Positions 1 through 64,000 of a stretch of 64,000 bases of DNA are shown piece after piece; position 1 is the first letter of the stretch; each line of letters begins with the position of its first letter. The notes beneath the pieces are model-generated. The model was not told the DNA's origin. It ran no database searches and saw only the letters and a program-made list of their open reading frames with translations. Where the stretch lies: assembly GCA_021234155.1 (NCBI GenBank), contig JAJEKV010000003.1:28627166-28691165 (forward strand), written 5' to 3'. The stretch comes from Isoetes taiwanensis. Its lineage: Eukaryota > Streptophyta > Lycopodiopsida > Isoetales > Isoetaceae. A program made the translations under genes and the position numbers.

Positions 1-2150
<2,150 letters not shown>

Positions 2151-2151
2151 T

Positions 2152-3622
2152 ACAAGTGTTTGTAATATGAGGGACTGCATAAAGCTCGAAGATCCTATGA
2201 AGATTCTCCTAGATTCTATGAAGATTCTCTAAAATTCCATCAAGATTCTCAAAACTTTTAGGAAGATTCCCCTATATTCCCAAAGATTCTCTTGAGATTC
2301 TCTTAGATTCTCCTAGATTCCCAAAGGTTTTCTTAGATTCTTAATGCTCCATAAAGATTCCCCTAGATTCTTAAGATTCTATGGAGATTCCCCTAGATTT
2401 TATTAAGATTCCCAAAGATTCTCTAAAGATTTCCCTAGATTCCAAAAGAATACCCCAAGATTCCTCTATATTCTCCAAGATTCTACCAATATTCTCCTAG
2501 ATTCTCTGAGATTCCATTAAGATTCCCATAGATTCTTAAAGATTTTATGAAGATTCCTCTAGATTCCCAGAGATTCATTTGAGACTCCCTAAGATTCTCT
2601 AAAGATTCGCCTAGATTTTAAAAGAATACCCCAAGATTCCTCTAGATTCTTCAAGAGTCTATCAAGATTCTCCTAGATTCTTCTAGATTCTCTAAGATTC
2701 CATTAAGATTCCTCAAGGTTTTTAAGATTCCCCTAGATTCCCAAAGAAGCGCTTGAGATTCCTATAGATTCTCTTGAGATTCCTCTAGTTCCAATAGATT
2801 CTACGAAGATTTCCCTAGATTCCCCAAGATTACATCAATTTTTCTCTAGGTTCTTAAAGATTTTATCAAGATTCCATTAGATTCCCTTACATTCTCAAAG
2901 ATGCTCTCTTGAGATTATCATAGATTCTCTAAGATTCTCATGATATTCCTCTGGACTCCCTAAGATCCTATAAAGATTATACTAAGATTCCCTCAACTTG
3001 CCATAGATTCCTTGAAAATCGCACATTCCAAAAAAATTCTTAGTGTTCGATCATGTTGGCTCCAACTGCAACAAAATAGTGTCAAAGCACCACTCATTGG
3101 AAAGCTCTCGACGAGAGGAATCCAATAGTGTGAGTCCCACCTTCATCCGACCCCTCTACCGCAAGCTACGTGCTTTTGAAGGCGATTAAGCAAAAAGAAG
3201 CTTCCTAGAATGTCCACTAATAAATGCTTTGCCACCTCATTACTTGTTTTTATTAATGAGGGTGCCACCTCACCTCCTTTTAAAAAAAAAACTAATTTAA
3301 TATTAAAGAGTTAATGGCTAGGATTTATGCTCACCTTTTGATCCAATGGTTAAGATCTGCTACCCCAAATTCACTTTTTGGCATCTTCCTTGCACCTTCC
3401 CCATAAAAATCAAGGGCTAGGATTTCGCCTTCCCCTTTGATCCAATGGTTCACAGATGGGGTGTATGCCCCCATGTATGACTCATGTATGCCCCCATCGA
3501 AATCCAAGGGCTTACGCTACGCCACCTCACCAACTTTTTATCCAAGGGCCAAGATCAAAAATTTATATCCGATATGCCATTTTGTAACTACCCCCATGAG
3601 TTTCTATATACATATTAAGATA
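2152..3622. repeat. Tandem duplication, copy B, with AGATTC-rich array
   Basis: Head-to-tail second copy of 671-2150, beginning with the same ACAAGTGTTTG and ending with the same TATTAAGATA before unique sequence resumes. It differs from copy A mainly by small indels near 2600, 2710, 2750 and 3030, which suggests a recent duplication. Confidence 0.9.
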
Positions 3623-3714
3623 AGAGAAATATGGTAGAGGTATATAAAATATGAGGTATATTTTCTTAGGAAATTTTCGTATAAGGGATAATTTCTCTTA
3701 ACCCTATGCACGCA

Positions 3715-3722
3715 CATGCCAT
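3715..3722. repeat. Target-site duplication, left (CATGCCAT)
   Basis: The 8 bp immediately left of the hAT-type element's first base. It is identical to 6599-6606. Confidence 0.85.
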
Positions 3723-4020
3723 CAGGGATAGGTTCTGTACGTACGAAATTATTTTTCCAGACGTATAAAGTCCAAAAATACGTATTTTTAGGTTAAATAC
3801 ATATTTTTCGTATTTTTAACCCAAGGAATAGGAAAAAAAAAAATTTTAAACCTTCGATTTTGCTTTTACGCTGAACTTTTTTTCAAGGTAGTTTAAACTG
3901 AAAGGTTTCGCTTACGGGAAAATTCAAAAAAAAAAAAATCCTTTTAGTCTGGAAAACCCAAACCGTTATACTTGAAAAACAAGCATCAATAAGCAGTTCT
4001 TAACACATACAGGTGCATAT

Positions 4021-4825
4021 GAGTTAAGACTTAGACAAGGTCAATTATCAGGGCGTGTGTGGAAGTGTCACCCGAAAGTAGATCCCTCAAATTTTGTGAA
4101 ATCCTGTTATGAGCTTCTGGCAATTCAAGATGAGCTGCCTCCCTCGGACGGGTGGAGTCTTCGTGTGCTTGGGGATGACCGGGTTTATCCGAGATGGGTG
4201 TGGAACCCACCCGCCTCCCAAGATTCGGGTATTGCCGCGGGCGATTGTGCACCGCTCTCGAGGGTGAACACGTGGGTTCACGGGATCAACCCACCGGATC
4301 GTGACTTGTGTCCTATGTGTGGTGGACGTGTGGAGACCCGGAACACCAAGATGTTTCTCTCTCCTCAGATATCCAGCCCGGCATGGCGGTGGGTTCCGCC
4401 TATTTCATACCCGCCCTCCAGCCCAAGAGGTTCTTTGGGGGTATACCCTAGTGTGGTCCCAGCTTGAGTCCGGGCCTTTCATCCGTGTAAAGCATGGTTG
4501 TTGTGGCTCATTTGGAAGCTTAACGACGCATGAAGGTGTTCGTGAATGCGTAGATGCGACCAAAGCTTTGGTTCCGAGTTGGTGAGGTACAAACTATATC
4601 TTTCGTACCTGGCGTCCCCTCGGAAAGAGCAGGTCAAAGCAGCGGTCTGGGAAAGAACCCTCCACATTGTAGACACTTTGGGGAGATTTGTGGCATGAGT
4701 TGTAGATAGGTACACATGTTAAGTGGGTGCTTGCTCTGGTGTGGGCAAGAGTACCCTAATACCGCTCTTCTTGTATTTTTTCTGGATTAATATTAGTTAA
4801 TGTGATCCTTCAAAAAAAAAAAAAA
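4021..4825 (+). pseudogene. LINE ORF2 C-terminal relic with poly-A tail
   Basis: Plus-strand frames carry the C-terminal zinc-knuckle region typical of plant L1 ORF2 (zf-RVT): a WNPP...PPKIRV stretch, then RVNTWVHGINPPDRDLCP and a CxxC (CPMC), then an ET and a decayed C/H partner. The reading switches frame around 4,240-4,265 and again after 4,350, so it is not functional. A run of 14 A at 4812-4825 marks the 3' end. No matching target duplication was found by eye, so the 5' limit is approximate. It lies wholly inside the hAT element. Confidence 0.7.
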
Positions 4826-6364
4826 CATTTCCATATATTCAATGTGAAAATATCCCTTACATTTCATAATAGACATAATAAAACCTGTGTTTCCAGCACA
4901 ATACTGCTCCAACAATTATTACGAGCAAGTAGAATACCTTCATCAATAGTAGCACATCAAGATTGAAATTCTCAGAGTATAAATATACAATCTCCACATC
5001 ATATTTTCCAACCGAAAGGCGTATTTCCAGCTCCTTATTTATAAGAAAGCAAAACAGAGAGTAGAGGACCCTGTTACCTGCAGTAGAACCAAAGGACGGT
5101 TAGCCAAATTCATGGGTAAAAGCCTAAGCTACTAGCAGGCGTCATGGGGTCCTCTAAGGTTATCCCCCTTCGCACTGCTTGCAATCAGTAAATACTTAAC
5201 ATAATAGATAAAGAATGCAATAATAATCTTTATCCAATGGTAAACTATAGTTATAGAATCACAATGGTCTGATTTGGCTGTCTACATTAATACATTTTCA
5301 TTAAAATCTTAAAGCTCTATCTGTGCAGTCCAGCAAAAGTGAGAGTAACTAGATTAATAGCATCATTTATGAAGATGCAGCAATTACAAATATATCCCAT
5401 GTGTCTGTCCAGCAACCATATTATTAGCATAAGCTTTAAGCCTACAGCTTACCGATTTATACCATGCTTTCATAAAATATGCCTCATGCTTTAACATCAG
5501 CATCCAATAATATAAATCTATATCTATCCTATCATTTACAATTTTCCAAAACATATTAATGCCAGCAAATGCCTCTATCTACATAAAAAAAGCATTTAAT
5601 AAGCAATCAAACCCAAACCTGATTAGCTTGAGTGGGATTCGCATCCTTGCCAGTGCCGTCAGTTAGATTATCACCACTAGTATGGCGAACAGTATAACCA
5701 CCTTGTCTTGCTGCTCTTTTGAGCCACCAATTCAGTCATAATGCTGATCCCAGTATTCCCAACTTGCCTTTCTGAGCACAGCATTTGCAATATTGCTATC
5801 CTATCCTTCATGGTCGCCTCCCGTTGCTAAGAATTTGCTTCAGTCATATGAACACTATCATATTAGTCACTCCGCGCAATGGCAGATCTCTCGTGGTGGG
5901 CAGCTCCTATTGAACCTTATTGCAGTAGAATGCCATGGCCGAACCCTAGCTTTATACACAACCCTAAAATCGAAAATGCCCTTGCTACTGTACAGTAGTT
6001 ATTTCTGGCCGTTTGCCACAGCTTTCATTTTTACATTATTTGTATTTTTACACGACCAAATGCATACCATATGTGTTAAGGTTATGTGGTTAAAATTCAA
6101 TTTGCCATATCCCCAATAATGGTAAACACATTAAAACATCCCTTTCCATAATGCACTACTACTCATGAACCAACATGCAATCGCCAAAGCCCTTGCTACT
6201 GACAACTCTACGGTACAAATGCAAAGTATATACCTTATGAGGTAGTGCCATCAGATCTTAAATGCCATATCTTTTCCGATAGCTCAAGGCCATAAACCAT
6301 CACAAATGCCTGCCAAATTAGATACCTAGCCATCAAACACTCATGTATTTATGGCACAATTCAA
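4826..6364. other. hAT interior, no gene seen
   Basis: AT-rich sequence without a convincing coding frame. A 108-codon plus-strand frame at 5793-6119 has no recognisable domain. Confidence 0.5.
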
Positions 6365-6598
6365 TGTGGCACGCCAGGCGAGGGTCACTGCAATTAATTT
6401 TTTTTTTTAGTTTAAACTGAAGGTTTCGTTTTTTTTTTTTTTTTAGTAAGTTTAAACCGGTTTTTTACGCAAAAAAATTTCCGACGCCCGAAATTTTTTT
6501 TTGCCATATTTTTGACGTATTATACTTCAAATTAGTGCCGTATTATTCGAATAATACGTATTGAGTATAAAACGTATACAGTATTGAACCTATCCCTG

Positions 6599-6606
6599 CA
6601 TGCCAT
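6599..6606. repeat. Target-site duplication, right (CATGCCAT)
   Basis: The 8 bp immediately right of the hAT-type element, identical to 3715-3722. It also follows the hAT-end fragments in units 2 and 3 of the triplication. Confidence 0.85.
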
Positions 6607-6684
6607 ATAGACTTTACATTAGGTGCATCCCCCGGGACAGGGTAGCGTAGAAGATGAAAATACATCAACATCACAAGGACTAGC

Positions 6685-7139
6685 ATGGCAACATTCTCCT
6701 ACCCAAGCGCCAACTGTGCCATTAAAATTTTAATCGAGAACAAAGAATTTATCTATTCGTACTCTTCTTTTGCTAGTAGTACTCATTCAGATCAAGGAGT
6801 TTTATGCTTCATGCTTGATATCTCTGCTCATGTTCTCTATTCCAGGTCGGAGGGAACAGTGTTAAAGAGCAATATCTCCATCAATATTTTAACAGGAGTG
6901 GTTTTAGAAAACTTTTCGTAAAACAAAGGCATCCAAGCCGAGCATTTCTAGAAGTATGCCGGTGGCAAACAATCATCGTGGCATTTAAACAAGTTACACT
7001 TGATGACTGTTGATTTTCCTTCCGTGTCTACCTCCTCAATGTCCGGTTTATAAGAGTGCAAGAAGGCGCAGTTGATCCACTTCTAGACCGGTCCTAGTAC
7101 CCTATCACTTCTTGAAGAATGTCAAGGTGGGAGAGGTTA
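6685..7139 (+). pseudogene. Unknown exon-like frame, unit 1 copy (interrupted)
   Basis: Unit 1 version of the frame that is open at 9193-9528 and 11580-11915. It begins the same way (MLDISAHVLYSR) but a change at 6918-6921 produces an early stop. At least six further small indels follow (for example CATCGTGG at 6975 versus CATCAGGTGG at 9355). These indels sit at CAG/CTG sites and may be consensus errors. Function unknown. Confidence 0.35.
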
Positions 7140-7240
7140 AATAGTTCAATTTTTCATGTTCCGCAACTAGATTCAAGTTCTTCATTGGGCTCCCATTTAA
7201 TTTGCCTATTTGCCTCCAATTCAATTCTGATCAATGCAAA

Positions 7241-7558
7241 TCATTTATTCAACAAAGTTGTAGAACCTTGCATATAAGCCTGGACTGCTGTGAATTCAGC
7301 AAATGCCAAGGTTGGACAAGGGGTCATGGCCTTTGAATTGTCCAGAAGATGTATCTTTCCAATGTGATGAGCAAGTTTGTCTTTTATGCTATGCTTAAAG
7401 CATGCACAACTTTCTTGCATTTGAGGCTTATCCATAATAATATTATCACAGACAGACTTGAAATGGATTTGTTCATTAGCGGCGTACTGGTTGGCATGTA
7501 TAGCAACATGCCTTACTGTGAACAAAAGCCAAGCAGATCCTTTACGCAAAAATGCCAA
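7241..7558 (-). CDS. Unknown 105-codon frame, unit 1 copy
   Basis: Minus-strand frame identical in protein to those at 9625-9942 and 12012-12329. See the unit 3 copy for description. Confidence 0.3.
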   Translation of the reverse strand: MAFLRKGSAWLLFTVRHVAIHANQYAANEQIHFKSVCDNIIMDKPQMQESCACFKHSIKDKLAHHIGKIHLLDNSKAMTPCPTLAFAEFTAVQAYMQGSTTLLNK

Positions 7559-8409
7559 GCAGCTACAGACTAATCTGTAACAACCAGCATATGAAATGCA
7601 AGGACCAGCATTAACATGATTCTCACAGCACTAAATTGTCACATTCCTTTTCTTTCTATTTGACATCTGAAAAGAGTGATTCTTGAAAATTGTCTTTGCA
7701 CTCCATCAATTGACTATTTCTAGCTGCTGATGTTGTTAAGCCAGCAAAAGACCACGTAGCAATACAAATATCTTGAGGAATCCCAACATGCTGTCTCCAA
7801 GTAACCTACCCCCCACTTTCACTATATTTTTGCATCCATCTAGATAATAACACTCGATCATCTTGAGCAAACAACTATTTATAATTGCATATGATTGGTT
7901 GAACTCTTCCTACAATAAAAGATTTAAATCGCTATTTTGAAACTCACATTTCAAGTTAAGTAATAGAGAATGCTTCTTCTCTTCACTATAAAGAATTGTC
8001 AGCTCTGCCTTGTGGTTCCTCTTTCTAAGATAAACAATCTAATAAGATTTTTGTGGAAAAAAGGCAACTAGAAATGGAAGGATCTTTCTAAAGCACAATT
8101 TCATTATAATGGGAAAATTTTTAGAATATTGGAATTGTTTAATTATAGACCTTATGCAGGGGTTGTATACACGTGTACACCGTGTATCATACATATGTTG
8201 TGTACACTACATGAATATTTAGAAAACATATTAACACGGTATCATACACCCACTTCGAAACACAATATGTATGACAGATATTACTGGAGGCCACGGTACT
8301 ATGGTCAGCCCCTTCCCCTGCGAGGTCTAACCCACCCAACTGGGTTAGGAAACTAGAGCTCACGCTCATCCCAACCTATTGGGGTGCCTAGACAATATAA
8401 AAAGTAATT

Positions 8410-8715
8410 TCACATAATCAATGTCACGGAAGAAGAGCAGACCCAACTCCACAAAGTTGTTGTACTCGTGGTAGTACTTGTTAATAAGGCCATACATCTG
8501 TCCCTTACTAGTTTCAGAATGATCTCTAGTATGTATTGATCCAGAGAGTGTGCATAATAACCAGAAGGAAGCACATCACTCAACTGGTGTAGCCTCTCGT
8601 CCAGATCAGGAGGAGGTTCAAGAATTCCCACTGTAAGTCTCCTCCAGCATTCAGATGGATTAATTTCCATCAGTGGTTCATGACCACAAGGAAATCGCTC
8701 GAGAATAAAGTTCAT
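8410..8715 (-). pseudogene. 5'-truncated copy of the unknown exon, unit 1
   Basis: Same protein as 13187-13579 from about residue 30 onward, starting at an internal methionine because the duplication junction at 8735 removes the upstream part. Confidence 0.5.
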
Positions 8716-9192
8716 CGAAGCTCCTTGGTGGGACTGTGGCGCGCCAGGCGAGGGTCACTGCAATTAATTTTTTTTTTTTTTTTTTTTTTTAGTTTAAACC
8801 GGAAGGTTTCGCTTTTTTTTTTTAAGTTTAAACCGGAGCAGAAGGATTTACGCAAAAATTTCCGACGCCCGAAATTTTTTTTTGCCACATTTTTGACGTA
8901 TTATACTTCAAATTAGTGCCGTATTATTCGAATAATACGTATTGAGTATAAAACGTATACAGTATTGAACCTATCCCTGCATGCCATATAGACTTTACAT
9001 TAGGTGCATCCCCCGGGACAGGGTAGCGTAGAAGATGAAAATACATCAACATCACAAGGACTAGCATGGCAACATTCTCCTACCCAAGCGCCAACTGTGC
9101 CATTAAAATTTTAATCTGAGAACAAAGAATTTATCTATTCTGTACTCTTCTTTGCTAGTAGTACTCATTCAGATCAAGGAGTTTTATGCTTC

Positions 9193-9528
9193 ATGCTTGA
9201 TATCTCTGCTCATGTTCTCTATTCCAGGTCGGAGGGAACAGTGTTAAAGAGCAATATCTCCATCAATATTTTAACAGGAGTGGTTTTAGAAAACTTTTCA
9301 GAAACAAAGGCATCCAAGCTGAGCATTTCTAGAAGTATGCCAGTGGCAAACAATCATCAGGTGGCATTTAAACAAGTTACACTTGATGACTCTGTTGATT
9401 TTCCTTCCGTGTCTACCTCCTCAATGTCCAGTTATAAGAGTGCAGTAAGGCGCAGTGATCCACTTCTAGACCGTCCTAGTACCCTATCACTTCTTGAAGA
9501 ATGTCGTAAGGTGGGAGAGGTTAAATAG
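9193..9528 (+). CDS. Unknown 111-codon exon-like frame, unit 2 copy
   Basis: The frame is open upstream of the ATG (DQGVLCF precedes the methionine) and ends with TAG at 9526-9528. It is Ser-rich and hydrophilic, with a central TLDDSVDFPSVSTSS stretch and a charged C-terminus (LLEECRKVGEVK). The protein is identical in unit 3. No domain recognised. It converges with the minus-strand 105-codon frame about 100 bp further on, so both cannot belong to one transcript. Could be an exon of a host gene or a captured fragment. Confidence 0.3.
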   Translation: MLDISAHVLYSRSEGTVLKSNISINILTGVVLENFSETKASKLSISRSMPVANNHQVAFKQVTLDDSVDFPSVSTSSMSSYKSAVRRSDPLLDRPSTLSLLEECRKVGEVK

Positions 9529-9624
9529 TTCAATTTTTCATGTTCCGCAACTAGATTCAAGTTCTTCATTGGGCTCCCATTTAATTTGCCTATTTGCCTC
9601 CAATTCAATTCTGATCAATGCAAA

Positions 9625-9942
9625 TCATTTATTCAACAAAGTTGTAGAACCTTGCATATAAGCCTGGACTGCTGTGAATTCAGCAAATGCCAAGGTTGGA
9701 CAAGGGGTCATGGCCTTTGAATTGTCCAGAAGATGTATCTTTCCAATGTGATGAGCAAGTTTGTCTTTTATGCTATGCTTAAAGCATGCACAACTTTCTT
9801 GCATTTGAGGCTTATCCATAATAATATTATCACAGACAGACTTGAAATGGATTTGTTCATTAGCGGCGTACTGGTTGGCATGTATAGCAACATGCCTTAC
9901 TGTGAACAAAAGCCAAGCAGATCCTTTACGCAAAAATGCCAA
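9625..9942 (-). CDS. Unknown 105-codon frame, unit 2 copy
   Basis: Identical protein to the unit 1 and unit 3 copies. See 12012-12329. Confidence 0.3.
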   Translation of the reverse strand: MAFLRKGSAWLLFTVRHVAIHANQYAANEQIHFKSVCDNIIMDKPQMQESCACFKHSIKDKLAHHIGKIHLLDNSKAMTPCPTLAFAEFTAVQAYMQGSTTLLNK

Positions 9943-10798
9943 GCGACTACTGGACTAACTCAGAATAACCAAAGATATGAAATGCAAGGACCAGCATTAA
10001 CATGATTCTCACAGCACTAAATTGTCACATTCCTTTTCTTTCTATTTGACATCTGAAAAGAGTGATTCTTGAAAATTGTCTTTGCACTCCATCAATTGAC
10101 TATTTCTAGCTGCTGATGTTGTTAAGCCAAAGAAAAGACCACGTAGCAATACAAATATCTTGAGGAATCCCAACATGCTGTCTCCAAGTAACCTACCCCC
10201 CACTTTCACTATATTTTTGCATCCATCTAGATAATAACACTCGATCATCTTGAGCAAACAACTATTTATAATTGCATATGATTGGTTGAACTCTTCCTAC
10301 AACAAAAAGATTTAAATCGCTATTTTGAAACTCACATTTCAAGTTAAGTAATAGAGAATGCTTCTTCTCTTCACTATAAAGAATTGTCATTTCGCCTTGT
10401 GGTTCCTCTTTCTAAGATAAACAATCTAATAAGATTTTTGTGGAAAAAGGCAAACCAGAAATGGAAGGATCTTTCTAAAGCACAATTTCATTATAATGGG
10501 AAAATTTTTAGAATATTGGAATTGTTTAATTATAGACCTTATGCGGGGGTTGTATACACGTGTACAGTACCCGTGTATCATACATATGTTGTGTACACTA
10601 CATGAATATTTAGAAAACATATTAACACTCAGATCATACACCCACTTCAAACACAATATGTATGATGATATTATCGAGGCCACGGTACTCATGGTTGACC
10701 CTTCCCTGCGAGGTCTAACCCACCCAACCTGGTTAGGGAAACTAGAGCTCACGCTCATCCCAACCTATTGGGGTGCCTAGACAATATAAAAAGTAATT

Positions 10799-11020
10799 TC
10801 ACATAATCAATGTCACGGAAGAAGAGCAGACCCAACTCCACAAAGTTGTTGTACTCGTGGTAGTACTTGTTAATAAGGCCATACATCTGTCCCTTACTAG
10901 TTTCAGAATGATCTCTAGTATGTATTGATCCAGAGAGTGTGCATAATAACCAGAAGGAAGCACATCACTCAACTGGTGTAGCCTCTCGTCCAGATCAGGA
11001 GGAGGTTCAAGAATTCCCAC
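10799..11020 (-). pseudogene. 5'-truncated copy of the unknown exon, unit 2
   Basis: Same frame as 13187-13579 from the VGILEPPPDLDER block on. The upstream part is shifted out of frame by changes near 11,033-11,045 (CTCCAAAGATTCGG against CTCCAGCATTCAG in the other units). Confidence 0.5.
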
Positions 11021-11579
11021 CGTAAGTCTCCTCCAAAGATTCGGGATGGATTAATTTCCATCGGTGGTTCATGACCACAAGGAAATCGCTTCGAGAATAA
11101 AGTTCATCGAAGCTCCTTGGTGGGACTGTGGCGGCGCCGTGGCAGGGTCACTGCAATTAATTTTTTTTTTTTTTTTTTAAACCGAAGGTTTCGCTTTTTT
11201 AAGTTTTGGCGTAGTTTAAACCGAAGGTTTCGCTTACGCAAAAAATTTCCGACGCCCGAAATTTTTTTTTGCCATATTTTTGACGTATTATACTTCAAAT
11301 TAGTGCCGTATTATTCGAATAATACGTATTGAGTATAAAACGTATACAGTATTGAACCTATCCCTGCATGCCATATAGACTTTACATTAGGTGCATCCCC
11401 CGGGACAGGGTAGCGTAGAAGATGAAAATACATCAACATCACAAGGACTAGCATGGCAACATTCTCCTACCCAAGCGCCAACTGTGCCATTAAAATTTTA
11501 ATCTGAGAACAAAGAATTTATCTATTCTGTACTCTTCTTTGCTAGTAGTACTCATTCAGATCAAGGAGTTTTATGCTTC

Positions 11580-11915
11580 ATGCTTGATATCTCTGCTCAT
11601 GTTCTCTATTCCAGGTCGGAGGGAACAGTGTTAAAGAGCAATATCTCCATCAATATTTTAACAGGAGTGGTTTTAGAAAACTTTTCAGAAACAAAGGCAT
11701 CCAAGCTGAGCATTTCTAGAAGTATGCCAGTGGCAAACAATCATCAGGTGGCATTTAAACAAGTTACACTTGATGACTCTGTTGATTTTCCTTCCGTGTC
11801 TACCTCCTCAATGTCCAGTTATAAGAGTGCAGTAAGGCGCAGTGATCCACTTCTAGACCGTCCTAGTACCCTATCACTTCTTGAAGAATGTCGTAAGGTG
11901 GGAGAGGTTAAATAG
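11580..11915 (+). CDS. Unknown 111-codon exon-like frame, unit 3 copy
   Basis: Same protein as 9193-9528. Its exact conservation in two copies, against a visibly altered third, shows that this interval has barely diverged since the duplication. Confidence 0.3.
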   Translation: MLDISAHVLYSRSEGTVLKSNISINILTGVVLENFSETKASKLSISRSMPVANNHQVAFKQVTLDDSVDFPSVSTSSMSSYKSAVRRSDPLLDRPSTLSLLEECRKVGEVK

Positions 11916-12011
11916 TTCAATTTTTCATGTTCCGCAACTAGATTCAAGTTCTTCATTGGGCTCCCATTTAATTTGCCTATTTGCCTCCAATTCAATTCTG
12001 ATCAATGCAAA

Positions 12012-12329
12012 TCATTTATTCAACAAAGTTGTAGAACCTTGCATATAAGCCTGGACTGCTGTGAATTCAGCAAATGCCAAGGTTGGACAAGGGGTCATGG
12101 CCTTTGAATTGTCCAGAAGATGTATCTTTCCAATGTGATGAGCAAGTTTGTCTTTTATGCTATGCTTAAAGCATGCACAACTTTCTTGCATTTGAGGCTT
12201 ATCCATAATAATATTATCACAGACAGACTTGAAATGGATTTGTTCATTAGCGGCGTACTGGTTGGCATGTATAGCAACATGCCTTACTGTGAACAAAAGC
12301 CAAGCAGATCCTTTACGCAAAAATGCCAA
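12012..12329 (-). CDS. Unknown 105-codon exon-like frame, unit 3 copy
   Basis: The protein starts MAFLRKGSAWLLF, has a Cys/His-containing middle (MQESCACFKHS) and ends TTLLNK followed by a stop. The frame continues upstream to a possible splice acceptor (TCTCAG at about 12,346-12,341, minus strand), so it may be the last exon of a minus-strand gene whose earlier exon is at 13187-13579. It occurs three times with the same protein. No family recognised. Confidence 0.35.
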   Translation of the reverse strand: MAFLRKGSAWLLFTVRHVAIHANQYAANEQIHFKSVCDNIIMDKPQMQESCACFKHSIKDKLAHHIGKIHLLDNSKAMTPCPTLAFAEFTAVQAYMQGSTTLLNK

Positions 12330-13186
12330 GCGACTCTGAGACTAACTCAGAACAACCAAAGATATGAAATGCAAGGACCAGCATTAACATGATTCTCACA
12401 GCACTAAATTGTCACATTCCTTTTCTTTCTATTTGACATCTGAAAAGAGTGATTCTTGAAAATTGTCTTTGCACTCCATCAATTGACTATTTCTAGCTGC
12501 TGATGTTGTTAAGCCAGCAAAAGACCACGTAGCAATACAAATATCTTGAGGAATCCCAACATGCTGTCTCCAAGTAACCTACCCCCCACTTTCACTATAT
12601 TTTTGCATCCATCTAGATAATAACACTCGATCATCTTGAGCAAACAACTATTTATAATTGCATATGATTGGTTGAACTCTTCCTACAATAAAAGATTTAA
12701 ATCGCTATTTTGAAACTCACATTTCAAGTTAAGTAATAGAGAATGCTTCTTCTCTTCACTATAAAGAATTGTCAGCTCTGCCTTGTGGTTCCTCTTTCTA
12801 AGATAAACAATCTAATAAGATTTTTTGTGGAAAAAGGCAACCAGAAATGGAAGGATCTTTCTAAAGCACAATTTCATTATAATGGGAAAATTTTTAGAAT
12901 ATTGGAATTGTTTAATTATAGACCTTATGCAGGGGTTGTATACACGTGTACAGTACCCGTGTATCATACATATGTTGTGTACACTACATGAATATTTAGA
13001 AAACATATTAACACGGTATCATACACCCACTTCGAAACACAATATGTATGACAGATATTACTGGAGGCCACGGTACTATGGTCAGCCCCTTCCCCTGCGA
13101 GGTCTAACCCACCCAACTGGGTTAGGAAACTAGAGCTCACGCTCATCCCAACCTATTGGGGTGCCTAGACAATATAAAAAGTAATT

Positions 13187-13579
13187 TCACATAATCAATG
13201 TCACGGAAGAAGAGCAGACCCAACTCCACAAAGTTGTTGTACTCGTGGTAGTACTTGTTAATAAGGCCATACATCTGTCCCTTACTAGTTTCAGAATGAT
13301 CTCTAGTATGTATTGATCCAGAGAGTGTGCATAATAACCAGAAGGAAGCACATCACTCAACTGGTGTAGCCTCTCGTCCAGATCAGGAGGAGGTTCAAGA
13401 ATTCCCACTGTAAGTCTCCTCCAGCATTCAGATGGATTAATTTCCATCAGTGGTTCATGACCACAAGGAAATCGCTCGAGAATAAAGTTCATCGAAGCTC
13501 CTTGGTGGGACTGTGGCGCAATCTCTAAGAAATGGTCAAACAGCTCATCTTGAGTCGGTGCAAAGAAGGCCTGGGGCAT
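13187..13579 (-). CDS. Unknown conserved-looking exon (single-copy version)
   Basis: Minus-strand frame of 130 codons. The first about 95 residues have the composition of a folded conserved protein (blocks such as ILERFPCGHEPL, ECWRRLTVGILEPPPDLDER, and an amphipathic LDQYILEIILKL). The remainder is low-complexity Thr/Ser. A GTAAGG sits right after ...ILKL (about 13,284) and is a plausible splice donor, so the real exon may stop there. The 5' part, upstream of TGTGGC at 13512, is outside the triplication; the rest is repeated at 8410-8715 and 10799-11020. The tandem duplication therefore broke or re-cut this gene. Family not recognised. Confidence 0.4.
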   Translation of the reverse strand: MPQAFFAPTQDELFDHFLEIAPQSHQGASMNFILERFPCGHEPLMEINPSECWRRLTVGILEPPPDLDERLHQLSDVLPSGYYAHSLDQYILEIILKLVRDRCMALLTSTTTSTTTLWSWVCSSSVTLIM

Positions 13580-13639
13580 GCTTGCAGGCTTTCTGGAGAA
13601 GCCCAGGGAGGATTGTGTTGGAGATTAATCATTTGCAAA

Positions 13640-13870
13640 AGCAAACAAGGAGCAAGGAATAGGAACAAGGAACAAGGAGCGAGGAGCAAGGAGCAAGGAA
13701 CATGGAGCAAGGAGCAAGGAACACGGAGAAAGGAACACGGAGAAAGGAACACGGAGAAAGGAACATGGAGCAAGGAACACGGAACACGGAGCACGCAAGG
13801 AACAAAAGAAGGAGCAAGGAACATGGAGCAAGTAATACAGAAAACACAAGGAACAAGGAGCAGACAAGGG
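13640..13870. repeat. Purine-rich minisatellite (AAGGAACA / AAGGAGCA)
   Basis: About 230 bp of interspersed 7-17-bp units such as GGAGCAAGGAACACGG. Almost every pyrimidine is a single C. Long frames on both strands here are repeat artefacts. The purine strand could form a triplex or G-rich structure, but no G-quadruplex signature is evident. Confidence 0.9.
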
Positions 13871-14149
13871 TGAGAAGGGAAAGCAAGGTGAAAGAATTTA
13901 TAGCTGCAGATCCAATAATATGAAATATTATACCAATAATGATAATGCTTAAGTATTATACCAAAATGCTGAAGTATTACATCAATAATGCTGATAATGC
14001 TAAAGGTACACCAATAATTCTAGAATACTGAAAGTATACAAAATAATGTCAAAAGGCGTAAGTATACCATAACGCCAATAATGCTAACTAAATATAGCTA
14101 TTGATGCATTACCATTATAGTCAAAGGAGAAATTACATACAATATGATT

Positions 14150-14981
14150 ATCGAGCCTTTAGATGATGCTATGCCCCGCCATATGTCAACAATGTATTTT
14201 GGAATCTGAACAGTCTTTGGTCTTTTGCCATTTGCATACTATGCATAATGTATAGCATCTAACTTCTCATACCTGGATGGATCTAATGGATTGGGTCGCC
14301 AATATTTAGTTAAGCAACCTGTATAGTCACGACCAACAGACATCCACCATGATATATAAATATAACCATAATTGGTAGACTCTGGATCCAAGATGGCATC
14401 TTCTTCTGTATAGCCCAACTACATTGGAGTTTCACCGTCTCCAGGTCGGACTAAAACAAACATACCTTTCGTAATATGTGCATGAGGATCGAACTCATCC
14501 ATAGGCAACACTGGACGCCCATCTGCTGGCCCACAATAAGAAGAGAGATAGATAGTATTTTCAAGGCAAAGGTCCTACAGCACGGCGGCTTCATCGACCT
14601 CCGGAGTAAAGGCAGCTTGTAGAGGTTCTTGCCTTGTACGCAACCAAAAGTTATCATTTTGAAATCGTCCTGGAGATACATCTTTCAAACATAAAAGAAT
14701 CTCGGTCCAGTAATCCATAGTTCCTTTGTACTGCTGTGCAAACACACTATCTTCTTGATTTTTGCAGAAGGAGTTCCAACATTTAAGTACTTGCTGATGT
14801 TGTCCGCCAGGCCAGGGAGATCTTTTAATGTCTTCCTTGGAGGGATATTTTTAGGCACCCCTATTGGTAACGTTGGCTCACCATTTTCATCCTCCTTCCA
14901 CATTCTTATTCCTTTTTCTGGAATCCACTCTTTTTGGGTTGGTCGCATCTTATATTGCATAATGGACCATTTCCCATCCAT
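14150..14981 (-). pseudogene. Broken unknown gene with three in-frame TAG codons
   Basis: Minus-strand coding-like sequence. It starts MDGKWSIMQYKMRP and runs 98 codons to 14685, where the frame shifts. It then continues as a well-composed acidic protein (DVSPGRFQNDNFWLRTRQEP ... PMDEFDPHAHITKGMFVLVR ... YISWWMSVGRDYTG ... KRPKTVQIPKYIVDIW). The second part is one frame interrupted only by TAG at 14575-14577, 14419-14421 and 14239-14241. Each would be CAG (Gln) with a single C-to-T change, and all three are in register. No family recognised. Either a methylation-decayed pseudogene or a consensus-error artefact. Confidence 0.5.
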
Positions 14982-15009
14982 TTTAAATCGGAATAGTAAT
15001 CGGCCTGTT

Positions 15010-15304
15010 AGACGTTGGCTTTATCAAGGATATATCCCTTGATTGTATATTAGGATTCTGACGTTTCCCTTCAAATGGCACTCTGATGCCATTTGAGGTT
15101 TCCTAGGCTTCAGTACATAAGCTTACTAATGAGTTTTAAGTTTTACCTTTGAAATGGCACCACTGCGCCTTTTGCATTCCATTGCTAGCACATGTCTTTT
15201 GCATTCAGCGGCATCTGGCTCTAGCAAAAGTTACCATGTGTCGTAAGTAGGCCAAAGACTTCAACTGGTACAAGGCATCCAAAAATTTAAACGCCATAAT
15301 TAAC
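15010..15304. other. Spacer, no gene seen
   Basis: No coding frame, RNA gene or repeat recognised. Confidence 0.4.
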
Positions 15305-15910
15305 CACTAAAAAACCACTATAGATGTGGTTTTTTATGTGAAAAAAAATATTCTTAGTAAAAACCACGTATTTAAGTGGTTTTTATAAATTATATGTGGT
15401 TTCTTATATTGGTTTCATGGTCTACTAAGATGGACAATGGTTTATAGCATGGTTTTGTATATCAAAGATGGTAAGTCTTGTGGGTTGCCTAGGATGACAT
15501 AGTTCATCAAAGTGGTAGTGGTTTATAGTATGGTTTTTCAACAACACATTAGATAGGATGATGGTTATTCATGTGAACTTTCTGTTGTAGCCCCACTTAT
15601 AATGTTGTAATAGTTTATAAGGTGCTTTTGTATGCCAATTCCCATGTCATGGTGGTTATTGAAATTTGTTTTCGTTTGTAGCATTTTTTACTAAAAATTG
15701 GTGCAATTTATGGCATGGTTTTGAATGCGAGAGCAATTGTCATGGTGGTTATTTATATTACCCAAAGAGATGATTATTTAAGGCGGATAATTCAATAAGG
15801 TTATTTACAAAGCATCAAAACAATAAACAATATAGTTAATTAGTATCAAACCACTATAGATATGGTCTTTTATACAATTTTCTTAATCACTAACAAAACC
15901 CACATGTCTT

Positions 15911-17237
15911 ATAGATGTTTATAACATTCAAAAAGAAAGGGATATTCGACTTTTGTAATACTCATAAAAGTATTCAACTTGTAAATGCACAAAATCAGTT
16001 TAGACTTGTCTAATACCTTCTTGGGTATTAGACTTATGGAATGCGGCAGGGATTTAGAAGACTCTAATACCCCTTTTTGGATTGCCCGAAGGGCAATCCC
16101 TAGGCATGGAGGTGAGGATTGAGGGATATTCGTGGAATGTCCTAAATGAGAGGCCGAGATAAGTGCTTAGTTTGGAATGTATGAGGAATATGCCTTTTCG
16201 ACGGCCAGAGATAAGCCCAAAAAAAAGGGGATGTCGAACTTGCAATACTTGCTAAATGGAGTTCAATCGAATATGCTTCGGTTTAACAATTCGCATGCAG
16301 TTACTCGATCGCTGCGGATTGAGAGTGAACAGAAGCGTAGACACAGAGAGCACCATATCTTACAGATATTTTATAGAGGGCGGAAGATATCATCAAGGTA
16401 ACAATTGCCATAGCCATAGCTCTACTTCTTTACGGCATTAAAAATTCTAAGGGGCAAAGTCTATAGAAAAGACCTGCGAAACTTGGCGCACATGTAGCCA
16501 TGCATTTCGGCATGCTGGGAGCATCCACCGACCTTTATTATAGGCTCTTAGGCATTATATAAAAGTAGCATAATCTGTAAGCAGGGCATAGATCCGACCG
16601 CCATGGCTATGGAACTTAACGCAAAGAAACAAAAAGTGAAATGTGCCCCCAGTCGATCACGGTCTAAGGCTGACAGCTCTGCCCTGTCAGACAGTAATAA
16701 TGGAGCTAGTTGTTTCTCACGTCCAAAGACAGGATATCAGTTGAACACTATACGCCATACCCCTATCAAGGTGCTCACATTTTGGAGGTTAGGTTTCCAC
16801 CCTCTTTTTATTGTTAAGGGACCCATATTTTTCCTAGAGTGGACGTATGAATCCCCCCTAATGATTCTTAATGGGTGCCCGTAACTTTATTTTATGCTCT
16901 AGGGGGTATTTATTTGCCAAGGCAGTGGTGGTAAGAATTCCCCCCCTGGCATATATGTTTAATATTCCCTAGAACATTTTTTTATTGGCCCGCTTGCCTT
17001 AAAGGTCAAAGGATTTATCTCTAAAATGTTTAAGGCCTAGAGTTCAATGGCCATTGACTGCCAACCGTATGGAACAAATAATTATATTTCATAATACTTA
17101 CAATTGGTGCAACCGATTCAACTTCAATCTCTATTCACAACTCCCCTTCTATCTACGCTCAACTTTCTAGCGGACAACCGACTTGTGTGCGACACCACCT
17201 TTTTTTTTTTTTTTTTTGGAAAGCCATTCCGTATATA
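15911..17237. other. AT-rich stretch, no convincing gene
   Basis: Short frames only. A 93-codon plus-strand frame at 16603-16884 starts with a Lys/Arg/Ser-rich segment and has no recognisable domain. A poly-T run at about 17,201-17,218 may be a retroposon tail. Confidence 0.35.
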
Positions 17238-17330
17238 AGAATGGTTCTTCACCAGAGAGTCTGGTGTGGAAACGCATGGAGGCAAGGAGGCAAGGTTGAC
17301 ACACCAGAATCTCTGGTGAGGAACCATTCT
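17238..17330. repeat. Near-perfect 31-bp inverted repeat with 31-bp loop
   Basis: Arm 1 (17238-17268) and arm 2 (17300-17330) are reverse complements at 29 of 31 positions. Each arm also contains its own 7-bp inverted repeat (CACCAGA...TCTGGTG). As RNA it would fold into a long hairpin; as DNA it could form a cruciform. Candidate small-RNA precursor or tiny fold-back element. Confidence 0.75.
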
Positions 17331-17581
17331 TGAAACGTAAAAATAGTTTAGATAAAATTCTGCCACAGTTTGATCTCTGGGGATCCTAAAATGGATGGAC
17401 CAGGAGAAGCATTTCTTGTATACGCATATAGTAATGTCTAAGCACTGCCTTTGCAGTGCCTAGACTAATAGAAGCGTGTTCATTAAATGCCCATTAATAA
17501 CGCAGTCTCTACATAAGAAGTTGTATGCTTTAAACCACTATCAGCAAACTCTCTGCTGTCTAGTGGCGTGACGTTAAAATA

Positions 17582-17747
<166 letters not shown>

Positions 17748-18544
17748 GTATACGATTAGAATTCAATGTGAAATGTTAGAATTTAAATCATAATAGTGGT
17801 TTTGGCTTAAACCTAAATGTATATAAAGTCCAGGTGAGAATGAGCAGAAGATAAGGCATAAAATTTTCTATTCTCTTGAAAGCATTCTGGTTCTTATTAT
17901 ATACATTCAGGTTAAAGGCAAAACCATAATTAGGAAACCGAACATGAAGGGTCTGTATGCCATGTCATCTCTTCATTCTCCCCTGGACTTCATATACATT
18001 TAGGTTTAGGCCAAACGCTAACCGTAATCTGAGAATATAAAAAGCCATCAGTCTGACTATTATGAATCAGTTCTAACATTTCACATTTAACCATATACCA
18101 CCGTGAATATGAGTATGGAGAATTGTTGTAAAATAAACTCTTGTTGGATGGGCCTTTCACTGTTCAGACAAGCCGAAATTTACCACAATGCTCCAGATGA
18201 AGCTGGCGACTTGACTATTATAATTATTGTCAGGAAAATTGTGACCTAACCCTAATTTTGCGAAGCTTGCGGCGCCAGAAGAACGACAATGGCATGTTTT
18301 CTTTGGTCTAATGCGGTGCCGGATTTTAAAATCGTAGCTCGTGCAAACAGATCGAGCTAGCAAAATCGGCCTCTTTTAGATATGAAGAGAGGGATAAATT
18401 TATACGGTGGGCTTCCTCTACAAGTTTCCTCTGCAACAAACAGATCGCATTTGGAAGGAACTGGAGCGGATTTTTCTGATTTTGGGTTCTGTAAGCAACA
18501 TTTTTTGGGTTTTCGATTGCATTCTTTCCTTGAAAAATTCGTCT

Positions 18545-18765
18545 ACTAGCACAATGTCTAACGATTTGCATAGAATCTTAGAGAGAGCTTGTTGTTTGTC
18601 TTGAATATTGATTTATTATGTCTGTTGGTAGATCGCAAACCAGGTAGAGTATTAATCTATACACAAGTAAAACTACTGGCACAATGCAGAGAATATTAGA
18701 GAGAGCTTGTTGGTCTTGAATATTGATTTAGGATGTTGTTGGTAGATCGTTAGCCAGGTAGAATG
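18545..18765. repeat. Imperfect ~110-bp tandem duplication
   Basis: Two copies of a segment starting ACTRGCACAATG and containing TTAGAGAGAGCTTGTTG, TCTTGAATATTGATTTA and TTGGTAGATCG. Located just upstream of the exon-like blocks at 18.8-19.1 kb. Confidence 0.75.
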
Positions 18766-18816
18766 TAAATAATTACACGCGAAACTAATTGCTTTACTCT
18801 TTTTCTTGAACAGGCA

Positions 18817-19106
18817 TTTTTCTTGCAGCAAGGATCTTCAGCAGAAGGAAGTTCGTACTAGTTTTAAAAGAAGGAACCCATTCAACTACTTTCAACTTGA
18901 TCCCAGAGATGGCAAGGTGCTAGTTTATCCTTTGCATGAATTTATGTATGCTTTCTTGTTCTTTTTTCTAATTAGTTGTTGCAAAACAAGCAAGCACCTT
19001 GTCATATTTTTTTGTCTCTTTACAGCATGAAAGGAGATGGCTATTGTTGGAAGAGCAGACCTGCACTAGCAAATCTGCAATGGATTTGCAGCAATTTGTA
19101 GTGTAA
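18817..19106 (+). CDS. Possible two terminal exons of an unknown gene
   Basis: First block: acceptor CTTGAACAG, then a frame reading HFSCSKDLQQKEVRTSFKRR and NPFNYFQLDPRDGK, ending at a GT donor after GGCAAG (about 18,914). Second block after TTTACAG (about 19,025): HERRWLLLEEQTC...MDLQQFVV and a stop at about 19,105. Both introns would be GT-AG and the frames join cleanly. No family recognised and no upstream exon identified. A chance exon pair cannot be excluded. Confidence 0.25.
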
Positions 19107-22100
19107 GGTACCTGATCACAGAGTAAAGATTAAACTCTGCCCTTCTTTGATCCTTGCTCTTCTTAACCAGGGATTTTCTTTGCCTTGTACAAGGATAGCT
19201 AAATGCATACTTCCATTATGTTTCTTGTATCTGTTACTGAAACGAGAGAATCATGCTATTTTCAAGAGTTTTCTACGATCTCATCCATAGTTCTCTACGA
19301 TCTCATCCATACTAGGAGACAGTATTGAACTTGGCAAGATTTTTCCAGGAGACAGTATTGAACTTGAACTAGGAGAGAGTATTGAACTTGACAGTATTGA
19401 ACTGCAGGTTAGCTCTTTCAACAAACCTTCTTAATTAAGCATAAAAGTTTTATTTGATATATGCAACTCATATTTGAAAAGAACTGGCTGAACAAGAGTT
19501 TGTTTTTACTGCCAGCACTGCACATTGGATTCAAAGTAACGGTTGCTTGTTTGGATGCACAATGTTTTACATGCTTAGATTTTCTCCATGGTAGATGATT
19601 TTCAGAGTTTGAATCTGTAGCATCACTAACTTGGATATTAGGTTCTGTAGAATTATCACCCATCAGATCAGATTTTATCTTTATGTCTGAACATGATATC
19701 TTGCCTATGTTTCTACTGTACCAGAACCTAAAGCATGAAGTGCTTCTTGCATTTCAACTGTAGTTGATGAAGACCTTCTAACTTTCTGTAGTTGATGAAG
19801 GCCTTCTAACTCTAAAGTTATGGATGTTGATATACATTTTTGGACCATAATAACATGAGGGCTTCTTCGGGAGAACTTGTTGTGTTATTGGAGAAATGGT
19901 TTAACCGAGGTTCAAATCCTCTACGCTCCTTTTTATTACTAAAGTACGCAGCTCCTTTTTATTATTAAAATACAGTCGTAGGATATTTATATGGTTGCAC
20001 CTGGTTTTTTCCATCTTGCTAAGCAGATAATTATATGGTGTTGTGATAAACTAATTTGGAATGCTTTAGACAATAAATTTACCATCTTATTTTAGCACCT
20101 TTGAGAATATTAAAAAACACTACGCTATACCCTGTCTTTTTACCACCATGCTATACCACATCAACAAACTGCACATGAAGCACTATATAAAACAACTATT
20201 ACTAAACATGTTGAAACACCACCTAAATAAACATCATGTATGAAGCACCATATGAAACAACTACTACTAAACATGTTGAAATACCACCTAAATAAACACC
20301 ATGTATAAACCGTTGATAATTACTTTGTCAAAATACCGCTTAAATAAAACACACCACGAAACCACATGTGGTTTTTAATGATATCAACCCACAAACATGT
20401 ATTGCTATTATTGAACGGCTTTTTATATATAACCAAGGAAAAAACCTATATCTTCTTTTTGGGTTGCCCCTAGGGGGGCAAGCCCTTGTTGATGTGGGTT
20501 TATGGCATATTTCAGGTATATGCCAATATATGCCAGGAATATACCCATGACTGCTAAAAACTTAGTATAGGGTGTAAACTGGCGGTGGCCCCTGTTACTG
20601 CACAGCCACTTTGAAACCGGCTAACTGGCGTCCAAATTTGTCGATGGGTTTTGGGTATAATCCTTGAAGAATGGACAGATTGGACCAATCTAAGAAAAAT
20701 CAGAGCCAGACAGAGCAACAGAGTGCTTAGATACGAAAGGGCAACAGAGTTGGAAGGTTGCGGTTAGTAGTGGCGGTAGGTGTTTGTATTGTGGTAATAG
20801 TTTCTACATATTGCATCTGGAAAAGAAGATAAAAAAAAGTCAAGGCCACTCGGGAACGTGGATCTCTAGAAGGTAAGCTAAATTTCCCATAACTCATCCA
20901 TGTTCTTATTCCTGTAATCCAAATGCGAAGCAATCAACATGGCATGTAAATAATTCAGATGGTTTTTCTTGCTTTTTCGTTTCATTTGGAAGACTTAAAT
21001 AATTAGTTGGAGGGTAGTTGCAATGATTATGTTTCCATGCCTCTTAGACATCCTTGTTTCCTTGCCATATTCCACTATTCTGTATAAAGACTCTCATAGA
21101 CAGAGCTGTGCTTTTTCCATTGCTTTTTTAACATATGCTTGTATCCTTGCCATTTTTTCACCAAGGAATCTTACCATGGACTGTGGTTTAGTAACGAAAG
21201 TACTCCTGAAGCAAGGAATCAACATGGTCATGCAAATAATTTAGAGTGCTCTTTTTCTCTATTTGGATCCTTCACAGCTTAAAACAGCCCGGATGTTGCA
21301 TTAATATCATTGGTAAGTAATGTCATAAGCCAACTCATTGCCAACATGCAAGGACTAACAAACCTTGGTTACTCTAGAATGAGTCCGTATGTTGCAATCG
21401 ATGCTATAACCCTAGTTTGACTTCTTCATACTACACTTATTCTTCCTAGTTAGTCACAAATCTCTCATCGTCGTTCACATTCTTTTTATTTATTAAGCTA
21501 AACCGGTCCTTATGTTTTACATGGATGATACAATTCTACTTCTACCTCTTTATCTTCGCACTTATGATTCTAATTTTACTAATGCTCTTGTTATGGAGAT
21601 ACAACATTCTATTTCTATTGGTTAGGCTGATAATGCCTAAGTAAAATTTCATGCGACTTACATGTTCTTTCTTAATAGATGGTGTAATCCCATTGTCTTC
21701 ACGATGACTTAAAAGTCCGCAACTAATAACTTTGATGAAGCAAATGCAATCGGCCAGGTGGCTTTGGAAAAGTGTATAAGGTACACTAACTTTTGCTCTC
21801 GCAATTTTTGTTTTCTTTCATTTATGACTTGTTTCTACTAACTATAATACATATCAAAGTACATTAAAGCAAACTTGAAGCTAATATGTTGCACAATACA
21901 TTCATCACATTGTAATCCACAATAGTTGGGAATTGCTTTTGGGCAAGAAGTAGATGTTAGCATTTTAGGTTGTGGTCCCATGCTCGTAGGCAATTCTTAC
22001 TAGGTCCGCAGACATGCAAGAATGCAAGAGAACCTTGTTCAAGTCCTTGTGGAAGGAAGCCAAGGTAGACTTGTTACCACTCAAAGAAATTGTTTTGATC

Positions 22101-22266
22101 CAGTCCATCATAAATGCACGGTTCATGTTTTATGTTACAAAGTATATACTCCATCACATTATAATGGACCCGGGGCGACTTTAGTTCCATCTTTTTTCGC
22201 TTTATAGGCAGGTCTCAATTCTAGGTATCCCATTCAGTAGTGTAGTGTCCGGGCCAACATGCATAA
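19107..22266. other. Gene-poor stretch with small repeats
   Basis: Contains a four-fold AGTATTGAACTTG-type repeat at 19,320-19,400, a 45-bp duplication at 19,750-19,810 (GTTGATGAAG.CCTTCTAACT) and a roughly 85-bp duplication at 20,160-20,310 (AACATGTTGAAA.ACCACCTAAATAAACA). A GAGGTTCAAATCCTC stem-loop at about 19,911 resembles a tRNA T-arm but lacks the rest of a tRNA. No gene supported. Confidence 0.45.
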
Positions 22267-22517
22267 ATTTAATGTTATTGTTCCCATACAGGTGGCATCT
22301 TTGGAATCCCAATAAGCTAAGATTAAACAAGTGGGACATTTATGTTGGTGGTGCTAAGATGAGCAAACGACATCCGAGAATAGAAGATGCATATAAGCAA
22401 ATTGCTACTAATCTAGCGAGGTTGGTGAATAAAGAGATGAGAAAAAGAGAAGATTTAGCGTTGTTCATGAGGTCCTTATCTCCTAGACATTTTATGAATG
22501 GGGAGACAGAAGACTAA
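22267..22517 (+). CDS. Possible terminal exon, unknown protein
   Basis: After a CATACAG acceptor (about 22,291) the frame reads WHLWNPNKLRLNKWDIYVGG, AKMSKRHPRIEDAYKQIATN and then a Lys/Arg/Glu-rich helix-like tail to TAA at 22515-22517. The charged composition is protein-like, but no domain is recognised and no upstream exon is evident. Confidence 0.25.
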
Positions 22518-25500
22518 TCGAATCCAATTCTTAACAATGATATGTAGTTAGTTATACTACTTTATTTTATGTCTTTGAATAAAATAATGTTCATAGATCA
22601 ATTGTAGAATCTAGGTGGTGGAAAACCGGTTCTTTGTAGAGGGCACGGACAGCCCCTTATTTGCACTCGAGGTATGTGTTAGGAGGTTTTGTAGTTAAGA
22701 CAACTTGGTAGTTGTATACATGGATGAAACTCGGTCGCCCCTCCGCAAAGTTGGAACATTCATGTTTGCTAAGATGTTTCCAGTTATGTCCTTGTCATGC
22801 ACAAAGTAACCAGCATTTCCTGAACATTCTTAATTGGATAATGATTATAGACATGAATGCTAGATAGAATCACTTGACTTGTCAGCTGCAGATAGGACAA
22901 TGAGCATGTGTTGCCACATGACCGTGTTAGATGTGAGCATTAGTATTGGTTCTATCTTAATATTGAGTCACAATTAGGTGTCTAGTCATTCTGCACACAT
23001 TAGGCTGCTAGGATCTCTCTTCTTGTGGTTTCAAAGGCTTCAAATGCAATTCTTCCTTGATGTAAGCAACTTCTGCGAGGTGGTCTGCCTTGCTGCTTGG
23101 AAGAGAGTAATACAATGCGTAATGAAATCCAAGGGAGGATTGCGAAGGTTCCATTTTAAACCGACAATATTACCTTCTTTTTTTTTTTTAAAAGCTGCTT
23201 TGGATGTTCTTTGACATGTATTTTTGGCCATACCATCTAAGAAGAAGGATTTCATAGCTAGTTTCGGGTTTGTCCTTTGCCACATCTAATAATCTCTTAG
23301 TTGCCATTGTAGGTTATGTAATCTTGTGAAGAACCGAATGGAGAACAAGCATCCTCAGATTCGTGATTTCACGGGCATGTGAAGTAGCTCGAAGCAAAGG
23401 CAACCCCAACATTCTGCTATTCTGCATTCCGTTAGGGCATCTAGTGGAGGTTTCCCAGAGAATGAAGATGGGGAAGGATCAATCAAGGAGGGTTCACTAC
23501 ATTCTCGCGACATGGTCCTTTAACAGGTGTTTGACACCTCCAATATTATCGATCCAAATTGTGGTATAGTATTTTTCCAACAAGTGTCAAAGATTTGGTA
23601 CGTAGCGTATATCATTAACTTTTAACTCTTTAGGGTAGGCACGAACAAATTGTATAAGCCAAGAATATCCCCAATAGCTTTTATCTTAAAATGTAATTGC
23701 TCTTCACATTTGTTTGGTTATGTATACTGGCCTTTCTAAATCTATTGGCATCTATTCAGATATGCTATGAATGCAAGAAATGGATTGCAACAAAATTATG
23801 GGCATAAAGCTGCTATTTACAGCCATGAAGAATTTGGAAGAAACCGAGATATTTCAGTTAACCGGGACTCATTAAAAGAGAGCTTACAGATGAGCATCGA
23901 GACTCGAGAAAATGCACGTCCCCCCATGGCAAGCGCTGACCACCATTTTCAGTTTGTACATTTGCATATTTTGAACTTCTCTTGAAACACACTTTGTTTT
24001 TTATATGTAGGTTTCTTGTTTTAAACAACAGATGAAAACAAAAGATTATGTAATGATGTGACAACTAATTCTGCAGAGCTTCGGCTTTCGATGCAACCTC
24101 CACGTCCTTCATCAACAGGATCGTTATGTTTGCCAGTGCCCTTCTCTTCAATTCTATCCATTTTTCTGGCTTTGTTCTTCGATTTTTCACATTGGGTGAT
24201 GCTCATTTGCTAAACCCAATATGATCTTATCGAAACCATATCCGCTCCTATCGCAAATAAGAAATAATCGCTAATGGGTTATTCAATTCTTCATATAAAA
24301 CAGGCACAACCAAAGAAAGAACAGAATGGGTTGGGTTTTGCTCATTCTATTCCCATTACAATGTTGTACAGAAAAATATCATATCAATCGTGAAGAAGCA
24401 GATCTATGCTACAGAGCATTATTTGTATGGAATCATAATTCATTGCACAATGGAATGCAGATATTTAACAGAGCATGATTAATCATACACCATCTCAACA
24501 GAACCACTCATTCATCTCAAGCTGCACAAAAAAAATGAAAACGTAGGTAGGATTTTACAGGATATTACCTGCATTGCCAATCCAAACCGAAGTTTATCCT
24601 TTTTGCAATTTGCGAAACTAGATCATCCATGTAAAATCCAAGCTCGAATCCGGGCGGGGCTTTATTCGACCCTTTGTATTGCAATGGAAAAAAACCAAGT
24701 AGGCCGCAAAACATATAAATCTTAAGACGTAAGGAACACAGCAAAAAGGCTGCTAATCCAGGTTGGTATCAAACGTACCCATAACCACCTACGACAAAAT
24801 AACACAGGTCTCTTGGCATAAAAAAAAAAAATGTTATGATGCTTTCAATCTGTCTCAAACTAGCATCGCTTTCTTGGGTCTGAGCCTGATTCCTGTTTCC
24901 GCATAGCCAACAAAGCTAAACTCTGGAATACTCGCTAGAAACCGAGACTAAAGGTACTGTAAATTGGAAGATTATAGAGTAATGCAGGCAAATAAACAAT
25001 CCCTTACAAGCATCAAAATCAAGAACAAGGCGTTATATAATGTGCTTTCTCAGGTTTAACAGGGAGTCCAGGAGGGACGTAAATTTTTCTGTCAAGGCAG
25101 AGAAAAAAAGTTACATTTTGGTGTGACCGGACTTGCCAAACACTGTAGATCTACCAAATACACAACCCACTAAACTGTACGCATTACATATTTAGATTCC
25201 TCCAAGAAACAGACATTTCAACAGCAAACAGGGCATTTTTTTGCATTGGTGGGCGAATTAGTGGATCACTTTTGTCATGGAGGAGAGGCTTTGGCTTTGG
25301 CTATGCATCAATGTTTTGCTCCTCTACAAGAAACATGTATTTCCTTATACTTTTGAAATCCTTGTTCTATGACAAGGACCAAAGATTTGATTTAAGCCAC
25401 TTCACCCTCGGGACACGGAGGGCAACCCTCCGTGCGTAGCACCTTGTTTATTTTGGTAAGGTGTTGGGGAATGTGCCTGTGCAGCCGCATGGAACGTCGC

Positions 25501-25868
25501 ATGGAACGCCGCATGCGGCGTTCCCTTTGCCCCTTGCGGGAGTATTTTGGGCGTATGTGTTTTCTCTGCTACCTCGGTACCTCCACAGGTTCAAATCGTG
25601 TTTGCTTTGCCGAAGAATGGTGCTCACTGCCGGATTGGGTTATGGCTTATCTCAGATTTCTCCCTCCCGTCTGCGCTTTCCTTTCCCCTGGTGCAGACGA
25701 TAGCAGCCTGAGGATGCTAGGTACTGTTGTTTCCCAAGCAATGCGGCCCAGCAGAGGCCTGCTCAACCTCTTGGATTCAGTTTTGGTTATTTATGTCCTT
25801 AGACCCGCAGCTTGGCTGCTTTAGCGTGGGATCATAGCTGGGGCTGGAGCATTCATGCAAGATTAAGG
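22518..25868. other. Gene-poor stretch
   Basis: No recognisable gene. A 130-codon plus-strand frame at 25432-25824, GC-richer than its surroundings, ends just before the EB1 fragment. It contains a small GGAACGCCGCATG-type repeat and has no known domain. It may be transcribed sequence or a transposon relic. Confidence 0.35.
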
Positions 25869-26806
25869 TAACTCTTTTTTCTCTCTCTTTTTGTTTTCTT
25901 TTCTAATGTTTTGCAAATGTCTAAGCAAATAAGAATGTTCCCATTGTATCAGACACTGGTTTGATTATATCCTATCTTCAACTAAATCTGTTTTCTAACA
26001 GGTGAACTTCGATGCAAAGAACGAATATGAAATGATCCAGAATTACAAAGTCTTACAAGATGCGTTCAACAAGCGCAAGCTCAGCAAGGTTGGCATCAAA
26101 CTTTTAATCTCACCCTGGAATATTGTAGGGAGTTTATTTTCTGATTGCCCCTTTTTTCTTAAACAGCACATTGAAGTGAGCAAACTGGTGAAAGGCAGGC
26201 CATTAGATAACCTAGAGTTTATGCAATGGTTGAAGAGGTATTGTGATTCCATCAACGGCGGCATTGGAAGTGCAAGGTAAGAGAGGATATGGCTTTTTTT
26301 CCATTGTAATTTAAATAGATGTCTAAATAACAAATGAATTTTTCTCTCTCTCTTTTTGTTTTCTTTTCTAATGTTTTGCAAATGTCTAAGCAAATAAGAA
26401 TGTTCCCATTGTATCAGACACTGGTTTGATTATATCCTATCTTCAACTAAATCTGTTTTCTAACAGGTGAACTTCGATGCAAGGAACGAATATGAAATGA
26501 TCCAGAATTACAAAGTCTTACAAGATGCGTTCAACAAGCGCAAGCTCAGCAAGGTTGACATCAAACTTTTAATCTCACCCTGGAATATTGTAGGGAGTTT
26601 ATTTTTCGACGCCTTTTTTCTAAAAAAAGACATTGAAGTGAGCAAACTGGTGAAAGGCAGGCCATTAGATAACCTAGAGTTTATGCAATGGTTGAAGAGG
26701 TATTGTGATTCCATCAACGGCGGCATTGGAAGTGCAAGGTAAGAGAGGATATGGCTTTTTTTCCATTGTAATTTAAATAGATGTCTAAATAAGAAATGAA
26801 TTTCCA
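25869..26806. repeat. 465-bp tandem duplication of EB1 exons
   Basis: 25869-26338 and 26339-26806 are direct copies, each holding the same two exons and the intron between them plus flanking intron. The second copy's exon-flanking intron continues normally into the next exon, while the first is cut at GAATTT and joined to TTCTCTCTCTC, which marks the junction. Copies differ mainly in the small intron (26,140-26,166 against 26,605-26,630). Confidence 0.9.
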
Positions 26807-26926
26807 GTTACAATGCCGTGGAAAGAAGGGAGGCATGTAAGGGCGGGAAAGAGGCAAACAAGAAAGCTGGTTCACAAAATGCCCCCAACGCTTCAAATAA
26901 CAAGACTGCTGTCACTACTTCTAGAT
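26002..26926 (+). pseudogene. EB1: EB1 microtubule plus-end binding protein fragment, exons duplicated
   Basis: Exons 26002-26088 and 26167-26276, repeated as 26467-26553 and 26630-26738, then an exon from 26808. Translation gives [20 protein letters not shown], then [20 protein letters not shown] and [11 protein letters not shown], then YNAVERREACKGGK. This is the second half of the calponin-homology domain and the start of the linker of plant EB1, which tracks growing microtubule ends. All boundaries are GT-AG and the phases match EB1. The first half of the CH domain and the coiled-coil EB1 domain were not found. In copy 2 the second exon loses a base at its start (AAAAAAGACATT against AACAGCACATT), shifting the frame. 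A gene fragment, or a gene whose other exons lie beyond long introns. Confidence 0.8.
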
Positions 26927-27130
26927 TAATGCTTTATCAAGGCGAGCATTCTCTGGTTATAAAGTCTGAGATGGTCAATGCATATTATGTTTTGATTTTT
27001 TTTTTCATTTGTGGAAGGTACCAGGAGCATCTACAATCTCCAGCTTATTCTTCAGGAAGCTTATTCTTCAATCTCCAGCTCCACTGTAACAACTTCTAGC
27101 ATTTGAAACATGGTACCAACTTTTGTAAAT

Positions 27131-27350
27131 TTGGTGCAGGAACAGGGAGCGGAGGCACCTTACTGTACAACCCATCTTCCCAGCTATATTCGTATGTTCC
27201 TCCTATTATTTGCTTAGTTGAAGGGCTCATAAGAGCTTTACCATAACAAGGTCTTCATTTCGAACTGCTAATCCTTTCTTCCTTTGTAAATTTTGTGCAG
27301 GAACAGGGAGAGGAGGCATCTTATTTTGCAGCCCATCCCAGCCCGTCTTA
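27131..27350. repeat. Duplicated exon-like block
   Basis: The block TGTAAATTTGGTGCAGGAAC at about 27,124 onward, with ACAGGGAGCGGAGGCACCTTA, is repeated at about 27,285 with few changes (ACAGGGAGAGGAGGCATCTTA), 157 bp apart. Each copy has a GTGCAG acceptor-like edge. Coding potential is uncertain. The rest of 27.0-28.2 kb shows no gene. Confidence 0.6.
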
Positions 27351-28219
27351 CATTTGCAAGGTGGTCCAATCTTTCAACATGACTGGAGGTGAGGATTTTA
27401 TCAAACATATGATTGTACCTATGGTCAAAAGCAAATGAGCTCTCTGCAAATGGAGATGATAAACTCATGAAAGGAGCATTCATTAAATATCTATTCCCTA
27501 TTAAAAACAGACAGCTATCCAGCCATAGTTTTTTGGGTTTTTATTGTTTAAAGCTCAAGACTCAAAGTACAGAAAAGTAGAGCATTTAGCATTAGCATCA
27601 GTTCTCATCTAGATTCTACAGATATTCTATTAGCTTGACCGTGAATTCTGAGAGAAGGTACTTTGCAGCTATTATTTGCACCCTAAGGCATAACAGCTTT
27701 ACCATGCAAAGATCTCCACAATATACATTACCTGAAAGTATTAGAAAGGACCCTCTTAAAAGAAACTACATCATCCACTTGCAAATTCACTGCCTTAAAA
27801 AACTTGCTCCAGCCTTTTGTGAATACATTGAACTATGCCCAATAACTAGCCTGTTCAATCTTCCAATATGACTGGCATGCAGTAAGTTAGAATGATCCAA
27901 TAGAAACAGGTCCTTTGCATTGCCTATATAAGGAACAATGTGTTTTTGCATTGCTTATATAAGCAATAATGTGTTTTCAATTGTAAAACAGTGTGAGGTG
28001 AACTTATAATTCTATTATTGAAGGAACATTGTGATATTGTTAGCACAAAAAGTAAAAAAATGTCACCCATCGCCAATAAGATATCTTACATCATAAGATA
28101 TCTTTTAATTTAAGCTGGGCTTGAAATAGGTGAAACGTTCCACCCCAACATTATGAAATCAAAACAAATCAATAAGGAGAAATATAACATCGTTATATGT
28201 GATATATGTTAATAGGATT

Positions 28220-28351
28220 TTTTTTTTTTTTTTTTTGAAGGACGTCAAGCTTTATTCACCAACTAGAAACCAGAGCAACATAAATGCAAAGACAGGATTA
28301 TAACCCCAGTGGACAAACCGATCCAACTGAGCACAACCACCTGCCTATGCA
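28220..28351 (-). mobile_element. tRNA-derived SINE with target duplication
   Basis: Read on the minus strand, the element starts GGCAGGTGGTTG. It has an A-box-like TGTGCTCAGTTGG and, about 30 bp on, a degenerate B box (GGGGTTATAATCC), an RNA polymerase III internal promoter layout. It ends in a poly-A tail (poly-T at about 28,220-28,236 on the plus strand). It is flanked by a perfect 9-bp duplication AATAGGATT at 28211-28219 and 28352-28360. Length about 130 bp, typical of plant SINEs. Confidence 0.85.
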
Positions 28352-28593
28352 AATAGGATTGTTACACCTTATAAATGCAATTTTATTGTACATTGCTTTT
28401 ATCACTATCTTTATGGGATGTTCGAGCTTTTGTTTCTAGCCTTAGATGGAAAGAATATTCGATACATCCTCTACGAACACTCCTCTACATCCACGAACAC
28501 TCCTCTACATCTATATAGACACAAATAGATATAGTGCTTTTAGTTCCATCTACAAACCCTATTACGTCTACTCATTCCACCCATCCACGACTA

Positions 28594-29229
28594 ATGCCCG
28601 GCATCGCCGGGCACACGTTTCTAGTTGGTTTTATTTTTGGGTGCCTTGTGTGGATCTTCATGCCAGAGGATATCTTTCAGTTGTTCCCGTCTCTGTGGAA
28701 CCAAAGGATAACTGGCAAGCTCAAAGACAACAGAGGCCAGCCTATAGTCTGTGTCTGGGGCAAGGATAGTGACTATTTCAGTCAGACTTATCTGCGGTGC
28801 CTCAGAGGCATGCACTATGAGGACTGCAGGGTCTTCCTTCAGGAAGTGCTTGATGAGAAGGTATATGTTAGGGTCTCCACTGATTACACAGGTATCCACT
28901 TCTTCAAGACAAGGGCTAGAACTCTTAAGACATTAGCGTTCTTGAAGAAGAAAGTTTTTGAATATGTCTAGGTTAACTTCCCAAGGAAGTTCACCTCTTT
29001 TGAAGACTTCTGTTCCACTGTGCCAGGCTTTGACGATGACAGCTTGAAGGCCATAGGAACATTGCACAACAAATGGGTCAACAAGGAAGGAATTTTTGGA
29101 ATCCACCATGATGGTTTTGGAGTATGGTTCCGAAGGTTTTTTCGACTTGACTATTTGTGGATGAGAGCTTGTAATTTGCATGTTTCATCTTCATCAGATT
29201 GTTCAGCTCTTTTGGACTTGTATACTTAG
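28594..29229 (+). pseudogene. Unknown ORF split by one in-frame TAG
   Basis: The ATG at 28594 opens a 125-codon frame: MPGIAGHTFL, a hydrophobic segment over residues 8-21 (possible membrane anchor), then a soluble part with CVWGKDSDYFSQTYLRCLRG. It ends at TAG 28969-28971. The same frame continues directly as VNFPRKFTSFEDFCSTVPGF and on to 29229. A single C-to-T change (CAG to TAG) explains the stop, giving about 211 codons in all. No family recognised. Either a nearly intact intronless gene or a retrocopy. Confidence 0.45.
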
Positions 29230-29955
29230 ATCCCTATTGATTAGTGTCATTATTATGATCAGGGTTTTTCCTCGAAAACCTGAAAGGGCGAGGTTTTTTA
29301 ATCCCAGTCATAATGGTTTCACTGATCAGAGGCAGTAAGCTTGTACCAGCATTGTATTTTGGTTATTTGGTTTAGTGGAGATGCCCAGATGTGAGCATTG
29401 TATTCTGGTTATTTGGTTTAGTGGAGATGCCTAGATGTGGCTTTTCTTTCGGTTTGTCTCTTCACTCTCTCCCTTTTCTGGTTTTGACAATTGAATTTAT
29501 CTTCGGATAATGATAAGAAGATAACTTTTATTTTTACTCAAATAATAGAAAAAAATATGTTAACAAACTTACAAACTTCGTGGCAAAGATAAGTTCACCA
29601 CCACTTCCAAGTCCATGGGCCACACCAATACCTTCCTTTTTAGCATTGTAGCATAACCACTTCAATAAAATTTTTAAATAATAAACAAGGTACATCATGT
29701 GATTGTAAGACTTACATAGCAACAACTTTTTGTTATGCATGTCTCTCATCTGCTGCCTTATCCAACTGGGATTCTCTAATTGCCCACTTCCAAAACTCAT
29801 CACGTGCTTGTTTAAGCTTTGAAGTATTATTCTTCAAAGACATATCGGCTTTTTTCTTCATTCTATACTAACAGAAATGTGATATTCAACTCTGACAGCG
29901 TAAAAATACTTCCAAACATCGAATCATTTTAAATATAATACAACTAATATAACAA
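29230..29955. other. Spacer, no gene seen
   Basis: Contains a duplicated 44-bp phrase near 29,345-29,430 (GCATTGTATT.TGGTTATTTGG). No gene supported. Confidence 0.4.
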
Positions 29956-30421
29956 CCAATATAACATATAACAACCATCACCCAACTACCATTAACATTA
30001 ATTAGAAAAAATCATTGCATCCAACACATTTAAATTAAATCCCCCCCTGAAACCCCCTTTGGTTTGGGTGCATATTCACACGGGGGTGACTTCGGACATC
30101 AAGAGCTGTTGGATGGGAATATTTGCCTTTTATTCCTTGATCCAGACTGTACATGGCGATCCTCGTTTGTGGGGTATGCTTGTAGACGTTTTTGTATATG
30201 GTATATTTAGGTTTGCAAAATACTATAAGCTTTGAGGGTATTTACTGAATGGTGTTAATTTTATACATGTCTTATATGATTAAAGAGGCTCTCGCTGCCC
30301 TACGTCACCCCCCGTGTGAATATGCACCCTAACCAAAGGGGGTTTCAGGGGGGATTTATTGGATGCACTAAGTTTTTGTTAATTAATGTTAATGGTAGTT
30401 GGGTACTGGTTGTTATATTGG
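29956..30421. mobile_element. Fold-back / MITE-like element with long inverted repeats
   Basis: Arms of about 120-140 bp (29956-30094 and 30300-30421) are inverted copies. Both read CCAATATAAC at the outer edge, then ACCCAACTACCATTAACATT, GCATCCAA, a run of seven C, CTGAAACCCCCTTTGGTT and GTGCATATTCACACGGGGG. The centre is about 205 bp with no coding capacity. The exact termini and any target duplication could not be fixed by eye. Confidence 0.75.
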
Positions 30422-32170
30422 AAAAACATTTGGGCCCTCCGGGCTTTAGTGAATACCTAGGCACTTCAACTGTAGATTTAACACAATAGGCACTTCAACT
30501 TTAGAAGTAACACAACTTCTAAAGAACACCAAGAGTTGCTCATGTCATTTGTTCTATACATCGAAAAAGCAACGAGGCCACCATATAATCAAACCACCAT
30601 ACAAGCAAACATATACTAATAAAAGACAATAGCAAATTAAAAATTTTGAACCAATATAACTGCAACTAGCTTAGTATGTATATCATAAAACAAGGGCAAA
30701 ATTGGTTGCACGAGTGCACATCCAAGAAGTAAACAAATGGATGCTCGCAGAAAATATCGTCTCATAGGCGTACTGCTTTGTCTAAAAAGGATGAAGGCAC
30801 GTGGAATCATTATTTGGATTATGATGGCCAAGCAGTTCTTAATAGCAGAGGGATGAAAGATATGTTGTTGTCTACATACTTATCTTTTTTCTGTCGTATT
30901 GTGTTACTGTGTAATTCTGAAATTTGAAGAGATGTACATAGATGCGATTGATAAATAGGCCAGACGCAACCTATCCAATTCCAGGTATAACGTGCCATCG
31001 TAGATACAACATAGTTTTCACATTGTAGATGCCAATTCGGATGTCAACTTTATGTGCATCAAGCAGTTAAGCTATAGAATAAATCTTTGATTATTTCCCA
31101 ATACAAAAATGCCAATATCTTATGCTAGATATTGATGTTCGCAGGCAATATAAAAGGCCTGCATACAAAAATGCCAAAAGATGTATACAATTAGAAGCAT
31201 AGAAAACACACTAAATTGGAAACAAACAGATTAGCATCTCAAATAAGGATGCGAAGATAATAGCACAAAATACAAAGAGCCATCATAGCATACAGTGCCG
31301 AAGCTGCATGCTTGTGGCAAGGTGATACCAACTGATATAAATCCCATAAATGTTGGAGCTTGGTTCTTTCCTATGGGGTTTGAACCCACATAGCCTCCTA
31401 TCATGTAAGGACGCATGAAAGATAGAAAGCTGCTAGAATTAAGGAATTTAAGGGAGGTAGAACAACAAAGTGTCTACAATCACAAATGCTATTCATATTA
31501 ATAGAACAAACCTGTAAACAATCCTGCTACAGAATAACATGATGTGGTTGCTGCCAAAAATAAGAAGAGAGATTCTTTGTATTCCATGGCTTTCTTAGAA
31601 CAAGGGATGCATGAAAACAAGAATATAGAAATTGTGCTCACATGACACCAAAGAACCCTAAACGAAAGGGGATTTGCAGGCCTAAATTGCTCAGTTGTGC
31701 AGAGGACAGAAATTGCAAAGGCTACATTCGATGCTACAGGTCTGGTCGCAAGATGCCGAAGCAGTCGTTGCCTTGAAGAATTGGTTGCTGTGGTGGCCAC
31801 GCAGGATCCAATGATTCTTGTTCTTCTTTTTATAATAATAGGTCGATGGTTCCCCTGTATCTAGACGTCATCGATGTGCCCCAAAACCAGGCTTCCAAAA
31901 CCAGTTGAACGAGACCGCTGCCCTTGCGGCCAAAAAAACATAGAAGCAAAATCATGGACAATCAAAACCCTAAAATACCATGTTCGATGCTTGCATGTTC
32001 AATTTGGGATAGTTTGTGAACTCCTAGGTGTAACCATTGAAAAATGCCACTAAAAGTGTGATGAGAATATGCGCACTCTAGATGTACCGATTAGTACGTT
32101 TCATGGAATACTGTCATCAAATCATATAAAAATCTTAGGGAATACAAAAACAACCCCCTATTATTGTGCT
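30422..32170. other. Left flank of the MULE, no firm gene
   Basis: A 100-codon minus-strand frame at 31498-31800 starts MATTATNSSRQRLLRHLATR and contains two hydrophobic segments. It could be a first exon but has no recognised family. A GGGGTTTGAACCC stretch at 31,377 resembles a tRNA T-arm or SINE B box without a partner A box. Confidence 0.35.
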
Positions 32171-32179
32171 ATATATTAC
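32171..32179. repeat. MULE target-site duplication, left (ATATATTAC)
   Basis: Nine bases immediately before the element's first G, identical to 41666-41674. Confidence 0.95.
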
Positions 32180-32207
32180 GGGTGAAAATATCCTTACCCT
32201 GGTTTTG

Positions 32208-32580
32208 GTGATTCCATCGCGGTTATTCCCTACCGCGGAATCACAAACCCCCCCCCCCAACGGGATCCGTGCCGGAGGCCCCGTTTTCCGTACCTGACAG
32301 TACGGCAATAAAATCAATACCGTCCCGCGGAATCACAACGGTAGAATACCCCCGGACGGAATCACCATATTCTGATTCCGTTCGATGGAATCACCCAACA
32401 TGCGAATACCGTCCGGCGGAATCACCAAAGTCAGATTCCACCAGACGGAATCACTTCACCCTGACCATTCCTCCCGGCGGAATCACCACAATACGATTCC
32501 TTCGGACGGAATCACCAAGCAAAATCTGATTCCGTCCGGTGGAATCGTCGCCGCGGAATCCACCGGATGGAATCACAAAT
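32208..32580. repeat. Left subterminal array of the MULE 29-bp palindromic unit
   Basis: About ten units of GGAATCACC...GATTCCGTCCGGNGG type. The unit centre (TCCGGCGGA) with flanking GATTCC/GGAATC makes each unit partly palindromic. The outer part matches the right terminus in inverted orientation, whereas the inner part (GCGGAATCGTCGCCGCGG onward) is particular to this side. Confidence 0.9.
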
Positions 32581-32924
32581 CCTTGAAGGGCGATCCGGCC
32601 CGCCGGTGCCGCGTCGGCATCGGGTACCCGTGGATATTTGATATAAAAGCCGTGCCAAATTCGGGGCTCGGCTTTTTGAATTGAATGTCCGACGCGGGTA
32701 TTATTAGCCGCACTGCTGCCAATCGACAAGGAAATGATTGCATGTTCATTGTCCTATCACCGCATGCCACGTCTTCGGCCGAAGATAGTGATCCTCTCAG
32801 AAGGAATCACTACCGATTAGCGTAAAAAGCCTCTCTCACGAGAGCCGTTCGGCCTCCGTTCCTCCCTCGATTCCCTCCGTTCCTCCCTCCATTTCGAATT
32901 CTTGTCCTTTCGTTCATTTGTTGG

Positions 32925-33423
32925 ATGGATCAAAGCCACGGAACCTCGGTTAATGAGAACTTCGAGGCCGAGAATCTTCTGCCAATTCCGCTTTCAAATT
33001 TGCTGCCAACAATCCGTTTTGTCGGAAGAGCTGGTCGATGGGAGGTGGACTCCCCTCCTAAATTTCCTCGAGGTTTTGAGCGGTTGGAGCCGGGTGAGAT
33101 GGCGAGATCTTGCATCTGTCTTGGTAGCTTGCTAGTCGGCGGCGAATTATTCCGTGTCTTTGGAAGGGGGAGCCGTCGGTAAGTAAAGAAAAGAATGAGT
33201 GCAAGGATGCAAAGGAAAAAGTTCAACACCAGGAGCCCGAAGATTTTGGAGAGGATGCCGTGGAGAACCCTCCCGAGGATAACTTTGAGGATACATGGAT
33301 CTTTGAAATCGAAAAGCGGAAATTGGATCGGGCGGATGGCGGTGGTATTGTTTATTCGGTGGTTGTAGTACTTGATTACTCCAAAAATGGGATCTGGAGA
33401 TCCACAGACTCGCTAAGCATTCC
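32925..33423 (+). CDS. Possible 5' exon(s) of the Ulp1-like gene
   Basis: The ATG at 32925 opens a frame (MDQSHGTSVNENFEAENLLP) to a strong donor-like CGGTAAGT at about 33,179. In another frame, 33,187-33,422 encodes an acidic stretch (EPEDFGEDAVENPPEDNFED, then TWIFEIEKRKLDRADGGG) that runs up to the ATG at 33424 and overlaps it by four bases (CCATGACG). The acidic protein-like reading suggests the real gene starts here and that a splice or a one-base consensus error links the parts. Confidence 0.4.
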
Positions 33424-35309
33424 ATGACGAATGATTACAAGCTGCCGCCATTGGCAAGAGGCCGGAAACCATTTGCTCCAGAAATGAGCAGAAGGAAGAG
33501 GAACTTTGAATTGGTGAAGCTGGAGCGGAGCGCGGATGAAGATTATCTGTGGCAGCATAATCTTAGGCGGATTTTGGTGAGGGCAAAGCGCAGGGCTGAG
33601 GCTATGGCAGAGGACCAGATTGAGCACGGACTTCTTAATCCTGCTATGAGGTCTGCTTGGGTCAATCAACAGGTGGAGATAAGGCGGACGGTAGAGGAAA
33701 CTTTGGAGGAGCAGAAGAGGGAAGCAATTAGAAAAAAAATCGCCACCAGGTTTGGTTTGACAGTTGAAGAGATGAAGGCCGAGATTTCATATTCCAGAGA
33801 GCAAGCTCAGGTAGAGAATGATGATTTTAGCAAGGAACTCGCACAGGCCCAAGGAGATCTTGCATCCCCCCCTCCCAGGAAAGTGTGCAAGCTCCCACTC
33901 AGGAGCTCCCCGAAAACTCCAAGGAAGAAGAGGGCAGCAAAAAAAACAGAGGAGTATCTTGCCCCTAACCATATAGTGTTTGAAACCTCCAGCTACATTG
34001 AAGGTTTGCGTGAGGCAATTCATTCAGCAGGACTCCCCGATCCCAGAGCTCCATCGGAAGAGGAGGGCACTTTAATTGAGATCCCCATGATGCATAGGCT
34101 GGAAGCCAGCTTTTTTAATTCAGTGTTCTCTTATCAATCAGGTCTTCTTTCCGGGAGGTGGACCTGTAACTTTACATTTAAATACCCACTGACACTAAGC
34201 AGCACAGCCATTCGAGTGGGCAAGAAATCATCAGCAGCAGAATTTCGTGTGTATGGCAACTTCGCCCAAGATTTCATGACAGTTCCCGGTCCTGGTGATG
34301 ATGTGGATTGCAGAATCAATGAAGAATGTGTTGGTGCCTATCTACTGTAAGTCAGTCTTATAAGCACTACCCGAGCATCACAAGGCTTTGATTCGCTGAC
34401 TATGTGGTCTCTGCAGGGCCTTGATACATTCCATTCCCCAAAACAGAAGATCACAGCATGTTTTCGTGCATCCTGCGGCCTTTGGGCTTTTTCTGCAGAA
34501 CAGTTTGGAAGGTCAATCCGGTTCATATGATCTGTTTGCTAAATTAATCCCACCGAAACCGTTCATCAGGCAGAATTGGCGGATGCAGAATGTCGGGTTC
34601 TATTACTTCCCAGTCATGAGCAGGTAAAGAATCCGTTTTAAATCCATTCATGGGCAATTGAACCTTAATTCCGGTTTTGCAATTGTTTGCAGCAATCACT
34701 GGAGCTTGTTCATATTGGTTTTGAGATTGATGCATGCCACAGGCTCCAGACTCCGTGTCCAGTGTTGCTCCATTTGGATTCAATGTCGGGCATGCACTCG
34801 AGCTTGCACTGTTTCGCCACATTGTAAGTTAAAATTATGCCCCTTTCAGGTCAATTTTTGGGTTTCTCTCATTCCTTTGGCCCCAGATTTGTTTCCGACG
34901 TTATGAAGAGGTGGAGTTTTGAGTCGTCCAGATTGCACAATGCCTGCTGCGTCTCTCTGAAGGTCCCTCAGCAGGAAAACACCCAGGATTGCGGAATTTA
35001 CACCATCTGTTTCGTGAAGTGGTTCTTGCAGGATATCTGCAACACCAAAGAGCAATCTGTGGGTATTTATATGTGTCCAATTTTATCTAGTCTATTCGAA
35101 CTTCGTGCTAATTTTCCCAGTTGCAGGTTGTCGATGCTTCCAAATGGTTTGGGCGTGCTGAGATCGACCAGACGAGGTCCTCATTTGCAGTGATGTTACA
35201 AAAACTGGGAGACTGTGTGCAGCAAAGAAGAACCACCTTCCACTTGCCTGAGGGAGATTGGAGTGAAAACGGTGGCCCCATGACCCGTTTAAGGGTGCAT
35301 GGGCCTTGA
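33424..35309 (+). CDS. Ulp1/C48-family SUMO-protease-like gene of the MULE
   Basis: Five exons with GT-AG introns and consistent phases: 33424-34346, 34417-34623, 34693-34823, 34887-35058 and 35127-35309. The N-terminal about 170 residues are Lys/Arg/Glu-rich and probably coiled-coil (VEEMKAEISYSREQAQVEND), with a basic PRKKRAAKKTEE patch that may be a nuclear signal. The C-terminal protease domain shows the catalytic His in SNHWSLFIL (34697-34699), the Asp in LLHLDSMSG (34777-34779), the oxyanion Gln in VPQQENTQDCG and the nucleophile Cys at 34990-34992. His and Asp are not in the same frame: about one base is gained or lost between 34,710 and 34,760, a CAG-rich stretch. Expected role by family is removal or processing of SUMO-like modifiers. 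Why MULEs carry it is unknown. Confidence 0.85.
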
Positions 35310-35383
35310 ATTTTTATTATGTATGTGAGAAACTGTGAATATAACAGCAAAAATACCAGCATTCTTTGGGTTTAATCGACTTA

Positions 35384-35681
35384 GGAATGTTTTGGACTTT
35401 GAACTCATTTGAATTTGAATTTGAAAGTAATTTAGCGAATCTGCTTTTGAAATTTTTGAGCGTGAATATTCGAATATGCCGTCCATTCAAAAATAGAGAA
35501 CTATTTGTCCGGCAATGGTCGCATTATTTGTGGGGTAGGTGATTCGAATGTTTTGGACTTTGAACTCATTTGAATTTGAATTTGAAAGTAATTTAGCGAA
35601 TCTGTTTTGAAATTTTTGAGCGTGAATATTGAATATGCCGTCCATTCAAAAATAGAGAACTATTTGTCGGCAATGGTAGGT
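35384..35681. repeat. 162-bp tandem duplication inside the MULE
   Basis: Two copies starting GAATGTTTTGGACTTTGAAC (35384 and 35546) and ending near TTTGTC(C)GGCAATGG. Copies differ by single bases at CTGCTTTT/CTGTTTT, ATTCGAAT/ATTGAAT and GTCCGG/GTCGG. Lies just after the protease stop codon. Confidence 0.85.
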
Positions 35682-35693
35682 GAGTGTGGGTAG

Positions 35694-35772
35694 GTGATTC
35701 CATCCGGTGGGTGATTCTCGGCGGGTGATTCTATCCGGTGGAATCACAAGCTGGTGATTCCATCCAATGGAA
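35694..35772. repeat. Internal cluster of MULE 29-bp-type units
   Basis: Three to four GTGATTCCATCCGGTGG-like units far from either terminus, with another at 35,938-35,962. Their internal position suggests that the interior is composite: an older element end may lie here, after the protease gene. Confidence 0.75.
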
Positions 35773-36479
35773 TGCCCGCCCCCATCATTGCATGCCGTAG
35801 GCATTAATTGCTTGGTCACGTCAAAGGACTGCCACTCGGACGGACGTTTAAGCGGCGTGACGCAAGGGGAATGAAAGCGGCGCCACCTCGTGGGCTACAG
35901 CGGCCGGACAATTTAGGGCGAAATCTAGGCCCATAGGGGTGATTCCACGGACCCGGAATCATGCGCCGCCCGCCCGGACCGGCGCCATCCTCTTCGTATT
36001 GAATCATAATTCCTAGGCATGCGTTCTGTGGCGCCCGATCTTCCCGTCGGCTTGCTTCCCGACCATCGCCGCTAGCTTCCAGCATATCATCATCAGGTCC
36101 GGCAACCTCCGCGGCTCTATAAATCGGTAAGAATCATGTTCGCCTGTAAAACCAAACGATGGATGTTCTTACGATTTGTAGCTGAGTTCCAGGCATGGCG
36201 GACTGCCCCCCACTAGCCGTGTCGGCGGCGTCGTCAGTGGACCTCGGTTTTCTTGGCTCAAGGATTGCAGGCTTGAGAGTGCAGCGGCGGCGTCTCGAGT
36301 CGCGTGCGGTAGAGGTCGCCAATTTTCTGTCGCCATACCGCCGGGGCAGCGGTTGTGAGTGCATAAGGATTCTGTGAAGGTCTCAACGTTTCACACATCC
36401 CGGGCGCGAGGCGCTTGATGGGGAGTGGGCAAAGAATCTGTTTACCTACATTCCATGGCTGAAGTCGGCGTCATACGCA

Positions 36480-36610
36480 AAGTGTGGTACGCAAAGTTTA
36501 CGGTGGTTCAAAGCGGCGAAGGAGTGTGGTCGCAAAGATTACGGTGGTTCAGGCGAGTGAAGGAGTGTGCCTGCAAAGATTACGGTGGTTCTAAGCGGCG
36601 AAGGAGGAGT
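36480..36610. repeat. Three-fold ~46-bp tandem repeat in the MULE
   Basis: The phrase GCAAAG(T/A)TTACGGTGGTTC, followed by (A)AGCGGCGAAGGAGTGTG, is repeated three times with small changes. No gene assigned to 35.8-37.0 kb. A 60-codon plus-strand frame at 36195-36377 is GC-rich but unrecognised. Confidence 0.8.
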
Positions 36611-37064
36611 GCAAGGGCGAGCGGATAGCGATGATTTTGTGTTCCCGGTTACTGCTGCGAGACCCAAGTTCTGGGAAGGTTAAGCGGTCTACCGGAAAAG
36701 TCGACTTGATGGTACGCTATTAGTTTGATGTTCTTTACAAAGCTGTTGGAACTAACTCCTTTGCTTGAACCCAGCAGACAAAACGAGCCCGCCCGATTCT
36801 GATTGCATAGCTGGCGATGATTCATGAAGGAGGGCGTCCCTTTTTTTTCGTTAACACACGATCTATGAATGTGGAGGAAGTCTGAATCCCTCTTGACTTT
36901 TGAGTTCCTGGTAGCTACCTTGCCTAAGGGCTTCTTTTGATAATATAAATCTAAGTTGCTTGATGTTCAATCTGTTCAGTTAGCTTCAAATTGCAACCAC
37001 ATACAACCTCTCCATGCATACAAACATTTTTTTTTTCACGATACATGCATTGCCAAGGTGGGTG

Positions 37065-37980
37065 TATGGTGATTCCATGTGTAAATACTCCATGTATAAA
37101 TACACACCATGTATAAAGACTCCATGTATAAATACACCATGTATAAATACACCATGTATAAATACTCCATGTATAAATACACCATGTACAAATACTCCAT
37201 GTATAAATACTCCAAGTGTAAATACTCCATGTATAAATACTAGATGTTCAAATACACCATGTATAAATACTCCATGTATAAATACTAGATGTACAAATAC
37301 ACCATGTATAAATACTCCATGTATAAATACTAGATGTATAAATACTACATGTATAAATACACCATGTATAAATACTCCATGTATAAATACTCCATGTATA
37401 AATACAAGATGTATAAATACTCCATGTATAAATACTAGATGTACAAATACACCATGTATAAATACTCCATGTATAAATACTAGATGTATAAATACTACAT
37501 GTATAAATACACCATGTATAAATACTCCATGTATAAATACTCCATGTATAAATACCAGATGTATAAATACTCCATGTATAAATACTAGATGTATAAATAC
37601 TACATGTATAAATACTAGATGTATAAATACTACATGTATAAATACAACATGTATGAATACTCCATGTATAAATACCAGATGTATAAATACTCCATGTATA
37701 AATACTAGATGTATAAATACTCCATGTTTAAATACTAGATGTATAAATACTCCATGTATAAATACACCATGTATAAATACTCCATGTATAAATACTAGAT
37801 ATATAAATACTCCATGTATAAATACTCCATGTATAAGTAATCCATGTATGGTGACTTGGCACTAGATGTATAAATACACCATGTATAAATACTCCATGTG
37901 TATGGTGACTTGGCACATGGGATTGGAGTGTATGGTGACTTGGCACATGGGATTGAAGTGTGTATGGAGTATTTATACAT
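37065..37980. repeat. 15-bp minisatellite (ATGTATAAATACTCC), about 52 units
   Basis: Near-perfect 15-bp units ATGTATAAATAC followed by TCC, ACC, TAG or similar, from about 37,080 to 37,855. A decayed tail contains GGTGACTTGGCACATGGGAT three times. There is a higher-order 150-bp (ten-unit) repeat: the AGATGTACAAATACACC phrase at 37,287 recurs at 37,437. Because 15 is a multiple of 3, long Cys-Ile-Asn-Thr-Pro frames arise; these are artefacts. Each unit contains a TATA-box-like TATAAATA. The array lies between the 3' ends of the convergent protease and transposase genes. Confidence 0.95.
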
Positions 37981-38031
37981 CGAGTACTATTTCATGGAGT
38001 AGTCAGGGTTATACATAGAGTATTAATACAT

Positions 38032-40260
38032 CTAGACAAGGTTTTCCATTTCATATTCCTTCCAACTAACTTTCCTTTTCTTTGCTTCCTTCTTCCCTAT
38101 TTCCAAGAGTGGTTTCACCCTAGCAAGACTCGTGCCATAGGCCTCCTCTTCCCTCAAAACTGGCAGAGATGTTATGGTTGTGTCATTGGCCTCCTCCTCA
38201 TTCATCCTTTCGAGTCTTGTGTCAAGCTGTCTCATCATCACTTCGGTGGCTATGAGGAGGGTGGGATCCTTTGAGGCCCGCTCCATAACCCTAGCAACAC
38301 AAGACTCCAAAGATGCCCTAGCATCTTCCACTCTCAAGCCAACTCTTGGGGTTGGTTTAATATCATCTTGTAGACTAGTTATGTCCACCTCGGCCCCTTC
38401 AAGGATATTGGCATGGGTGTTACCAGATCTACATGGGCGCAAGAGCTCCATGCCACCAGATGCATTTCCATGTTGGGACCCTAGAACTTGAAGGAGATCT
38501 TGATCCCTGTACCTATCCATCATTTGGATAACCTTCACTTGGTGTTTGCAAATGTTCCCCTTGGCGCCCCATGGGCAATCACAACTCGCCCAATTCTTAT
38601 TTGCCCCATTGACAAAGTAGGGTTGGCGGTTCAAATCGAGAGTTTGGACATAGGCCTCTCCTCCATCGAGGTCCACGAATGTGACTGCATCATCGGGAAT
38701 TTGCCTAGCCCCGCGAATAGCCGACTCTATAATTTGCTCTTGTGATGTGTTTATCACAAAACCAGCTTCCTTCAACCCCCTGTCAGCAAGCAAATGATAC
38801 AATATGGAGGGTTAGTGCATACATGAAGCAAATTTTAGTCACTTCCAGTAATTACCTAGAGTATGCCATGTGGGTCTCCACATCATGGACAAGCATGTGA
38901 AGTAGCCAATCTATCATACGCCCTTTAAGCTGGGACTTGGAAATCCCGAGGCGCAATTTTAGTGCCTTGTGCGAAGCCTCTATTGCAGCATTGGTTTCTT
39001 GATTGGAATGGGGAAACATTCTTGTGGCCAGGACCCAATCACAAATGTTGCGAGTCCACTCTTGACTCATGTAGGCCGCCAACTTTGGATATTGTGGGTA
39101 CTTTCTCTTTAATGCTTCCAACTTCCTCGAAGCCTCTTCTCTAACAGCCTGTATGTAATCATCCCCATACTCATTGTTACCTGGGGGACACTTTGTTCCA
39201 TACATGATCTCGCCCAACTCCTTGAACATTTGGTTCCTCAAATCTTTATTCTTCACGTTCTTTGTCAACCACTTCAACCAATCTCTCCTCACGTGCCAGA
39301 TGCAAAGGTTGACACGTACGGCAGGGAAAACCTATGGTGGAGGTGGAAAGTTGACACATGGGTTAGTATGGAACCAAATAAGCTAGAATGAAAATGAGGA
39401 AAACTAGCAAACAATGTTACCTTCTTTATCGCCTCTTTGTACTTAAACGTCCACAAGAATCGGTGATAAAACATGAGGGCTTCAAGTGTCGCCGTGATGT
39501 TCAATCCACACTTTCATAGCTTCCAACCATCTAGCTATTGTCTCTTTCTTTTGGGTATTCGTGATTATCCAAGCCAGTGGCAGCCCATTGAAGTGGTCAT
39601 CGAATCCAATGAGAGTGAAGAGGTAATACCTATGTAAATAGAAACACGCTTTAGCAAACCTAATTTCCAAGAAACCTAAAAAAGAGCAACCAAACCTCTT
39701 CTCGTTTGTCTTGTAGGTGGAGTCAAGGCATATAGCTCTATCCTTTCCGAATCTCACCATGGCATCCCTTTGAATGGGAGTCATGACCCCAAGTTGAAAG
39801 ATGTCACCTTGTTCGTAGTGGAAGACACAATCTTGGTGTTGTTGGACCCACATGTTGATGCTTGTTGCTTGGTCTTCATGCAACTTCCATACATTTCGAG
39901 CCACCAATTTATCAATATTGTAGACATCATGCATCTTCAACATGTCGTCCCTACACAACCCCTCCAAACCAACCAGTTCTTTCTTCAAGTTCACCCTCTC
40001 CTGGTGGATGTTCATCACCATTCTAGGTGTTATATAGTGCACTAGCTTCTGTTTGATCCATTCTTTCTTTTCAGGCGAGAGCCACGGTGCTAGCCTATAC
40101 CTCAACCCTTTCTCAATAGGTTGTGCTTTACCATGGCAGATTGCACCTTGCTTGTTCACATGATCCCATTTGTGATAGGTAATTTGAGTGCAATTGGGAA
40201 GAAGATAGAGCTGTTTCAAAGTAAAATGACATTGGCAACCCCTTCTAACACTCTCCCTCT
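38032..40260 (-). CDS. MULE transposase with SWIM zinc finger
   Basis: Minus-strand gene with GT-AG introns and matching phases: exon from about 40,260 to 39,696, then 39,629-39,421, 39,331-38,856 and 38,779-38,032. The N-terminal part has a Cys/His cluster (GCQCHFTL...CTQITYHKWDH...CHGK). The MULE domain follows: first catalytic Asp in ICLDSTYKTNEKR, joined across intron 1 to YYLFTLIGFDDHFNGLPLAW; the family Cys-His block in FPAVRVNLCIWHVRRDW; and a Glu in ETNAAIEASHKALK. Exon 4 carries a SWIM finger CDCPWGAKGNICKH (CxCx8CxH) and a charged tail. Exon 2 needs frame changes between HHGDT and KYKEAIKKV (about 39,430-39,485); a shifted frame there reads FITDS, the likely second Asp. More exons may lie upstream to about 40,500. 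Family role: binds element ends and performs cut-and-paste transposition. Confidence 0.9.
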
Positions 40261-41037
40261 CTCAATCCTCTTCCTTCTTTGGCCTCGAGGGGGCGCCGAT
40301 CCTCAACAACATGAGTGTTCTCGGGAGAATTGTCTTCTTCGGCCCAAAGACACACGGTACCTTTGTTGCACAGGGAATGAATCAGACAAGCTTTAAAATC
40401 CAAATAAATTATCACAAGCTAGGGAAAGGAAATTCACACCTCTTCAAAGTCAAATATGAACCTTTGCCCGGTTTGGATAGCTCTTTATTTCTTTGAGAGC
40501 TTCTTATGTAGAAACCGCATGGTGCTTCCCCTTTTTTGCTCCCAGGCTATGAAATCCCCAACCCGTGAGGTGGGAATGTGGCACACCCAAACCGGTTGAG
40601 TACCTCCTCCTTACGGGTTCGGGACTACGGTGCTCTAACATAACCCGAGGGCCGATCATTTGTGATCAAAATGCCCTTCTGCGGTCTGTTTGCCAAATGC
40701 CCGCATTTTGTCAATAAAAAAATGCTATCGAGCTTGCCCATTTGCAAGGACATGCAAATCAGTTGTTTCGGGCACTAACCTCCTCGATCCTCTCGTCCAA
40801 ATCCATCCCGAAGCTCCCGATGTCAGTCCCTAGAGCAGAGGAATGCAGGTGAATCCCTCGGATGAATAGAGGAGGTGATTCCATCGCATGGTACACAAAA
40901 GGGTGCGGGGGATGCACGTTTTTTAAATTCCGGCGAGTTGGACTCACGACGACACCACGGCCGTCGATCTGGTCCATGAATGCGGTCTTGATGTTGCGAC
41001 GTGTCGAACATGCATTCGTTTGGAGAATTCCACCTGG

Positions 41038-41540
41038 GTGATTCCATCCGGTGGATTCACGGCGACGTGATTCCACCGGACGGAATCTGATGGAAGTGAA
41101 GTGATTCCGTCTGGTGGAATCTGACTTTGGTGATTCCGCCGGACGGTATTCGCATGTTGGGTGATTCCATCGAACGGAATCAGAATATGGTGATTCCGTC
41201 CGGGGGAATTGCAAGGTGGTGATTCCGTGCCGTGGGATCCCTGGCGGGTGATTCCATCCGGCGGTATTACGACGTCGTGATTCCATCGCGTGGAATAATT
41301 CCGTGGTGATTCCGTCCGACGGTATTCCCTGGGCGTGATTCCTTCGGGTGGAATCCTCACGTGGTGATTCCATCCGGCGGTATTGCAACGCCGTGATTCC
41401 ATCGCGTGGAATAATTCCGTGGTGATTCCGTCCGACGGTATTCCGTCGTCGTGATTCCTTCGCGAGGTATAAATACGTTGTGATTCCATCCGGCGGTATT
41501 CTACCGTTGTGATTCCGCGGGACGGTATTGATTTTATTGC
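41038..41540. repeat. Right subterminal array of the MULE 29-bp unit
   Basis: About 17 head-to-tail units, each starting TGATTCC and containing CCGGNGG(A/T)AT, with a regular 29-bp spacing. Alternating unit types (one starting TGATTCCATCGCGTGGAATA, the next TGATTCCGTCCGACGGTATT) recur, indicating expansion by multi-unit steps. The array is about 200 bp longer than the left one. Confidence 0.93.
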
Positions 41541-41665
41541 CGTACTGTCAGGTACGGAAAACGGGGCCTCCGGCACGGATCCCGTTGGGGGGGGGGGTTT
41601 GTGATTCCGCGGTAGGGAATAACCGCGATGGAATCACCAAAACCAGGGTAAGGATATTTTCACCC

Positions 41666-41674
41666 ATATATTAC
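41666..41674. repeat. MULE target-site duplication, right (ATATATTAC)
   Basis: Nine bases immediately after the element's last C, identical to 32171-32179. Confidence 0.95.
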
Positions 41675-42747
41675 ATTGGTATTCTATTTTGTAAATTTGT
41701 AAAAGATTAAACGCAGGACAATTTGTATTTTACTTCAAATATATCAAATCTAACTCCATGCTAAGTCTCTAGGGTGTTCATTACCTAAGTCGCTAAAGAT
41801 TTTAGTTATTACTAAATAGCAATAAAGAACCTAGTTACAAACTTACTTCTTGAATACCACTAAATAACAATTAAAAAAAGTAGTTTCAAACTTACTTCTT
41901 CAATATGCAGACTATTTTGCTGGTTCATGTGCTTATGCGTTTCTTTCCAATAAAATAAATCGCCTTGGACCCTTTTCACGGTTTGCAAAAGCTCTTGACC
42001 TCTACCTCTAGAGCCTGTGGAAGTCATGCACATAGAATCTGCCAAACTTTTAGATACATCTATAGAACCCATCGATGCAGAATCGACAAAGGGGTGGTGT
42101 CATATCCTGGGAATGGCAATGGCGTCTGATGGGCAATATGTGTGATCGTCCTCATGGTTCGTCACTGTTCCTAATCCCTTAGAATATGATCAAGCCTTGG
42201 GTTCAACCTCCTTGCAAGCTGGATAGTACCAGCTGCATCCTGCATCCACCCATCAATCTCTTCCTCCATATCCCCTATCGCTTTGTAGATTTCTGAGTGT
42301 CTGCATTGCAAACATTAAACAAGTCCTACAAAATCTCACCCGTCTACATTTGAATTAAACGTGTCAACATATGCAAAATAAAAAATCAAGAAACTTGACA
42401 CTAATTATTCAAGAAAAAAATATTAACTTTTGACATCAAATTAACGAACCTTGTAGCCAATAACAAGAAGATCGTCCCTTTTCCACGAATTTTATTGTAT
42501 AACTATAGTTGGTTTCCCACGTCAAACTTAATAAATACAAATTGCTAGTCAATAATAAATAAAAATTGCTACCAGAGAACTTACTAACTTAAAGTTCTTT
42601 CACCCAAAATATATCCTTTCAAGACTGCCACTATATGGGACCCATACAATGGGCTAGTACAATCATTACTACTAGGATTAAAAAACCCCTTGCCTCGAAA
42701 GGTTTTCAAGTGAAAAACACCTATTAACGTTGGAGCTGTTAGGAACT
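41675..42747. other. Right flank of the MULE, no firm gene
   Basis: A 70-codon minus-strand frame (41860-42072), together with a short acidic frame near 42,180-42,300 (EIYKAIGDMEEEIDGWMQDA), is protein-like but broken and unrecognised. It could be the remains of a transposon gene that the MULE entered or landed beside. Confidence 0.35.
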
Positions 42748-43690
42748 TCAAAAAATTTGCGCTCTATTCCGAAGATAGACAGCAGTTGCCATAGATTCTG
42801 CCCAAAAAGAGCTTTCACCCGCATGAATCAACATGCAACGGGCAGCATTCAAGGTAGTACGATTCTTGCGTTCAGACACTCCATTTTGTTGAGGTGTATA
42901 AGGAATAGTAAATTCATGATGAACACCTTCTTCAGCACAAAATTGGGTGAAAGCATGTGATTTATATTCACCACCATTGTCACTTTGCAATCTCTTCAAT
43001 AACCTATCTATTTGTGTTTGAACCATCCTCTTGAACTCCTTAAACTTAATTAATACCTCATACTTGTTTTTGAGAATATAAACATGTGTATATCGAGAAA
43101 AGTCGTCTATGAATCGTAAGAAGTAGCGGCCACCTCCATGTGAATGTGACAATGGACCACAAATGTCGGAATGCACCAAGTCAAGAATATTGGTTGTCGA
43201 ACTCTCAGATTTAAAAACAGCCACCTATGTAATTTTCCAAGAGCATATGTATCATAACTGCCCATGGACTTTGAATGCAAATGAAATCCTTTCACCGCTT
43301 ATTACGTTCTAGGGCCACAAGATAAGGAAACTGACATGACCAAACCTGCAGTGCCATAGCAACGATAAACTACTTCCTTTATCCGTCGCCATATTCACAA
43401 AATCAGCAGTGAGATTAATTTGATAGAGATGTCCCTTGCAGTGAGCTATAGCTAGTATGCAACCATCAACATTAAAGTGATAGACATTTCTCTCAAACTG
43501 CACCACAACACCTAAATCAGCAAGTCTAGAATAAAAAAGCAGTGATCTGCGCAATCCAGGAATATGGAGAACACCCCCCTAGAATTTTAATACCAGATGA
43601 GTAAATCTCACATTCCTTCGAACCTATGACAAGTATCATCACCCAGATACACCAATTTTTGAAAGTGGATAGGAAAATAATTCATCAAAT
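42748..43690 (-). pseudogene. Ty1/Copia retrotransposon pol fragment (GAG-pre-integrase and integrase)
   Basis: Reading on the minus strand: VYLGDDT and a broken linker, then HIPGLRRSLLFYSRLADLGV, a GAG-pre-integrase block with LWHCRFGH, and the integrase core with DICGPLSHSHGGGRYFLRFI, the second Asp in LQSDNGGEY and PQQNGVSERKNRT, followed by ESSFWAESMATAVYLRNR. This order is diagnostic of Copia. At least two frame breaks occur (about 43,230 and 43,310). Protease, reverse transcriptase and LTRs are absent. The fragment ends abruptly at about 43,711 against a CACTA-like terminus. Confidence 0.9.
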
Positions 43691-43713
43691 GCTCTTTGGC
43701 ACAGATCATGTGT

Positions 43714-43960
43714 CACTACAGAATGGGGGTTTGTAACATATTGATTTGTGACGCATATTGATTTGCCACGCTGTTCTATTTTTGTCACATTAGACAAAAA
43801 GCATTGAAATTTATAACGGGTGACAAACAATAAATTTTGCAATGCGTTACAAATGAAATTTATAATATATGACAAACACTAGTATTTCCGACCTTGTAGC
43901 GTGTGATAAATATTAAAGGTTTTGTGATGTGTTACAAATATTTTAGTAAATATCGCCATT
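43714..43960. mobile_element. CACTA (En/Spm)-like 5' terminus
   Basis: Starts CACTACAGAATGGGGGTTTG, as plant CACTA elements do. It is followed by clustered, partly inverted short repeats (TTTGTAACATATTG, TTTGTGACGCATATTG, ATGCGTTACAAAT, GTGTGATAAAT, GTGTTACAAAT), as expected of subterminal binding sites. It abuts the truncated Copia fragment. No opposite end (TGTAGTG in this context) was found in the window, so the element is incomplete or extends beyond recognition. Confidence 0.45.
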
Positions 43961-43976
43961 GGGAATTGTCCACTTG

Positions 43977-44882
43977 AGTTCTTTTAGGTGCTTGAGGCAT
44001 TGAGTTCCTCTTCTAGGCGCTTGAGGCACTTCTCTAGGTGCCATGGACGATCAGGCCGCCTACTGTTTTTCTTGAAGGCCCCTGCCCACATGGCAGGGCC
44101 ACGTGGCGGCATACAGCAGCAGACCGGGAGGAAAAAAAAGAAGAAGGCCAGATTTGGGTTACAGGCCAGGCAGCAAGCCGGGAAGGCTGGAGGCAGGGAA
44201 AGGCTACAGGGAACCGGAATTTGCAGAAGGGAGGAGTTAGCGAATTGATCAATCTAAAGGAGGAGGTATTGGTACCTGCTGGACTACGTGTTGCAGCAAA
44301 GAAGCTTTTCTGGTGAGTCTTGTGCTGGGCTAACCGGCATGCCCTCCGGGCATATCTACTGTAATGGATATGGAGATATAGAGACCACCATAATTGCTAT
44401 GCTTTATGGTGATGGGTGTAGGTTTGTGGACAGAACCGAAAACACTCTAAAACCAATACCCCCGAGTTGTTGACTCCCTCCTCTCTGGAAGCTCTGTAGT
44501 GTAAGCTGAGATAAGCCTGGTGCCTTATCCAGTCCTTGTGGGCAGCAGGTTGCAGTAGCAACCAGTGGATGCTGCCCATAGCCTCTGTGCAACCAGAGGA
44601 TGCTGCCCATGACCTCTTTCTTTTAATGCCTTTCTCTCTGTATGGAAACAAGTGTAGGCTTGTTCCTTTGGGAGGCCTCTTATTGCTAGTGAGATGGATG
44701 CTTAGTGCTGGTATGGGACGGTACTAAGTAGACGTCAACAGTCTGGCGTTAATAAGAGTGCCTCGTTATACTCTGCATATACGATTTATTATCGGGAGCT
44801 TTATATTTGAGTTCTTATAGGCACTTGAGGCATTGAGTTCCCCCTTCTAGGCTCTAGAGGCGCTTCTCTAGGCATCATGGGT
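43977..44882. repeat. ~72-bp direct repeats flanking a 0.76-kb segment
   Basis: 43977-44047 and 44811-44882 share GAGTTCTT.TAGG, CTTGAGGCATTGAGTTCC, CTTCTAGG and AGGC.CTTCTCTAGG. The segment between is GC-richer than its surroundings and has no recognised gene. It could be a small LTR-like retroelement (TRIM) or a duplication around an insertion. Primer-binding and polypurine sites were not recognised. Confidence 0.55.
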
Positions 44883-47417
44883 TTATTTGCCTCCAACCAC
44901 TAGGAGGAGAAGGATGGAAGAGCTTGTTGACACAGGTATGCTACATCATAGTGCAATATCATGGGTGTAAATTTTTAGAAGGTTTATTTCCTTAGGGTTT
45001 ATGGTCTTTTAGTGAATTCAAGTTAACTGGCTATTTAGTCAATCGTAAACCACTGGTAGGTGGAATTTTCCGTATACCTGTTATTTTTATTTTAAGGAAC
45101 CTTGATTCCTAAATGTTCAGGCTGCGCCGCCATAGCACCGCCATTGTTCTTCGCCACAGCAGAAGCTCCAAGCAGGTCGCTACCGGAGCATCTTCCCTTT
45201 TGAAGCTCCAAGCAGGTCGCTACCAGAGCATCTTTGCATGTTTTTGCTTCAAATCAAGCCTTATATCCACTTTTATCGAAGCCGGCATCTAGCGTATCAT
45301 CCAAGCAGGTTTGTGCTTCAAATTAAACCATGTTTCTCTTCCCATGTTTTACCACTTTCTTCCCTTTCTGAGATCGTAGATCATGTAAGCAGGTCTTTGC
45401 TTCACTTAAATCCCCTGTTTTACCTCCTATTCTTACTCTCCATGGAAGAAGGAACCTCCGGATTATGCCTTTCTGCATAAGGTTTCAATATATCTGTTCT
45501 TTTTTTTCTGCATTCAGCTTGCTTTAAGTGTTAAATCTTGTTTTTTGAGTGCCCGAGCTTCTACATTTGCAGGAACACAGAGAATGCAAGGCTTGCAACA
45601 AAACTATCAGCCTTTGCTTTTTTGCATCGCTGCTATGAATTTGCTTTGAACAAGAAGATCTAAAAAAAGGTTAATCTGAAAACCTGAAACTAGAAGAAAT
45701 CGATCCAACAACTTCATTCCTCCAAGAATCGGCCCTGCACGAGAAGAAATCGGCCCTGCAAGGACAAAAACAGGGGAAAAAACAAGAACGAAAATTCCAC
45801 CTACCGGTGGATCGCGTGCGGTAACCCACGGGTAGGAGAGGGTTTCTGGGGGGAAACCGACAGGCGGCGCCGCCAGGAGGGGCGTTACCCCCGACCCCTG
45901 ATAACATTTATATCTTTTGCCTCGAATTGCAATTCTTTATTGCCAATCGTTAACGTGGCCCACATATGCTCTAATAATGTCTCTAACATACGCTTTGATC
46001 AATGGTGGGGTACTTTTTGCGTTGTAAATGGAAATTGGAGAATAAAATTTAAATGTAAAATGTAGATAAAAACCCTTGAAAAGCCCTAAACCCACGACTG
46101 GTCGTCGTGGACCTGCGATCCAGTAGGGCGATCCAGTAGGGGTGATTTCTGCAGATGAAATCTAGCAGGATGATTTGCATTTTCTTTTCATATCTGGTTT
46201 GAATTCCAACTATCTTTATGTTGTAGGTGTTTGAGAGCTTGATTTCATTGAAGTTAGATTGGAGCTTTAAACCTCCTATCATCCATCAGCCTACGGGTTT
46301 GACTGTTTGGATCCATGATAAGAATGAATCAGTGCGTCTGATCTAGTATGACATCTAGAAATTAATTACATAAAAGGCTAACAAAAGCGGGACTGTATCT
46401 TATGCATAATCTTCACTAGTATAAAGCAATAATTCTTGGGATACATACATTTTTGTATTAGATGCACTTGAAACAAAATATGCCAATTATTCGTACGAAT
46501 TATTAGCATGTTGTCTATATCTAGTACTACTTGTTGGTCCTTCAAATAAGTTGTGTGTCGGATTTCTTGTCTGTTATTGACATTGAATCAAACATGTCAA
46601 TTTGATAAGATATGGATAAACCTGTAAAAGTTGGTGCAAGACTTTTTGCAAAGCAATGGATTTTTTGGTTTTTGTAGAGCCCTTATTGGAGCACCAAAAT
46701 TGCCTTTTATCGCAACTCCATATATGCCTTCAGTTGGCCTGAGACATTCTGCCAGAATGAGATGCCTAAGGGCTTATACTCTCCCAAAAAAAGAGTACTA
46801 GAGATATATAAGCCTTAGTTGAATGTCAGAAGAGCATTGTGCATTTTAAAATATAGTTCTAAATGTCATAATAGATCAGACATACTGATTCTTTGCAGGT
46901 TCTTTGCATGTTAGAAGAATATTGCGCATTTTGACCATAAATTTTGAGACATATTTTGTATTTAACTTCATAATCCAGGGGCATATTAACATTAAAGGTG
47001 AAAGACCATCCTAAACCAGTCCATATGGATTAGAATTCTGCTCAAACTAGAAGTAAAGGTGATGCATGTGAAGAAATCATCTGCTTTTGTGAGTTTCAAA
47101 GATTGCTGATGTTTTATATTTTCTACTTTCATGAATCAGATAAGAATTGTTGTCACTGCTAGTTGAATTTAATGAGCTACGGCTAAAAAGTTCATGTGTG
47201 ATTGTATTTCGTATATCATGTTGATTTGGCTTCACATGCAGCTTAGTTTTGAAGCTTCCCTTCTAATGAACAACATTCTCTTCCACACGTGAGAGATAAA
47301 AATGCCCACAACAGTATTAAAGTCTTACAACACTGGAGAATATAGGAATGATAGTATGTGACAGATCAGTCTATTAATGTGAATCCATATTTTGTTGCAT
47401 ACTAGCCATTGTAGACC
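44883..47417. other. Gene-poor stretch
   Basis: No gene recognised. Small repeats include GAAGCTCCAAGCAGGTCGCT at 45,163 and 45,202 and ATCCAGTAGGG at about 46,118. A GC-rich patch at 45,790-45,900 has a CCGCCAGGAGGGGCG core. Confidence 0.4.
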
Positions 47418-48230
47418 ATGCATCCGAATGGAGTGGCAGTTCGAAGACTACATTGCCGTTGTAGTAAGGCGAAAAGTTTTTACAGAACGAGGTTTCCTTA
47501 CTATTACACTTACAAACTAAGATCCTATGACCTTAGTGCGATCAAATTGTATATAGTACAGAAGTACAATGACTTAATGCAAGCGAGGGAAATAGATCGG
47601 CAATTATTTTGGCAACACTCACGAGCCACATATCCTCCTGAGCTAGAGAGACTACCAGATCATATACTTGAAGATGGGCTACTAAATATAATGTTGGCTC
47701 CAACAAGAGATGAAGTTCTATGATCGACAAGGAAAGGCAGATTGCATATTGGAATTCGGCATGGGTAAGATAGTTTCATTGTTAAAATACTTTCTTAAAA
47801 ATGATTTAACTTCGTTTGTGCAATACATAGCTCTCACTGTACAATGGATACATTTGCAATGGACGACAGTTTCGTGTGCAAAAAAGGGATGAAGTTTGTG
47901 CCACCTTTGACTGTGAAGTTATGTTGTCTACTTTCATAGTCGAAAGTCGTGCAAGTGCAAAAGACAAGATTATAATTGAGACTAACATTGAGTATGTAGG
48001 AAAGATACAACAAATGTTAGAGCTTGACTTTAGAAATTTTACTAAAGTCTTGTTTCAAATTATGTGGTATGATGCACAATTACGAGGCAAACGTGCTAGA
48101 TGTTAGTCTTTTATTTTTTTAGAGAAGTGTGAACAAGTATACCTATATCTGACACCTACTGATCGAGATTGGCGATATGTGATGCATTTAATCCTCGATA
48201 ACGCAGAGATTATGAACCAGTTATCGAACC
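47418..48230 (+). pseudogene. CACTA/TNP2-associated DUF4216-like ORF
   Basis: The clearest part (47,876-48,230) reads MQKRDEVCATFDCEVMLSTF, then ESRASAKDKIIIETNIEYVG, KIQQMLELDFRNFTKVLFQI, MWYDAQLRG and, after a frame break at about 48,105-48,115, EKCEQVYLYLTPTDRDWRYV. The ASAKDK, LELD, FKVLF..WYD and QVFY..DP..DW-type order matches DUF4216 proteins linked to plant CACTA transposases. A preceding frame at 47418-47723 (Arg/Tyr-rich N-terminus, then LERLPDHILEDGLLNIMLAP) may belong to the same gene but is unrecognised. The LINE at 48.6 kb inserted just downstream. Confidence 0.6.
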
Positions 48231-48593
48231 TCCTCCTACTTTACTTGAGGATCATATTGCAGGTATGGAGGATGAGAATGAAGACATCATTGCGGAAGAA
48301 GTAGTACCCTTGGTGATTGAGGTAGAAGGCATTGGTATGGCACATATGGGTTTTTTTTTTTTTTTTTTTTTTTTTTTTCATGGGGGAAGGCATAAATAGT
48401 GGTGGAGTGTTTTTCTTGATATTGATGGGAATGATGGCACTCTAGAGCAAGAAGATCAAGATTTATATGTAAACCTAGAAGAATGTCAGGAAATATCCTT
48501 TTCAATATGTTTTTTCAAATATTAATGCTTTGACAATGATTGTTGGCTCAACATTTATATTGAAGTGGATGTAGGGGTGAGATTTAGGATTCA

Positions 48594-51220
48594 AGGTGTC
48601 TGGAGAGCTAGATCTATTTATCCTACTTTCAATGTTGGAGTCATTTCACTTATTCCTAAGACTGAAGCTCCTTCTAAAACTAATGAATGGCGCCCTATCT
48701 CTTTGACCACCACCTTATACAAGCTGGTGGCTAAAATAATTGCTGGTAGAATTGTGGTCCATCTTCATAGCAAGATAAATGCTTGCCAATCTGCTTTCCT
48801 TCCTAGCAGATCCATTCTAGACAACTACATAGCTGCAAATGAGGCTTTGCATTGGAACAGATTGAGCAAACAAAACTGTATCCTTCTCAAGTTGGACTTT
48901 AAAAGAGCCTATGACTGTATCTCATGGAAATTCCTTGAGAAGGCTCTTGCCCACATTGGCATTCATCCTGCCCTAATTGAGCTAATAATGGGGTTAAACC
49001 AAAAAGCCACATCCTGTGTTACTGTCAATGGTACTCCCACTGGCTTTTTTCCCATTCAAAGGGGGGTGAGGCAGGGGTGCCCCCTAGCACCCTACCTCTT
49101 CATAATTGCAGCTGAAATTCTTACCAAGATGGTCCTCTCTTATCAAGATAAGGGTCTGCTCCAAGGGCTTCAAATGCCTGATTCTAATAAGCGACTCTCG
49201 ATCCTCCAATATCTTCGATGATACCTTCACTATGCTCCGAAATGATAATAATAATATGAGCAATTTTATGGAATTTGTATCTCCAAGTTTAGTTTCTTAC
49301 GAATTCATCCGAATTATAACAAATGCTCTATTCTAGCTGATGGCTCTTATTCGATCTCAACACTCATGGTATCAAGTTTGTCCCCAATGGGCATTATTTG
49401 ACCCTCCTAGGGCTCCCCTTTGTCGTACATATGTCTCATAAGATTGCATGGCAGCCTCTCATTAACGGGATTAGGAAAAACTTCTCCTCCTTAAAGGTTC
49501 CTTGTCTCTGGTGGGAGAATCTTGATAGCCAATTACGTCGCCCTTGCTTGATCATGTTTATTTTTCTTCTTTCGATTGTGACAAAGCCTCTTATAGTAAG
49601 ATTGAGCGGTGCATTAAAGAATACATTTGGCAAGGTACTCATCATGCACTTTGGGACCGGTGACACATAGTAAAAAAGGAGGATTGGGATGTAAGTCCCT
49701 GTTCCTTGTGCCCAAGTTCTTGGGGCTAAAAATGTTTGGAAAGCCATCTCGGGTTTCCAATCTCCTGCTATGGAATTTATCGATTACGGCTTAATAAGAG
49801 CAAACCCTTAGGAAGCCCCTCTGTTAAACATCGACTTCGGACTTCGGCTTTTTATAATTTTCAATGTGCAGCCAATACTTCCCCTCTTCTCAGAAGTATC
49901 TTTAAAGCCTGGGAAAAGGTAGCTGCTATATTTACTCATGACAAACTCTCAAATTCTGTGAGGGATACTTCCATTTTCTGGTCACCTGTGATGGCCCCTT
50001 CATCCTCCCTAGCCATGGCTATAAGCCATCCGACCTGCTACAAAAATGGCATCTTTGCTAATATTCTTCATGTCGAGATCTTATTGATGATGAGGAAAAA
50101 CTGGATTCCTTGGGAAGTGATTAAAAAAGAAAGTGGGAGGGAGTGCTACCCATAGGTCTATTTACAAGAAAGTTGTCCACATCTACTCCCCCTTCTTAGG
50201 CAAAGATGGTAATGGGGAAAGTCATTCACCCCTGAACTGGTTCTTCAAAATCAAGAGGAGCTATAAAGTTTCTAAGATTTATCATGCATGTCTTCCTCAA
50301 AAAAAGTAAAAAGCATGCCTCTCCAAGGCCTTTCTCCCAAGAACTTTAAGAAAATTCTTCAATCGGTTGGAAATCCTATGCCCGCCCCAAGATTAAAGTT
50401 TTTCTTGGCTCATTCTCCATAATGCTATTTTGAGCAATACTAACATGGTCAAGAGAAAGTTCAAGTCTGTTAATAATGCTTCCTGCCAGCTCTGTAATAC
50501 TCATGATGAATCAGTGCTACACATTTTCACTTGCCAAAGGATTCAGGACTTTTGGAGATGGTTGACTTCGATGCGGTTTTAAAATCCCGACCTTGATTAC
50601 GTTTCTAGTATTTCCCAATTCTTCCAGCTCCAGCTGGATAATTTGGAAACATAGAAATAATGTGGCTCTGGCAAACAGGAAATGTGACCTTAACTGGATG
50701 AAGCTTAATTTTCAATTTGAACTTATCAGATGTGCCATGGCTCATAAGGCTCTAAAATTAGAAAAGTTTGACTTGGATTGGCTGAATTGGGGATCCTTCA
50801 AGTCTAACTTTTTTACTGTTCATGTGGATTCTCTCATTGACTTGAATGCATTTGTGGACTGCAGCTTTCTTGAACAGTGTGGTCCAGGTTTTTAGGAGGA
50901 CAATTCTCCCGGACGATGTACCCACTCACCATTCGGGGACTCCTAGGCAGGCTGTAAGGGCTACTTTTCGGCTAAAATTTCTGCTCAAGGAAGCCTACAA
51001 CGCTCATATTTTACACAAGTTTATTGGAGCTCATAATCGTCTTCTGACAGAAAGACAATTTTCATGCTTAAGGTCCATGTATTATTATCACAAAGGCAGA
51101 TGTGAAGCTGCAGCTGGTGTTTTGCTGGATATCATTCAGGTCCCCATTGATGAGCTCATTCTCGCTGACCCCCTCCACGGGCTGAGATCAATTGGCTTGC
51201 CCCCCCTTGTTTTTCATTGA
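48594..51220 (+). pseudogene. LINE ORF2 remnant: reverse transcriptase and zinc knuckle
   Basis: 48,594-49,221 encodes RT blocks: GVISLIPKTE, NEWRPISLTTTLYKLVAKII, QSAFLPSRSILDN, LLKLDFKRAYDCISWKF (first catalytic Asp) and RGVRQGCPLAPYLF. The frame then breaks at about 49,212 (CTTCGATGAT), exactly at the F-A-D-D motif; the DDTFTML continuation is in the next frame. Further on, 50,480-50,560 carries the C-terminal knuckle CQLCNTHDESVLHIFTCQ. A C-terminal frame of 124 codons (50846-51220) resembles nothing I recognise. Many other stops and shifts; no endonuclease domain. Confidence 0.88.
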
Positions 51221-51508
51221 ACCTTAATGCTACACACTCCTTCCCTGACCTCCCTGCCATTCCGGATTCATTACTGCATCTATCTCCATTTGTTACTCCA
51301 ACTTCCCAAAATCCTGTTCCCTCTTCTGGTATATGGCTCTGAAGGTGATCATCAGATCGAACAGTCTACATTTTGTGCCAAATGGCTAACTGGATCTACT
51401 GCTACTATATTACTGTTTTAATTTTTTCTGTTATGGGCTCTGAGCCTTATTTTGTATGTTTTTAATTTATGAGTAATACAATCCTTCCTTTTCCTCAAAA
51501 AAAAAAAA
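48594..51508 (+). mobile_element. 5'-truncated LINE (L1-type) with 14-bp target duplication
   Basis: The insertion starts in mid reverse transcriptase, runs about 2.9 kb and ends in a poly-A run (51497-51509). The sequence AGATTTAGGATTCA occurs immediately before it (48580-48593) and directly after the A run (51509-51522), a clean target duplication. 5' truncation plus poly-A plus target duplication is the product of target-primed reverse transcription. Confidence 0.93.
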
Positions 51509-51522
51509 AGATTTAGGATTCA

Positions 51523-51839
51523 TGTCTAACTCTTGTATGCTTATGCATATCTAGTTGTGGGCGCATGCTCGTTACGATGACTTTATCCCCATTGTAGTTA
51601 GTATTTATTCTTTCCTAGTTATTTGAAGTTATATCCTAACTCACAAGCCAGTTCTTAGAATTTCTATAATATTATCTAAGGACAATCATAATATCTGATT
51701 GTCCTTATTAGTCGTGTTGGCTATCTTTTCCCGCATACTTATCAGATCGCCGAAGTTCCTTTTTTTTGCCCAATCTCCAAGGTTCCCACCTACCTTTGTG
51801 ACTTACCTCTGACTTTGTGCATTAGTGTTGCATTGGACA
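51523..51839. other. Spacer, no gene seen
   Basis: Continuation of the sequence interrupted by the LINE. No gene recognised. Confidence 0.4.
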
Positions 51840-53290
51840 ATCATATCCATTGGGTTAACTTGGACCATCAAGCACATTGTGTTAACTTGGACACACAAGC
51901 ACACCCACTGGGTTAACTAGGACCATGTGGCCTAACTTGTATTCTTAAACTCTTTGTTATAAATCCTTACAAGTCATTTGCTTTCATTTGTTGGGCAATA
52001 AGCACCACTGTTAACATGTATACCATTGTCCTATGGTTAACTCGGACCATGTGCCCTAGGGTTAACTTAATCACCGATGCCAAAATGGCTTGATTTGGAC
52101 CATAGGCACTAGGTTTAACTTGGATAATCCTACTCAAATGAGTTAACTTGGACCATGTGCCCTAGAATTTACTTGGAGAAGAACTTAAAATGGGTCACCA
52201 ACTTCAAATGGGTTAACTCCGACCATGTGCCTCAGGGTTAACTCAAGCACCAATACCCAAATGTGTTAACTCGGACCACGTTAAGCATGATTAAGTCGGG
52301 CACCAATACCCAAACGTGTTAACCCGGGCCATGTAAGTTGGGCTTAACTTGGACAACAAGTTCAAATGGGTTAACTCGGACCATGTGCCCTAGGGTTAAC
52401 TTGGACAAAAAACAAAATGAGTTATCTCAGTCCATGTGCTCTAGGTTAACTTGGATGCCAACATAGACAACAATTTAAGATGGGTAACACAGGCAACAAC
52501 TTAAAATGGTTAACTCGGACCATGCGCCCCATGGTTAACTCAGAGACCAAGTTCAAATGGGTTATAACTTCAACCATTTTTCCCATGGTTAACTCGGCTA
52601 CCACTACCCAAATGCGTTAACTCGAATCATGTGCCCCATGGTTAACGCAGACATCAATACCAAAATGTATTAACTAAGACTATGTGTGCTGGGCCTAACT
52701 TGAGTAATACGTTCAAATGGATTAACCCAAAACTTGTGCCCTAGGGTTAACACTTGGACATCAAGTTCAAGCGGGTTAATCCGGACCATTGTAACCTAGA
52801 CTTAACTTGGAATGCCAAGGTCGAATGGGTTGACTCCGATCCATGTGCACTAAATGGGAACATTAAATTCAAGTAGGGTAATTTGGACCATTTGGCCCAG
52901 GGTTAAGTCAGACATTACTAACCAAAAGGCTTAACTTGGACCATGCACTCTAGGGTTAACTTGAACGTGAAGCTCAAGTGGGTTAACTAAGACCAAGTAC
53001 CTTGGGGTGAACTCAAACATCAAGATCAAATGGGCTAACTGGGACCACATGCCCCATAAATACCCCAGTGGATTAACTTGGATCATGTGCCCCATGGCTA
53101 ACTCGAACACCAGTAATTAAATGGATTAACTTAGACTATGTGCCAGAGGATTAACACAAACACTGATGCCAAAATGGCTTAACTTGGACCAGGGCTAACC
53201 TGGACCATGTGCTCTTCGGGACCATGTGCCCTTCGATTAACTCGGACACAGTTGGCTCAAGTTGGACCATACTCACTAGGGTTAACTAAA
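51840..53290. repeat. GTTAAC-rich minisatellite, ~1.45 kb
   Basis: Irregular units of about 50-60 bp, made of two half-units each starting GGTTAACT(T/C)GGAC. The first half typically continues CATGTGCCCTAGG and the second CACCAAGTTCAAATG. Some 40-50 half-units are visible, increasingly diverged towards both ends. No coding capacity. Confidence 0.9.
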
Positions 53291-54279
53291 GTATATTTAA
53301 AAAAAAAAAATTGATGCATGCTGTCATTCAAGATTTTAGATGCTATTATGAAATCTTGTAACGCATAATGAGTGGCGTGGATGCGTCACCAAATTGTTCC
53401 CGGTTTCTTGATTCTTGCCAATCTTGCTGGCTTATTTGCCTGGTACAGGCTCATTCGGTCGAGGTGTAGGCGCTCATTCAGTCGAGATGATGCATGTTTG
53501 AATGCCTAGGTTTTTTATTTTCATACAAAGAATATGTCTAAAATAGTTTTGCAACATAGTGTAGAGTTCGAGCTGTTTCTAGTTTCTTTTCTTCAATTTA
53601 AAGGAAGTTGGCCTGTAAGTCCGACTTGCCTGAGAATTTGTGTTCGTTCATAAAACTTGTACTTTGGTTTCTCTCTTTCGAAAATCTGGATTTTCTTAAT
53701 GATAGATTAGAACACTTGGAATCTATAGATTAATTTGAACCTTTCCATTCTGGATTAGAATCTTGAATTTAGGTTATTCATAAGGATTTCTTTTTTGTTA
53801 AATCCTTTGTCAGATTGCTTTGTGAAATTTAGGATGTACTATGGCAGATTGAGGATTTTGAATCTTCAATGTAAGTTACCCACATTATCCAAACAGAAGG
53901 AGCTCAATGTATTTGGTGCTCAACCGTAGCTGTGGAGCACCGATTTCTTACTCGGGAATTGCTTTACATTAGTTAATAGAAAGCACAATTTTATTAAAAT
54001 GAGAAATTTTGTGATTCCAATTAGGGACGAAATTGTTTTTATAGCCTAATTTTCGAGCTATTATGGCGCCATTATGTGTATTCGTGCATGTGAAGTGCCA
54101 TAATTTGGCATTAATAGAAACATGATAGTGCAGAAATTACAGCTAAGAACAAGATTAATTTTATAACAAGGAAGATTTGCATATCCATCCGCACTTATAG
54201 CAATGTATGAGCTTGATAAATTTATATGCAAAAAATATTGTTTTTACATTTGTGGTACACATAATTTACAAGTCTTTCT
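53291..54279. other. Spacer, no gene seen
   Basis: AT-rich. A short repeated phrase at about 53,450-53,480 (CTCATTCRGTCGAG) is the only structure noticed. Confidence 0.4.
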
Positions 54280-55283
54280 CCACTGTATCAGGCTCCTCAG
54301 TGCCAGCAAGAGGATTAGATAGCCCAGCACCGTTGATGGGATCAAAATCAAATGCATGGGTAGTGAAGTCAGCTTCATCGAGATTGTCGAGGTCGAACTT
54401 AGCTTCTTTAATAGCCTCGTAGTCAACATCAGCAATCTCCGGTGATTTAGGTGCTTGGCCTGTTTGTGCATGTTCCTCACCTCCACTTCAACAACAGTTT
54501 GATGCTGGCACATAGGGACTGCAGCCAGGATAGGATTGAGCACGCGATCTAGCCTACCAAGAATCCCCGTCAGGCATTGCTATTTGACCGCATCATGTTC
54601 GAACACGATGCAGAACCTTTTATGAATCAACGCAGCTCTGCCAGCACCACAAGAGAAGTAATCGAACACTCCTGTACCTGGATGTATTAGCTCATGCACG
54701 AGGTATGAACAAGTTGCAGGGTCCAGATGACTTCTCATTATGATTTCTCCGGGCAAGCCTTACCAATTGTGCCTAAATCTGCTGCGAAAGAGTTTTCAGT
54801 CATGGCGCTAGTCTCCCCGTCCGCCTCTTCTTCAGTATGAGTAGGAGGTGGTGGAAGATGCTGTGGGTGATTGGCATAGGAAAACCTGAGGTCAATCTCT
54901 TCGACAACAGTCAGGGCAGAAGACTGGATCTTGTTGGCGTAGACAAGTGCATGCGGTTCCAACACCCCTGTTGGTGCCAGATTCTTGTACTCATCCTTGT
55001 GCATGTCAATATAAACTCTAGATCTAGAGTCTGGGTTATCCAACACTGAGGAGACAACAAAATTGTATTCTGGGCATGCAAAGCAAACTCTCCAAAAAGG
55101 TTCAGCAGTCGTGTTCTTGACGGCAGTGTCAAAGAACTTGGACAGTGTCGATTGATCCAACATTGGAGTTAGACTCCGCATATCCAGAACAATCAAAGAG
55201 GCTGGCACAGGAGTGCATTTGATCTGCCCTCTGCTATCAGTGAGCTCAACCTCGTAGCGGAAGTCTTCAGTGTCTTCCCTCTG
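54280..55283 (-). pseudogene. Unknown pseudogene with methyltransferase-like patch
   Basis: Minus-strand protein-like sequence: FRYEVELTDSRGQIKCTPVP, then 156 codons from 55208 (LIVLDMRSLTPMLDQSTLSK ... EEIDLRFSYANHP, Pro- and Glu-rich) to a stop at 54738. A shifted frame follows with YLVHELIHPGTGVFDYFSCG, AGRAALIHKRFCIVFEHDAV and TAG at 54580-54582. A last shifted acidic frame reads EAKFDLDNLDEADF. The VFDYFSCGAG...FCIVFEHD arrangement resembles motif I (FxGxG) and the following acidic strand of DNA methyltransferases, but this is a weak resemblance only. The TAG is again one C-to-T change from CAG. Family unknown. Confidence 0.4.
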
Positions 55284-55286
55284 TGT

Positions 55287-55362
55287 ACTTTATTTCTTAT
55301 GACTCTTGCCAGGCTGGAGGTATCGTACTTTATTTCTTATGACTCTTGCCAGGCTAGAGGTA
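55287..55362. repeat. 39-bp tandem duplication
   Basis: GTACTTTATTTCTTATGACT plus CTTGCCAGGCTRGAGGTATC twice in a row, at the boundary between the pseudogene and the SINE-like array. Confidence 0.85.
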
Positions 55363-56290
55363 TCATCATCGTATACCCCTAGTAACCAACTTCCAAATAT
55401 AAATGACATTGACAAGGTTTGAACCCATGACCAAATGTACATTTATTTTGGCATTACTAAACCTATACCAACTCACCACACATTCGTTGGGCAAAACGTT
55501 TGCCTTACATGCACACTTTGTAGGTAGGATTTAATCCCGCCTTAGGAAGTCTAGGTCCTAGGGGCAACTCTAGGGGCATGGCTTTTTAGCCTCACCATCC
55601 TAGTGCCACCTACCATAGTCCCATTGTTTTTTTATTACTTTGTTTAAGGTCTATACTAGACTAATCTTGTACAGACTAGCTAGCTTATCCCACTGCCTTG
55701 CGGCAGCCAAAGTGGAGGACACGTATAGGCTTTTTAAGTTCTACCACATCGGGGATCATCATCGTATACCCCTAGTAACCAACTTCCAAATATAAATGAC
55801 AAGGTTTGAACCCATGACCAAATGTACATTTATTTTGGCATTACTAGGCCTATACCAACTCACCACACATCCGTTGGGCAAAACTTTTGCCTTACATGCA
55901 CACTTTATAGGCAGGATTTAATCCCACCTTAGGAAGTCTAGGTCCTAGGGGCAACTCTAGGGGCATGGCTTTTTAGCCTCACCATCCTAGTGCCACCTAC
56001 CATAGTCCCATTGTTTTTTTATTACTTTGTTTAAGGTCCATACTAGACTAATCTTGTACAGACTAGCTAGCTTATCCCACTGCCTTGCGGCAGCCAAAGT
56101 GGAGGACACGTATAGGCTTTTTAAGTTCTACCACGTCGGGGATCATCATCGTATACCCCTAGTAACCAACTTCCAAATATAAATGACATTGGCAAGGTTT
56201 GAACCCATGACCAAATGTACATTTATTTTGGCATTACTAGGCCTATACTAACTCACCACACATCTGTTGGGCAAAACTTTTGCCTTACAC
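55363..56290 (-). repeat. Tandem array of ~390-bp units with SINE-like pol III promoter
   Basis: Two full units (from 55363 and 55756) and a third partial unit (from 56142 to about 56,290), offset 393 and 386 bp. On the minus strand each has a TGTGGTGAGTTGGTATAGG A-box-like stretch (for example 55463-55481) and, about 50 bp downstream, GGGTTCAAACC, a near-canonical B box (55416-55426). This spacing is that of a tRNA-derived SINE head. The rest of the unit (CTAGCTAGTCTGTACAAG, GCCGCAAGGCAGTGGG) shows no gene. Units are about 95 percent alike. Confidence 0.8.
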
Positions 56291-57842
56291 ACAAGGCACC
56301 CAAAATTGAATCAGTATGACTTTTTAACCATGCTTTGTTGGTGAAAGCCAAACATTTAAATCAGTACTAGTATGTGGGCCAAAAAGTTTACAAACCATGT
56401 ATGGTTATGCAACATAGTTTGTTAATATGGTCTTATAATATGATAAACAAATATTATTGTTTTACATGGTTAAGTGTACAGTTATGCAACATGGTTCATT
56501 TATACAATTTGATAGTATGATAAATGAGCATAGGTTTTTGACATGGTAAGTATAGTTGATCCTTATTTCTACTTAAAGTGTACGATGTGTAATATTGCTT
56601 ATAAACCTCCAATGTTTGAGTTTGGTATTGCGGGAGGGCCGTCTCGCAATGGTTGGGACTATGATTTTGGTGTCGTATTGTATGAAAAAGGGTATATTTT
56701 GGCATGTTTGAGCAGCTTAATTGCATTTAGTGGTCACCTATTTTGGGCTGTTTTGGATGTTTTTTTTTGGCCATTGTTAGGAAGAAGGAAGTGCTCAGAT
56801 TTCCGGGACGTGGATAAGTCTTCACGCCGCTGTCTATTTTTAGCGTAGAGCAGGGGCGGATTGTGCAGGGAGAGCATGGCCGGCGGCTTGGGCTTCATTC
56901 TGTGACTGTGTTTAGGCTGCCGGTTCTTGGAGCTGAATAGGAAAGATGCAGCATGCATGCAATGCATTGGTAGGCGTCAACGGAATGTACAGAGTAGGGC
57001 GACCGGTCTGAATCCAGATGAAACAGGGCCAAAGCTTCTTGGTTTAGAATAGGGATTGAAAGCTTCTTGCGGTGAGGTAGGGAGTGTGGAGAGCAGCGTA
57101 GATTGTTTAATAGGGCGGCCATGGTTGTAGACGAGGTAGCAAATACCTGAAATCGGAGGCGCCCAAGAAGATCTGATATTTTGAGTACCACCAGGTGGAG
57201 ATAGATTTCCCGAAACAAACACATTTCCTTTCCTTCAGTGGCTTGGAGTCACCGGATCCTATTCTTTTCTGATACAGGGACAATTTTAGTAATATTGAGT
57301 GGTTTGGAAGAGGCGCTCTGAAATCGGCCTTGAACGTCCGACTAGGCTTCAGACGCTGGCTATGGGAGTGATTATATTTTGTCAAAATTCTTTAAAACTA
57401 TCTGGTTATGATTGATTGCTGAAGGCAGAGGATTCAGGGATCTGGTAGTAGCCTGGTTGAGCAGAGGCTTCTTCATTCTCACTATTGGTTATTGGGTGTT
57501 CGAAGAATAGGAATTGTGTGTTGTAATCTATTATATTTAGAGTGAATAGGTGTGTAATGGTGATGTGCAGATGTCTTGAATTTAATGAATGGTGAAATTA
57601 AATGTTTATAGCTTTGAAAATGACCTTAGAAAGTGGCAAAGCATTTTTGTGATAAAAAAAGATTAGCTGTTGATTTGGCATGATGCCCAAGATATGCTAC
57701 AGATCAATGGCTCACATTGAATCCTAAGATCAAAACCCATAAACATTGAAAAAAGAGATACCCATAAAGTGTACGATGTGTAATATTGCTTAATATAACA
57801 AGTTTTGTGACATGATGTTTTACCCCATCTATCTTCCTTGAT
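56291..57842. other. Spacer with 27-bp direct repeats
   Basis: AAAGTGTACGATGTGTAATA plus TTGCTTA occurs at 56,574 and again at 57,766, bracketing about 1.17 kb. The bracketed part has several minus-strand frames of about 80-110 codons, none recognised. Confidence 0.45.
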
Positions 57843-58040
57843 TTACAGTAGTGTGATACAACATGATATTGTACAATATAGTGTTTCATAGGTATGGTTT
57901 GCAGATATCATATATGGTGTAGATATCATATATGGTGTACGATGTAGTGTTTTATAGATATGGTATTGTTGTTTCATAGGTATGGTTTGTAGATATAATA
58001 TATGGTGTGCAATATAGTGTTTTATAGGTATGATTCGGGG
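57843..58040. repeat. ~60-bp tandem repeats (TATGGTTTG.AGATAT.ATATATGG)
   Basis: Three or four diverged units with phrases GTTTCATAGGTATGGTTTG, AGATATCATATATGGTGT and TAGTGTTTTATAGRTATG. Confidence 0.75.
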
Positions 58041-58439
58041 GCCTTTAAAAATCTCTATATGGGAACAAGGAGTCGAACCTTGAGAAAAATTCAAATCCCT
58101 TAAATGACATTGTACTGGAATCTCAATATCTGTTCAGTCTACACTATGCAAGACCAATCCAATCCCAGTAATCAAATTCATTTCAATCATTAAATCATTC
58201 TGAAAACTTGCCATTCTGTGCCAGCTAATTCATCCCTTCATTTAAATCTGCGCAACATTGGTATCTATGGAAGCAGTAATAGAAGCTTGAATTCAAAGGA
58301 ATGTCAGTCACTCTGATCAAAAGAGAGCAAGGCATTAAGGCATTCACCATTTGCCTCCCGGATTTGTTCCAGATTTGTTGCCACCTGGATCCACCACCTG
58401 CAAGTATGAAAGATGAATGAAGAAAAAGCTTTAATTATG

Positions 58440-58560
58440 ACATCACTCTCCAGGAGAGGCACAGTTAAAATATATGAAGCACTCTCCAGGAGAGTGCACA
58501 GTTAGAATATACGACATCACTTTCTAGGAGAGGCACAGTTAGAATATATGCACGAGAATG
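58440..58560. repeat. Three ~48-bp units with palindromic core
   Basis: Units contain CACTCTCCAGGAGAG followed by GCACAGTTARAATATA. The middle unit holds CACTCTCCAGGAGAGTG, a perfect palindrome around one A. Confidence 0.8.
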
Positions 58561-58981
58561 ATATGAAGAAATGATATAAATAGCATAAGATTCAAAGCCG
58601 AGAAGCGTTGCATCCATTACCTCCATTACCTGCTCCAAGGAGAGACCATTGCTGATGCTTTGCCACATCAAAGCTTCATGCTCTTATGACTTCAGAGAAG
58701 CCAGTAGAAAGAGAAGACGAGGGCTAGAGTGTCCCTGCCGCATGAAAATTCTATAGTATTAAATATTCTGTAATCCTGACTTTTTTAATTGAAGGCAGTA
58801 TATATTAAATATGTGTAATAAAGGTACAAAAAGGAGCATTGAGAGCTCTAATTTTTAGGAAGTAACCTTTAGGAAAGGGTAGGTTATTGACCCTGAAAAA
58901 ACCAACTATCCCAAAAACAAACAACACATAAGAGTTTATGGAAGTTGCAGACATAAACTGGTAGCAGAGTAAGCCGAAGGC

Positions 58982-59329
58982 TTAGTAATCACCCGAGAAC
59001 CGTCTTTTCTTGGGTTCTCTTTTGGAATGGTCTTTTCTTCCCATTCCCTTGTTGGCTACAATAAAAAGGCAGTAAGGGCACTTGCATAAATGAGCCTTTC
59101 CTGGGTTGAATCTGTCCTTCTTATCTTTTGCATTGCATAAGATATATCTTTTTTCATCAAAGTAAGAGAGGCAAGCGCAGTTGCAGTTACAGTCTTCACC
59201 ATGTCCATTTGGTACTTCAACTCCAAATTGTGTCAGCCAGAGCGCATTTGCATGGAGATTCACTCTTTTCCACCTTAGTCTTTTGAACATAATCAAAGTA
59301 TTACCTGTAAATAAGGAAAAAACCAACAT
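58982..59329 (-). CDS. Cys-rich ORF downstream of LINE ORF2
   Basis: 115 codons on the same strand as the LINE, starting 15 bases after its ORF2 stop. Contains DCNCNCAC and, about 30 residues later, LCKCPYC, giving eight or more closely spaced Cys, a possible metal-binding module. It ends in a basic tail KDHSKREPKKRRFSGDY. The beginning includes CCTTATTTACAG before GTAATACTT, a plausible splice acceptor, so it may equally be the last exon of a minus-strand host gene with the LINE in its intron. No poly-A signature separates it from ORF2. Family not recognised. Confidence 0.45.
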   Translation of the reverse strand: MLVFSLFTGNTLIMFKRLRWKRVNLHANALWLTQFGVEVPNGHGEDCNCNCACLSYFDEKRYILCNAKDKKDRFNPGKAHLCKCPYCLFIVANKGMGRKDHSKREPKKRRFSGDY

Positions 59330-59344
59330 AAGTAATTTTAAACC

Positions 59345-62300
59345 TTACTGCTGATTTCCATATACCTCTAGGACCCAATTAATATCATATTGGGCTTGCT
59401 TGATGATGGCGTGAGGCCAGATAATTTCCTCCTTAAAGATTAAGGAGTTTCTACCCTTCCACATTCTCCACATGAGAATATATCTTCTCCATTCAATAGG
59501 GTTTTCAGGGAAGAAGAATTCTGTGATATGCATATTAGAAAGGCCTGGAATGTTCAGTTCAGATTCAGCCAGCTCCAAAACCCATTCTGCCCATAGGCAC
59601 TCTTTAAATAGATGTGCTTCATCTTCTTGATCCTGCAAGCATCTAACACAGATATCAGAGTTAGACATATTAAGCCTCCATCTCTTACTGTTTGTGGCAA
59701 GGGCTTTATGCCAAAGTTGCCACATAAAAGCTTTGATTTTCGGATGAATTGGGCTCTTCCACATAAAAGTCAGGTTTTTGAGTACCCTGTCAGGGTCAAT
59801 GTTCCATTTCGAGTGAATGGAAACTTCTTGGTTTCTATTGAGGTACCTGTAGGCCAAGCTGACTTTATAACCACAAAAACCATTAATATGCCAAAAAACA
59901 TTAGTATCATGCCATTCTCCATAAGCCAATCTTTGGGTGATACTATTGAAAAGCTGCCTGGAGTCATCTCCTAGATCTGCAAGATTGGAATCTTGGTAAA
60001 CAAAATCATCAATAATATCACTTATGTAGACAACTCCCCTTTGAGTCCATTGCTTGGCTAACTTAGGAAAGTTAGTGGCAAGACAAATGTTAGGGTCATC
60101 CAGAATCAGAGAGGGGCTCCAAAAAATAGGTTGGTCCTGTGAAAGTCCTTCTTTCCAAGTATACATTCCTCTTACCTTTAACCATGCTCTAATCCACTTC
60201 TTAATAATCAAGGGCATGGTGGTAGGGATAGTAAAGTCAAAGTAGATACTATGAGGAAGCTGCATATTAAGATTTCTCCAGCCAAAGGGGTGGCACTTCT
60301 TAATGTAATAGGAGATGAGAGTACTCACAGGGTGATTAATCTGGTTGTTGCAAGCCCTGAAGAAATATTTTGCAGCCAAAGCAGTGGCCTGCTTCTCAAT
60401 GTTTATGACCCCCAGACCTCCAATTCTTTTGTGCTTGCAGCATTCTTCCATGGAAATAGGAATCCAGCATCTTCTGCTAGATCCACCTGCTATAAACCTT
60501 CCAATGATGCTTTGCATTTTTGTCAAGACTTTCTTTGGGGCCATAATGATGGAGGACTGATAAACCTGAGAGGAAGAGATAACCGAGTTTGCCAGAATGG
60601 CTCTCCCATTTTTGGATAGAAACTTGGAATTAAGGGAGTCTACTTTTTTGTAAAATTTATCAATTAAATCCTCCCAAAGATCACAAGCATTAACTCTTAT
60701 AGCAAAGGGGATGCCTAGAATTTTAGTTTTAGTATTAGGGGAGAGATACATACAACCCAGTCTTGCTGCTGCAAGCTCACCCTCCACTTGATGCCTAGAA
60801 ATTAGCTTGGTCTTGACAGGATTGATTCTGCAACCCAAGCACTTGCCAAAGTCTTCCAGAATAGCTAGAGTGTTCTGGATGGATTGGTCTTCCAAATGTA
60901 GAAATAAAAACGTGTCATCTGCAAAGTGGACATTAAGAATCTCACCATCCTCCTGAGAGGGAAGCCTGAGACCCTTGATTAGGTGAAGATCCTTTACTCT
61001 TTTAAGGTTGCTATTTAATCCTTCCATCACAATAAAAAAAAGGAAAGGTGCAAGTGGGCATCCCTGTTTGACCCCCCTTTTGATATCAAAAAAAGGGCTA
61101 CATTCACCATTAATGAGAACAGCAGATCTGGAATTTTTAAGGATGGCTTGGAAAATTGAGATTATCTCCTCAGAGAATCCAAGTTTCCTACAGCACCAGC
61201 AAAGAAAACCCCAACTTACAGTATCAAAAGCTTTTGTGATGTCCAACTTGAGGAGGCCAATTGACTGGTTGGAATCTTTGGCCCAGGAGATACCCAAAGA
61301 TGCAGCAGCAACATTGTCAAGAATATACCTTCCTCTTAGATAAGCACTGAGTGTTACTGATGACTTCCTCTAGGATAGGTTTGAGACGAGTAGCCATGGT
61401 ACCTGAAATTAACTTATACACCACATTGGTCAGAGATATTGGTCTGTAATCAGAGAAAGTAATAGGGAGCTCAATCTTCGGGATAAGAGCAACTAAACTT
61501 GTGTTGGTCCTGCTGTCCAGCTGCTTGGTGATCAGGAATTCATTGGCCAGAGAGACAATATCCATGCCCAATATGTCCCAAGACTTCTTGAAGAACTCAG
61601 CTGGGAGGCCATCAGGGCCTGGGTCTTGCCATTCTCCATCTCCTGCAGAACCTTCAACATTTCCCCCCAAGTAAAAGGCCTAGAAAGAGTGTCATTCATA
61701 TACTCAGTAACTTTCTGCTGGATATGCACAAATTCTTCAATATCTTCTCTTCTTATATTTTCCTCAGTTCCCATGATCCTGGAGAAATGAGTTTTGGCAG
61801 CACCTTTGAGCTGTGTGTCATTATCAATACTGTTACCTTCCCACAGAATGTTATAGATATGATTTCTTTTCACTCTGCCCTTAGCCTTGATGAAGAAATA
61901 CTTTGAATTACTTCTCTCGTCTTCCTTTAGCTCCTTCACCTTTGCTTTGATCTTCCAACCCCTAGCAATTCTTATTTCTTCTCTTTCGATTAGGATCTTG
62001 ATCTCATCTTTTTGTTGTCCATTAGCCAAATCTAGCTGGGATCTGAGGTCCTGCAGATGGGCAGTATTACTTCTATGGACCTCTTTCCCCCAAATCTTGA
62101 GCCAATTCTTGATTCTCTTGGAGACCCTAACCCACCAATCCATCCAACCCCTGTTACCCATAGGCTTAACCTCCTGAGAGATAATCTGCTGAAGGTTATG
62201 CATAAAGTCATCCTGATCCAAAAGATTAGTGTTTAATTTGAAATAAGAATTCCTCTTTCTCTGAGGACTGTTACCACAAATGCTTATAAGCTGGGGGAAA

Positions 62301-62995
62301 TGGTCAGAAAGAGTGTAGTTGGTGACGTTTGTGACCCTAGTGCTGTTGTTCCAAAGGGATTCACTAAGATAGAATCTGTCATGGAGGCAGCAAACAGGCT
62401 GAGCTCTGTGATCACTCCAACTATAGGAATGAGGATTAACTCTGGCCAAAGAGAGGTGGTGAGAATATAGGAGAGAGTTCCAACTTGAGAATTCATTGTC
62501 AGTCAAAGGTCTGAAGTTGGTGCTCCTCATATAGCTATGAGTAACCATACTGAAGTCACCTGCTAAAATGCAATCATCATAAGGAATTCTCTCTAGACTT
62601 CTATTAATAACATCCCAAAGGCCAATTCTATCAGGGGGCTGGTGGTAGGCATAAACATTAATAAAGGCAATTCTTCTCTCTCCAACTTTTCCATGGATAA
62701 TCTGCAATCTCCTACTATTGTCATTAACCATCTGAATATCATCCATGTTGAGTCTGTTATTCCAAGCTATGGTTATACCTGCAGAAGTGTTGTTAGCTTT
62801 GAGAGACCAATGCTGAAAGTTAACAGGCAGAACATCTCTGATTACATAGTTAATATTATCATCATGAATTTTATGCTCTTGGAAAAAAATAAAATCTAAA
62901 TTCATAGAACTTAGACAAACCTTTAATCTACCTCTCTTGATATTCAAATTGATGCCTTGGATATTCCAAGTGATGCCTTTAAGACTTAAATCCAT
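59345..62995 (-). CDS. LINE ORF2: endonuclease, reverse transcriptase, zinc knuckle
   Basis: ATG at 62995. The APE-type endonuclease shows ITWNIQGIN, FFQEHKI, the LAGDFSM block and LSDHFPQL with the terminal catalytic His. The reverse transcriptase shows GPDGLPAEFFKKSW, LVALIPK, FSDYRPISLTNVVYKLISG, LLKLDITKAFDTVSWGF, RGVKQGCPLAPFLFF and the catalytic FADDTFLF. The C-terminal zf-RVT is CVRCLQDQEDEAHLFKECLW. Total about 1,216 codons, normal for plant L1. Only two frame breaks were seen: about 61,618-61,625 (one base missing in CCCAGG, minus strand) and about 61,346-61,352 (two bases missing in CTCAGTGC). Both are in CAG contexts and may be consensus errors, so the real ORF could be intact and the element potentially active. 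Confidence 0.92.
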
Positions 62996-64000
62996 TAGAG
63001 AGGGTCTTTCTTGGGGATCTTCTTAGAGGTCCCATGGTAAAATCTTTAGGGCTTTTCTTCCCTCTTTTTCTTCTGCTGTTGACTGTTGACCAAGTCACAT
63101 CTTCCAAATTGGAAGTCTTATTAATGACCTGTAGATCAAAGTCGTCCTCTGAGTCTTCCTTCCTGATTTCCTCACAAGAACCAAAGTTGTCATTTAAAAT
63201 ACCAAGATCCAGAGTCGAGATGCTCATATTAATAGGGTCTTTGCTGATGATACAATCGGCCTTGTTGATGTGATTATTCTCCATGGTCTTGGATTTTGGT
63301 CTCCAGACCTGCCTGCCATGATTTGTTTCCACCTCTTTTTGCATCTTTGTCTCCTTATTTTCTTTAGGAGGAGAGAACTTAGCCAGAGGCATCTTAGAGT
63401 AGGAAATGTTAAGATTAAATATGCCTCTGTTGGGGATTTTGCATGGGATGCAGTCCTCCCAGTTAGAATAGATCTTTTTCTGAATACAAACAGAGGGGAA
63501 ACTGGTCTGAGGGATTGAGATCTGAATGATCTCCCCTAAGCTACTAGCAATGGTTCTAAGATGGGAGACAGTCCAGCAACCCATAAGCAAATTTGTGTAG
63601 GAGATCCAAGTGGTAGTAGCAATTGTAGAGAAATCCCCTGGAATATAGAAAGGATCCCATTTCATAATGTAGACTGGATATCCTGAGATTATAGAGATCT
63701 TTCTGATGAGAATTTGAGGGACACTCTTCTCTTCTTTACAAATAATTTGAAAAGTCTTATTGTCCAGCTTGAGGATAGAAAGAATAAGAACTAGAAGAGT
63801 TTTGGTAATCCAGTATTTCACAATGCTTAAGGAAGGGCAATTTTGGGGGAAATGGACAAGAATTCCATGATTGGTATATCTGACCTTGGCCGAGTTATCA
63901 GTAATGTTACACAGGTCAAGAATGTCCTCATCTTTATTGGTAACTTTTTCTAAATTCCCTGGATCAGTGGCAACATTAACAGAATTCAAAGAATTGAGTA
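62979..64000 (-). CDS. LINE ORF1 with DUF4283-like region (5' end outside window)
   Basis: Open from the window edge to TAA at 62979-62981. The middle part (ISGYPVYIMKWDPFYIPGDF, TTTWISYTNL, LRTIASSLGEIIQISI) matches the DUF4283 arrangement typical of plant L1 ORF1 proteins. The C-terminal third is highly charged, with a basic patch (NSRRKRGKKSPKDF, RRSPRKTL) suited to RNA binding. No CCHC knuckle is obvious. The ORF2 start codon lies inside the last codons of ORF1 in another frame (17-nt overlap). Confidence 0.8.
   Translation of the reverse strand, partial: LNSLNSVNVATDPGNLEKVTNKDEDILDLCNITDNSAKVRYTNHGILVHFPQNCPSLSIVKYWITKTLLVLILSILKLDNKTFQIICKEEKSVPQILIRKISIISGYPVYIMKWDPFYIPGDFSTIATTTWISYTNLLMGCWTVSHLRTIASSLGEIIQISIPQTSFPSVCIQKKIYSNWEDCIPCKIPNRGIFNLNISYSKMPLAKFSPPKENKETKMQKEVETNHGRQVWRPKSKTMENNHINKADCIISKDPINMSISTLDLGILNDNFGSCEEIRKEDSEDDFDLQVINKTSNLEDVTWSTVNSRRKRGKKSPKDFTMGPLRRSPRKTLSNGFKS

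Follow-up and report, generated by a model that had tools for sequence, protein, structure and literature searches.

Mutator-like elements (MULEs) that carry a Ulp1-type protease domain together with a MULE transposase are known in melon, rice and Arabidopsis (van Leeuwen 2007, as cited in PMC2528002) and in grapevine, and as far as the sections of that literature used here go, both relative gene orientations occur and members bearing terminal inverted repeats (TIRs) are found in melon (PMC2528002). The KAONASHI elements of Arabidopsis (KI-MULE/KIU), present at high copy number, have the Ulp1 gene reversed relative to the transposase and are described as non-TIR. VANDAL elements encoding the anti-silencing protein VANC place an extra gene beside the transposase, carry a short motif in noncoding tandem arrays, and have degenerate TIRs (PMC5735166, PMC10398659). 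Foldback-type elements such as Muta1 (Aedes), Tm1 (Meloidogyne) and FARE (Arabidopsis, as cited) have long TIRs consisting partly of short tandem repeats with units of 9–15 bp, flanked by target duplications of 8–9 bp, and a Ulp1 gene is unmentioned in the excerpts at hand. The precise function of Ulp1 in plant transposons was still listed as unknown in the part of a 2026 review that deals with it (PMC13317346).

The element described here spans 9486 bp, at positions 32180–41665 of a 64-kb stretch of DNA (the window, to which all coordinates refer). Its place in the genome assembly is C1034:28659345–28668830. Its terminus, GGGTGAAAATATCC..., starts at 32180 and the reverse complement of this sequence ends at 41665, immediately flanked on both sides by the 9-bp target-site duplication ATATATTAC (32171–32179 and 41666–41674), the two copies of which match perfectly and are the only ones on either strand of the 64 kb. 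The outermost 171 bp of the two ends (32180–32350, + strand, and 41495–41665, − strand) are identical at 171 of 171 positions, a longer alignment reaches 218 nt at 94% identity, and inward of the 171 bp both ends pass into tandem arrays. The inverted-repeat termini and perfect flanking duplication reported in the initial annotation are thus confirmed. These long TIRs with arrays beyond them, a duplication within the 8–10 bp range and a SWIM zinc finger in the transposase together place the element in the Mutator superfamily. A LINE with a zf-RVT and DUF4283 match was also detected.

The left terminal array (32329–32516, − strand) is built of a near-palindromic unit of ~29 bp and holds seven registered GGAATCAC octamers, positioned from 32329 to 32508 at steps of 29, 29, 31, 29, 32 and 29 bp, and the right array (41101–41516, + strand) has a near-palindromic 29-bp unit with 15 copies of the mirror octamer GTGATTCC from 41101 to 41509, 13 of the 14 steps being 29 bp and one 31 bp. 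A small inner array with the same octamer lies downstream of the protease gene (35675–35773). Octamers of either form number 36 inside the element versus three in the remaining 54.5 kb of the window; none of the 36 lies in a listed exon of either gene, and their number differs from copy to copy of the element. An element-encoded protein probably binds the 29-bp palindromic units, which occur near the genes as well as at the two ends. Between the convergent gene ends lies a 15-bp minisatellite, TCCATGTATAAATAC, with 54.5 copies (37074–37899), almost devoid of CG and CHG in the six sister copies in which its span could be cleanly measured.

Likened by description alone, the Ulp1-MULEs of melon, rice, Arabidopsis and grapevine share with this element the pairing of MULE transposase and Ulp1 domain, and the premise that such MULEs are known in plants agrees with the literature. 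The gene orientation is that of KAONASHI, but because of the 171-bp TIRs the element is not filed as a KI-MULE. It is not filed as a VANDAL for the same reason, despite an extra gene beside the transposase and tandem motif arrays in noncoding DNA; the VANDAL motifs are different, and the likeness is one of arrangement. The unequal number of units (7 versus 15) and variable octamer counts among copies resemble foldback-type TIRs, with a comparable target duplication but a unit of 29 bp. Identity as a Pack-MULE was rejected, since a transposase is present. The combination of features had been singled out as special; tandem-repeat TIRs (PMC5225508, PMC3169594), reversed Ulp1 (PMC2528002) and motif arrays (PMC5735166) are each on record for MULEs in the portions of these reports consulted.

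The transposase gene (38065–40261, − strand) was delineated by open reading frames, Pfam, motifs and splice sites, with likely exons bounded by GT/AG sites at 40261–39696, 39629–39421, 39331–38856 and 38805–38065. The SWIM domain (PF04434) within 38032–38811 (−) scores 21.3 bits, above the cut-off of 19.6, in line with the SWIM transposase initially proposed, and its CxC...CxH motif is located at 38542–38583. The MULE domain (PF10551; 39482–40261, −) scores 18.3 bits, below the cut-off of 27.6, over a reading frame split by an intron and a break. Likely catalytic codons, placed by motif only, are D at 39722–39724, D at 39459–39461 and E at 38996–38998. Such a transposase would recognise the element ends and move the element through a 9-bp staggered cut.

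On the opposite strand, the Ulp1/C48 protease gene (32925–35309, +), supported by open reading frames, a Pfam C48 match and distant PDB relatives, has likely GT/AG-bounded exons at 32925–33178, ~33200–34346 (start approximate), 34417–34623, 34693–34823, 34887–35058 and 35127–35309. The GT/AG sites make nine exons plausible. Peptidase_C48 (PF02902) is matched at 25.8 bits (cut-off 20.7) in 34828–35193 (+), within the window copy's own exon, and at 36.3 bits on the joined exons of sister copy L009; the long N-terminal part has no Pfam match above cut-off. The likely catalytic residues, located by motif within 34697–34992, are H (34697–34699), D (34777–34779), C (34990–34992) and, six residues before the latter, a Q (34972–34974) that we take to be the catalytic glutamine and whose placement agrees with an alignment to SENP7. 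Domain and residues together bear out the claimed Ulp1-type protease. The same H...D...QC layout characterises the C48 cysteine proteases of known structure SENP7, SENP8 and Ulp2 (E-values 0.0009 to 0.027), which are very distant host enzymes; substrate specificity is not inferable from them.

The two genes face each other within the window element, and the convergent orientation originally noted recurs, among the matches listed, in 50 of 50 cases with both genes at most 15 kb apart; the lists cover scores for 150 of the 740 candidates for the protease and 147 of the 1902 for the transposase. In the same set 94 of 144 protease places have no listed transposase partner; as the lists are part of all candidates, solo genes are not countable from them. 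In 15 loci of diverged relatives, counted by eye where the alignment covers the residue, H is retained in 9/10, D in 13/14, Q in 13/15 and C in 14/15, the losses being H and D in L045, C in L036 and Q in L031 and L042. The dN/dS comparison suggested in the initial annotation yielded values well short of 1, 0.12–0.22 for the protease in 10 of 11 computable comparisons (L042 giving 0.43; 15 comparisons, all against the single copy L009, four of them saturated), and 0.22, 0.26 and 0.34 in three comparisons of the transposase exon with L009. Because the catalytic residues are mostly kept and dN/dS is low, the protease is, judged from its sequence, an integral and conserved second gene of the element and not a stray fragment.

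Of twenty loci retrieved from the 1.66-Gb genome to which the window belongs, 13 proved to be further copies matching over both gene regions, at 87.9–95.7% overall identity to the window copy, the remaining seven being partial; the expected sister copies of like structure therefore exist. For copy number there is a lower bound: 40 of the 1095 candidates yield at least 96 TIR matches. In the fetched sequence both ends are present for 17 further elements (two rows that matched ends of separate elements were dropped); the duplication is a perfect 9/9 in ten, 8/9 in one, 7/9 in one and absent in three, and in L026 and L009 it is, by eye, out of register. As to empty sites, also called for in the initial annotation, related repeats L046, L047 and L048 agree with the element ends and run 18, 10 and 8 bases past the insertion point without any element part, but nothing longer is aligned there, and this evidence is modest because most of the 41 flank matches end within a few bases of that point. 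In several other copies one end is ~98% identical to the window copy's TIR and the other ~87%, with garbled stretches, and TIR identity was set aside as a clock for them. For the window copy itself, identical 171-bp ends, a perfect duplication and sister copies that differ little outside CG/CHG sites uphold the claim of recent insertion.

As assembled, the protease frame breaks between H and D, near 34722, and the transposase frame around its second D (39445–39482) and upstream near 40254. Nine exon segments were tested in 14 aligned copies, the window copy among them, and in no copy are all nine open; the longer segments are all broken in several copies. Differences between copies concentrate at and beside CG/CHG sites. 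Away from these, all copies but one differ by 0.4–1.6%, the window copy differing from 12 of the 13 others at 10–25 of ~2,120 sites and from the thirteenth, L023, at 113 of 2,098. Differences centred on CG/CHG in this way are what miscalled bases at methylated DNA would look like. The pattern was absent from unrelated tandem duplications of the window, which have too few CG/CHG sites to decide the matter (in the 501–2000 duplication 1/37 sites inside CG/CHG differ versus 36/1,292 far ones, in a 387-bp repeat 2/22 versus 6/311), and a regional pattern of errors mirroring methylation over genes and arrays was looked for and none was seen. The spliced proteins are not readable letter for letter from the assembled DNA. 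Since the frames break as assembled in at least three places, but the differences resemble base-calling errors in a suspect assembly, the description of the gene pair as largely intact is neither upheld nor refuted; an autonomous, perhaps active, family is not borne out by the window copy, and present activity may be a property of the family.

The element is most probably real and, with its gene pair, part of a young two-gene TIR-MULE family, of which the window element would be one copy from a recent spread. It might instead be a dead relic with genuine frame breaks, its movement having relied on another source copy. This somewhat doubtful reading draws on the breaks themselves, in particular those at 39482 and 40254, which are single-base and less clearly linked to CG/CHG, the latter falling in a run of C and being common to L010 and L015; against it, most differences between copies follow the CG/CHG-centred pattern, and garbled stretches of this type contain the breaks near 34722 and 39445. 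Were the differences genuine, the outcome of prolonged deamination and repair at methylated cytosines, the family would be old. Transitions are indeed common at CG (29–86% of substitutions there are C>T/G>A, depending on the copy), the window's unrelated duplications differ away from CG/CHG too, and among four comparisons of non-autonomous relatives there is one in which transversions do not become less frequent with distance from these sites. Great age is nevertheless quite improbable, as neighbouring A/T bases also change (13.7% beside CG/CHG versus 0.4% at ≥12 nt), at ≥11 nt transversions are down to 0.06% and deletions to 0.7%, from 6.1% and 3.4% inside CG/CHG, a garbled end of one copy can coexist with a clean other end and with the same end clean in sisters, and the window copy's ends are identical.

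With a young two-gene family as the preferred reading, the role of the protease can be considered. Plant-transposon Ulp1 domains have been described as transduplicated (in the parts of PMC2528002 and PMC13317346 that bear on this), and together with the frame breaks this could make the region a passenger, a captured host protease fragment carried unused; low dN/dS, residues mostly retained across diverged families and convergence in all 50 pairs, which span a broad range of identity, render this very unlikely. The protease would most likely serve, at slightly under an even chance and with only its fold family to suggest a substrate, to detach SUMO or a related modifier from the transposase or from host proteins of silencing or repair, which would let the element be expressed or inserted; it would thereby help the element, probably against SUMO-dependent silencing. 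The terminal arrays may be unrelated to the protease, serving as transposase binding sites only or arising as by-products of replication slippage. The case for this is evenly balanced: 10 of 12 Aedes MULE families with long TIRs have tandem repeats in subterminal position, and Ulp1 goes without mention for them in the excerpt at hand (PMC5225508), and the two ends have unequal unit numbers, but the octamer is also found in noncoding sequence next to the genes and is missing from the exons listed, a placement resembling, without proving kinship to, the VANC target motifs described in part in PMC5735166. In a further, rather unlikely scenario the element is a TIR-bearing counterpart of VANC/KIU, in which the Ulp1 protein would bind the 29-bp arrays, perhaps via its long N-terminal part, and strip SUMO from silencing proteins there.

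If true, that scenario would amount to a sequence-guided, protease-based anti-silencing factor that many families within a single genome keep alongside the transposase. In the assembly, neither the divergence between copies of this MULE family nor calls of 'pseudogene' in it are trustworthy at face value. The family has many young, nearly identical copies and a protease that is under constraint and consistently paired with the transposase in convergent orientation, and the function of the protease is therefore directly testable in this family, which bears on why plant transposons so often carry a Ulp1 protease.

The borders of this 9486-bp MULE stand at window positions 32180 and 41665 as the initial annotation placed them, with the same nine bases, ATATATTAC, adjoining both and found nowhere else in the 64-kb window, so that the perfect 9-bp duplication it had claimed holds; so do the inverted-repeat termini, the outermost 171 bases being identical in inverted orientation. 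Inward of these repeats, both ends carry arrays of a ~29-bp unit (15 registered positions at the right end, 7 at the left), a near-palindrome in which the octamer GTGATTCC is opposed, around a short centre, by its complement GGAATCAC or a slightly altered form. There are 36 occurrences of the octamer within the element vs 3 in the other 54.5 kb of the window, and none of the 36 falls in the listed exons (3836 of 9486 bases), an absence to which no probability should be attached, since tandem copies are not independent. The inner part of the left array (window 32328–32459) has 95% complementarity with a segment of the right array (window 41096–41227) that lies farther from its end than its left counterpart, an offset that would represent contraction of one array or expansion of the other.

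The proposed search for further copies, made in the 1.66-Gb, 1110-contig genome that the window comes from, was productive. The left end gave at least 96 matches (best 40 of 1095 candidates scored), and 13 of 20 fetched loci match over both gene regions (L009, L010, L011, L013, L014, L015, L016, L018, L021, L023, L024, L026, and L027, whose protease-side end falls outside the fetched stretch). The remaining seven are partial: L012 is internally deleted (4.2 kb), L017 and L022 cease to match after the protease half, L025 is interrupted by ~7.6 kb of other sequence and extends beyond its stretch, and L019, L020 and L028 have family ends enclosing an unrelated interior of ~2 kb. These last ~2.4-kb elements (L019:101–2437, L020:7397–9894, L028:7542–9904) have their interior in common at 88–94% identity and appear to form a non-autonomous subfamily. 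A perfect 9/9 target duplication flanks 10 of the 17 elements with both ends available; it is imperfect in L015 (8/9) and L016 (7/9), out of register by eye in L026 and L009, and was sought but not found in L012, L024 and L028. L020 also contains a member of a related family (2269–4707) with TIRs ~80% alike and a perfect 9-bp duplication, in whose array of 28–33 bp units GTGATTCC is kept while the rest of the unit has changed. On contig C1030 of the window's own genome, three same-strand transposase matches spaced by ~7 kb (7609168, 7615963 and 7623227, the third within L023) are possibly neighbouring or tandem copies.

Both flanks (window 31980–32179 and 41675–41874) are dispersed repeats. 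When they were fused without the element around a single ATATATTAC and searched against the genome, at least 41 matches were obtained (best 40 of 2158 candidates scored), most of them to the left flank and ending no more than a few bases from the junction, where the flanking repeat itself could end. Four places with the furthest reach or best match were read, and no stretch of the element was found in any of them; L046, L047 and L048 align for 18, 10 and 8 bases beyond the junction, and L049 matches the right flank. All four places are paralogues (81–86% identical) rather than alleles; in this empty-site check they are consistent with the borders without proving them. Elsewhere in the window lie a direct duplication of ~1.5 kb with abundant AGATTC-type short repeats (501–3481), a LINE-type retroelement on the minus strand (59348–63998; reverse transcriptase, zf-RVT and DUF4283 matches) and a second, plus-strand reverse-transcriptase fragment (48526–49218).

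Overall pairwise identity among the 14 aligned copies (this one and the 13 loci) is 83.5–95.8%, which taken at face value would imply an old family. The differences, however, cluster at CG and CHG positions, where, depending on the copy and the context, 3–22% of bases differ, vs 1–7% elsewhere. Methylation causes C-to-T changes; this type makes up only part of those at CG/CHG. Where an A or T adjoins CG or CHG, 13.7% of cells differ, in a count that includes the biased CHG middle base, vs 0.0–0.4% at least 10 bases away. In a second count, with the middle base taken as inside, transversions fall from 6.1% within CG/CHG to 0.06% at distances of at least 11 bases and deletions from 3.4% to 0.7%, over 12 of the 14 rows (L023 and L027 dropped) and with a site counted as CG/CHG if any of the 12 copies had it, so that garbled letters may create sites and sharpen the contrast. 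The three non-autonomous relatives show the transversion gradient in three of four comparisons, L019 vs L028 read from L019 showing none. Clustered differences including transversions and deletions are seen, for example, in L018, L021 and L015 against window 32180–41665, and a single copy can have one end garbled and the other clean. This pattern is likely base-calling error at methylated cytosines, which would inflate divergence and break frames in the assembly. Methylation-linked errors of this type, together with the polishing they require, are mentioned in the available text of PMC7501810 (plants) and PMC8442456 (bacteria), the latter describing its own bacterial genomes, in that text, as without such errors. 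When the comparison is limited to positions at least 8 bases away from CG/CHG, 12 of the 13 other copies show 10–25 differences from this one over ~2,120 sites, and within the set formed by this copy and those 12 any pair shows 8–34, L023 standing apart (113 of 2,098). With so few differences, the family is young. Together with the identical ends and perfect duplication these low counts also favour the recent insertion originally claimed.

The gene assignments were upheld: a plus-strand protease and minus-strand transposase lie tail to tail, with a 15-bp minisatellite between their ends. L023, an older relative, has a diverged minisatellite mid-element (4711–5138, ATGTATAACC and ATGTACAAATA units), so a satellite in the spacer may be older than the young family. 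The Ulp1-type protease matches Pfam C48 on this copy's own exon (36.3 bits on the joined exons of L009), with SENP7, SENP8 and Ulp2 as distant PDB relatives; the transposase has a SWIM match above cut-off and a Pfam MULE domain below it, its frame here being interrupted. As assembled, this copy has eight of nine exon segments open, plus a phase shift between protease H and D, and none of the 14 is open across all nine (a 139-bp segment says little, every copy having some open frame there). In L009, transposase D, D and E lie within one continuous frame, and protease H and D share one. Given the base-calling pattern, open or broken frames in any copy are not decisive for intactness.

Among the matches listed, 144 protease places (150 minus 6 second pieces) and 147 transposase places (of 154 matches, 3 second pieces dropped) yield 50 protease places that have a transposase no more than 15 kb away (distances 0.5–12.6 kb, one transposase being the partner of two places), all 50 convergent; the other 94 lack a listed partner, a subset that cannot show solo genes. 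Across 15 loci of relatives, counted by eye where the best alignment covers the residue, protease H is kept in 9/10 and D in 13/14 (exception L045 for both), Q in 13/15 (L031, L042) and C in 14/15 (L036). The suggested dN/dS test gave 0.12–0.22 in 10 of 11 computable protease comparisons (15 loci, 4 saturated; non-independent, as L009 is common to all) and 0.43 for L042, and, in three comparisons, 0.22, 0.26 and 0.34 for this copy's transposase exon. As base-calling errors should raise dN/dS, constraint on both genes would, if anything, be understated.

According to the accessible portions of the sources, Ulp1-carrying MULEs of either orientation, some with TIRs and some without, are known in melon, rice, Arabidopsis and grapevine (PMC2528002); MULE TIRs made of tandem repeats are also known (PMC5225508, PMC3169594). 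No description of this family was found in the literature searched by feature, subscription papers lying mostly outside it. By its superfamily membership, the transposase would bind the element ends and insert the element at a 9-bp staggered cut. The reading favoured for the protease, at slightly under even chances, is a SUMO-removing helper acting against silencing or for insertion, the chief alternative being that it processes the transposase or other proteins. VANC proteins of VANDAL elements are described, in the text available, as binding short tandem-array motifs in noncoding DNA, with removal of methylation (PMC5735166, PMC10398659), and VANC genes with a Ulp1 domain are reported (PMC13317346, likewise in part). 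This element too combines tandem motif arrays in noncoding DNA with a Ulp1 gene, a likeness which suggests, as a lead, that its Ulp1 protein may be an array-guided, protease-based anti-silencing factor in a MULE family that we judge young and useful, and not new in kind.
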